DNA from: Sulfurovum sp.
Lineage (GTDB): Bacteria; Campylobacterota; Campylobacteria; Campylobacterales; Sulfurovaceae
Length of the DNA stretch: 41,213 bases
Assembly (NCBI GenBank): GCA_020726085.1
Contig: DYTG01000003.1
Location: 1-41,213, forward strand
Reading direction: 5' to 3'
In this document: positions 1 through 41,213 of the stretch, in pieces
Layout of the letters: each line of letters begins with the position of its first letter
Position numbering within the stretch: the first letter of the stretch is position 1
Position numbers and translations under genes: made by a program
The notes under the pieces: model-generated
Told to the model about the DNA's origin: nothing
Databases searched by the model: none
What the model saw: the letters and a program-made list of their open reading frames with translations, nothing else

Positions 1-368
1 GTGTTGGTTTCCTCACTGGGTGGGACCAAAGTTGCATTTTCATTGATTTTATCTACAATTTTATCAATGCTACTATTGTCTTCTACTTCGAGTCCCAATC
101 TATCAATGATAGCTTGTATCTCTTGGCGTGTATCGACATCTTCACGCTCTAAGTCCAAAAGGAAATGGTTAATATCAGCAAGATTATCGGCATTTACACC
201 CTCTACACCTGCATTGGTATAATCTTGTATCGTTGGGGCTGGGTTGCCGTTTTGGGCATAATTAGCCACCTTTGAAATGGCGATTTGTTGGGCGGATGGT
301 TGATTGTCGTTGCACGATGTAGCTATCAGCATCACGGTAATCATCCATAAAATCAAAAGTTTTTTCAT
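1..368 (-). CDS. Putative lipoprotein, N-terminal part only (runs off the left edge)
   Basis: Reverse-strand reading from ATG at 368: MKKLLILWMITVMLIATSCNDNQPSAQQIAISKVANYAQNGNPAPTIQDYTNAGVEGVNADNLADINHFLLDLERED...; signal peptide with lipobox (IATSC); open to the window edge. Not in the supplied ORF track because it is partial. Confidence 0.75.
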   Translation of the reverse strand, partial: MKKLLILWMITVMLIATSCNDNQPSAQQIAISKVANYAQNGNPAPTIQDYTNAGVEGVNADNLADINHFLLDLEREDVDTRQEIQAIIDRLGLEVEDNSSIDKIVDKINENATLVPPSEETN

Positions 369-533
369 CTCAATCTCCTCTTTTTGTTTTGTTGAGTATA
401 ATGTTGCGACAACACACTTTCGGGCTAGGGTTCAAAAAAAATCAATAATGTTTCTTTGCATATAATTATACCCCCCCCTCTTGAAATAAACTTAAAATTT
501 AATAAAGGTGTGAATTGAAATATTGGTTTTGTA

Positions 534-542
534 TGCTATAAT
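534..542 (+). promoter_or_regulatory. Extended -10 promoter (TGcTATAAT) upstream of the PHP phosphatase
   Basis: tatgcTATAATcc about 29 nt before the ATG at 571; T-rich upstream sequence. Confidence 0.5.
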
Positions 543-570
543 CCCCCAATCACACAAGGAGATAGATTTC

Positions 571-1350
571 ATGAGAGTCGATTTGCACAACCATACTGCA
601 AGGTGTAATCATGCCACAGGGACGATTGAGGAGTATATCCAAAGAGCCATTGAGCTAGGAGTGGAGATATACGGCTTTAGCGAACACGCTCCTTTGGAGA
701 TTGATCCCCATTACCGTCTTGACTTTGAGCAGATGCGTGAGTATGAAGCCGATATTTTAAATGCCAAAGCAAAGTATCAAGATCAAATCGATATTCGCTT
801 AGGCTATGAGGTTGATTATTTGCCAAACTATTTAGATGAACGAATTTTAAATGCCAAAGTTGATTATCTCATAGGTTCGGTGCATTTTTTGGACAATTGG
901 GGATTTGATAATCCAGAATTTATCAAAGAGTACCAAAACCGTGATATTGATGCTATTTGGCAAGAGTATTTTGGAGCTATTGAGAGTATGGCTAATACCA
1001 AATACTTTGATATTGTAGGACATTTGGATCTTATCAAAGTCTTTAAATATATGCCCTCATTGCCTATCGAAACGTTGGCACAAAACGCCCTTGAAGCTAT
1101 CAAGGAGGCGAAAATGGCAATAGAGATCAATCCCGCAGGACTACGCAAACCCATAGGAGAGCAATATCCCTCGCGTCAGTTGCTAGAGAGAGTCTATGAG
1201 ATGGGGATTGAGATCACCTTTGGGAGCGATGCACATAGGGTTGTGGATGTTGGATTGGGATACGACGAAGTCACCACTCTTGCTAAAACTATAGGCTTCA
1301 AAGAGGTGGTAGCATTTAAAGATAGGCAAAAAGAGTATTATCCCCTCTAA
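571..1350 (+). CDS. PHP-domain histidinol-phosphatase (HisJ/HisK family)
   Basis: MRVDLHNHTARCNHATGTIEEYI...GFSEHAP...GSVHFLD...DIVGHLDLIK...FGSDAH, a PHP metal-site pattern. Start set at 571, preceded by an AAGGAG-type RBS; the track start at 523 overlaps the promoter. Confidence 0.85.
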   Translation: MRVDLHNHTARCNHATGTIEEYIQRAIELGVEIYGFSEHAPLEIDPHYRLDFEQMREYEADILNAKAKYQDQIDIRLGYEVDYLPNYLDERILNAKVDYLIGSVHFLDNWGFDNPEFIKEYQNRDIDAIWQEYFGAIESMANTKYFDIVGHLDLIKVFKYMPSLPIETLAQNALEAIKEAKMAIEINPAGLRKPIGEQYPSRQLLERVYEMGIEITFGSDAHRVVDVGLGYDEVTTLAKTIGFKEVVAFKDRQKEYYPL

Positions 1351-1775
1351 TGCTCTTCGGGTTTGCTTGTCAAAGCGATGGTTTTGTAAAAATAGCCCAG
1401 CCCTATAAACATAAGCGTGGTACCAATGAGCAGATAAAACGCCAAAAGCATCTGTGTGTGGTCGCCTAGAGCGATTTTAAAGACTGCCATAAGAGTTTCA
1501 ATCGCAAGAGCAATGACAATTGAGATGAGAAATTTGCCCAATACTTTGTATTGTTGGTCATCATAGTGATGAAAAGATTTGACAATCACCTCATATTCAA
1601 AAATCTGTTTGGCAAGGTCGTAAATAGCCAATCCCAAAGTAATAGAGATAATGGATTTAAAAACCTCGTGCAAAATATCTTGATTGGTATCGCCAACAAT
1701 AAGCATACTAAAGACATATCCACCATAAACAATCAACCCAATCAAAACCGCCGCCAAAAGAAACAAACCCAACAT
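1347..1775 (-). CDS. Small integral membrane protein of unknown function
   Basis: 142 aa, about four hydrophobic segments (MLGLFLLAAVLIGLIVYGGYVFSMLIV..., TLGLAIYDLAKQIFE..., FLISIVIALAIETLMAVF..., MLLAFYLLIGTTLMFIGLGYF). Confidence 0.6.
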   Translation of the reverse strand: MLGLFLLAAVLIGLIVYGGYVFSMLIVGDTNQDILHEVFKSIISITLGLAIYDLAKQIFEYEVIVKSFHHYDDQQYKVLGKFLISIVIALAIETLMAVFKIALGDHTQMLLAFYLLIGTTLMFIGLGYFYKTIALTSKPEEH

Positions 1776-2313
1776 ATAGACCGCTTTTTTGCATTTATCA
1801 TAAAGCGAATTCTATTTTATAAGCTTAAGCTTTTCGAGAATTTCAATGAGATTAATATCAAGTTGCAGTTTGACAAAATAGTTGCTTTTATCGCTATCAA
1901 GATGGGTTGTATCCTCTTTGTTTAGAGCATATTATGGGGGCGGATTGATGAAAATCTTTCTCCACTGAGCAGAGTAGCTCGATATAGTCGTGATTTTTAA
2001 GTATGCTGTGTACATTCTCTCTACATTTGCGTGGCAATGACATGATAAGTGTAGAGATAAAATTATCAACCGTGTGGCGATGTTTTTTATAGATATTTAT
2101 AACCTCTTTCGTGGTGTTCTTACAATCATAATGTGCTGTATTTTCAGAAGTATTATAACCAAAATTTATCAAAAAATGGCTATTAGAGCTAATTGCCCTC
2201 CAATAATGAGAAAAAATGCAACACAATTGGCTCTTTTTGAAGCAAAAAAGAGCATTATCTTTTCGTTTGGAATGTTATAAGACAAATTTATAGAATTTTA
2301 ATTAGAGTTGCTA

Positions 2314-2319
2314 TATAAT
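2314..2319 (+). promoter_or_regulatory. -10 element of the bc1 operon
   Basis: gagttgctaTATAATtg, about 36 nt upstream of the Rieske ATG at 2355. Confidence 0.5.
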
Positions 2320-2354
2320 TGTAAATTGAAATTTTACTATTTAAAAGGAAAGAT

Positions 2355-2855
2355 ATGAGTAACAGAAGAGACTTCATGGGTATTGCTCTAGGTGGCTTTA
2401 CCGCTCTTGCAGGTGGTATCCCTGCACTGTATGCGATGAAAAGATCGTGGGATCCGCTTCCAAGCATCAAAGCCGCTGGTTTTACAGAGGTGGATTTAAC
2501 CACAATCTCCGAAAATGAGCTAATAACTGAAAAATGGCGAGGTAAACCTATCTTCATTCTTAAAAAGAGTGCCAATATGCCTCAAGATCCTAGAGATGTC
2601 GTTGCGGGAGGAGCAAGGTATCATGTATCCATTGGCTTGTGTACACATTTGGGGTGTATTCCTGCTTATTTCCCAAGCGAAACGAAGTTTAAGTGCGCTT
2701 GTCACGGTGGCGAGTTTGATGCCAGTGGCAAAAATACCTTTGGCCCTCCCCCTACACCTTTGGTAATCCCCCCATTTAAAGTAGATGGCAACAAGATTGT
2801 CTTAGGCGAAGCAGGACCAGCGTATTTGGAAATGCAAAAAGCTGGAATAGCGTAA
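2355..2855 (+). CDS. petA: Ubiquinol-cytochrome c reductase Rieske iron-sulfur subunit
   Basis: N-terminal SNRRDFMGIALGGFTALAGG (Tat-like), Rieske ligands CTHLGC...CACHGG. Confidence 0.95.
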   Translation: MSNRRDFMGIALGGFTALAGGIPALYAMKRSWDPLPSIKAAGFTEVDLTTISENELITEKWRGKPIFILKKSANMPQDPRDVVAGGARYHVSIGLCTHLGCIPAYFPSETKFKCACHGGEFDASGKNTFGPPPTPLVIPPFKVDGNKIVLGEAGPAYLEMQKAGIA

Positions 2856-2868
2856 GAAAGGAACAAAA

Positions 2869-4104
2869 ATGGCACATTTTGAAAAAGCAAGTTCAATTAC
2901 GGAGTGGTTGGATCAAAGACTCGCTCTCACTACCGTCAAAAAGGTAATAGCATTAGAGTATTGGATTCCCAAAAATATCAATTTCCTATGGGCAATGGGA
3001 ATGGTATTGGCATTTACATTTGCTCTATTGGTTATCTCGGGAATTTTCCTATTGATGTACTATCAACCTAGCGTTGATACTGCCTTTGATAGCGTAAACT
3101 ACACCCTTATGAGTGAAGTTGGATTTGGTTGGCTTTGGAGACATATTCACGGAGTGGCGGCATCGGTGGTCTTTTTGGTCATTTATATCCATATGTTTAC
3201 GGGTATCTATTATGGCTCATACAAAAAAGGTCGTGAGATTATTTGGCTAAGCGGTATGCTTTTGTTTATCGTATTCTCTGCCGAAGCTTTCTCTGGATAC
3301 ATGCTTCCGTGGGGACAAATGAGCTACTGGGCAGGGATGGTAATCACCAATCTTTTTGAAGGTTTCTCTCCCGATATTGCAGGTGGTATTTTGAATGCAC
3401 CTGGACTCGTGGAGTGGATTCGAGGCGATTATGTACCTGGTCAAGCTTTCTTGTCACGATTTTTTATGCTTCACGTGTTGCTTTTGCCACTTGTCATCAT
3501 GGCTCTTATTGCGTTGCACTTTGCAGCACTAAGAATACCTCACGTAAACAACCAAGACGGCGAAGAGTTTGATTATCATGAAGCTGCCAAACTCTACAAA
3601 GAAGGCAATACAAAAGAGTCAAAAGTTATCCCTTTCCAACCTGTATTTTTGAGCAAAGATGTCTTTGTATTGGGTGTCTATCTCATCTTCTTCTTCTATT
3701 TGGTCTTCTATCACTTCAATTTTGCAATGGATCCTGTAAACTTTGACCCAGCCGATGGACTCAAAACTCCTGCACATATCTATCCTGAGTGGTATTTCTT
3801 GTGGTCGTATGAGATTTTACGCCCATTCCCTAAAGATCCTGGACTCATTGCCTTTGGATTTGCTCAAATGGCTTTCTTCTTGTTGCCATTCCTTGATAAG
3901 AGCGATACGGTAGCACCTGCCAATCGAAGAGGTCTTTTTAAGTATTGGTTTTGGATTATGATTGTGGATATGATTGTGCTTACAGTAATGGGCAAACTGC
4001 CACCACAAGGCATTTGGAATCATATTGGTTTGGTAGCTGCAGTAGTCTTTATTGCACTCTTTGTTGCCTTGCCATGGGTTACAAAAAACGAAAATAGAGC
4101 ATAA
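2869..4104 (+). CDS. petB: Cytochrome b subunit of bc1 complex
   Basis: 411 aa polytopic protein with GWLWRHIHGVAAS, GYMLPWGQMSYW, HIYPEWYFLWSYEILR (PEWY motif). Confidence 0.95.
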   Translation: MAHFEKASSITEWLDQRLALTTVKKVIALEYWIPKNINFLWAMGMVLAFTFALLVISGIFLLMYYQPSVDTAFDSVNYTLMSEVGFGWLWRHIHGVAASVVFLVIYIHMFTGIYYGSYKKGREIIWLSGMLLFIVFSAEAFSGYMLPWGQMSYWAGMVITNLFEGFSPDIAGGILNAPGLVEWIRGDYVPGQAFLSRFFMLHVLLLPLVIMALIALHFAALRIPHVNNQDGEEFDYHEAAKLYKEGNTKESKVIPFQPVFLSKDVFVLGVYLIFFFYLVFYHFNFAMDPVNFDPADGLKTPAHIYPEWYFLWSYEILRPFPKDPGLIAFGFAQMAFFLLPFLDKSDTVAPANRRGLFKYWFWIMIVDMIVLTVMGKLPPQGIWNHIGLVAAVVFIALFVALPWVTKNENRA

Positions 4105-4115
4105 GAAGGACGATA

Positions 4116-5051
4116 ATGAAAAACGAATTAAAAATTTTAGGTGTTGTTGTTGTCTTTACGGCTATTCTCTATTGGGGTGTTGAGCCTTTTGCTCACACGC
4201 AAATGCACAAACATGTCGATGGTGAGCATTTTGCCTATTCGGATCTCAATGAGAGTACCAAAAAAGGCAATGTTGAAAACGGCAAAACGCTTGTTATGGG
4301 TGCGGGTGCTTGTACGGGTTGTCACGGTATTCAAGCGGTGGCTCACAAAGCTCCAATGGATGCTGCAACTGCGGTAAGTGCTTACGGTGTTAATCCTCCC
4401 GATCTCTCTACGGCAGGTGGACTCTACAGCGAGAAGTTTTTAGTCAATCTTATCGAAAATCCTGCTCATGCCCTCAAAGTAGAGCATAAGTTTGATGTAG
4501 CAAAAGGCAAAATGCACCCTATGTCCGCATTTTACGGTGCAGGTGGCGACAAAGCACAAGAGATTGCCGATATGGTAGCGTTCCTCAAATCCATCGCTCC
4601 CAAAGAGATTTCTCCCAAAAATGCCTATATGGATGCGTGCGGACGATGTCACGCCAACCGATACGGCAAATTGGATCAGTTGGGACAAACGCCAACTTTC
4701 AAAAGTGAAACGGATACTTTGAAACACAAAGTAGCGGTTTTGGAGTATCAAGATAAACTCAAAGCCTATATGGGTAAATTGCCTCCTGACCTCTCTATCA
4801 TTATAAGAGCTAGAAGCGAACACTTCCTAGAGACATTTGTAGAGAATCCTCAATCGCAGCTCGAAGGTACTTCAATGCCCCGTGTAGGTCTTAGTACCCA
4901 AGGATTTGAGAAAGTCAAAGCCTACCTTACCCAAACAGGAGATCCTAGCAAAACAGCTCGTGAGAAGATTGGACCATGGGTACTGCTCTTTACATTAGTA
5001 TTTACTATTCTTGCTTATCTTTGGAAAAAATCCATGTGGAAAGATCACTAA
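4116..5051 (+). CDS. petC: Diheme cytochrome c subunit of bc1 complex
   Basis: Two haem c motifs, CTGCH and CGRCH; N- and C-terminal TM segments; third gene after petAB. Confidence 0.9.
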   Translation: MKNELKILGVVVVFTAILYWGVEPFAHTQMHKHVDGEHFAYSDLNESTKKGNVENGKTLVMGAGACTGCHGIQAVAHKAPMDAATAVSAYGVNPPDLSTAGGLYSEKFLVNLIENPAHALKVEHKFDVAKGKMHPMSAFYGAGGDKAQEIADMVAFLKSIAPKEISPKNAYMDACGRCHANRYGKLDQLGQTPTFKSETDTLKHKVAVLEYQDKLKAYMGKLPPDLSIIIRARSEHFLETFVENPQSQLEGTSMPRVGLSTQGFEKVKAYLTQTGDPSKTAREKIGPWVLLFTLVFTILAYLWKKSMWKDH

Positions 5052-5074
5052 GATCTAACCACACCCCCTCTACT

Positions 5075-5105
5075 CTCCCCTCCTCTTGATGGGGAGTTTC
5101 TTCTA
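5075..5105 (+). terminator. Possible rho-independent terminator after petC
   Basis: CTCCCC-N10-GGGGAG stem followed by tttctt. Confidence 0.5.
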
Positions 5106-6497
5106 TATCTTCAACTGTGCAATAATCTCAATCAACTCCAATGGAGTCATAGCGTAAGAGTTTTTGGTGTATTGTCTCGAAGCCATAGCGTGCGCAAGAG
5201 AGGCATTAAGCGTAGCATCAAGGGGTGTGTATCCTTGGGCTAGTAGCGAGGCTATCAATCCTGCCAACACATCCCCACTTCCGCCTTTGGCTAAAACAGT
5301 GCTTCCGTGAGGATTGATATAGATTTTTGCTTGATAGGCTATAAGTACATTCGCCCCTTTGAGTAAAAGTACAACATGGGGATAGTGTTGGCTAAAAAGT
5401 TCAACATAATAAAAGCGATTGCTTTGGAGTTGCTTGAGCGAAATATCAACGATAGTGCAAAGCTTGAGAAGCGAAACAAACTCTTTGGGATGGGGAGTCA
5501 CTACGATTTGCTCTTTTTTTAGCAATTTTTTGATTTCATCTTTGTAAAACATATCTGCATCCACAACCATGGGAGTATCAAGCTCTAAAATCTTGCTTAA
5601 ATCAAAATCACCCAATCCCATTCCCAACGCCAACGCACCGCAACGAGAGCCAATAGAGCGTGAATGCATCAGATAGAGAGGAAGATTGGCAGGTTTGTTT
5701 GGACTTACAGCGGTAACCAATCCGCTACCAAAGCCAAAAGCACTCATAGCCGCCATTATTCCCGCCCCCTCTTGCTCCCCTACTATCACATAAACGTGAC
5801 CGTAGCTACCTTTGTGCGTGTTGGCTTTGAGGCGATGGGGCAAACGCATATCGGTTGTTTCAAGCAAAAAAATAGAGGTATCATAGGTTTCATAGAGCTT
5901 TCGAGCGACTCCCAAATGGGCTACTTCAATATCCCCCACATACTCTTTGGCTTTGTCGCTAAAGAGAGATTTTTTCAACGCCCCCATGGTAATGGTTGTG
6001 TGAGCCTCAAAGGCTACTTGTTCGATATTCCCCACACTATCAATCCCCGAAGCTATATCACACGCTATCTTGAAGCCTCCTAGTGCGTTCATTTGCTCTA
6101 TCACTTCAACGGCACGACTATTTAGAGGTTTATTGAGTCCTGTGCCAAAGAGTGCATCAATGATAATATCGTAGCCATCCCCTATCTTTTCAACGATAGA
6201 GATACCCAATTGTTTGCCCCGTTGAAGTTGCAAGATACACATAGGAGATTTCGCCCCAAAAGGCAAATAGAGCGAAACGTTATACTCATCGTGCAGGTGT
6301 CTAGCCACCACTATCCCATCAGCCCCATTATTGCCTACACCGCCAACAATTAAAATAGATTTGTCTTTATCAAAATTAGCAAGAATAAACTCACTAATCC
6401 CCCGTGCCGCATTCTCCATCAAAAGATCTTCTGTTAGACCAAAAGCCTCACAGCAGTGTCTATCGAGTTGGTTTACTTCATGATATACTTTTTGCAC
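5103..6497 (-). CDS. nnr: Bifunctional NAD(P)H-hydrate epimerase / ADP-dependent dehydratase (NnrE-NnrD)
   Basis: YjeF_N features (ILIVGGVGNNGADGIVVARHL) then the carbohydrate-kinase-like dehydratase (HKGSYGHVYVIVGE...VVTPHPKEF...GSTVLAKGGSGDVLAGLI). Confidence 0.92.
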   Translation of the reverse strand: MQKVYHEVNQLDRHCCEAFGLTEDLLMENAARGISEFILANFDKDKSILIVGGVGNNGADGIVVARHLHDEYNVSLYLPFGAKSPMCILQLQRGKQLGISIVEKIGDGYDIIIDALFGTGLNKPLNSRAVEVIEQMNALGGFKIACDIASGIDSVGNIEQVAFEAHTTITMGALKKSLFSDKAKEYVGDIEVAHLGVARKLYETYDTSIFLLETTDMRLPHRLKANTHKGSYGHVYVIVGEQEGAGIMAAMSAFGFGSGLVTAVSPNKPANLPLYLMHSRSIGSRCGALALGMGLGDFDLSKILELDTPMVVDADMFYKDEIKKLLKKEQIVVTPHPKEFVSLLKLCTIVDISLKQLQSNRFYYVELFSQHYPHVVLLLKGANVLIAYQAKIYINPHGSTVLAKGGSGDVLAGLIASLLAQGYTPLDATLNASLAHAMASRQYTKNSYAMTPLELIEIIAQLKI

Positions 6498-6516
6498 GGT
6501 TTAACCTTATTTAATT

Positions 6517-6936
6517 TCAAATCTTATCAATAATCTCTATTACAAAATCCAAATGCCTATTTTCATTGATAAAATCTATTATCAACTCATCTTTTAGTTC
6601 TCTATCTACCATCTCAATCTTTGATAACACTATCTCTTTTAGTCCAGCCAATTTATTCTTAGCAATATCAAAAACCTCATCCTCATCTATGCCAAAATAT
6701 TCATGAATCAAAACATTTCTAAAATTGACAATTTCTCTTTTGCTATTATCAAACAATCCGCCATCAATAAGATTTTTGGTAGCTTAGCCAATGATTTCAA
6801 ACTCTCTTATCACGCTATCCCATGCCATATAGTTGTGCTTTAACGCATCACCGTCATTAAAACTTTTACAAGTCTCTTCTATCTTTGCAATAGCTACTAG
6901 CATATCAAACAAAAAAATTTCTCTAACTCTAGGCAT
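6517..6936 (-). pseudogene. hepT: HepT-like HEPN toxin (DUF86) interrupted by an in-frame TAA at 6784-6786
   Basis: Continuous frame: MPRVREIFLFDMLVAIAKIEETCKSFNDGDALKHNYMAWDSVIREFEIIG*ATKNLIDGGLFDNSKREIVNFRNVLIHEYFGIDEDEV...; HepT-like EIIG(E)A and HEPN RNxLIH motifs. The track lists only the distal part (6517..6756). Confidence 0.8.
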
Positions 6937-7219
6937 AAATCATCTCCTCTTGGACTCTTTTTTTCAAAAAGTTTCTCATACTATCAAGATACCCAATATC
7001 GACACTTTTTTGAAATTGCTCTTCCAAAAAATATTTGGCTTCTACTCGATTAAAATAATCTTTTTTGTCAATCTCTACTATTGCCAAATCAATATCACTA
7101 TCTTCCCTTGCTTCATCTTTTGCATAGCTCCCAAAGAGTGCTATTTTTTTGATACCAAATCTATCATAAAGCTCTTTTTCATGCCCTCTTAAAAAGTCCA
7201 ATATATCTGTTTTTGTCAT
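6929..7219 (-). CDS. mntA: MNT-domain nucleotidyltransferase antitoxin (MntA-like)
   Basis: IALFGSYAKDEAREDSDIDLAIV matches the minimal nucleotidyltransferase GSx10DxD pattern; overlaps the start of hepT by 8 nt. Confidence 0.88.
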   Translation of the reverse strand: MTKTDILDFLRGHEKELYDRFGIKKIALFGSYAKDEAREDSDIDLAIVEIDKKDYFNRVEAKYFLEEQFQKSVDIGYLDSMRNFLKKRVQEEMIYA

Positions 7220-7246
7220 TATCTAATCCTCGCCAAACACATCTTG

Positions 7247-7567
7247 CTATTTCTCCATCTTGGAAATATACTCCGCCAACGCCTCTAGTTCATTGGGACT
7301 TAATCGATTCACTTGCGTACTCATCAATCGCCCCAAACCTACCGTATCAAGTCTGCCTTGTTGGTAGCTTTGGAGCTGGATAAGCGTTGCATTTTTGTCA
7401 TTTCCTGCAATCATGGGGCTAACATTGAGTGCTACTGTTTTGCCATCGCTTCCGTGGCATCCAGCGCACTTTTGGTAGAGTTTTTGGGCATCAACGGTGC
7501 TGTTGTCCTCATTGCCTCCATGGAGGAGTGAAAAAAAGATAACAGTTACGAATGTACTTTGTCTCAC
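7247..7567 (-). CDS. Small monohaem cytochrome c
   Basis: N-terminal signal; CAGCHGSDGK haem motif and a distal Met (LMSTQVNRLSPNELEALAEYIS). Confidence 0.85.
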   Translation of the reverse strand: MRQSTFVTVIFFSLLHGGNEDNSTVDAQKLYQKCAGCHGSDGKTVALNVSPMIAGNDKNATLIQLQSYQQGRLDTVGLGRLMSTQVNRLSPNELEALAEYISKMEK

Positions 7568-7600
7568 TTTGACTCCTTTTTTTTGCGTTGCACTATTATA

Positions 7601-8182
7601 CTAAATTTCTTTTGGGTTTTGGATGGGTTTGCCCTCTAGTATGTCGTGCCATAGCGTGGGACTGCTCCACTCGCTTTGGATTTGCGGTGAAAATTCAATT
7701 TGGGCTACATCAATAGTACCCATACGCTCACTGTGGGCATCTTGGGCAAAGCTTTGCGCATAGCCTGTATCGGTTTCGTGGACAATGATACTATGAACCT
7801 CTACGCCTCTTTCGCCATTGACCATCAGTGTCGTATCAATGATTTTTTCTACCATCAAAAATATCACCCGTGAAAACTGCTCTGCCGATGGACTTATGGG
7901 CAACACAACCCAGCGTTTGGAGTGCTTTTGCATCGCTTCAAGATAGGCTTTGTCGTCTTTGTTCCAGAGTGTAATGGAGTGATCAAAGGCATCTATTAGC
8001 TCTTTGATACGAAGCTTCATCAATCCAAAATCATAGACCATCTGGGCTTCATCAAGGTAGCTTGACTCCAACAAAACCTCTACTTTGTAAGAGTGTCCGT
8101 GGAGATTTTGAGAACATCGCTGCGTCGTACAATGGCGAACGATATGAGCATTTTCAAATTTAAAAAGTTTGCGTATTATCAT
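7601..8182 (-). CDS. queD: 6-carboxytetrahydropterin synthase-like protein (PTPS/QueD family)
   Basis: KFENAHIVRHCTTQRCSQNLHGHSYKVEVLLE; later HETDTGYAQ. Confidence 0.82.
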   Translation of the reverse strand: MIIRKLFKFENAHIVRHCTTQRCSQNLHGHSYKVEVLLESSYLDEAQMVYDFGLMKLRIKELIDAFDHSITLWNKDDKAYLEAMQKHSKRWVVLPISPSAEQFSRVIFLMVEKIIDTTLMVNGERGVEVHSIIVHETDTGYAQSFAQDAHSERMGTIDVAQIEFSPQIQSEWSSPTLWHDILEGKPIQNPKEI

Positions 8183-8246
8183 GGATTAATCTTTCGTGTT
8201 TATTTTGTGATAAAATAGCTAACTTAGGTTTTAAAAAAGGTTAAAA

Positions 8247-8879
8247 ATGCTACTAGCCGACATTGGTAATACCCATTTTCATATTTACGATGGTCATACT
8301 ATCAACCATCTCTCTCATGACGAGGCGATTCAACGCTACAAAGATAAAAAACTGCTCTACATTTGCGTCCATCACGATACGGCTCAAAAGATTGCAAAGA
8401 TTAAAAAATGGAGTGATATTGGGCAGAGATTGAGCATCCAAGGAGAGTATTCTACGATGGGCATTGACCGCAAAGCGTTGTGTTTGTCCAAAAAAAATGG
8501 TATTTTTGTGGATGCAGGAAGTGCTATTACGATCGATGTGGTACGCAATAGCGTCTATCAAGGAGGATGCATATTGCCTGGAGTTCAAGCCTATTTGCAA
8601 AGCTATGAACGCATCTCTCCCGCTCTCAAAACCCAGCTCAACCCCAACGTAACGCTTAAGCGATTGCCTCTTACAACCAAAGATGCGATTAGCTATGGTA
8701 TAATAGCATCCATAAAAGCACTCATATCCAATCTTAAGTATCATGAGCCACTCTATTTCACAGGGGGAGACGGTGCGTTTTTGGCATCGTTTTTCAAAGA
8801 CTCCCTTTGTGATGAAACGCTGATTTTCAAAGGGATACTCAAAGGGCTTAAGCAACATAAAAAAGGAAAAACCAGATGA
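8247..8879 (+). CDS. coaX: Type III pantothenate kinase
   Basis: MLLADIGNTHFHIYDG, MGIDRKALC, GIFVDAGSAITIDVV, YQGGCILPG motifs. Confidence 0.92.
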   Translation: MLLADIGNTHFHIYDGHTINHLSHDEAIQRYKDKKLLYICVHHDTAQKIAKIKKWSDIGQRLSIQGEYSTMGIDRKALCLSKKNGIFVDAGSAITIDVVRNSVYQGGCILPGVQAYLQSYERISPALKTQLNPNVTLKRLPLTTKDAISYGIIASIKALISNLKYHEPLYFTGGDGAFLASFFKDSLCDETLIFKGILKGLKQHKKGKTR

Positions 8880-9502
8880 TAACCGTAGCACTGCCCAAGG
8901 GTAGAATTGCCGAGGAGACGCTCGACATCTTTTCAGAGATTTTTAACAAAAAGTTTGAATTTGAAAATCGAAAATTGATTTTGGAAACGGGAGGATTTAC
9001 GTTTCTCAACGTCAGAAGCCAAGACGTACCCACCTATGTAGAGTACGGAGCGGCGGATATTGGGGTAGTGGGGCTTGATGTGATTGTAGAACAAGAACTT
9101 GATATTATTCAACTTCTTGATATGCAATTGGGACGTTGTAAAGTTTGTATCGGTATCAAAAACGAAGATGAGCTTGATTGGAACAAACCCAATATTAAAG
9201 TCGCTACCAAAATGGAAAATATCGCCAAAAACTACTTCGCCTCCAAAGCGGTGGGGGTTGAGGTGATTAAGCTCTACGGCTCTATCGAATTGGCCCCACT
9301 TATCGGAATGTGCGATGCCATTGTCGATATTGTCGAAACAGGCAATACGATGAGAGAAAACGGACTCAAGGTAGCGCAAGAGATTATGGACTCCTCGGCT
9401 CACCTTATCGCCAACAAAAACAGCTATTACAGCAAAAAAGATGAGATTTTGTCCATCTATGAGCAAATCAAAAAGGTAGTCCAGCGACGTGCAAACTCTT
9501 AA
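8876..9502 (+). CDS. hisG: ATP phosphoribosyltransferase catalytic subunit, short form
   Basis: 208 aa; ITVALPKGRIAEE, YVEYGAADIGVVGLDVI, CDAIVDIVETGNTMRENGL; ATGA overlap with coaX. Confidence 0.93.
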   Translation: MITVALPKGRIAEETLDIFSEIFNKKFEFENRKLILETGGFTFLNVRSQDVPTYVEYGAADIGVVGLDVIVEQELDIIQLLDMQLGRCKVCIGIKNEDELDWNKPNIKVATKMENIAKNYFASKAVGVEVIKLYGSIELAPLIGMCDAIVDIVETGNTMRENGLKVAQEIMDSSAHLIANKNSYYSKKDEILSIYEQIKKVVQRRANS

Positions 9503-9528
9503 ATCCTCACCCCATAAAGGGAAAGGGT

Positions 9529-11115
9529 TTAATCTAAAAATATTTTGAAATCAATAAAACTAAAAATAGAGTTTTTCTCCTCTAGGTATGCCAATCGTCC
9601 AAAATCTATCGTGTTGCTGTTGAGCATATCTACGAGTTGATTGAAATTAAAAATATGCTCTTTGGTTCGGCTGATGCTATACTGGGATGCCGTTGCAGTA
9701 GTGACCAAAAAGGCCCAGTCGCTGCTTTGAGCCAACAGTAACTCTCGAAGCATTTGATTGAGCAGACGCACATGGTTGCTCTCATGGGTATCACGGTAGT
9801 TGTAGGCGTATTGACTCATCTTGTCCGCCATCTCATGAAGGTGGCGATAAATCCATGAATTGCCCTCATTGAGCCATACATCGTAGTAGCCTTGATCACC
9901 CCACGAGGAGGGATTGGGGCTTACGACTTGATTGGTAGGGTATCGATTGAGGTAATCAAGGGGTGTAATGGCTTTAATGACCTTGTGTTTGTCTATCTCT
10001 TTGAAAAGATTGTAGAGAAATTCGGGTCCCTCAAACCACCAATGCCCAAAAAGCTCCGCATCGTAGGGCGAAACCACCATAGGGGTTCGATCCATATAGC
10101 GCGAGAGGTACTCGATCTGTTTTTCTCTATTGAAGTGAAAATCTCGTGCATGTTCTTGGGTTTTGCACGATGCAATGTAAGGATCGTACGCCTCTTTGTA
10201 GTCGCTATTACCCGTAATTTTATGGTATTTGTACCCCGTAAAGACTCGTTGACCATCGGGATTGATGTAGTCTTTGATGTAATCATAATCAAGGTCGTAT
10301 CCAATATCACGGTAGAAATCACGGTAATTAACATCGCCTGGATAGCCCTCTTTAGAACTCCATACTTGTTTGGAGGACTCACCATCTCGCCCAAAAGCAG
10401 CTACACCGTGAGGGGTATGGACAGGTGCATAAACACCGTTTAGAGCCGTTGGGTTGGCATGGACAAGCGCGTGAGAATCGACGATAAAAAACTCCAAACC
10501 GTTCTCTTTTAAAATTCTATCCAATCCCTCGTAGTAGGCACACTCAGGCAACCAAATCCCTTTGGGATTACGATGAAAGTGTTTTTGGTGGGCTTTAATG
10601 GCTACTTCAACTTGCACCTCTACGGCTTTTTCATTGACACACAGCAGAGGCAAAAATCCATGCGTTGCACCGCAGGTAATCACCTCTAATGAGCCTTTGT
10701 TGTAAAAATAGCGATAGCCGTTGAGGACATTTCCATGCAAAACGGTATCAAAAAATGTTTTGGTCTCTTTGAAAAAGTGGTAGTAAAAGAGTGCGTTGTT
10801 GTGAAAATGCGGATCCTCTTGGGCGGTACGTGCTATCTCTTTTTCTCCCAGTTCGATTTGCCGCTCTAAAAATTTTGCGTATTTTCCCATCAAATGCGCA
10901 TCATCAAGCATCTCAGCAAGAGGCGGTGTAATAGAGGTGGTCAATCTAAACTCAACTCCCTCGTTTTCGAGCTTTTTAAGGCGACTTAGTAGCGGAATGT
11001 AACACTCCGTAATCGCCTCAAAGAGCCAATGCTCTTCTAAGAAGTTGTCATACTCGGGATGTTTAACAAACGGAAGATGTGAGTGTAAAATGGGAATCCA
11101 ATAGCCTTTAATCAT
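9529..11115 (-). CDS. GH57 1,4-alpha-glucan branching enzyme (DUF1957-type)
   Basis: GYWIPILHSHLPFVKHPEYDNFLEEHWLFEAITECYIPLL, GIWLPECAYYEGLDRIL, VVSPYDAELFGHWWFEGPEFL. Confidence 0.92.
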   Translation of the reverse strand: MIKGYWIPILHSHLPFVKHPEYDNFLEEHWLFEAITECYIPLLSRLKKLENEGVEFRLTTSITPPLAEMLDDAHLMGKYAKFLERQIELGEKEIARTAQEDPHFHNNALFYYHFFKETKTFFDTVLHGNVLNGYRYFYNKGSLEVITCGATHGFLPLLCVNEKAVEVQVEVAIKAHQKHFHRNPKGIWLPECAYYEGLDRILKENGLEFFIVDSHALVHANPTALNGVYAPVHTPHGVAAFGRDGESSKQVWSSKEGYPGDVNYRDFYRDIGYDLDYDYIKDYINPDGQRVFTGYKYHKITGNSDYKEAYDPYIASCKTQEHARDFHFNREKQIEYLSRYMDRTPMVVSPYDAELFGHWWFEGPEFLYNLFKEIDKHKVIKAITPLDYLNRYPTNQVVSPNPSSWGDQGYYDVWLNEGNSWIYRHLHEMADKMSQYAYNYRDTHESNHVRLLNQMLRELLLAQSSDWAFLVTTATASQYSISRTKEHIFNFNQLVDMLNSNTIDFGRLAYLEEKNSIFSFIDFKIFLD

Positions 11116-11764
11116 TACTGTCTCCTTTGTGCGACAAGCTCATAGTACTTGAACCTACGCCAAAAGTACTTTGAGTCATTTGGGTTAAAAAGCGTAAACG
11201 CTCCAACTCTTTAATATACTTTGCCGATGATCCGCTAAATTCAAGATGCGTTGTAGAGGTGTGCAAGAACTCGCTCCACAAGAGACCTCTGCACATCCAT
11301 ATCTCATCCTTATCAGAGGGTAGATTAATCTGCGAAGAGAAGGTGTGAATGGGTTGCGAAACAAAAAGCTCTTGAAACACTCCCTTTTCCATAAATCCTG
11401 CTTTGGCGTAAATTTTGCGGTTTTCAAAGACTCCTTTAATAAAGTATTCGCTCACCGCAAAGGAGGAACTAACCGTAAAAAGCATACCGTTGGCATCGTA
11501 GATTCTAAAATGGAGCTGTTGGGAGTTTAAGTCAATGCCGTGTTTTTGAAGTGTCTCATCGGTAATCTCCCAATAGAGGTAATATTTGGATTGATTGACG
11601 GGCAACAGTGTCACTCTATCTTTGTAGTATCGACTGGGGATGGGGTACTCTCTAATGCCCTCACTAGGAACCTCTTGTGCCATAGTATCAATAGCATGGG
11701 TGGTACTGGAAAAACTATCTTTTGGAATACTCTCTTTGATTAAATATCTATTATTTTCATTCAT
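11108..11764 (-). CDS. DUF4912-domain protein
   Basis: YKDRVTLLPVNQSKYYLYWEITDETLQKHG, a DUF4912-like Y-x-x-W-E-I core; overlaps the branching enzyme gene by 8 nt. Confidence 0.7.
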   Translation of the reverse strand: MNENNRYLIKESIPKDSFSSTTHAIDTMAQEVPSEGIREYPIPSRYYKDRVTLLPVNQSKYYLYWEITDETLQKHGIDLNSQQLHFRIYDANGMLFTVSSSFAVSEYFIKGVFENRKIYAKAGFMEKGVFQELFVSQPIHTFSSQINLPSDKDEIWMCRGLLWSEFLHTSTTHLEFSGSSAKYIKELERLRFLTQMTQSTFGVGSSTMSLSHKGDSND

Positions 11765-11772
11765 ACTCTCTC

Positions 11773-13386
11773 CTATCTTTCAAAAATTTTTGTGGCTATC
11801 GTTTGAGCATCGGCTTGGATTGCAACTAGATGCTCTGGGGAGATAAAACTCTCAGCATAAATTTTATAAACATCTTCTGTGCCCGAGGGGCGAATAGCAA
11901 ACCAACCGTTGGCACTAGTGATCTTTAATCCTCCAATGGCGTAACCGTTATCGGCTTTGGTAAGGATAGAGGTGATAGGCTCTCCTGCTAGAGTGGTTTG
12001 GGTTATATCACTAGCTTGAAGGTTTTTGAGCAGCTTTTTTTGTTCGCTATTGGCGGTGGCATCCATTCGAGCATAGAGCGGTGTGCCAAATTTTTGGGTT
12101 AATTCTTGATAGTGAAGTGCAGGGTCTTTGCCTGTGGTGGCTAAAATTTCTGCTGCTAAAAGATTGAGTATCATCCCATCTTTGTCGGTACTCCACACTT
12201 GAGCGTTTTTACGCAAGAAACTCGCTCCCGCACTCTCTTCACCCCCAAAGAATATCTCACCCTCCATTAGGGGCTTGACAAACCACTTAAATCCTACGGG
12301 TGTCTCAAAGAGTTTGACTTCATGACTGGCGACAACTCTATCAATCATGGAGCTGCTTACGAGTGTCTTGCCTACTCCCATGCTTTTAAAATCCCTTGTT
12401 TTGAGGAGATAATCAATGGCTACAGCAAGGTAGTGGTTGGGGTTCATAAGCCCATGGCTAGGCGTTACAATCCCGTGTCTATCGAAATCGGTATCGTTAC
12501 CAAAAGCGATATCGTAGTGGTTTTTCATCTCAATAAGTCCTGCCATAGCGTAGGGACTAGAGCAATCCATTCGGATTTTGCCATCTTTGTCGCAGTGCAT
12601 AAATGAGAAAGTAAAATCAACACTGTCGTGGAAAATATCCATATTGAGACCGTAACGCTCTTTGATAGCACGGTAGTAGTTGAGTCCCGAACCTCCCATG
12701 GCATCGGCACCGATTTTGATACCAGATTGTGCAATTGCTTCCATATTGATAATATGTTGCAAATCCTCTACATAGGGAGCAATAAAATCGTAAGCTACCA
12801 AATACTCACTACGCAAAGCCTCTTCGTAAGCGATACGTTTCACCTCTACAAGGTCATTTTTCAAAATAGCATTGGCTCTTGCTTGAATAAGGTCGGTAAT
12901 GCCTACATCCGCAGGACCACCATCGGTAGCATTGTATTTAAAGCCTCCATCGCTTGGAGGATTGTGGGAAGGGGTAATGACAATTCCGTCGCTATTGGGA
13001 TGCGTCAAGATAGCATGAGAGATAACGGGCGTAGGAGTGTAGTCAAAATCTGTGGCATAATAGGTAGTAATGCCATTGGCGATGAGTACCTCTATAGCAC
13101 TTCTATGAGCGGGTGTGGAGAGTGCGTGAGTATCCATCCCGATAAAAAGCTTGTCGTGTCCTTGGGCTTTGTGATACTCCGCTACGGCTTGCGTCATAGC
13201 TAAGATATGGGCTTCATTAAAGCTTTTTTGAGCTGAACTGCCTCGATGTCCTGATGTACCAAAGGCAACTGCGTGGGCTTGATTGTCTCTATCGGGTGTT
13301 TGGATATAGTAATCGCTAATGAGATTGGCAATATTTTCCAATATCTCCTTAGGGGCTATTTTTCCTGCGTTGGCGTGATGTGACAT
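11773..13386 (-). CDS. pgm: Phosphoglucomutase (alpha-D-glucose specific)
   Basis: VAFGTSGHRGS, ITPSHNPPSDGGFKYN catalytic loop, GNDTDFDRHG metal loop, FGGEESAGASFLR. Start reset to 13386 (MSHHANAGK), preceded by AAAGGAGG. Confidence 0.93.
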   Translation of the reverse strand: MSHHANAGKIAPKEILENIANLISDYYIQTPDRDNQAHAVAFGTSGHRGSSAQKSFNEAHILAMTQAVAEYHKAQGHDKLFIGMDTHALSTPAHRSAIEVLIANGITTYYATDFDYTPTPVISHAILTHPNSDGIVITPSHNPPSDGGFKYNATDGGPADVGITDLIQARANAILKNDLVEVKRIAYEEALRSEYLVAYDFIAPYVEDLQHIINMEAIAQSGIKIGADAMGGSGLNYYRAIKERYGLNMDIFHDSVDFTFSFMHCDKDGKIRMDCSSPYAMAGLIEMKNHYDIAFGNDTDFDRHGIVTPSHGLMNPNHYLAVAIDYLLKTRDFKSMGVGKTLVSSSMIDRVVASHEVKLFETPVGFKWFVKPLMEGEIFFGGEESAGASFLRKNAQVWSTDKDGMILNLLAAEILATTGKDPALHYQELTQKFGTPLYARMDATANSEQKKLLKNLQASDITQTTLAGEPITSILTKADNGYAIGGLKITSANGWFAIRPSGTEDVYKIYAESFISPEHLVAIQADAQTIATKIFER

Positions 13387-13406
13387 TTTTTCCTCCTTTT
13401 TTACTA

Positions 13407-14753
13407 TTATAATACAATTATGGTTGCAAACCAAAGAAAACTAAAAAACCCTATGATATCTATAAGCGTTAAGACAATAACTGAACTGGCAATAGCGGGG
13501 TCGTAATGGGCTTTTTTGATTAAAACAGGGGTCAAAGTTCCCAACATACCAGCCATTGTAATGCTCAATAACATCGCCAATCCCATTGAAATGGAAATAA
13601 AAACATCATCAAAGCGTATCTGTGTAACCATCGAAGCGATAGAACCAAAAATCAATCCATTACCTAAAGCCACTTTCATCTCTTTGATGAAGACAGGTTT
13701 GAGATTATTGAGATCAAGTTTACCTATTGCCATTTGACGAACCGTAACCGTCATGGTTTGTACCGACGCACTTCCTGCCATGTTGGCAACAATGGGCATG
13801 AGTATCGCTAAGGCCACAATTTGATGAATGCTCTCTTCAAACATACCAATGACTACAGAGGCGATAGTGACATTGATGAGATTTATAAACAGCCATATTG
13901 CACGGCTCTTGGTGACATTTAAATAGGTATCCTCTAGCTCTTCACTTTGATGGATTTTGCTTAAAGCATAGATTTGTCTAGTAGCACTCTCTTGCATGGT
14001 ATCGACAATATCATCGTGAGTAATACGTCCAATAAGGTGTCCCATTCTATCGACTACAGGCAAAGAGGATATATCGTATTTTTCAATTTTATTTAAGACA
14101 CTATCGATGCTATCGTGCGACGTGATGGTGTGAGGGGCAGGATATTTGTCGATAATTTGTGCAAAAGTAGCCTCCATCTTTTCCAAAATCAAATCATCCA
14201 TGCCGATAGTTGTGAGCAATTTATTGTGGCTATCGACGACAAAGAGATAGTAGATATGACTCACCCCTCGCTCTTTTAAGGCTCTAAGTTGCTCCAAACA
14301 ACTCTCAATGGTTTGGCTCACCTCTACTTTCAAAAGCTCCGTTTGCATCAGCGATCCCGCTTGATTTTCGGGATAGTGAATAAGCTGTTCTATGATTTGT
14401 TGTTTTTTGTCGCCTAGGAGGCTAAAAACCTCTTCTTCTTTGGCTTTGCTAACCGTTGCAATAGCTTGGATAAGGTCGGTAGCATCATCGCTCTCCAAAG
14501 CTTCAATGAGTTTGGCAAGTTCTTCTGGGGAGTCTTGCTCGATAATCTCGACTTGATAGACATAAGGCAACTCTAAAAAAGTTTTGGCTTTGAGTTGAGT
14601 GGGCAAAGAGTTGAGATACTCCACAAACCGTTTCTCATCCTCTCGCTTAACGCTCTCAAGATAATCCGCCACATCGGCATTTTCAACTTTTTGAGACGGG
14701 TTGCCTCCATCGTTGATTTTTTTGATGTAGAGATCGACGGCTTTAAGATTCAT
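13407..14753 (-). CDS. mgtE: Magnesium transporter MgtE
   Basis: MgtE N domain, CBS pair (ISSLPVVDRMGHLIGRITHDDIVD), TM domain ILMPIVANMAGSASVQTMTVTVRQMA. Confidence 0.93.
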   Translation of the reverse strand: MNLKAVDLYIKKINDGGNPSQKVENADVADYLESVKREDEKRFVEYLNSLPTQLKAKTFLELPYVYQVEIIEQDSPEELAKLIEALESDDATDLIQAIATVSKAKEEEVFSLLGDKKQQIIEQLIHYPENQAGSLMQTELLKVEVSQTIESCLEQLRALKERGVSHIYYLFVVDSHNKLLTTIGMDDLILEKMEATFAQIIDKYPAPHTITSHDSIDSVLNKIEKYDISSLPVVDRMGHLIGRITHDDIVDTMQESATRQIYALSKIHQSEELEDTYLNVTKSRAIWLFINLINVTIASVVIGMFEESIHQIVALAILMPIVANMAGSASVQTMTVTVRQMAIGKLDLNNLKPVFIKEMKVALGNGLIFGSIASMVTQIRFDDVFISISMGLAMLLSITMAGMLGTLTPVLIKKAHYDPAIASSVIVLTLIDIIGFFSFLWFATIIVL

Positions 14754-14775
14754 TTGTCACTGTGCCTTTACGTTT

Positions 14776-16455
14776 TTAGAACACACGGGGTGCTTCCCCA
14801 ATATCTCGCTCGATGATGTACATTTTGTTGTAGTATTGGTGTGCCATACGCCCCGAATCAAAGGCGGGTATCACATCGGTCAAAGAGCGTTTCATCATCT
14901 CTATCCAACGCCCTTGATTGTCGTAGTAAATAGGAGCGACTTGATTTTCCAAAATATTCATTAAGTTTTCGTTGTCCATACGGTCTTGTTCATCAATCGG
15001 GAGTTCGCTTGAAACAGGAGGAATAGTAAAGGAGTTTACCTCTTCAATGCTGTATTCAGGATGCCACCCATCGGCAACGGAGAGATTGATAGCACCATTC
15101 ATCGCCGCACTCATACCGCTTGTTCCACTCGCCTCTCGTGTGATTCTAGGGGTATTGAGCCACAAATCAGCCCCTTTTTTGAGCAACATCGAAAGCCCCA
15201 ACTCATATCCTACTAATACCGCTACATTTTTGTAGCTTCGAGAGATGTAGTTGAGTTCGTTGAAGAGATTAATCGCTTGGGTATCAAAAGGATAGGGCTT
15301 ACCTGCCCAAATAAGCTGTACGGGATACTTGGTATTGTTTACAAAACGTTCAAAACGCTCTAAGTCGTATTTGAGCAATCCTGGACGCTTATACTCCGCA
15401 AAACGTCTTGCCCATACGATGGTGAGGACATTGGGATCAAACATCTTGCCCGTTTGGTTGGCTACTTCAATAAAAAGCATACGTTTAAGGTGCTTTTTAC
15501 GCGCCTCCAGCTCATAATCCTCATGCTCATCAAGCGCCCTAAGAAGTCCTTTATCCGCCCAATAACGTCGATTTTGTGCGTTGGTGATATAGGTGATAGG
15601 ACAACGCCCCTCAATGTGTGACCACATTTTGTTGGAGACATCGCAATGGATTTTGGATACAGCGTTGGCAATTTTGGCTAGTTTCAAAGCCCCTACCGTC
15701 AAGCTAAACATATCTCCATAAATCCCCGTAATCTCTCGTACGGTTTCGAGTGGGAGTGAATTAAAAAAGCCCATTTTGCACAACAAATGGATGTTGTGTT
15801 CTTCGTTTCCTGCTTTTTCGGGTGTATGGGTAGTGAAGACTACTTTTTGACGAACCTGATCAATATCTTTGTATTTGTGCATAAGCTCAAAAACCATAGG
15901 CAAGGAGTGTCCCTCGTTCATGTGATAGACTTCAATAGTTTGTTCAAGTGCTTCAAGAACTTTGACACCGCCGATACCCAAAACAATCTCTTGAGCGATA
16001 CGGGTTTCGGTATTGTGGTCGTAGAGCTTGTGGGTAATGGTACGAGAGAGGTAATCATTCTCATCCACATCGGTTGTAAGAAGCAACATAGGAGCAGTAC
16101 CAAAGGTCTCGCTAGGCAAGAGCAGAGCTTTAACCACTACATTTTTGCCGTTGATATTAACCGTGACGCTAATGCCTGTATCTTCTAAAAAATAGTAGCG
16201 TTTGCGTCGAAATTTGACGACCAAATTGCGATCTTCATCTCGTTCTTGATCGTAATAGCCGTAGCTCCACAAGATACCTACACCGATTATGTTTTGTTGC
16301 AAATCGTAAGCACTGCGCATATGCGAACCTGCCAAAAATCCCAATCCGCCTGAATAGATCTTAAGGGCTTGATGGATAGCAAACTCCATCGAAAAGTAGG
16401 CAACGCTTTTGGAATATTTTTTATCTATCGTATAACTGTGTAGAGGTTTTTTCAT
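14776..16455 (-). CDS. glgP: GT35 alpha-glucan phosphorylase-family protein (short form; PLP-Lys position is Ser)
   Basis: VAYFSMEFAIHQALKIYSGGLGFLAGSHMRSA, HMNEGHS, ARRFAEYKRPGLL, EASGTSGMSAAMNGAINLSVADGW. Confidence 0.8.
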   Translation of the reverse strand: MKKPLHSYTIDKKYSKSVAYFSMEFAIHQALKIYSGGLGFLAGSHMRSAYDLQQNIIGVGILWSYGYYDQERDEDRNLVVKFRRKRYYFLEDTGISVTVNINGKNVVVKALLLPSETFGTAPMLLLTTDVDENDYLSRTITHKLYDHNTETRIAQEIVLGIGGVKVLEALEQTIEVYHMNEGHSLPMVFELMHKYKDIDQVRQKVVFTTHTPEKAGNEEHNIHLLCKMGFFNSLPLETVREITGIYGDMFSLTVGALKLAKIANAVSKIHCDVSNKMWSHIEGRCPITYITNAQNRRYWADKGLLRALDEHEDYELEARKKHLKRMLFIEVANQTGKMFDPNVLTIVWARRFAEYKRPGLLKYDLERFERFVNNTKYPVQLIWAGKPYPFDTQAINLFNELNYISRSYKNVAVLVGYELGLSMLLKKGADLWLNTPRITREASGTSGMSAAMNGAINLSVADGWHPEYSIEEVNSFTIPPVSSELPIDEQDRMDNENLMNILENQVAPIYYDNQGRWIEMMKRSLTDVIPAFDSGRMAHQYYNKMYIIERDIGEAPRVF

Positions 16456-17282
16456 TTTTTCTCCTGATTTAATAGTAATTTAGCACCCTCAAGGCAACCC
16501 TCTTTGGAGATACTTAGCTCAATCTTTGGGGCTTTTCGTACCGTCTTAAAGGCACTTTGCGTATAGCACTCTTGCAAAAAGTCTATAAGATGCGGATTGT
16601 TTTGCATCACACTCCCGCTATAGATGAACCCATCGGGATCAAAGAGATTTAAGACCGTAAAAAATGAGTGTGCCAAAGCATCCAAAAAGTTTTGGTGTAT
16701 TGTATCACCTTTTGGTTTCGATTTAATATCTTCAAGTCTAAATTCCTCCAAATCCAATCCGTAGTGGTGTGACCACAACGCCAACGCTTTGCCGCTTAAA
16801 CTAAGCTCCAAACAGTCGTTTCGACCGCATCCACACCCAAAAGGAGTCGCACGAAAAGGCGTATGACCAATCTCTCCTGCGAAGTTGTTAGCTCCTCCAA
16901 TAATCTTACCTTGATGCACCAAAGCTCCCCCAAAACCTGTCCCGATATAGAGTACGGCTAGTGTATTGGCATGAGGATTGAGAGAGGCTTCGTAGAGGGC
17001 AGCACACTTCAAATCGTTGTCAATAACCAAAGGAATAGCGTAACGCTCTTTGATAACTTTTTGAATCTCAACATTGTGCAAAGCGATATGGGGAGCCGAT
17101 AGAATCACCCCATTGCGTACCTGTCCCGCAAAAGAGATAGCGATACTCTCAATAGGATATTGCACCATCATCTCCTCCAAAAAGAGCATCAAATCGACAC
17201 TTTGCGTCTCTAGGATTACAATGGGATGAGTGTCAAGCTGATAGCGAAAGTTGCTCCCTCCGTAGTCAATAGCCAAAATCAC
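16452..17282 (-). CDS. ROK-family glucokinase
   Basis: AIDYGGSNFR, LYIGTGFGGALVHQGKIIGGANNFAGEIGH, CGCGRNDCLE zinc motif. Confidence 0.88.
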   Translation of the reverse strand: MILAIDYGGSNFRYQLDTHPIVILETQSVDLMLFLEEMMVQYPIESIAISFAGQVRNGVILSAPHIALHNVEIQKVIKERYAIPLVIDNDLKCAALYEASLNPHANTLAVLYIGTGFGGALVHQGKIIGGANNFAGEIGHTPFRATPFGCGCGRNDCLELSLSGKALALWSHHYGLDLEEFRLEDIKSKPKGDTIHQNFLDALAHSFFTVLNLFDPDGFIYSGSVMQNNPHLIDFLQECYTQSAFKTVRKAPKIELSISKEGCLEGAKLLLNQEKK

Positions 17283-18710
17283 CTACGCTCCTTGATAGAG
17301 TTTGACATATTCAAGAGCCGAGAGTTTCCATGAGTTATCAACTTCCATATTGTGTTTGGAGAGGGCTTTAAACTTCTCACTGTTGGCATAGAGTGAAAGA
17401 GCCTTGGCTATGGCATGAAGCAGCCAATAGAGGTTATGTTCGCCAAAGGTAATGCCAATGCCTTGGATGTTTTGTCTATCAAGGGCATCGGTAAAATCGG
17501 TGACGGTATCGTGCAACCCCCCTGTTTTGGAGACAATGGGCAATGTTCCATAACGCATAGCTATCATTTGATTGAGTCCGCACGGCTCAAAGGTGGAGGG
17601 CATCAACAAAAAATCGGCACTGGCGTAGAGTCTATGGCTCAATGCCTCATCGTAGCGTACTTCAATGTGAATATTGCTAAAGTTGTGTGCCAAAACAGCA
17701 AAACGGCGATTGTAATACTCCTCACCGCTTCCCAAAATAACAAAATTGGCTTCAAAATCTTTGAAGAGATTAAGACCATCAAGGAGCAAATCGACTCCCT
17801 TTTGTGAGGTAAAACGTCCAATAAAAACAAAAAGCGGACGCAGTGGCTCTGGCAATCCCAACGTTTCACAAAGTGCTATTTTGTTGTCACTTTTGCCTTT
17901 GTAGCGTTTGGTTGAGAAGGTCTTGTAGAGATCTTTGTCTTTTTTGGGGTCATAAATTTCGGTGCTTATGCCGTTTACAATACCTACCAATTTGTAGGTA
18001 TTGAGCCGCAAGACATGATCCAAACCGTAACCAAAAAGCGGAGTTTGTATCTCATGGGCGTAGGTTTTGCTTACCGTTGTGACGACATCACTGTAGAAAA
18101 TACCTGCTTTTAGGAAATTGACACTATCAAAATACTCCAACCCTTCAGGCTTAAAGCACTTCTCCCAATCAATCTCCAAATCGTACATGAGTTCTTTGGA
18201 AAATATCCCTTGATAGGCAAGATTGTGAATGGTAAGGATGGTTCGTGTATCAATCTTGTAGCGTGTTTTGATAAGCAACGCCACCAAAGCACTTTGCCAA
18301 TCGTTGATATGCACAACCTCAATATTGAGTTTTTGGCGAATCATCACCTCAATTACGGCGTAGCTAAAGAGTCCAAAACGCAAACCATTATCTCCAAACT
18401 CTCCGTTGGCATCGTGATAAAGCCCCATTCTATCGCAAAGGATAGGATTGTAAACAAACAAATCACGAGGGGCATCTTCACTGTAAAATACATCAAATTG
18501 GTGACGAACCCCCTTAAGCCAATAGTCAAAACTCAGTCCGCCAAAAACAATCTTATATTTGGCTCTATCGACGATATGGTAGAGCGGCATAATCGTATAA
18601 ACGGTGTGTTTTTCTTTGCGTAAAGCATCGGGCAGGGCGTGTGCCACATCGGCTAAGCCACCACTTTTGGCGTAAGGAAATATCTCACTTGCTGCAAATA
18701 GTATGTTCAT
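17283..18710 (-). CDS. glgA: Glycogen synthase (GT5)
   Basis: MNILFAASEIFPYAKSGGLADVAHALPDAL, VHINDWQSALVALLI, TIHNLAYQGIF, FIGRFTSQKGVDLL, PSTFEPCGLNQMIAMRYGTLPIV. Confidence 0.95.
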   Translation of the reverse strand: MNILFAASEIFPYAKSGGLADVAHALPDALRKEKHTVYTIMPLYHIVDRAKYKIVFGGLSFDYWLKGVRHQFDVFYSEDAPRDLFVYNPILCDRMGLYHDANGEFGDNGLRFGLFSYAVIEVMIRQKLNIEVVHINDWQSALVALLIKTRYKIDTRTILTIHNLAYQGIFSKELMYDLEIDWEKCFKPEGLEYFDSVNFLKAGIFYSDVVTTVSKTYAHEIQTPLFGYGLDHVLRLNTYKLVGIVNGISTEIYDPKKDKDLYKTFSTKRYKGKSDNKIALCETLGLPEPLRPLFVFIGRFTSQKGVDLLLDGLNLFKDFEANFVILGSGEEYYNRRFAVLAHNFSNIHIEVRYDEALSHRLYASADFLLMPSTFEPCGLNQMIAMRYGTLPIVSKTGGLHDTVTDFTDALDRQNIQGIGITFGEHNLYWLLHAIAKALSLYANSEKFKALSKHNMEVDNSWKLSALEYVKLYQGA

Positions 18711-19699
18711 TCGTAACCCTCCTTGTAGGTTTTTGCTGCCTTATCGGGCATAACGACGTTGATATGGATATTGCTATCAAGTTCAAATCCTGCTATCTTG
18801 TAAATCCTAGGAATTATATCAATATAAAAGCGATAGTACTCTTTTGTGGAGGATGAGTAGTCACGATAGGGGGCGTTTTTGATGATCATATTAAACGAAA
18901 CCTCTCCTAATGCTTTGTGAAATTTTTTAAAAAACTCATGAAGTATGTCACTTAGCGATGCAATATGGTTGGGTTCAAATTCAATAAGCGATGAGAGCCT
19001 CTTTTTGGCTACAATTTTCACTTGAAAAGCGTGTTGCGAGGCGTAAGGACAAAAGACCAAAAAATCGCTGTTTTCAATAATAATATTTTTACCGTATTGT
19101 TGCTCTTCGTAGAGCAAATCATCCAAAAAGGCTCTTTTGTGTCTTTGATAGTAGGCTTGTTTGTACTCAATCAAATGAGCCAGTTGCGACGAAATATAGG
19201 GCAACGCCATAATTTGTGTATGGGAGTGATAGAGCGAAGCCCCTGCGTTTTCGCCTTGGTTTTTGAAGATGCTCAAATAGGCAAGGCGTTTATCATTTTT
19301 GAGACTTGTGAGGCGTTTTTGGATCATAGTAAGGTAATTGACAAACTCATTGTAGTCATAATCCCATATCTGCTTATGATGGTGGGGCGTTTCGACAATA
19401 ACCTCATGCGCCCCAAACCCGCTCATTTTTTCAAAGTAATACTCTTTGCTTGAAGAGGGGGCGTGGTCAATAGAGAGTGCGTTGTAGAGATTGGGGACAA
19501 CTCGACATTGCCACTCGCCTTTTTGATCAATGCGGTCAATCTCATGGGGGGTATACTCCTCTTTGCCTCTATCAAAAGGGCACTCCTCTTCCTCTTTTCG
19601 CAAAGTGTGTTGCGAAGTAAAATAGATAGGACGCTTAAGCCGTTCGGGGGCAAAAAGTGTCCACTCTTGTGTAAATTTGCAATATCTAAATTCTGACAC
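18707..19699 (-). CDS. galT: GalT-like nucleotidylyltransferase (galactose-1-phosphate uridylyltransferase / NDP-glucose phosphorylase family)
   Basis: GASLYHSHTQIMALPYI (HxHxQ site), SGFGAHEVIVETPHHH; CPFD in place of the usual CPFC. Confidence 0.8.
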   Translation of the reverse strand: MSEFRYCKFTQEWTLFAPERLKRPIYFTSQHTLRKEEEECPFDRGKEEYTPHEIDRIDQKGEWQCRVVPNLYNALSIDHAPSSSKEYYFEKMSGFGAHEVIVETPHHHKQIWDYDYNEFVNYLTMIQKRLTSLKNDKRLAYLSIFKNQGENAGASLYHSHTQIMALPYISSQLAHLIEYKQAYYQRHKRAFLDDLLYEEQQYGKNIIIENSDFLVFCPYASQHAFQVKIVAKKRLSSLIEFEPNHIASLSDILHEFFKKFHKALGEVSFNMIIKNAPYRDYSSSTKEYYRFYIDIIPRIYKIAGFELDSNIHINVVMPDKAAKTYKEGYE

Positions 19700-19712
19700 G
19701 CTCTCTCCTGTC

Positions 19713-21803
19713 TTATATGTACCATTTTTTCAAATTAAAATTCTCAAAACCCAGCACTACATCCTCATAGAGTGGGGATTTTTGCTCAACCTTTCCATTT
19801 ACAATCAATTTGCATGAAAATTTTGCTTGGTTTAATATGCACTCATAGATTTTGATCTCTATAATCTCTCCAAAACCGCTCACAATCTGTTTCTCATTGA
19901 TACTCATCTTATGAATGCCTTGATAAATGGGTATCTCAAATGCCTTATCGTCACAATAGAGCATCAAAAATATATCTTCACTAAGATTTTTTAGCTTTTT
20001 ACCTCTAAAAGCAAAGTAGAGGGATTGGTCTCTATCTTGGCCGTAAAAAATCTCCTCAATAAAAAGCGTCGTACTCATGGTGCTAAGCTCTCGCCTTAGG
20101 TCTATATAGCCACTGTTGAGCCACTCATAAAAGTTGTTGGTATTGCCATTGATTTGAGGTATGATATAGTCTTGGGGGGCAACATGAAAACACTGCGTTT
20201 TGTTTTGGATTACAATGGGGGCAAAGATTTGTGAGGGGATGCTTTCATTCATTAAAAGATAGATATTTTTAAGATGCCCTCGAAACTGCTCATCAAACTG
20301 CGAAGCGTAAGCCGTGAAGTGATCATCGCCATACCACCAAAACCAATCGCTCCCCAAAGCAATCATAAACTCCTCATCTATTGCAGCTTGTGTGGTCGCA
20401 TCAAAGTTGTTTTTGAGCCTATCGTAGAGATTTTTGGTACCATCAAGCAACTCCCACGCTAAATTTTTGTCACGGCTACCTATCCATATATCAAAATTGC
20501 CATTAATCCAACTCCCACTCGCAATCGTATCAAGAGAGCCAACAGCAAGATTGGGATACTCTTCAATCTCATCGTACAAGAGCGTTTGACACCACTCCTC
20601 TTGTGCCAACAATGTATATAAAGCATCAAAAAAATCCATGGCGTTATTAGGATAGAACTCCCATGCGTTTTCACCGTCTAAGATAATCGAAACCACCATC
20701 GAATCGTGTCCGCTAAGATAGATGTTGCGTAGATGTTCGACAAAATGTCGTGCTGCCTCTTTGGGGTCTTTGCGTGAATACTCAAAACCTATCAAATCGC
20801 TTAGGTAATGGTCTCGAAAGAAGAGATGGATGGTTTTACCCTCTTTGGAGGTGTAGGCATAGGGCTTAAAGAGTTCGTTTCGATGAATGTTTTTGAGACT
20901 TTTAAACAAAATCGCCTCATCACTACACACCCACTTGATACCTTTGTTAATCAAAAGTTCAAGAGTAGCTTGACTCACACTCCCCTCGGAGGGCCAAATA
21001 CCTTTGGGTTTGTGACCAAACAGCTCCTCGTAGAGCTTGATAGCACGGCTCATATTGAGAGCGGCATACTCTTGATAGGAGGCTTCACTTCTAGGCATTA
21101 CAACACTTCCTTTTGCCTCTTTGGCACTCTTGCGATCCATCAAAAGCGGCAAAATAGGGTGGTAATAGGGGGTGGTTGAGATGGCGATTTGTTTTTTGGT
21201 ACTTAAATTTTTGTAGTAGGGAATCACTTTTTCCATGAACTTCAAAAGCGTATCAATCAATGCGATTTTTTGAGCATGCTTAAATCCTCTCCCTTGGGTC
21301 AAAAACTCTTGAACAATGCGAGAATTTTGACGCAAGTAGTTGCCACACCAACTGAGCAAAAAAAGCACTTGTGCATCAAGTATCTCGGCGTGTGAAAAGT
21401 TTTTAAGAGTCCGTTCGTTGCCAACGTATTTAAGATAGAGTTCATAATAGCGACCCAAAGGTTTAATCATCTGATCAACATTGGCAGCAAAAATATAGCT
21501 CCCCAAAAGAGCCAAATCGTTTTGGTTGAGCGACGTAATATCGTATTTAAGTGTGGTAATAAGCTTATCGTTGGATTTATCTTGGCAATAGCTCTCAATT
21601 TGTTCAAGCAAAGAGGGAACAAGATTAAAAGTAGCCTTAATGGTAGGGTGTTTGCTAAGATACCACGGCATATCGTAGTAGTCTTTGATAGTGTGCAAAA
21701 ATACCCACGGCATAAGCGTAGCATTGGCTTGTGAATCCTTATAATAAGGCTGGTGCATATGCCACAAAAAGGCAAGATAGAGTTTTTTCATCTGTATATC
21801 CAT
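19713..21803 (-). CDS. GH57 family glycoside hydrolase (alpha-amylase/amylopullulanase-like)
   Basis: LYLAFLWHMHQPYYKD, GIWPSEGSVSQATLELL, VVSIILDGENAWEFYP; C-terminal beta-rich extension. Alternative start at 21791 (MKKLYLAF). Confidence 0.88.
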   Translation of the reverse strand: MDIQMKKLYLAFLWHMHQPYYKDSQANATLMPWVFLHTIKDYYDMPWYLSKHPTIKATFNLVPSLLEQIESYCQDKSNDKLITTLKYDITSLNQNDLALLGSYIFAANVDQMIKPLGRYYELYLKYVGNERTLKNFSHAEILDAQVLFLLSWCGNYLRQNSRIVQEFLTQGRGFKHAQKIALIDTLLKFMEKVIPYYKNLSTKKQIAISTTPYYHPILPLLMDRKSAKEAKGSVVMPRSEASYQEYAALNMSRAIKLYEELFGHKPKGIWPSEGSVSQATLELLINKGIKWVCSDEAILFKSLKNIHRNELFKPYAYTSKEGKTIHLFFRDHYLSDLIGFEYSRKDPKEAARHFVEHLRNIYLSGHDSMVVSIILDGENAWEFYPNNAMDFFDALYTLLAQEEWCQTLLYDEIEEYPNLAVGSLDTIASGSWINGNFDIWIGSRDKNLAWELLDGTKNLYDRLKNNFDATTQAAIDEEFMIALGSDWFWWYGDDHFTAYASQFDEQFRGHLKNIYLLMNESIPSQIFAPIVIQNKTQCFHVAPQDYIIPQINGNTNNFYEWLNSGYIDLRRELSTMSTTLFIEEIFYGQDRDQSLYFAFRGKKLKNLSEDIFLMLYCDDKAFEIPIYQGIHKMSINEKQIVSGFGEIIEIKIYECILNQAKFSCKLIVNGKVEQKSPLYEDVVLGFENFNLKKWYI

Positions 21804-21812
21804 TTTTTACTA

Positions 21813-21842
21813 CTCGTTCCACCTCGGGAGAGGTGGAACGAG
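21813..21842. repeat. Perfect 13-bp inverted repeat (hairpin) in an intercistronic gap
   Basis: CTCGTTCCACCTC-GGGA-GAGGTGGAACGAG, read directly. Confidence 0.9.
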
Positions 21843-21870
21843 AAAGCTTTGCCTTTTGTGATAAAAAGTT

Positions 21871-24354
21871 TCATTCACTAATCCACTGCTCAATTTTGTC
21901 TTGGTATTGATAGAAAATTTTACCCGCATTTTTAGCATCTTCGGCTTGGACGTAGAGATTGAGATACTCTTGGTGTTGGTCGGGTACCATCAATATCCAC
22001 TCCTCGTCGCTCACCCAAATTTTGACTCCATCGACGGAAGAGGTGCGTTTGTCTTTGCCATCTTCCAGAAATTTACGCATGATTTTGCCCTTTTTGGTGC
22101 TAGGACAAGGGATATTGCCCCCTTGAAAGATAAACTCAGGCAAACTTTTAATCACTTTGGAGATTTTTTGTTGCGATTTTTGAATCAGTTCAAGGACTTT
22201 GATACTCGCATAGACGGCATCTTTATTGAGTCCAAATTCACTAAAGGCAAAATGCCCATCGGTATCGGCAATAAGGTCATACTCTTGCAGATTATCAGCT
22301 TTGAAGTTGCCAAACCTTTCTCGCACCACTTCAATGTTTGGATACTTGATAAAATCAGGCGCCCATGCAGGGAGTAAGGCTCTAAGGGGCTTATCAGTTG
22401 TAGTATTGAGCAGTTCAAGTAGTGTCAAAAGCAAAATATAGTCATATACCAAATTGCCTTTATCATCGACGAGTTGGAGTTTTTGACCGTTGGGATAGAT
22501 AATAATCCCGCAATCCAAATTGAGCGATTGGACGATTTTTTGGAGATCCTCTTGCGATTGTTCCAAATTGGTCGCACCGCCCTTTTCGTTTTTGTAGGCG
22601 TTTAGCGTAATATTGTCAATGCCCAATTCATGCAAAATTTGAGGATAGGTATCGGCGGTAGAACCGTGCATAATATCAACGGCAATTCTCAGTTCACTTG
22701 AGGCAAATTGATTTTTTTGAAAATTGCTTTGGAGGCGTTGAATGTAGCGTTCTTTAACAAACATATCTTCGTAAACCTCTCCAATATCTTGATAATTTAC
22801 CCGTCTAAAGTTCTCTCTAAAGAAGATACGTTCAATCGATTGAGCCAATTTGGTATCGATACTAAGTCCCTCATGCGTTGAAAAAACAATTTCAGTTATT
22901 TCAGGTTCATAGACCGATTGTCGAAAGTGAATACCCGCAGCAATTTTTTCGTTTTGATGCAAAGCGTGACGCATAACGTTGGAGGGGATATTAAAGAGGT
23001 TAACGACATTGATACCCGTTGAGAGCATACCGCTTACAAAGGCACGTTTGAGCATTCGTGAGCTGTTGTGATAATCTCGTGAGATATAGACCGATGAGCC
23101 TACAGGCAAGATAGAGCCAAAGGATTCGGCAAGTTTGGTGGACATTTGAGCTGAGAGTTCGATATTGGTTCTACCCATTACCACGCCGTTTTCAAAGATA
23201 GAGGATTTGTATTTGTTACCCCAAATCACATTGGTGCTTACGACGGCTGAGGGTTCAATGACCTTATCGGGCCACATAATGACATCTCGCTCAAAAGTAA
23301 CTTTTTTGTTGATTTCACAATTTTCCGCTACAATCACCCCAAAAGCGACTTTAACCTCATCTTTGACGATGTTGTCGTTGCACAATACGGCGTTGTGAAG
23401 TTTGACTTTGGAGCCTATTTGTACATTGTGCCACAAGACGCTATCCAGAATTTCGGAGTGTTTTTTGACGACTGTGTTATCACCAATAGAGCAGTTTTCA
23501 AGCGTTACACCCTCACTAATCTCTACATTTTTGCCCAGTATTACCGTGCCTTTGATACGGATTTTTTCATGGAGGTTTACCCCATCTTCCATATAAACCA
23601 CTCCCTTGTCAAATACCTTCATCTCACCTTTGATAGGAAGTTCTATTGCTTTGGCAAAAATATCTTTATAGACATCTCGGTAGCTCTCGGGATTGCCTAC
23701 GTCTCTCCAGTAGCCTTGGAGTGAGAATCCCCACAGGGGTATATCTTCACGCATCAACTTAGGAAAGAGATCTTTGGCGAAGTCAAAATTTTCACGGTAA
23801 GGAATATAGTTTAAAATTTCAGGTTCAATCATGTAGATACCTGTATTAATCGTATCACTAAAGACCTCGCCCCAGCTTGGCTTTTCTAAAAATTTTTCGA
23901 TTCTATGCTCTTCGTTGGCAATCACTACGCCAAATTGAAGCGGATCTTCTACTGATGTGAGTGTGATAGTGAGTTGTGAATTTTTTTGTTGGTGAAAATC
24001 GGCTATCTTTTTAAAATCAAAATTGGTCACCAAATCACCGCTTACAATAATAAACGTCTCATTCAAAAACTCTCGCGCAAAAGCCACCGCCCCCGCCGTA
24101 CCATAATCATCATCAGGCAGATAATAAGTAATATCTACCCCCAAATCTTTGCCATCGCCAAAGTGATTTTTGATAATATCGGGCTTAAAGTAGAGTAAAA
24201 CCGCTATTTGGGTAATGCCCAACTCATCTCGGAGCTTGATAATGGTATGCTCCATCATGGGTCTATTTAAAATCGGTAACATCGGTTTGGGTACCGAGTT
24301 GGTAAGGGGTTGGATACGTGTTCCAAAACCACCAGCTAAAACAATTGCTTTCAT
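21871..24354 (-). CDS. Sugar-phosphate nucleotidyltransferase fused to a phosphomannomutase-like domain (mannose-1-phosphate guanylyltransferase family)
   Basis: MKAIVLAGGFGTRIQPLTNSVPKPMLPILNRPMMEH, left-handed beta-helix hexapeptides, then a PMM-like region (SSVYISRDYHNSSRMLKRAFVSG...). Confidence 0.88.
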   Translation of the reverse strand: MKAIVLAGGFGTRIQPLTNSVPKPMLPILNRPMMEHTIIKLRDELGITQIAVLLYFKPDIIKNHFGDGKDLGVDITYYLPDDDYGTAGAVAFAREFLNETFIIVSGDLVTNFDFKKIADFHQQKNSQLTITLTSVEDPLQFGVVIANEEHRIEKFLEKPSWGEVFSDTINTGIYMIEPEILNYIPYRENFDFAKDLFPKLMREDIPLWGFSLQGYWRDVGNPESYRDVYKDIFAKAIELPIKGEMKVFDKGVVYMEDGVNLHEKIRIKGTVILGKNVEISEGVTLENCSIGDNTVVKKHSEILDSVLWHNVQIGSKVKLHNAVLCNDNIVKDEVKVAFGVIVAENCEINKKVTFERDVIMWPDKVIEPSAVVSTNVIWGNKYKSSIFENGVVMGRTNIELSAQMSTKLAESFGSILPVGSSVYISRDYHNSSRMLKRAFVSGMLSTGINVVNLFNIPSNVMRHALHQNEKIAAGIHFRQSVYEPEITEIVFSTHEGLSIDTKLAQSIERIFFRENFRRVNYQDIGEVYEDMFVKERYIQRLQSNFQKNQFASSELRIAVDIMHGSTADTYPQILHELGIDNITLNAYKNEKGGATNLEQSQEDLQKIVQSLNLDCGIIIYPNGQKLQLVDDKGNLVYDYILLLTLLELLNTTTDKPLRALLPAWAPDFIKYPNIEVVRERFGNFKADNLQEYDLIADTDGHFAFSEFGLNKDAVYASIKVLELIQKSQQKISKVIKSLPEFIFQGGNIPCPSTKKGKIMRKFLEDGKDKRTSSVDGVKIWVSDEEWILMVPDQHQEYLNLYVQAEDAKNAGKIFYQYQDKIEQWISE

Positions 24355-25613
24355 ATTTCTATCCTTTCATTTTGATTATCACTACTCCATGTGGTAGAGA
24401 TGTTTAAGAGTTGTCGATTCTTCTCATAGATAAGATGCATAGAGTGGAGAATCTTTTTGAGTATTATGACGGTATCGACCACAAAATGGCTTTTGTTGAG
24501 CATAATACAATCGGCCCTTTGGGCAAAAGCAGCGTCAATAACCTCCGCTCGCGCAGGGAGATTGTTTTTCATTTTGCCTTCGAGTATTTGCGTAGCGTAA
24601 ATCACAGGCACCAAAGCCGATTCGCAAATATCAAAAATCTCCTCTTGGATATAGGGCAGGTTGTCAAATCCTACCTCAATCGCCAAATCTCCCCGTGCCA
24701 TCATCGCGCCATCGTTGGGACGTTTGAGGAGTTGTGCCAAAAGAGAGGGGAGATTTTTCACGCCTCTTTTGGTCTCAATCTTGGGTACTATGGCGATGTG
24801 TTCTTTACCTTTTTGAAGCCTAAAGGTGTGAAGTATCTGCTTTTCATTATCCATAATCTTAATGGTGCGCCACTTGTCACGACACCTTGCATAAACATCA
24901 TCCTCTACTGCAAGAGTGGCACTTGTATCGCTAGTAGGACTGGCTTGGGTTAGGGCTACTTGATGGCTTTGGGGTAGAATTTCAACTTCAACTTCAACTT
25001 TCTTTGAGCCTATCTTAAAGGGAGTGAAGCTTTTTTCAAACTCACCCGTTCGGTTTTTGGGACCTGCTAAATCGACATAAATTTTGGTATCTTTGTTGTG
25101 TTTTTGGTTTTGTTCTTTGATAAAAAGTGCCATTTTTATCCATGCACCCGCAGTATTGATACGCAAAACCGAGACATCTTGAGCGATGAGATCTTTGATA
25201 AGTTCATCGGATTGAGCAGCCTCCGAGGGCAAAGTGACCATTACTTTGCTTTTGTAGTGTTCATCATCGCTCGTGCCAAAAATTTTGGCATTGTCTTTGA
25301 GTATCTTTTTGGCACTTTTGAAATCCAAATAATCATGCTCATCGGGTGTTTGCGGTTTGTCCAAAAGCTGTTCGAGAATTTTGATATTTTGATGAATCGA
25401 ACTCATCACGCACGTTTGCGAACACCCCAATGAAGAGAGACCTATTGAGGTAAGCTCTTCTTGAATAGCAGTTAGATTAAAGTTACGCAAACTCACATAA
25501 TCGCTAATATTGTTTTGCCAAAGGTGCGTTTGTTCTTGGTCTCTTTGCACAAGTATCTCTCTTTTTAGCTCCAAAAGCTCCTCAAGGGGTCTCTCTGGCT
25601 TACCTAGATTCAT
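24351..25613 (-). CDS. Pyruvate-kinase-like protein, divergent (N-terminally extended, barrel apparently shortened)
   Basis: KSKVMVTLPSEAAQSDELIKDLIAQDVSVLRINTAGA, IYVDLAGPKNRTGEF, IVPKIETKRGVKNL, MMARGDLAIEVGF, VIYATQILEGKMKNNLPARAEVIDAA. Confidence 0.82.
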   Translation of the reverse strand: MNLGKPERPLEELLELKREILVQRDQEQTHLWQNNISDYVSLRNFNLTAIQEELTSIGLSSLGCSQTCVMSSIHQNIKILEQLLDKPQTPDEHDYLDFKSAKKILKDNAKIFGTSDDEHYKSKVMVTLPSEAAQSDELIKDLIAQDVSVLRINTAGAWIKMALFIKEQNQKHNKDTKIYVDLAGPKNRTGEFEKSFTPFKIGSKKVEVEVEILPQSHQVALTQASPTSDTSATLAVEDDVYARCRDKWRTIKIMDNEKQILHTFRLQKGKEHIAIVPKIETKRGVKNLPSLLAQLLKRPNDGAMMARGDLAIEVGFDNLPYIQEEIFDICESALVPVIYATQILEGKMKNNLPARAEVIDAAFAQRADCIMLNKSHFVVDTVIILKKILHSMHLIYEKNRQLLNISTTWSSDNQNERIEI

Positions 25614-26575
25614 GTACGAACAAGCCTTTTGAGCAAATCGATCAAATTGGGATCAATTGCATATTTTTGGGAATTGACGTGTTCGATGGTGACAAAATCA
25701 AATTGGGCGTTTTTATAGACAATGACATTGGCACATTGATTGTTTGCAAGGAGATAATCGATAGCATAAGTGACAAATTGAGAAGCCATTAAGCGGTCAT
25801 GTACGGTTGGATTGCCACCTCTTTGGACATGACCCAAAATCGTAGCGCGTGTCTCAATGCCTACTTCGCTAGAGAGCCAATCGACTATCTTTTGGGTTGC
25901 ACCTGTGCCCTCGGCTACAATCGCTACAACATAGATTCTTCCATTGGCAATCTCGGCTTTGAGCTGTTTGCCAATTTTATCCAAATCGTAGGCAAGTTCT
26001 GGGACAACACACACCTCGGCTCCACTCGTAATAGCCGAAACTACCGCCAAATAACCGCAATCTCTCCCCATCGTCTCGACCACACACGCTCTTCTAAAAG
26101 AAGCCGAAGTGTCTCGTATTGCATCAATGGCTTCACGAATGATATTGAGTGAAGTATCAACCCCCAAACAGTAATCCGTACCAAAAATATCGTTATCAAT
26201 CGTAGCAGGAATGCCCACAAAACTAATCCCAAAATCGTGATAAAATTGATTGAGCGCTCTAAATGAGCCATCTCCTCCCAAAATAACAATACGGGTAATA
26301 CCGTGTTTTTGGAGGTTTTCGTAGGCTTGTTTGCGATACGCATACTCAAAAAAACGTTTGGAGCGAGAGGAGCGTATCATTGTTCCTCCCTCATGCATCA
26401 TTCCTGCTACATCTCGATAGGTTGCCGCTCGAATCTTTCCATCAATAAGCCCCTCCAATCCATCATAGATAAAATAGGGTTTTAAATTATGGTGCAAAGC
26501 ATAATCAACAAATTGTTTGATAGCAGGATTCATCCCCGCACAATCCCCGCCTGAGGTCATAATTGCTATTGCCAT
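25610..26575 (-). CDS. pfkA: 6-phosphofructokinase
   Basis: MTSGGDCAGMNPAIK, ILGGDGSFRA (GGDGS suggests ATP type), PATIDNDIFGTDYCLG, ETMGRDCGYLA, LGHVQRGGNP. Confidence 0.94.
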   Translation of the reverse strand: MAIAIMTSGGDCAGMNPAIKQFVDYALHHNLKPYFIYDGLEGLIDGKIRAATYRDVAGMMHEGGTMIRSSRSKRFFEYAYRKQAYENLQKHGITRIVILGGDGSFRALNQFYHDFGISFVGIPATIDNDIFGTDYCLGVDTSLNIIREAIDAIRDTSASFRRACVVETMGRDCGYLAVVSAITSGAEVCVVPELAYDLDKIGKQLKAEIANGRIYVVAIVAEGTGATQKIVDWLSSEVGIETRATILGHVQRGGNPTVHDRLMASQFVTYAIDYLLANNQCANVIVYKNAQFDFVTIEHVNSQKYAIDPNLIDLLKRLVRT

Positions 26576-26587
26576 GGTTGCTCTCTT

Positions 26588-27844
26588 TTAGGCTTGAAAT
26601 TTTTTAACTAAAATATCTTTGCCCAATTCAACACCAGGCTGATTGTAGGTATTGACCCCCATCATCACTCCCGTAATGGATGTTAAAAGCTCAAAATAAG
26701 CAATTAAAGCACCGATATTCTCTTCATTGGCAATACTTAGTGAGATTTTATCAGCAACCACACCGCTATCCATGACACTTTGCATTGTAGCGTCACATTG
26801 GGCGTTGATAAGCTTCCCAAAGCTGTTACCGTTGATGTAGTCTGTTTTTTCGATACGTTTGAGTGAAATATTGGGGATGGTAATATCCTCCTCGAAATCA
26901 TCAATATTCATAAATGTCACACTCTTATTGAGAGGTCCTTCGATGATGAGTTGCAAGAAAGAGTGTTGATCTACCGAACCTGTTAGCCCAATAGGCGTAA
27001 GTCCCACACGGTTGCCTTGAGTATCGATTTTGCCCAGTGATTCGCCCCAAAGTTGCACATACCATTTGGAAAAATCTTCAAGCAAGTTGGAGTAAGCAAA
27101 AAGGACATTGATAGAAATCGTTTGGTTGTTGGTATAGAGATAGTAAGCCTTTTGAAGCAGATGCTCCTCTTGACGCTCAAAAAATCTATCAATCAAGCTA
27201 CCCGCACCTTTAAGCAACGCCTCCATATCGTATCCCATAAGAAAAAGTGGCACGATTCCAACGGCACTCAAAACCGAAAAACGTCCCCCTACGTTGCTGG
27301 GCATATTAAACTCTTTGATACCGTACTCTAGGGCAAATTGAGACAAAATTGAACCTGGATCGGTAATAACAATAAGCCGTTTAGCATCGTCTGAAGCAAA
27401 ATCAAAATCCAAATACGCCACGATAGCCTTGAAAGTAGAGATAGTCTCAATCGTCCCACCCGATTTGGAGATGAGGATAATAACCAAAGACTCTTTTTGA
27501 AGCTTTTTGAGTTTGGATGCGATATCAACGGGGTCGGAGTTTTCAAAAAATATTAGCTCTTTAGCGTTGGTACGTTTGTGACAAAGCAATGAATCAATCG
27601 CTTTAGCCCCCAATGAAGAGCCACCAATGCCCACAACCACCACCGTTTTTGCTTCCATTAACACACTGTTATCTTGCGTATAGGCTTGAAGCTCACGAAT
27701 AACCTCTTGTGAAGTAACAGGAAGTTTGTAGTAGCCAATTTCGTCGCTTTGGCACTCGTGTTGCACTTTTGTAAAAGCATCCTCAATCACGTGATTGGTA
27801 TCTGTTGTTTCATAAAAATTTGTTGGTCCATGAAAGGTTATCAT
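26588..27844 (-). CDS. pgi: Glucose-6-phosphate isomerase
   Basis: VGIGGSSLGAKAI, ISKSGGTIET, NVGGRFSVLSAVGIVPLFLMG, GLTGSVDQHSFLQLIIEGP. Confidence 0.94.
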   Translation of the reverse strand: MITFHGPTNFYETTDTNHVIEDAFTKVQHECQSDEIGYYKLPVTSQEVIRELQAYTQDNSVLMEAKTVVVVGIGGSSLGAKAIDSLLCHKRTNAKELIFFENSDPVDIASKLKKLQKESLVIILISKSGGTIETISTFKAIVAYLDFDFASDDAKRLIVITDPGSILSQFALEYGIKEFNMPSNVGGRFSVLSAVGIVPLFLMGYDMEALLKGAGSLIDRFFERQEEHLLQKAYYLYTNNQTISINVLFAYSNLLEDFSKWYVQLWGESLGKIDTQGNRVGLTPIGLTGSVDQHSFLQLIIEGPLNKSVTFMNIDDFEEDITIPNISLKRIEKTDYINGNSFGKLINAQCDATMQSVMDSGVVADKISLSIANEENIGALIAYFELLTSITGVMMGVNTYNQPGVELGKDILVKKFQA

Positions 27845-27992
27845 AACTCATCTCCTGCTCTTTTTTTTATCTTAACATTTTTTGATTACATAATAGTCTC
27901 AAACGAAACCTATTTTATAATCAACTTGTCTGAGTCTTTACGGTAATATTACTATGAATTTCTTTATTTTCTCATAAAATAAGCAAAATTTA

Positions 27993-28017
27993 GCATAACA
28001 ATTGACGGAAGTTATGC
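27993..28017. repeat. 7-bp inverted repeat in the gap between the MBX-like operon and pgi
   Basis: GCATAAC-N11-GTTATGC, read directly. Confidence 0.6.
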
Positions 28018-28077
28018 CCTAAAGTTTGAAAGTTAAATATAAATTAGAAATCTACAGTACAATTATCACAAGCCAAA

Positions 28078-28530
28078 TCACTGCAACCCTTGTTCTAGCA
28101 CATCCACTATATCCCTCTGCAAAACCTCTCTATCGACACTTTGTATATCTAAAACATGGACATAGAGAGAGTCATCATTGAGTTCTAGAGTGATAGTACC
28201 AGGAGTTAGGGTGATGGCATTGGCTAGGAGAAGCTTGTCGTGGTTGGTTTTTAGGGTGGTTTTGAGTTTGACTATGCCCGTATTAATAGGGAGTTTGGGG
28301 TTGAGGACTATTTTGGCTACTTCTATGTTTGAGGCTATGAGGCTTTTGAAAAAGAGCGGTGCAAAGTGTAAGTATTGACGGATGATACTTGCTAGTTCAA
28401 AGCTTCCACTAGGAGTAAAGTAACGAGCCACCACGAAGGCGACGACTACCCCTACTGCTAACTCTTGGATATCGAGTGAGTTGGTGAGTCCTACCCAAAC
28501 CAACAACAAAAGTATAAATTTTCCTATCAT
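28078..28530 (-). CDS. MnhE/MrpE (MbhA)-like subunit
   Basis: TNSLDIQELAVGVVVAFVVARYF..., ANAITLTPGTITLEL typical of MrpE; last gene of the operon. Confidence 0.88.
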   Translation of the reverse strand: MIGKFILLLLVWVGLTNSLDIQELAVGVVVAFVVARYFTPSGSFELASIIRQYLHFAPLFFKSLIASNIEVAKIVLNPKLPINTGIVKLKTTLKTNHDKLLLANAITLTPGTITLELNDDSLYVHVLDIQSVDREVLQRDIVDVLEQGLQ

Positions 28531-28922
28531 TACTTATCCTTTGGGAAGTACAAAAAGTTATCGGCTTTATCATCCGCCCAGATACACTCATTTTCCAGTT
28601 TGAGCGAATTGGGTGGGCAAACATCGGTACAGAGACTGCACCAGCAACAACGACCGTAATCTATACGAGGGATACACCCACTGGCATTTTTTGGATTGAC
28701 ATCTTTGGCTATCGTTACCATATCAATCGCCTCATTCATGCAAACATCTTGGCAGTTGGCACACCCTATACAGTCAGCTAGTAGGTTGGTATGAAAACCT
28801 CTGTAGCCATCTATCTGCTCTTTTTTTACTTCAGGATAACAGATGGTTTTAGGGTGTTCAAAGAGCTTTTTGACGGCCAAAAACGGGAGAAGTGAGCCTT
28901 TTATATCAGGTGAAAATTGCAT
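28530..28922 (-). CDS. 2x[4Fe-4S] ferredoxin-like subunit (NuoI/MbhN-like)
   Basis: CIGCANCQDVC...CCWCSLCTDVCP. Confidence 0.9.
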   Translation of the reverse strand: MQFSPDIKGSLLPFLAVKKLFEHPKTICYPEVKKEQIDGYRGFHTNLLADCIGCANCQDVCMNEAIDMVTIAKDVNPKNASGCIPRIDYGRCCWCSLCTDVCPPNSLKLENECIWADDKADNFLYFPKDK

Positions 28923-28923
28923 T

Positions 28924-30039
28924 TTATCGCTCCATTTCGGGTGGGCAAATACCCAGTGAGTTCATAATGAGAGCCACATTGGATAGCTCCTCATCTATCA
29001 ATAGATTTTCGAGTAGCGTAAAGCCATGAATGAGTGAGGGACCCTTGACTTGCATTCGCCTAATGAACTCTGAGCCATCCCCTGCCATATAGTAGCCAAA
29101 CTCTCCACGAGCCGATTCAGTAGCTACAAAAATATCCTCTTTTGGGAGTTTGAACTTGCGATGTTTTGGGAGCTTTTGCATGATAGCTCCCTCGCTGGGC
29201 ATCTGAGCTATTACTTGTCTAAGTATCTTGATAGACTCTACCATCTCACCTCTTCGTACCAACGCACGGCTATAGACATCGCAACCCTCATACGTAGGTA
29301 TCTCAAAATCAAGCTTATCATAAACAAGATAGGGGTTATCTCGCCGCACATCTCGCTCTATCCCACAACCTCTAAGGACTTGTCCAACATAGCCATTTTT
29401 GAGGGCTTCATCTCTATTGACCACACCCACACCTATTGCTCTCTTTTTGAAGGTACTGTTTTCAAAAAAGATACCATCATAATCAAGAAGTCTTCTCTCT
29501 AAATAGTCCAAAAGCTGGGCTAACTTCTCCAAAAATCCATTAGGTAGCTCTCGCCTAACGCCACCTGGGTAGATATACATATGATAGACTCGCCCACCTG
29601 TTAGCTCCTCAAAAAGATCAAGTATCAAATCTCTATCATAGACACTCCATTGACCCACGACTCCTAGTCCAATAGAGCCACTTTGTCCACCCATCCATAG
29701 CATTTGGGCGGCTAGTCTCGCCATCTCTAGTACCATGACACGGATATATTTTGCTCTTTGGCTTATCTCTATGCCTGCCAAACCCTCGACGGCTCTAGCG
29801 AAATTTTCCTCATTTGGGTCTGGTTCAGGGACGCAGATGCGACACACTATCGTAAAGGCTTGAATGATGGTTCGTCGTTCAATCAGTTTTTCAAAGCCTC
29901 GGTGGAGGTAGCCCACATGTGTCCTAGCCTCTTTGATAGTCTCGCCTAGAAGGTCTAGCTCCATGCTCATGTTGCCTGTGATACCTGGGTGTTGTGGGCC
30001 ATGGTATATTTTGATGAGTTGGTTGTCGTTATTTTCCAT
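28924..30039 (-). CDS. Group-4 hydrogenase/complex-I large subunit (NuoD/MbhL/MbxL-like) with modified NiFe motif
   Basis: YHGPQHPGITGNMSMELDLLGETI, TIVCRICVPEPDPNEENFARAVEGLAGIEI; C-terminus SLGICPPEMER. Confidence 0.92.
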   Translation of the reverse strand: MENNDNQLIKIYHGPQHPGITGNMSMELDLLGETIKEARTHVGYLHRGFEKLIERRTIIQAFTIVCRICVPEPDPNEENFARAVEGLAGIEISQRAKYIRVMVLEMARLAAQMLWMGGQSGSIGLGVVGQWSVYDRDLILDLFEELTGGRVYHMYIYPGGVRRELPNGFLEKLAQLLDYLERRLLDYDGIFFENSTFKKRAIGVGVVNRDEALKNGYVGQVLRGCGIERDVRRDNPYLVYDKLDFEIPTYEGCDVYSRALVRRGEMVESIKILRQVIAQMPSEGAIMQKLPKHRKFKLPKEDIFVATESARGEFGYYMAGDGSEFIRRMQVKGPSLIHGFTLLENLLIDEELSNVALIMNSLGICPPEMER

Positions 30040-30556
30040 CTTTTAACTCCTTTGCCTGGGCTTTTCTTCGTTTTACCTCTACTTTGACATCTTTGTTGTC
30101 TTCCCTTCCTATCCTAAAGTCAAAATGCTCATTGACATAGGCTAATGTATCAAACTCCCTGCGGAGTGGCGGTATCTCATTCCAGTTTTCGAGGGCAAAA
30201 TCATAGAGTGTGTCGTTGCCTCTAAAGTTGATACCGTACATCTCGTGAAGGTCACGCTCCATCACCTGAGCTTGTGGATAGAGAGTGAGGAGTGTTGGTA
30301 AAGAGCAATGCACTCTACCGATGCGTACCTCTACCATAAGGTTTTTATCTCTCTCCTTAGTGGTAAGGATATAGTTGAGAGAAAACACCTCATCTTCTAT
30401 CCAGTCGGTACAGGCTATTTGTGAGAGTGTGATAAAGTTGCTGTTGATAGAAATATAGGAGAGTATCTCTACAAGCTTATCGGACTCTATCTGAAGCTTG
30501 TAGAGCCTTGAACCCTTCTCTACTATCTCGTAATGTTTTTTCAAAAATTCTATCAT
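30029..30556 (-). CDS. NuoC/MbhK-like subunit
   Basis: TERDKNLMVEVRIGR..., VMERDLHEMYGINFRGN; lies between NuoB- and NuoD-like genes. Confidence 0.9.
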   Translation of the reverse strand: MIEFLKKHYEIVEKGSRLYKLQIESDKLVEILSYISINSNFITLSQIACTDWIEDEVFSLNYILTTKERDKNLMVEVRIGRVHCSLPTLLTLYPQAQVMERDLHEMYGINFRGNDTLYDFALENWNEIPPLRREFDTLAYVNEHFDFRIGREDNKDVKVEVKRRKAQAKELKDGK

Positions 30557-31179
30557 TGGTTCATCCCTGCAAAATTCTCTTCAAAGGTTGGAATAGTGTT
30601 TTTGCCAAATATCTTCTCTTGGTTGGCTCTATAGAAAGCATTGTTTTCTCTGTATTGGATATATCCTGCCTCGCTTTTGGCGTTTCTGATATTGTCTTGG
30701 AGTTTGACAAAGCCCTCGATAAGTGCTTCGGGTCTGGGCATACAACCATTGACATACATATCTACGGGGAGATACTCATCAAGCTTTTTGATGGTGTTGT
30801 AGCTATCCCAATACATACCGCCGTTGATAGTACAACTCCCTAATCCTATGAGATACTTTGGTTCATTCATCTGTTCATAGCTTCGTATCACTCGCTTGAG
30901 TGTTTTGTAGGAGCAGTAGCCTGAGACGATGAGGATATCGGCTTGTCTAGGAGTCGCTACGCCTATGACACCGAGTCTCTCTATATCATAACGACTCGTA
31001 AAGATAGGAGGCATCTCTATCGCCCCACAGCCCGTACCATAAGCTAGGACAAACATACTCCTTGCACGAAACCAATCGACGGCTTTTTGGATGATACTTT
31101 GTGTGTTTTTGATGGAGTACTCTTCATTGTTCAAAACTTTTTGCTGATCTACAAATCCCTCTTGGGTATTTTCTGACAT
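30553..31179 (-). CDS. Small [4Fe-4S] subunit (NuoB/MbhJ/MbxJ-like)
   Basis: LAYGTGCGAIEMPPIFTSRYDIERLGV, ADILIVSGYCSYKT, LIGLGSCTINGGMYWDSY, VNGCMPRPEALIEG. Confidence 0.92.
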   Translation of the reverse strand: MSENTQEGFVDQQKVLNNEEYSIKNTQSIIQKAVDWFRARSMFVLAYGTGCGAIEMPPIFTSRYDIERLGVIGVATPRQADILIVSGYCSYKTLKRVIRSYEQMNEPKYLIGLGSCTINGGMYWDSYNTIKKLDEYLPVDMYVNGCMPRPEALIEGFVKLQDNIRNAKSEAGYIQYRENNAFYRANQEKIFGKNTIPTFEENFAGMNQ

Positions 31180-31190
31180 ACTTTTTTCCT

Positions 31191-32069
31191 TTATACAAAC
31201 AAGAGTCCAACTAGGGCAATACCTGTCGGGACTCTCACTAAAAACTCAACACTCTGTATGGTAGTAAATCTCGCATAGACATTACCTACCAACACTGCCA
31301 CCAAAAAGAGTGCAAAAGTCTTGGCGACTAGCTCCACAAGACCCTCCGCCCCTCCCAAAAAGAGATTCACCATCAAGAGTAGTTTTGCAAATGAAAAGAT
31401 AGCACTTTGAGAGAGAGCGATAGCAAAAAACTTTCCACTAAATTCTGTAGCAGGTCCACTGTAAACCTCTTGGGGTGCACCGACGACATCAAATGGAGAT
31501 TTACCCATGAATCCCAAAAATGAGATAAATGCCCCAATAAAGAGCAACGGATGGGTAAATGCGTTGCAACCCTCACTTTGGTTGGTCATAATGACACCGA
31601 TATCCGCACTCTGGTTGGCTATCATAAGCCCGATAGCAGCGATATAAAAGGGTAACTCCAGCCCAATAAGGCGTGTCAAACCTCGTGTGATACCCATGAT
31701 TCCAAAAGGATTGCCGTTGCTCCCTATACCCATAGCATTGCCCAAAGGTCCCAAAACCATGAGGTAAAGCACGAGGATAAGGTTGCCGTATTGGCTCAAA
31801 CCTATTAGATGCTCACTCCCATTGAGATAGGGAATAAAGAGGAGGGTTGTAATAGCCCCTGTCATCATGATAATAGGTCCTGCATAAAACATCCAGCCAA
31901 AGTTGGTAGAGTTCTCTTTGAGAAAGAGTTTGATACTATCAAAAAAGGATTGTGCTAATGAGGGTCCAAATCTACCGTGAACTCTTGCGGAGATATTTCT
32001 ATAGAGTCCATAGTATAAAAATCCAAAAATATACGCCAATGCTATCATAACAAGTGAATCCAAAAGCAT
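31191..32069 (-). CDS. NuoH/MbhM-like membrane subunit
   Basis: RNISARVHGRFGPSLAQSFFDSIKLFLKE, LPFYIAAIGLM, PFDVVGAPQEVYSGPATEFSGKFFAI. Confidence 0.92.
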   Translation of the reverse strand: MLLDSLVMIALAYIFGFLYYGLYRNISARVHGRFGPSLAQSFFDSIKLFLKENSTNFGWMFYAGPIIMMTGAITTLLFIPYLNGSEHLIGLSQYGNLILVLYLMVLGPLGNAMGIGSNGNPFGIMGITRGLTRLIGLELPFYIAAIGLMIANQSADIGVIMTNQSEGCNAFTHPLLFIGAFISFLGFMGKSPFDVVGAPQEVYSGPATEFSGKFFAIALSQSAIFSFAKLLLMVNLFLGGAEGLVELVAKTFALFLVAVLVGNVYARFTTIQSVEFLVRVPTGIALVGLLFV

Positions 32070-33688
32070 TATCTCACCCCCAAAAAAAGTAAAATAGTAA
32101 AAAAGAGCAAGACAAAGAGCCCAACATATTGCGTACCTAGACTGTAGAGTTTTTTGAGCATGAGTGAACTATCACTGCTGAGTTTGGAGATATGTTCCCA
32201 ATATGCGGCAGTACTATTTGCCAATATCACTCCAATAAAGCTGATGCGTCGCAACTCCTCTCCTATGCCATAACCATAGTGAAGATTGTTTTGTGGGTCG
32301 GGAGTTTCACCGCAGTAGCTGATGTCGTATCGATCTCTTGCCATCACTGCCTTACTCTTCACGGAAGTCACAAGCCACAAAATGAGTGCAAAAACAACTC
32401 CAAAGAGTCCCATAAGAACACCACCGTTGAATGATGCAAAGGCTGTATGGAGTTCAAAGAGGCTACCGTAGCTACTCACCTCAAAGCCCAAAGAGTCCAA
32501 GATAGGATTGAGTGGCACGATACCCAATGAAGGCAAGATACCCAAAACTACCAAGATGATAGCTGCTATAAACTGAGGGATATAAAAACCCACGGGAAGC
32601 TCTCTGTATCCCTCTTTGTCGCCACTTGCTTGTCCTAAGTAGATACCATAGATGAGCTTGTAGCAGTAGAGAAAAGCGGAGGCAGAGCTAAACATCACGG
32701 CTACGAGTAAAAGAGCTTTTTTCTCTTCCAATAGTGCCGTGTAGATAAGAAACTTGCTGTTAAACCCACCCAGTGGTGGCATACCTGCTAGGGCTATGAT
32801 ACCGATGAGAAGGAGGACAAAGAGGATAGGATAGTCGTAGAGGAGGTTACCCAACTGGCTAAATTTTGTCTTGCCTGTGATGTAGATGATAGAGGCGATA
32901 TTGACAAAGAGTAGAAGCTTGACTAGCGTATGGATGATGGTGTGATAGAGTCCAGCCTCGATGCCACTCCCCTCCAAGAGAGCTAAAACAGTGACGATAT
33001 AACCTATCTGAGCAATAGAGGAGTAGGCTAGGAGTCTTTTGAATTCTTCTTGTGAGATGGCTTTGAAAGTGGCTGCAATGGAGGTAATGACACCCAACCA
33101 CGCAAGTACATCAAAAAGTGAACCGTGAAGGTATCTATAGCCTATAATTTGCGAAAAGATGACGATAAAGAGAAATATCCCAGCTTTTGAGATGATAGCA
33201 CTTAGTATCGCTGAAAAGATATGATCGGACTCCTCGTAGGTATCCACAACCCAGTAGTGAAAGGGCATAATACCTGATTTGATAGCGATGGTGACAAAAA
33301 GCAAAAGCGTTATCGGTACATGCAACGCCTCGGGTACTTTGCCAAAATCAATCTCACCGTAGAGTGTCGTACCTGCAAAAGCAACGATGAGGACGATAGC
33401 CCCAAGGAGTGCAAAACCTGCTGCGAGGTTAAAGATAATATATTTTTGCAGCGTCTCTATCCTAGCACTTTTGGCGATGATAAAGTAGCTACTCCAGCTC
33501 ATAATCTCCCATCCCACAAAGAGCGTAATAAGGTCACTGGCATAAAATATAACTCCTAGTGATGCAAAGAGGAGTACATACAACGGCAAATCCCTCCGCT
33601 CGTTTTTGATCAAAAGCAAAGAGGCAAAGACGATGAGTGTCAAACCAAAAAAGAGATTGCCTAGTGGGGTCATAGCAAAGTTAAACAT
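32069..33688 (-). CDS. Antiporter-like subunit (MnhD/NuoL-M-N family), second copy (MbxH'-like)
   Basis: LFVGWEIMSWSSYFII, AIKSGIMPFHYWVVDTYEESDHIFSAILSAIISKAGIF, AGMPPLGGFNSKFLI. Confidence 0.9.
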   Translation of the reverse strand: MFNFAMTPLGNLFFGLTLIVFASLLLIKNERRDLPLYVLLFASLGVIFYASDLITLFVGWEIMSWSSYFIIAKSARIETLQKYIIFNLAAGFALLGAIVLIVAFAGTTLYGEIDFGKVPEALHVPITLLLFVTIAIKSGIMPFHYWVVDTYEESDHIFSAILSAIISKAGIFLFIVIFSQIIGYRYLHGSLFDVLAWLGVITSIAATFKAISQEEFKRLLAYSSIAQIGYIVTVLALLEGSGIEAGLYHTIIHTLVKLLLFVNIASIIYITGKTKFSQLGNLLYDYPILFVLLLIGIIALAGMPPLGGFNSKFLIYTALLEEKKALLLVAVMFSSASAFLYCYKLIYGIYLGQASGDKEGYRELPVGFYIPQFIAAIILVVLGILPSLGIVPLNPILDSLGFEVSSYGSLFELHTAFASFNGGVLMGLFGVVFALILWLVTSVKSKAVMARDRYDISYCGETPDPQNNLHYGYGIGEELRRISFIGVILANSTAAYWEHISKLSSDSSLMLKKLYSLGTQYVGLFVLLFFTILLFLGVR

Positions 33689-35075
33689 GGCTACCTCCTA
33701 TAAGTGTTGTTGCGATGACCTTGCAAACCGCAAGAAGAGTATCGGGGAAAATACCAAAATAGACGATAGCAGTCGCCATAAGCGATAGCAGTGCTTTGTG
33801 TAAGAGAGGTATTGATAAGCTCTCTTTTGTTTCATCTCCACCTCTGGCGTATCCCAAAAGTCTAAAGAGATAGGCAGCCTCTATAAGAGAAACCAACAAA
33901 ATCACCCCTATCAAGAGATACCCACCGCTTAGAGCCAAGCCCTTGAGTATGGTAAGTTTGGCAATAAATCCACCAAATGGAGGCAGACCCAAAAGTGAGA
34001 GAAATCCGACAACAAAGATGCTCATCAAAAAGAGTGAGCCAAAGCGTCCAAATACCGCTACCTTTGTGCTATGAAACTGTTGCTTTAAGATATCAAGAGA
34101 CAAAAAGAGCATGAGTTTGGTGATAGAGTGAAGAGCTATCAAAAATATCGCCCCACTCACAGCTACAACATTACCCGATGAGAGAGCGATGAATAGCACC
34201 CCTATCTGCCCGAGTGTGGAGTAGGCAAATATCCTCTTTAGATCTTTACTTCTCAATGCGGAGAGTTCGGCAACGGCGAAAGAGATAGCACCGATAACCG
34301 CCAAAAAGGTTAGCTTTTGACTATCCACGCCGAGCATATAGGCGATATGAAAAAAGAGAAAGATATAGGCTTTGGAGAGTGTGGCACTAAAGAGTGCGTT
34401 GATTTGGTTCCCACTGGCCTGATAGACATGAGCAACCCAAAAGTTGAGAGGAAAAATCTCTGCTTTGATACCAAACCCAATAAAGAGTGAGAGCAAAATC
34501 AAAAACTGCGTATGCGTCTCAATCGTAGCAAATCTCTGACCTATGGTTACCAAATCAAGCGAACCAATGCTAAGGTAAATACTCATAATAGCGATAAGGA
34601 GAAAAATAGAGGCGACTGAACCGATAATCATATAGCCAATCGCCCCACTGTAGGCTTGTTTGTCTCGTCCTAAAGAAGTGAGGATGTAGGCCGTGATACT
34701 TGCCATCTCGAAAAATATATAAATATTGAATATATCCCCACTCAAAACAAGCCCCATGAGACTTGCTAGAAGTATATTATCGAGGATAAATCTCTCTTTG
34801 CTGTTCTCGCCGCCTAGATTGTAGAGTGAGAGGAGTGTCATTATAAGGATGAAAAGTATCACAAAAAAGAGCGATGCACTATCAAGCACAAAGGAGATAC
34901 TCAGAGCTAAATCAAAGGATATATACTCACGCATTGGCAAAGCAGAGATAAAACTCATCGCAAACACAAGCAGTGCGAGGTTGATGGCTACAGAGACATA
35001 TTTGAGATACTCTCTAAAAAAGGGTGCCAAAAATGAGACGAGGAGCGGCAAAGCCACGAAATAGACCAAACTCAT
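33681..35075 (-). CDS. Antiporter-like subunit (MnhD/MrpD; MbxH-like)
   Basis: IFFEMASITAYILTSLG, GFGIKAEIFPLNFWVAHVYQASGNQINALFSATLSKAYIF, LGLPPFGGFIAKLTIL. Confidence 0.9.
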   Translation of the reverse strand: MSLVYFVALPLLVSFLAPFFREYLKYVSVAINLALLVFAMSFISALPMREYISFDLALSISFVLDSASLFFVILFILIMTLLSLYNLGGENSKERFILDNILLASLMGLVLSGDIFNIYIFFEMASITAYILTSLGRDKQAYSGAIGYMIIGSVASIFLLIAIMSIYLSIGSLDLVTIGQRFATIETHTQFLILLSLFIGFGIKAEIFPLNFWVAHVYQASGNQINALFSATLSKAYIFLFFHIAYMLGVDSQKLTFLAVIGAISFAVAELSALRSKDLKRIFAYSTLGQIGVLFIALSSGNVVAVSGAIFLIALHSITKLMLFLSLDILKQQFHSTKVAVFGRFGSLFLMSIFVVGFLSLLGLPPFGGFIAKLTILKGLALSGGYLLIGVILLVSLIEAAYLFRLLGYARGGDETKESLSIPLLHKALLSLMATAIVYFGIFPDTLLAVCKVIATTLIGGSHV

Positions 35076-35458
35076 GACTCTTCTCCTAATTCATTCATTT
35101 TGTCTATATCCAAATTGCCCGTGAGCTTGAAGTAATTGACAACAAAGGAGAGCGAGAGTGCCAAGACCGCAATGGCGATAACGATGGTTGTAAGTATCAT
35201 CGCTTGAGGTACGGGATCTACCATATTTACGCCAAACTCTGTCACCTTTTCCGTCACAATAGGGGCATCTTTGCCAACCTCAAAGTGCATACCTATGAAG
35301 TACAAAAAGAGGCTTGCTTCAGCGATAGATAGAGAGAGAAATATTTTGAAGAGATTTTTTTTGCTCATTGCACCAATCAAACCAATAGCCAAAAGCAAAA
35401 ATGCACCGATGGTAATAACTCCATGCAAAAAAGGTGTTTGGTTGAAACTATCTAGCAT
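35072..35458 (-). CDS. MnhC/MrpC (NuoK-like; MbhG) subunit
   Basis: LIGAMSKKNLFKIFLSLSIAEASLFLYFIG, DPVPQAMILTTIVIAIAVLALSLSFV. Confidence 0.9.
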   Translation of the reverse strand: MLDSFNQTPFLHGVITIGAFLLLAIGLIGAMSKKNLFKIFLSLSIAEASLFLYFIGMHFEVGKDAPIVTEKVTEFGVNMVDPVPQAMILTTIVIAIAVLALSLSFVVNYFKLTGNLDIDKMNELGEES

Positions 35459-36155
35459 CTTTTATCCTTATGAAATACTCAACGAGGGTACTGATCTCAG
35501 CAGAGACTTTGAGTCCTACAAATATATAGATGAGCGGTATCACGCCCCCACTCCACAGTTTGCCCAGAGTGCCTAGTGGCAAGAAATTACCCAAGAATCT
35601 ATCGACAAGCAAAAGACCCAAGATACCAACGAGGACAAAACCAGCACCACTGAGTGCCTCTACGAGAGTAGTAATTTTGTGGTTTAATTTCAACTCATTG
35701 TTTTTGGCTAAAAACATCAGCAAAAAAGCACTTGCAATAACCACGCCCCCTTGAAATCCGCCCCCAGGCGAGAGGTGACCGTGAATGATGATGTAAAATC
35801 CAAAGAGGATAATCAGTGGAAAGAGTATATCCGCTCCTATTTTGAGGAGGGCATTGTCATAACTAAAGATATTTTCTTTCTCTTGAAGTCTCTCTATCCC
35901 CAAACCAATCCCGAAAATAGACAAAAAGAGTATCGTAACCTCCCCTAGTGTATCAAGCCCTCTAAAGTAGGTGACTACCGAGGTGACGGCATTGGCACTT
36001 TGGGTAGTGGTTTGATTGATAGCCAAAAGCTCACTACCCAGTGAACCAGAGAGGGGTTGAAAGCTCAGCAATATACCCAAGAGCAAAATAGTCATGATGG
36101 ATACGAGCAGTGAAACCACGATGGTTTGTACTCTAATTTCTCTTTTTGGATTCAT
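35448..36155 (-). CDS. MnhB/MrpB-like subunit, long form (MbhE+MbhF-like)
   Basis: SVVTYFRGLDTLGEVTILFLSIFGIG; DILFPLIILFGFYIIIHGHLSPGGGFQGGVVIASAFLL. Confidence 0.9.
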   Translation of the reverse strand: MNPKREIRVQTIVVSLLVSIMTILLLGILLSFQPLSGSLGSELLAINQTTTQSANAVTSVVTYFRGLDTLGEVTILFLSIFGIGLGIERLQEKENIFSYDNALLKIGADILFPLIILFGFYIIIHGHLSPGGGFQGGVVIASAFLLMFLAKNNELKLNHKITTLVEALSGAGFVLVGILGLLLVDRFLGNFLPLGTLGKLWSGGVIPLIYIFVGLKVSAEISTLVEYFIRIKDAR

Positions 36156-36400
36156 GCGTTGCGCCCCTTTTTACTAATCTGTAGGAGTGTTACTAGCAAG
36201 ACAACACCACTCGTCCCTGCACCTATCACCGCTTCCGTTAGAGCTACATCGGGTGCGCTAAAGAGGACAAACAAGACAGCACTGCCCAAACCAAACCCCA
36301 TAAATAAAATCACACTATGAGCCAAATCGTTGTTGGATATGATAAAAATAGCCAAGAGAATAAGCATTGCAAAAATGCAAAGTACAATAAATCCTATCAT
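36152..36400 (-). CDS. MrpA C-terminal-like subunit (MbhD/DUF4040)
   Basis: 82 aa: NNDLAHSVILFMGFGLGSAVLFVLFSAPDVALTEAVIGAGTSGVVLLVTL. Confidence 0.88.
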   Translation of the reverse strand: MIGFIVLCIFAMLILLAIFIISNNDLAHSVILFMGFGLGSAVLFVLFSAPDVALTEAVIGAGTSGVVLLVTLLQISKKGRNA

Positions 36401-36711
36401 TTTTGCTCTCCCAAATCATCTATTCCACTCTTGTTTAAAAAGCCATTTTTGAGATAGCTACTACGAGCCAAGATTGACGATGAGAGCGGGTTAGTGAGGA
36501 GTATAAAAAGCCCCAAAAGCGAGAGTTTAAACCAAAGCGATGGGTCTAAAAATATCGCTCCTAGTATCACAAGCAGACTGCCCAAGGTAGAGGCTTTCGT
36601 GCCTGCGTGCATACGGGTGATGGTATCGGGCATACGCAACAGCCCAATCGCACTGATTATCAAGAGCAGTGCACCCAAAAATATAATAAAAAATCCAATA
36701 CCATCAAGCAT
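36397..36711 (-). CDS. MnhG/MrpG-like subunit (MbhC)
   Basis: FFIIFLGALLLIISAIGLLRMPDTITRMHAGTKASTLGSLLVILG. Confidence 0.92.
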   Translation of the reverse strand: MLDGIGFFIIFLGALLLIISAIGLLRMPDTITRMHAGTKASTLGSLLVILGAIFLDPSLWFKLSLLGLFILLTNPLSSSILARSSYLKNGFLNKSGIDDLGEQK

Positions 36712-36961
36712 CGTCGTTCCTTATTGCATTGAATCGTGCAAAAACAATCGTCCCAACGAAGCCTATGAGAGCAAAAACAAAAGCTATATCCAAATAGATG
36801 CTATCTTTGATGGTCACAGATATAACCACTAAGAGTGATACTGTGATAATCCCCATTGTATCAAACGCCACAACTCTATCGGTAAGATGAGGTCCTATAA
36901 GAAAGCGAATAAACGAGAGGAGTATTGCAAAAAGAGTCATAATAATGAGAAATAGAGCCAT
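36704..36961 (-). CDS. MnhF/MrpF-like subunit (MbhB)
   Basis: LSFIRFLIGPHLTDRVVAFDTMGIITVSLLVV; first gene of the operon. Confidence 0.92.
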   Translation of the reverse strand: MALFLIIMTLFAILLSFIRFLIGPHLTDRVVAFDTMGIITVSLLVVISVTIKDSIYLDIAFVFALIGFVGTIVFARFNAIRNDDA

Positions 36962-37001
36962 ATAGATAACCTTGCTTTAGTATTGTATATTTTGACTTTA
37001 G

Positions 37002-37028
37002 ATTATAGTAAAAATATATATCATTATA
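37002..37028 (-). promoter_or_regulatory. Tandem -10-like elements for the MBX-like operon
   Basis: Reverse strand: acTATAATgatatatatttttacTATAATctaaag; TATAAT at 37028-37023 and 37007-37002, about 40-65 nt upstream of the start at 36961. Confidence 0.4.
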
Positions 37029-37203
37029 GTAACAAATATTAGACAAAATTTGGCTTTAAATGCAAAAGCAAATTACAATGAAGTGGAATAGTTATTCGTT
37101 ACGAAACAAGAAATATATTTAAAAAATAGAAACAATTGTCATAATAAATAGGATAGAGTTATGCTATACTCTTTGGAGAAGATTTATATTTTGGAGTTAT
37201 TAG

Positions 37204-39204
37204 ATGAAAACATCCCTACTTTTTGGTATCCATTGCCATCAGCCTATTGATAATTTTGACCATGTTGTTTACGAGATCATCGAAAAATCTTACAAACCCT
37301 TTTTTCAGGTTTTGGAAGGATTTCCTGAGTTTAAATGCTCGATACATTTTAGCGGTTGGATATTGGAGTTTGTTTACAAAAACGACCCTGAACTTTTTGC
37401 TTTGATGCAACGACTCTCGCCTCAATTGGAGTTTTTTACAGGCGGTTACTACGAACCCATTTTGGCATCGATTTCAAGTAAAGATAGAGTAGCTCAAATC
37501 GATAAACTCTCACGCTTTATCATCAAGCACTTCAACCAAACACCCAGAGGGCTTTGGCTTACCGAACGTATTTGGGACGATTCCATTATCGATGATTTGG
37601 TAAAATGCAACATTGAATATGTCATTGTTGATGATTACCACTTGATAGCCTCAGGACACAATCCCAAAGATTTGCAAGGCTATTTTATGACCGAAAACAG
37701 CAACAACTCTATCGCACTTTTTCCTATCAACAAAGAGCTACGTTACGCTATTCCCTTTGTATCTATCGACAAAACGATGCAAAAACTTCACGACTTTAGA
37801 GAGTTTGAGGGCAAAAATGCCGCTATTATCTTTGATGATGGAGAGAAGTTTGGTGTTTGGCCAAAAACCTACAAAAGAGTCTATGAAGATGGGTGGCTGA
37901 AGCAGTTTTTTACCCAAACTCTTAGTGATGAATCGATTGAGGTCATGACCTATCAAGAGTACTACACCCAAAATCACGCTTTGGGACTGGTCTATTTGCC
38001 TACGGTTTCCTATCATGAGATGGGAGAGTGGTCGGTGTTGCGTAATATTAGCAGCAATTATCACAAATTGCTTGAACAAGTCGGCGAGGATGAGTATCTC
38101 GTGCGTGGGGGTATTTGGAAGAACTTCTTTTTGAAATACAGCGAAAGCAACTGGATACACAAACGCTCCCTAGAACTCTCCAAAGAACGCATCAAAGGTA
38201 AAAAATACAAAAAGGCTCTCTTTAAAACCCAGTGCAACGATGTATTGTGGCACGGAGTCTTTGGAGGTATCTATCTGCCCAATCTACGAGACAATGCCTA
38301 TCGTTACATTATCGAGTGCGAAAACCTCAAAGAGATTAAAAACGAATGCGTTGTCTATGATATTGATATGGATTCCTATTTGGAGTACAAGTTTTATACT
38401 TCCAAGCTGCTCACCATCATCAAACCTAGCCACGGGGGACAAATCGTCGAGCTTGATATACGCAAAGAGTGCTTTAACCTCCAAAATACCCTCACACGCT
38501 ACCATGAAGCCTATCACGATAAAATCCAGAAAACAGATAAAGTAGAGATTAAAGAGCTTGAAGATGAGACAACAACCATTCACCACAATCTTCTCACTAC
38601 GACAGAGGATATTGAACACATTGAGGATTGGTACCTCAAAAAATCCTCTATTGACCATATCGTTGCCGATACCTTGAGCCTTGAAAGCTTTAGGATGTGC
38701 AGCTTTAAAGAGTACGGCGATTTTGCCAATCAAGCCTATTGCGTGATCGATTCAACCCAAGAGAGTCTATCACTTGAACGGCAAGGCGGTATCTATGCAC
38801 AGCAAAAATACGATACAATGCTTACCAAAAATTTTGAGTTTAAAAACGGCAAAATTGCAACCCAGGTCACCCTTGACAGTACTTTTGAAACGCCTTGTTA
38901 TTATGTAAGTGAATGGAATTTGCATTTTGCTGATTATAAACGTGTCACTTTCAATGGTGAGAGCTTAGGAGACTCAAAAGAGCTACAAGACTCAATACTT
39001 ACTATCAAAGACCAGCTTTTAAATAAAACCTTTATTTTTAGATTGGACGAAATAGGCACGATTTACCTCTATCCCACCAAAAGCATTAGCCAAAGCGAAT
39101 CGGGGATAGACTACACCATTCAAGGCGTTACGATTGGCTTTGTCAAGCCTTTTGCAAAAACGCTCACCATGGAGTATAGCTTCGAGACGGTTGAGTTGGG
39201 GTAA
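37204..39204 (+). CDS. GH57 4-alpha-glucanotransferase / alpha-amylase-like protein (DUF1925/DUF1926 type)
   Basis: LLFGIHCHQPIDNFDHVVYEIIEKSYKPFFQVL, GLWLTERIWDDSIIDDL, AAIIFDDGEKFGVWP, DVLWHGVFGGIYLPNLR. Confidence 0.92.
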   Translation: MKTSLLFGIHCHQPIDNFDHVVYEIIEKSYKPFFQVLEGFPEFKCSIHFSGWILEFVYKNDPELFALMQRLSPQLEFFTGGYYEPILASISSKDRVAQIDKLSRFIIKHFNQTPRGLWLTERIWDDSIIDDLVKCNIEYVIVDDYHLIASGHNPKDLQGYFMTENSNNSIALFPINKELRYAIPFVSIDKTMQKLHDFREFEGKNAAIIFDDGEKFGVWPKTYKRVYEDGWLKQFFTQTLSDESIEVMTYQEYYTQNHALGLVYLPTVSYHEMGEWSVLRNISSNYHKLLEQVGEDEYLVRGGIWKNFFLKYSESNWIHKRSLELSKERIKGKKYKKALFKTQCNDVLWHGVFGGIYLPNLRDNAYRYIIECENLKEIKNECVVYDIDMDSYLEYKFYTSKLLTIIKPSHGGQIVELDIRKECFNLQNTLTRYHEAYHDKIQKTDKVEIKELEDETTTIHHNLLTTTEDIEHIEDWYLKKSSIDHIVADTLSLESFRMCSFKEYGDFANQAYCVIDSTQESLSLERQGGIYAQQKYDTMLTKNFEFKNGKIATQVTLDSTFETPCYYVSEWNLHFADYKRVTFNGESLGDSKELQDSILTIKDQLLNKTFIFRLDEIGTIYLYPTKSISQSESGIDYTIQGVTIGFVKPFAKTLTMEYSFETVELG

Positions 39205-39213
39205 AAACCCTAA

Positions 39214-39762
39214 CTATCGTCGAAATTTTTTGAATACTTGAGCAAAATCAAGCGATAGTTCGCACTCAATATCTTCAAAATCGAGTTTTTCATTGCTAAA
39301 ATCACCCACTTTAGTATATTTATCCTCCCTCATTTTATAAACCTTAGCTACCAAATCTTCAGGATAGACCAAAATATAATACTCTACTTTTTGGGCTTCA
39401 TAGATAGCAAATTTAATCGTTTCATCTTTTTTGAGCGTTGAGGGACTCAATACCTCAATAATGACTTTGGGGGCTTTGGTAAGGTATTTTTCATGCTCCT
39501 CGTGACATACTACAACAATATCGGGTCGCACAACCGTATCGTTTGCAATTTTCCAATCGTTTTCATAGGAGATTTCACACCTTAAACACTCCTCCTCGTT
39601 AAAGTTGCTTTTGGGATGAAAAATTATTTGCGTTGCGATATTTTGATGCACACGCAATGGAGCAGGAGCCATCGAGACCGCAATACCCCCAATAAGCTCC
39701 CAATCTCCCTTTCATAAGCAATAATCATCATAGCTATAGCGTAAAAGTTCAAGATTGGGCAC
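39214..39762 (-). pseudogene. Uma2-family (DUF820) endonuclease-like gene with an in-frame TGA at 39712-39714
   Basis: Frame from GTG 39762 (GGAG upstream): VPNLELLRYSYDDYCL*KGDWELIGGIAVSMAPAPLRVHQNIATQIIFH...VVRPDIVVVC...PKVIIEVLSPSTLKKDETIKFAIYEAQKVEYYILVYPE. The track ORF 39214..39672 starts at an internal Met. Confidence 0.7.
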
Positions 39763-39829
39763 GGCAATCTCCTTTTTTGTCTATTATAGCATAAATCATT
39801 TTTTAATTTCGAGAAGCTATAATGGCATC

Positions 39830-40618
39830 ATGAAAAAGAGCAGCAACCCACCCTACAATCCCACTTTGCGTCCTCAAAAAGAGAGAGTCACAACCCATGA
39901 CGAGAGTTATACGCTCTATTCGTATGAGTTCAAAGAGCATTATCACTCTACCCACGATGGGGCGTTAAGTGAGTCGCTTCACAAACATATTATCCCCGCT
40001 TTTGCGTTGAATGCTCACAAAAAACATCTGCGTATTTTGGATGTCTGCTTTGGGTTGGGGTACAATACATTGACGACGCTTTACTATATCCAAAAGCATC
40101 AATTGGATCTTAGTGTTGAGATTGTTTCGCCCGAATTTGACCTAGAACTCATCGGCTCACTCAAAGATTTTCACTACCCCAAAGAGTTTGAAAACCTCAA
40201 AGAGATTATTATCACGCTCTCCAAAGAGCTAACGTACCATAATCCAAGAGTAGATATTAAAATTCTACTAGGTGATGCACGTGAGAGTATTCCCAAACTT
40301 ACCCAAAAATTTGACATTGTCTATCAAGATGCTTTCTCTCCCAAAACCAACCCTTTGTTGTGGACGTGTGAGTATTTTGCCGATATTGCTAGGCTTTTGG
40401 CCAATGATGGTATCCTCACGACCTATTCGACGGCGATTGCAACCCGTTTGGCACTCTTTGAAAACGGTTTTATCCTCTATTTGCTCCAAAACGATGCCGT
40501 TCGCAACGCCACTATCGCCTCGCTCAATCCGCTACACACTATCAAAAAAATCGACATGAGACACAAAATCGCCACCAACCCAAACGCAAAGCCCCTAAGC
40601 GATAAAGATTACCTATAA
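39830..40618 (+). CDS. MnmC-like SAM-dependent methyltransferase (Methyltransf_30/DUF752)
   Basis: PTLRPQKERVTTHDESYTLYSYEFKEHYHSTHDGALSESLHKHI, RILDVCFGLGYNTLTTL, VYQDAFSPKTNPLLWTCEYFADIARLLANDGILTTYS. Start chosen at 39830 (MKKSSNPP). Confidence 0.87.
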   Translation: MKKSSNPPYNPTLRPQKERVTTHDESYTLYSYEFKEHYHSTHDGALSESLHKHIIPAFALNAHKKHLRILDVCFGLGYNTLTTLYYIQKHQLDLSVEIVSPEFDLELIGSLKDFHYPKEFENLKEIIITLSKELTYHNPRVDIKILLGDARESIPKLTQKFDIVYQDAFSPKTNPLLWTCEYFADIARLLANDGILTTYSTAIATRLALFENGFILYLLQNDAVRNATIASLNPLHTIKKIDMRHKIATNPNAKPLSDKDYL

Positions 40619-40664
40619 TCAATATTGTTACCATTTTGTTTCCAATAAGTAACCCTACTGTAAC

Positions 40665-40693
40665 TTTTTACTGCTAATCTTGCAGTGTAAAAA
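40665..40693. terminator. Possible bidirectional terminator-like hairpin after the mnmC-like gene
   Basis: TTTTTACTGC-TAATCTT-GCAGTgTAAAAA (one bulge). Confidence 0.4.
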
Positions 40694-40710
40694 TCTATAA
40701 GTGTAGATTT
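40691..40710. repeat. 7-bp inverted repeat upstream of the lipoprotein gene
   Basis: AAATCTA-TAAGTG-TAGATTT, read directly. Confidence 0.6.
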
Positions 40711-40737
40711 AAAATTTTTAATTAAGGAATTGACACA

Positions 40738-41213
40738 ATGAAATACTCAGTAGCATTACTTTCGGCTTTATCGGCTCTTACAATCACATCATGCGGAGGC
40801 GGAGGCGGTTCATCTACAACAACACCAGAGACTCCAAATAACCAACCCTACACAGGTTATTTTGTAGATGAGGCAGTAAAAGGTGCCACCTACATTTGTG
40901 GCGACAAAACAGGAACTACAGATGCGGAAGGGAAATTTGAATGTCCTACACAAGAAGTAACCTTCAAAATCGGTCAAACGGTTCTAGGGACTATCAAAAG
41001 TATTCCAGAAGACGGCAATGTCTTTCCACAAGATATTGTAGGTGTTGATAGAAACGATACAAGCCATCCACAAGTAAAAAATATGGCTATTTTAATGCAA
41101 TCACTTGATAGCGATCAAAATCCTAGTAACGGTATTCAGCTTTCAGAAGATGTTACTGCGAAAATTGTAGAGCAAATTGACCTTTCTAGTATTATTTCTG
41201 CAATCGAAGCAAA
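40738..41213 (+). CDS. Putative lipoprotein, N-terminal part (runs off the right edge)
   Basis: MKYSVALLSALSALTITSCGGGGGSSTTTPETPNNQPYTGYFVDEAVKGATYICGDKTGTTDAEGKFECPTQEVTFKIGQTVLGTI...; lipobox ITSC; AAGGA RBS; open to window end. Confidence 0.8.
   Translation, partial: MKYSVALLSALSALTITSCGGGGGSSTTTPETPNNQPYTGYFVDEAVKGATYICGDKTGTTDAEGKFECPTQEVTFKIGQTVLGTIKSIPEDGNVFPQDIVGVDRNDTSHPQVKNMAILMQSLDSDQNPSNGIQLSEDVTAKIVEQIDLSSIISAIEA

Follow-up and report, generated by a model that had tools for sequence, protein, structure and literature searches.

A thirteen-gene operon in Sulfurovum sp. predicted to encode a respiratory complex of the MBX/MBS type

A thirteen-gene operon on the minus strand

We analysed a 41,213-nt stretch of Sulfurovum sp. 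DNA (the window; contig DYTG01000003.1, assembly GCA_020726085.1), whose minus strand carries, from 36961 to 28078, 13 contiguous genes transcribed from an MnhF-like to an MnhE-like gene. The gene order and near-complete overlap described in the first-pass annotation were borne out, with overlaps of 1-11 nt at all junctions except for two spacers, NuoH-NuoB (11 nt) and NuoD-FeS protein (1 nt). The small subunits transcribed first are MbxB (MnhF/MrpF-like, 85 aa, 36704..36961; PF04066, E 5e-18), MbxC (MnhG/MrpG-like, 104 aa, 36397..36711; PF03334, E 2e-23), MbxD (MbhD-like, 82 aa, 36152..36400; PF13244, E 3e-18), MbxE (a fusion of an MbhE-like segment with MnhB; 235 aa, 35448..36155) and MbxG (MnhC/NuoK-like, 128 aa, 35072..35458; PF00420). 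Within MbxE, PF04039 (MnhB) matched residues 104-222 and PF20501 (MbhE) matched residues 9-78 at a sub-threshold E=3e-5.

These genes are followed by two antiporter-like subunits (both PF00361), MbxH (464 aa, 33681..35075) and MbxH' (539 aa, 32069..33688, with a C-terminal helix HL region), and then by the NuoH-like membrane anchor MbxM (292 aa, 31191..32069; PF00146), the NuoB-like MbxJ carrying the proximal [4Fe-4S] site (208 aa, 30553..31179; PF01058), the NuoC-like MbxK (175 aa, 30029..30556; PF00329), the NuoD-like MbxL (371 aa, 28924..30039; PF00346) and the NuoI-like double-Fer4 protein MbxN, with two [4Fe-4S] motifs (130 aa, 28530..28922). The operon ends with MbxA (MnhE-like, 150 aa, 28078..28530; PF01899, E 4e-37). 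Mrp-type small subunits, tandem H/H' and a NuoB/C/D/H/I-like core thus occupy a single operon, and this co-occurrence led us to reject a plain Mrp antiporter. The complete operon recurs in identical order in other genomes, which argues that the arrangement is not due to chance. Promoter and terminator scans gave counts at about chance level.

Placement within the MBX/MBS family

The Pyrococcus furiosus MBS complex (formerly MBX, 6U8Y) was the top solved match for all six core subunits tested, including the NuoB-like and both MnhD-like proteins that the first-pass annotation had singled out for comparison: MbxJ (6u8y_J, 202 bits), MbxL (6u8y_L, 304 bits, vs. 223 for complex I and 133 for MBH), MbxM (6u8y_M, 129 bits, vs. 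67 for MBH), MbxH (6u8y_H, 165 bits), MbxH' (6u8y_X, 190 bits) and MbxN (6u8y_N, 68 bits). Structure matches for a predicted MbxH' model likewise placed 6u8y_X first, and 6u8y_J ranked first in a fold comparison of MbxJ. In the MbxL tree, the Sulfurovum protein falls within a 75-row MBX/MBS clade (support 100) that contains the P. furiosus MBS subunit, with complex I and the group-4 hydrogenases outside it; no nesting of this NuoD-like protein in hydrogenase or Nuo clades was found, and a combined J+L+M tree gave the same placement inside MBX/MBS. On these sequence comparisons, the operon is predicted to encode a 13-subunit respiratory complex of the MBX/MBS type. The likeness to MBX/MBS drawn earlier stands, but its description as archaeal was too narrow, as MBX is widespread in bacteria, where we count at least 561 loci.

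The operon shares with P. furiosus MBS its 13 subunits, the pairing of H with H', a plain MbxN and the gene order (A B C D E G H H' M J K L N in P. furiosus) except that A (MnhE) stands at the end, a shift already noted in the first-pass annotation and confirmed here. It differs in that MbxH' is ~60 residues shorter at the N-terminus than MbsH', and in that MbxD contains zero Trp residues and has no counterpart of the Trp-rich C-terminal tail through which the P. furiosus complex dimerises (PMC7684303). The host differs as well, being a Campylobacterota bacterium with reductive TCA (rTCA) enzymes and complex I.

Redox sites and charged residues

In MbxJ, which carries the motif TGCGAIEM, the predicted cluster ligands are Cys51, Cys116 and Cys146, corresponding to MbsJ C28, C93 and C123 and kept in every aligned MBX row, with neither a CC nor a CxxC pair; MbsJ C25, shown to be dispensable in MBS, is Gly here. 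With three Cys kept, the proximal [4Fe-4S] cluster is predicted to be incompletely ligated and site-differentiated, as in MBS. MbxL retains the RICVPEPD (Cys69) and CPPEMER (Cys365) motifs, equivalent to MbsL C85 and C385, and has lost two of the four NiFe ligands, while the quinone positions H38 and Y87 are Thr and Val. P. furiosus MBS likewise has a three-Cys proximal cluster and the RICVPEPD and CPP motifs, and it too has lost these NiFe ligands and both quinone residues. Complex I was rejected as an identity on the missing quinone His/Tyr of the NuoD-like protein and the missing CC pair of the NuoB-like protein; an ordinary Campylobacterota complex I, in which both features are present, is encoded on another contig of this 1.81-Mb, 99.9% complete assembly.

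These residues also bear on whether the operon could encode an active, MBH-like group-4 [NiFe] hydrogenase. P. furiosus MBH (6CFW) has a similar Mrp-type arm and NuoBCDHI-like core, pointing to common ancestry, and Mrp-linked operons of Cloacimonadota MAGs, a phylum in which we also find MBX loci, have been reported as group 4g hydrogenases (PMC8542988). MBH, however, keeps all four NiFe cysteines and has a single H subunit, and the Sulfurovum subunits score far lower against it. As RICVPE and CPPEMER lack the second Cys of both NiFe pairs, the tree excludes group 4 and a search of the genome for NiFe hydrogenase (PF00374) found none, this reading is already contradicted and we rejected it as extremely improbable. 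Caution is warranted more generally, since an MBX operon can end up labelled as complex I or as a group 4g hydrogenase.

Key residues of the antiporter-like subunits are E123, K204, K235, H316 and K373 in MbxH, and MbxH' conserves E61, K137, K168, H249 and K312. K204 of MbxH occupies the position of Glu219 in MBS, a Glu-to-Lys difference. Residues of the charged axis differ in part, with MbsH H330 changed to Leu, MbsM E104 to Val and MbsM E193 to Ser.

A distinct branch of bacterial MBX

Sulfurovaceae, Chromatiaceae and one Spirochaetales form a distinct MBX branch, marked by MnhE in last position, an unfused MbxN and a clade-specific Glu-to-Lys change in MbxH; the MnhE relocation maps to one change on the tree, common to the whole branch. 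The nearest relatives beyond Campylobacterota are purple sulfur bacteria. The Chromatiaceae operons of Thiocystis minor and Thiorhodococcus mannitoliphagus share all three marks, with an MbxL identity of 70-74%, but have a full-length H' and different surroundings. Most other bacteria with MBX carry MbxN as a fusion with a GltD-like NAD(P)H-oxidoreductase domain (NCBIfam PRK13984; e.g., L047, L049 and L085); these have the same operon and core proteins (MbxL ~47-62% identity), but N is ~600 aa, MnhE comes first, MbxH keeps Glu, and in some H and H' are apparently one fused gene. What is new here is this branch with its three marks, as a bacterial MBX has already been published from Thermotoga maritima: by its published description, that 13-gene operon is similar and S0-responsive (mbxA up 4.4-fold with S0), though in a fermentative host (PMC9431562). 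A literature search found no report of MBX in Sulfurovum or other Campylobacterota, which does not prove that none exists.

Given how common the fusion is, ferredoxin oxidation cannot be assumed for the MBX family as a whole, so that of the earlier description as a ferredoxin-oxidising complex of the MBX/MBS type, the type holds and the ferredoxin part is likely for the unfused branch only. MbxN here has two CxxCxxCxxxC motifs and no NAD(P)H-oxidoreductase domain, and a search of the genome for a separate GltD-like partner found only two such proteins, one a subunit of the glutamate-synthase type and the other linked to complex I. These observations also count against a complex with the same ion-pumping arm that passes ferredoxin electrons to another acceptor, such as a quinone, an organic disulfide or NAD(P)+, as does the substitution of quinone residues H38 and Y87 in 75/75 MBX rows. 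The fused domain of most relatives does show that partner use has changed within the family, the hydrophobic chamber is similar in MBS and complex I, and organic disulfide splitting has also been proposed for MBS (PMC7684303); we nonetheless regard such an acceptor as quite unlikely.

Proposed function and genomic context

We propose that the complex probably passes electrons from reduced ferredoxin, generated during glycogen breakdown, to polysulfide or S0 with ion pumping, both direction and substrate being our inference. Pyruvate:ferredoxin oxidoreductase would reduce ferredoxin, and MbxN would take its electrons, which would travel via three [4Fe-4S] clusters as far as the proximal cluster's open iron; this iron may cleave polysulfide S-S bonds, a reaction demonstrated for P. 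furiosus MBS. Pumping of H+ and Na+ could be driven by the energy released; the operon encodes two antiporter-like pump subunits and an Mrp-type Na+/H+ module. The organism would thereby be able to draw on stored glycogen under anaerobic conditions, with its electrons going to zero-valent sulfur.

The neighbourhood is part of the case for this model. Across a 233-nt gap downstream of MbxA lies a glucose-6-phosphate isomerase gene (26588..27844, minus strand; NF003016 above cut-off), which is not part of the complex, and beyond it genes for an ATP-type 6-phosphofructokinase (PFK; 25610..26575, minus; NF002872 above cut-off) and a pyruvate kinase-like protein (24351..25613, minus; PF00224). Together with glycogen phosphorylase and synthase, these form a block that is kept in a sister genome (G003) but conserved within the genus only: no common MBX neighbour was found outside it in L034-L046, G012, G021, G022, G079, G082, G114, G140, G184, G243 or G492. 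Across Sulfurovaceae, and uncorrected for kinship, PFK is present in 16/21 genomes with MBX vs. 70/155 without, and glycogen synthase in 13/21 vs. 41/155, with co-occurrence of MBX and glycolysis/glycogen genes at p ~0.07 among high-quality genomes only. In individual genomes MBX is followed by porCDAB (G140) or by a CoA-disulfide-reductase-family flavoprotein (G114).

We counted for the sulfur-reduction model the 6U8Y matches, trees, cluster Cys, NiFe/quinone loss and plain two-cluster MbxN; the glycogen neighbourhood, PFK and glycogen synthase co-occurrence, G140 and G114 neighbours, and pyruvate and 2-oxoglutarate:ferredoxin oxidoreductases (PFOR, OOR) without NiFe hydrogenase; and the T. 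maritima S0 response and the kinship with purple sulfur bacteria. Counted against it were the genus-limited neighbourhood, the uncorrected co-occurrence and its p value, the charged-axis differences, the presence of ATP-citrate lyase and a PhsA/Psr-like Mo enzyme in the same genome, of the kind to which sulfur reduction in Sulfurovum has been attributed (PMC10045233).

The main rival is a complex run in reverse, in which ion gradients push electrons from sulfide or polysulfide to ferredoxin for the rTCA cycle of a hydrogenase-less autotroph. The genome encodes ATP-citrate lyase alongside PFOR and OOR, so that ferredoxin may be demanded rather than surplus. Many further MBX carriers, on the other hand, are MAGs of Spirochaetota, Bacteroidota and Cloacimonadota, groups generally considered fermentative, and the genes downstream here, for PFK, pyruvate kinase and glycogen phosphorylase, serve catabolism. 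In the Riftia symbiont, Mrp-Mbx genes and sulfur globule proteins both have co-expression neighbours in common with the rTCA cycle, the direction of Mrp-Mbx being called unknown there (PMC11636981), while the MBS chemistry characterised to date is forward (PMC7684303). On balance, we consider reverse operation unlikely.

Returning to the sulfur-reduction model, purple sulfur bacteria store both glycogen and sulfur, and for Chromatium okenii it has been suggested that glycogen is spent to turn stored sulfur into H2S (PMC6374484). We tentatively suggest that a separate, mesophilic MBS branch could have lost the NAD(P)H-input domain seen in its bacterial relatives and been transferred between Campylobacterota and purple sulfur bacteria, in which it would conserve energy by reducing sulfur when glycogen is used anaerobically; this makes it a testable candidate for the enzyme responsible for dark, glycogen-driven conversion of stored sulfur to H2S. 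Structurally, MBS links hydrogenases with complex I, and to our knowledge only the enzyme of a hyperthermophile has been characterised at that level. This branch, with members in Campylobacterota that cycle sulfur and in purple sulfur bacteria available in culture, puts the enzyme within easier reach, in a family in which donor input (ferredoxin vs. NAD(P)H) and pump residues both vary.

Operon composition and subunit identity

All 13 ORFs that the first-pass annotation had assigned to a minus-strand operon (36961 to 28078) were recovered by an ORF check at the positions and in the order proposed. Pfam and NCBIfam models named MnhF, MnhG, MbhD, MnhC, NuoH, NuoB, NuoC, NuoD and MnhE, and identified two Proton_antipo_M proteins (H and H'), a ferredoxin-like protein with two clusters, and a single 235-aa protein uniting MbhE and MnhB parts. 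The host genome, from the family Sulfurovaceae of Campylobacterota (1.81 Mb, 99.9% complete), encodes complex I separately, away from this operon. Beside the NuoD-like gene of its complex I operon (contig C71, L129:12199-14205) a 669-aa protein is encoded that combines a GltD-like NAD(P)H-oxidoreductase domain with a short NuoF-like match; it may offer Campylobacterota complex I an alternative module for electron input.

Comparing the window's proteins with all solved structures by bit score, we found that Pyrococcus furiosus MBS (formerly MBX) led for the NuoD-like (6u8y_L, 304 bits; best complex I 223, MBH hydrogenase 133), NuoB-like (202; NDH-1 133, MBH 95), H' (190; next match 111), H (165; next 110), NuoH-like (129; next 67) and NuoI-like (68; next 43) subunits. 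Predicted structures of J (NuoB-like; pLDDT 73) and H' (pLDDT 81) had 6u8y_J and 6u8y_X, respectively, as first matches. The operon product almost certainly belongs to MBX/MBS.

The pump subunits retain E61, K137, K168, H249 and K312 in H', and E123, K235, K373 and the second His in H, although H330 of MBS H is replaced by Leu. At the TMH7 position of H, Lys is present in every examined member of the window's branch, in contrast to Glu in MBS and in the other bacterial MBX that were compared; Lys is usual here in Mrp and complex-I pumps, and is visible in the 7qru_D and 6cfw_H alignments. About 60 N-terminal residues of H' are missing in the window and two other loci (L034, L035), and present in L038, L039 and Chromatiaceae. 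Unlike in MBS, where a Trp tail of MbxD serves dimerisation, the window's MbxD has no such tail. In four bacterial MBX operons (L057, L062, L085, L103), H and H' are apparently fused into a single protein of more than 1000 aa.

Phylogeny and distribution

In a 94-row tree of NuoD-like proteins, 75 rows including P. furiosus MBS were united on a long branch with support 100, and complex I and group-4 hydrogenases fell outside this MBX/MBS group, in agreement with the first-pass annotation, which had set the complex apart from both; in the outgroup one long row (L118) is misplaced and some long branches meet, making the order of the deepest splits untrustworthy. A careful J+L+M tree supported the window's branch at 100/100, with members from Sulfurovaceae and other Campylobacterota, Chromatiaceae and one Spirochaetales.

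One scan of GTDB species genomes found related proteins encoded in at least 561 loci, the matches listed including Spirochaetota, Bacteroidota, Cloacimonadota, Pseudomonadota, Chlorobiota, Calditrichota and others. Nearly all MBX operons outside the window's branch begin with MnhE and encode an MbxN that carries a fused GltD-like domain (Fer4_20, Pyr_redox_2); within the branch, MnhE is last and MbxN has about 130 aa. The tree requires one change of MnhE position and three of MbxN fusion state. Because the branch is nested inside fused lineages, the simplest reading is that its MbxN lost the NAD(P)H domain, the direction not being given by the tree alone.

The NuoD-like MBX gene occurs in 21 of 176 Sulfurovaceae genomes and in 5 of 398 genomes of a phylum sample (two of the five from another family). 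One Sulfurovaceae genome (G119) instead carries a copy, with 56% identity, from the Bacteroidota-type branch, which marks a second acquisition, independent of the first. This patchy distribution and the tree, taken together, suggest horizontal transfer. The MBX/MBS kind is already known; in the mainly open-access literature searched, no earlier report of the window's branch or of its features was apparent.

Active site

In MBS, three Cys ligands of the proximal cluster have been shown, its free iron is proposed to reduce polysulfide, and MbsJ C25 and MbsL C85/C385 are dispensable (PMC7684303). The window's J keeps the three ligands (Cys51, 116 and 146) and has Gly at the C25 position. Its L subunit keeps Cys69 and Cys365 and lacks the other two NiFe ligands, arguing against a hydrogenase, while Thr and Val at the complex I quinone His and Tyr positions argue against a quinone reductase. 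Judged from these residues, the predicted catalytic anatomy is of the sulfur reductase type, since the cluster cysteines are kept and both the two NiFe ligands and the quinone His/Tyr are absent.

Genomic neighbourhood and direction of electron flow

Directly downstream of the operon and in the same orientation are pgi, pfk and pyk, followed by nucleotidyltransferase, GH57, galT-like, glycogen synthase, ROK kinase, phosphorylase, phosphoglucomutase and branching-enzyme genes; this long, single-strand cluster for glycogen synthesis/breakdown and glycolysis (9529-27844) includes an ATP-type phosphofructokinase. Upstream of the operon, the opposite strand encodes a GH57 glucanotransferase. The block is kept in the sister genome (G003) and was not found beside MBX in the other relatives compared. 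Of the 176 Sulfurovaceae genomes searched, 86 (roughly half) have phosphofructokinase, and MBX co-occurs in the family with phosphofructokinase (p = 0.007) and glycogen synthase (p = 0.002), statistics uncorrected for relatedness.

We consider forward sulfur reduction, from ferredoxin to polysulfide, the probable function; it agrees with the catalytic anatomy, with the catabolic nature of the neighbouring genes and with what has been published on P. furiosus and T. maritima. No NiFe hydrogenase was found in the window's genome; ATP-citrate lyase, PFOR and OOR are present. Autotrophy and Riftia-symbiont co-expression data (PMC11636981) would also fit a mainly reverse use, supplying electrons for the rTCA cycle, which we regard as unlikely; the complex could also work in both directions.

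In another genome (G140), MBX is followed by a HAD phosphatase gene and porCDAB; as the phosphatase-por pair sits away from MBX in the window's genome, this may be a chance insertion. Two loci (L160, L161) hold the K-L-N-A block alone, separate from the remaining MBX genes, and the operon seems either split in their genus or broken in assembly. In G184 (contig C130, L156:7094-15021), defence-type genes interrupt the MBX operon: mbxM and mbxJ are separated by an Eco47II-type methyltransferase-restriction fusion, and mbxJ and mbxK by genes for a large NOV_C-domain protein and a YhcG-type nuclease; a YhcG-type gene also adjoins mbxK in G012 (L126).
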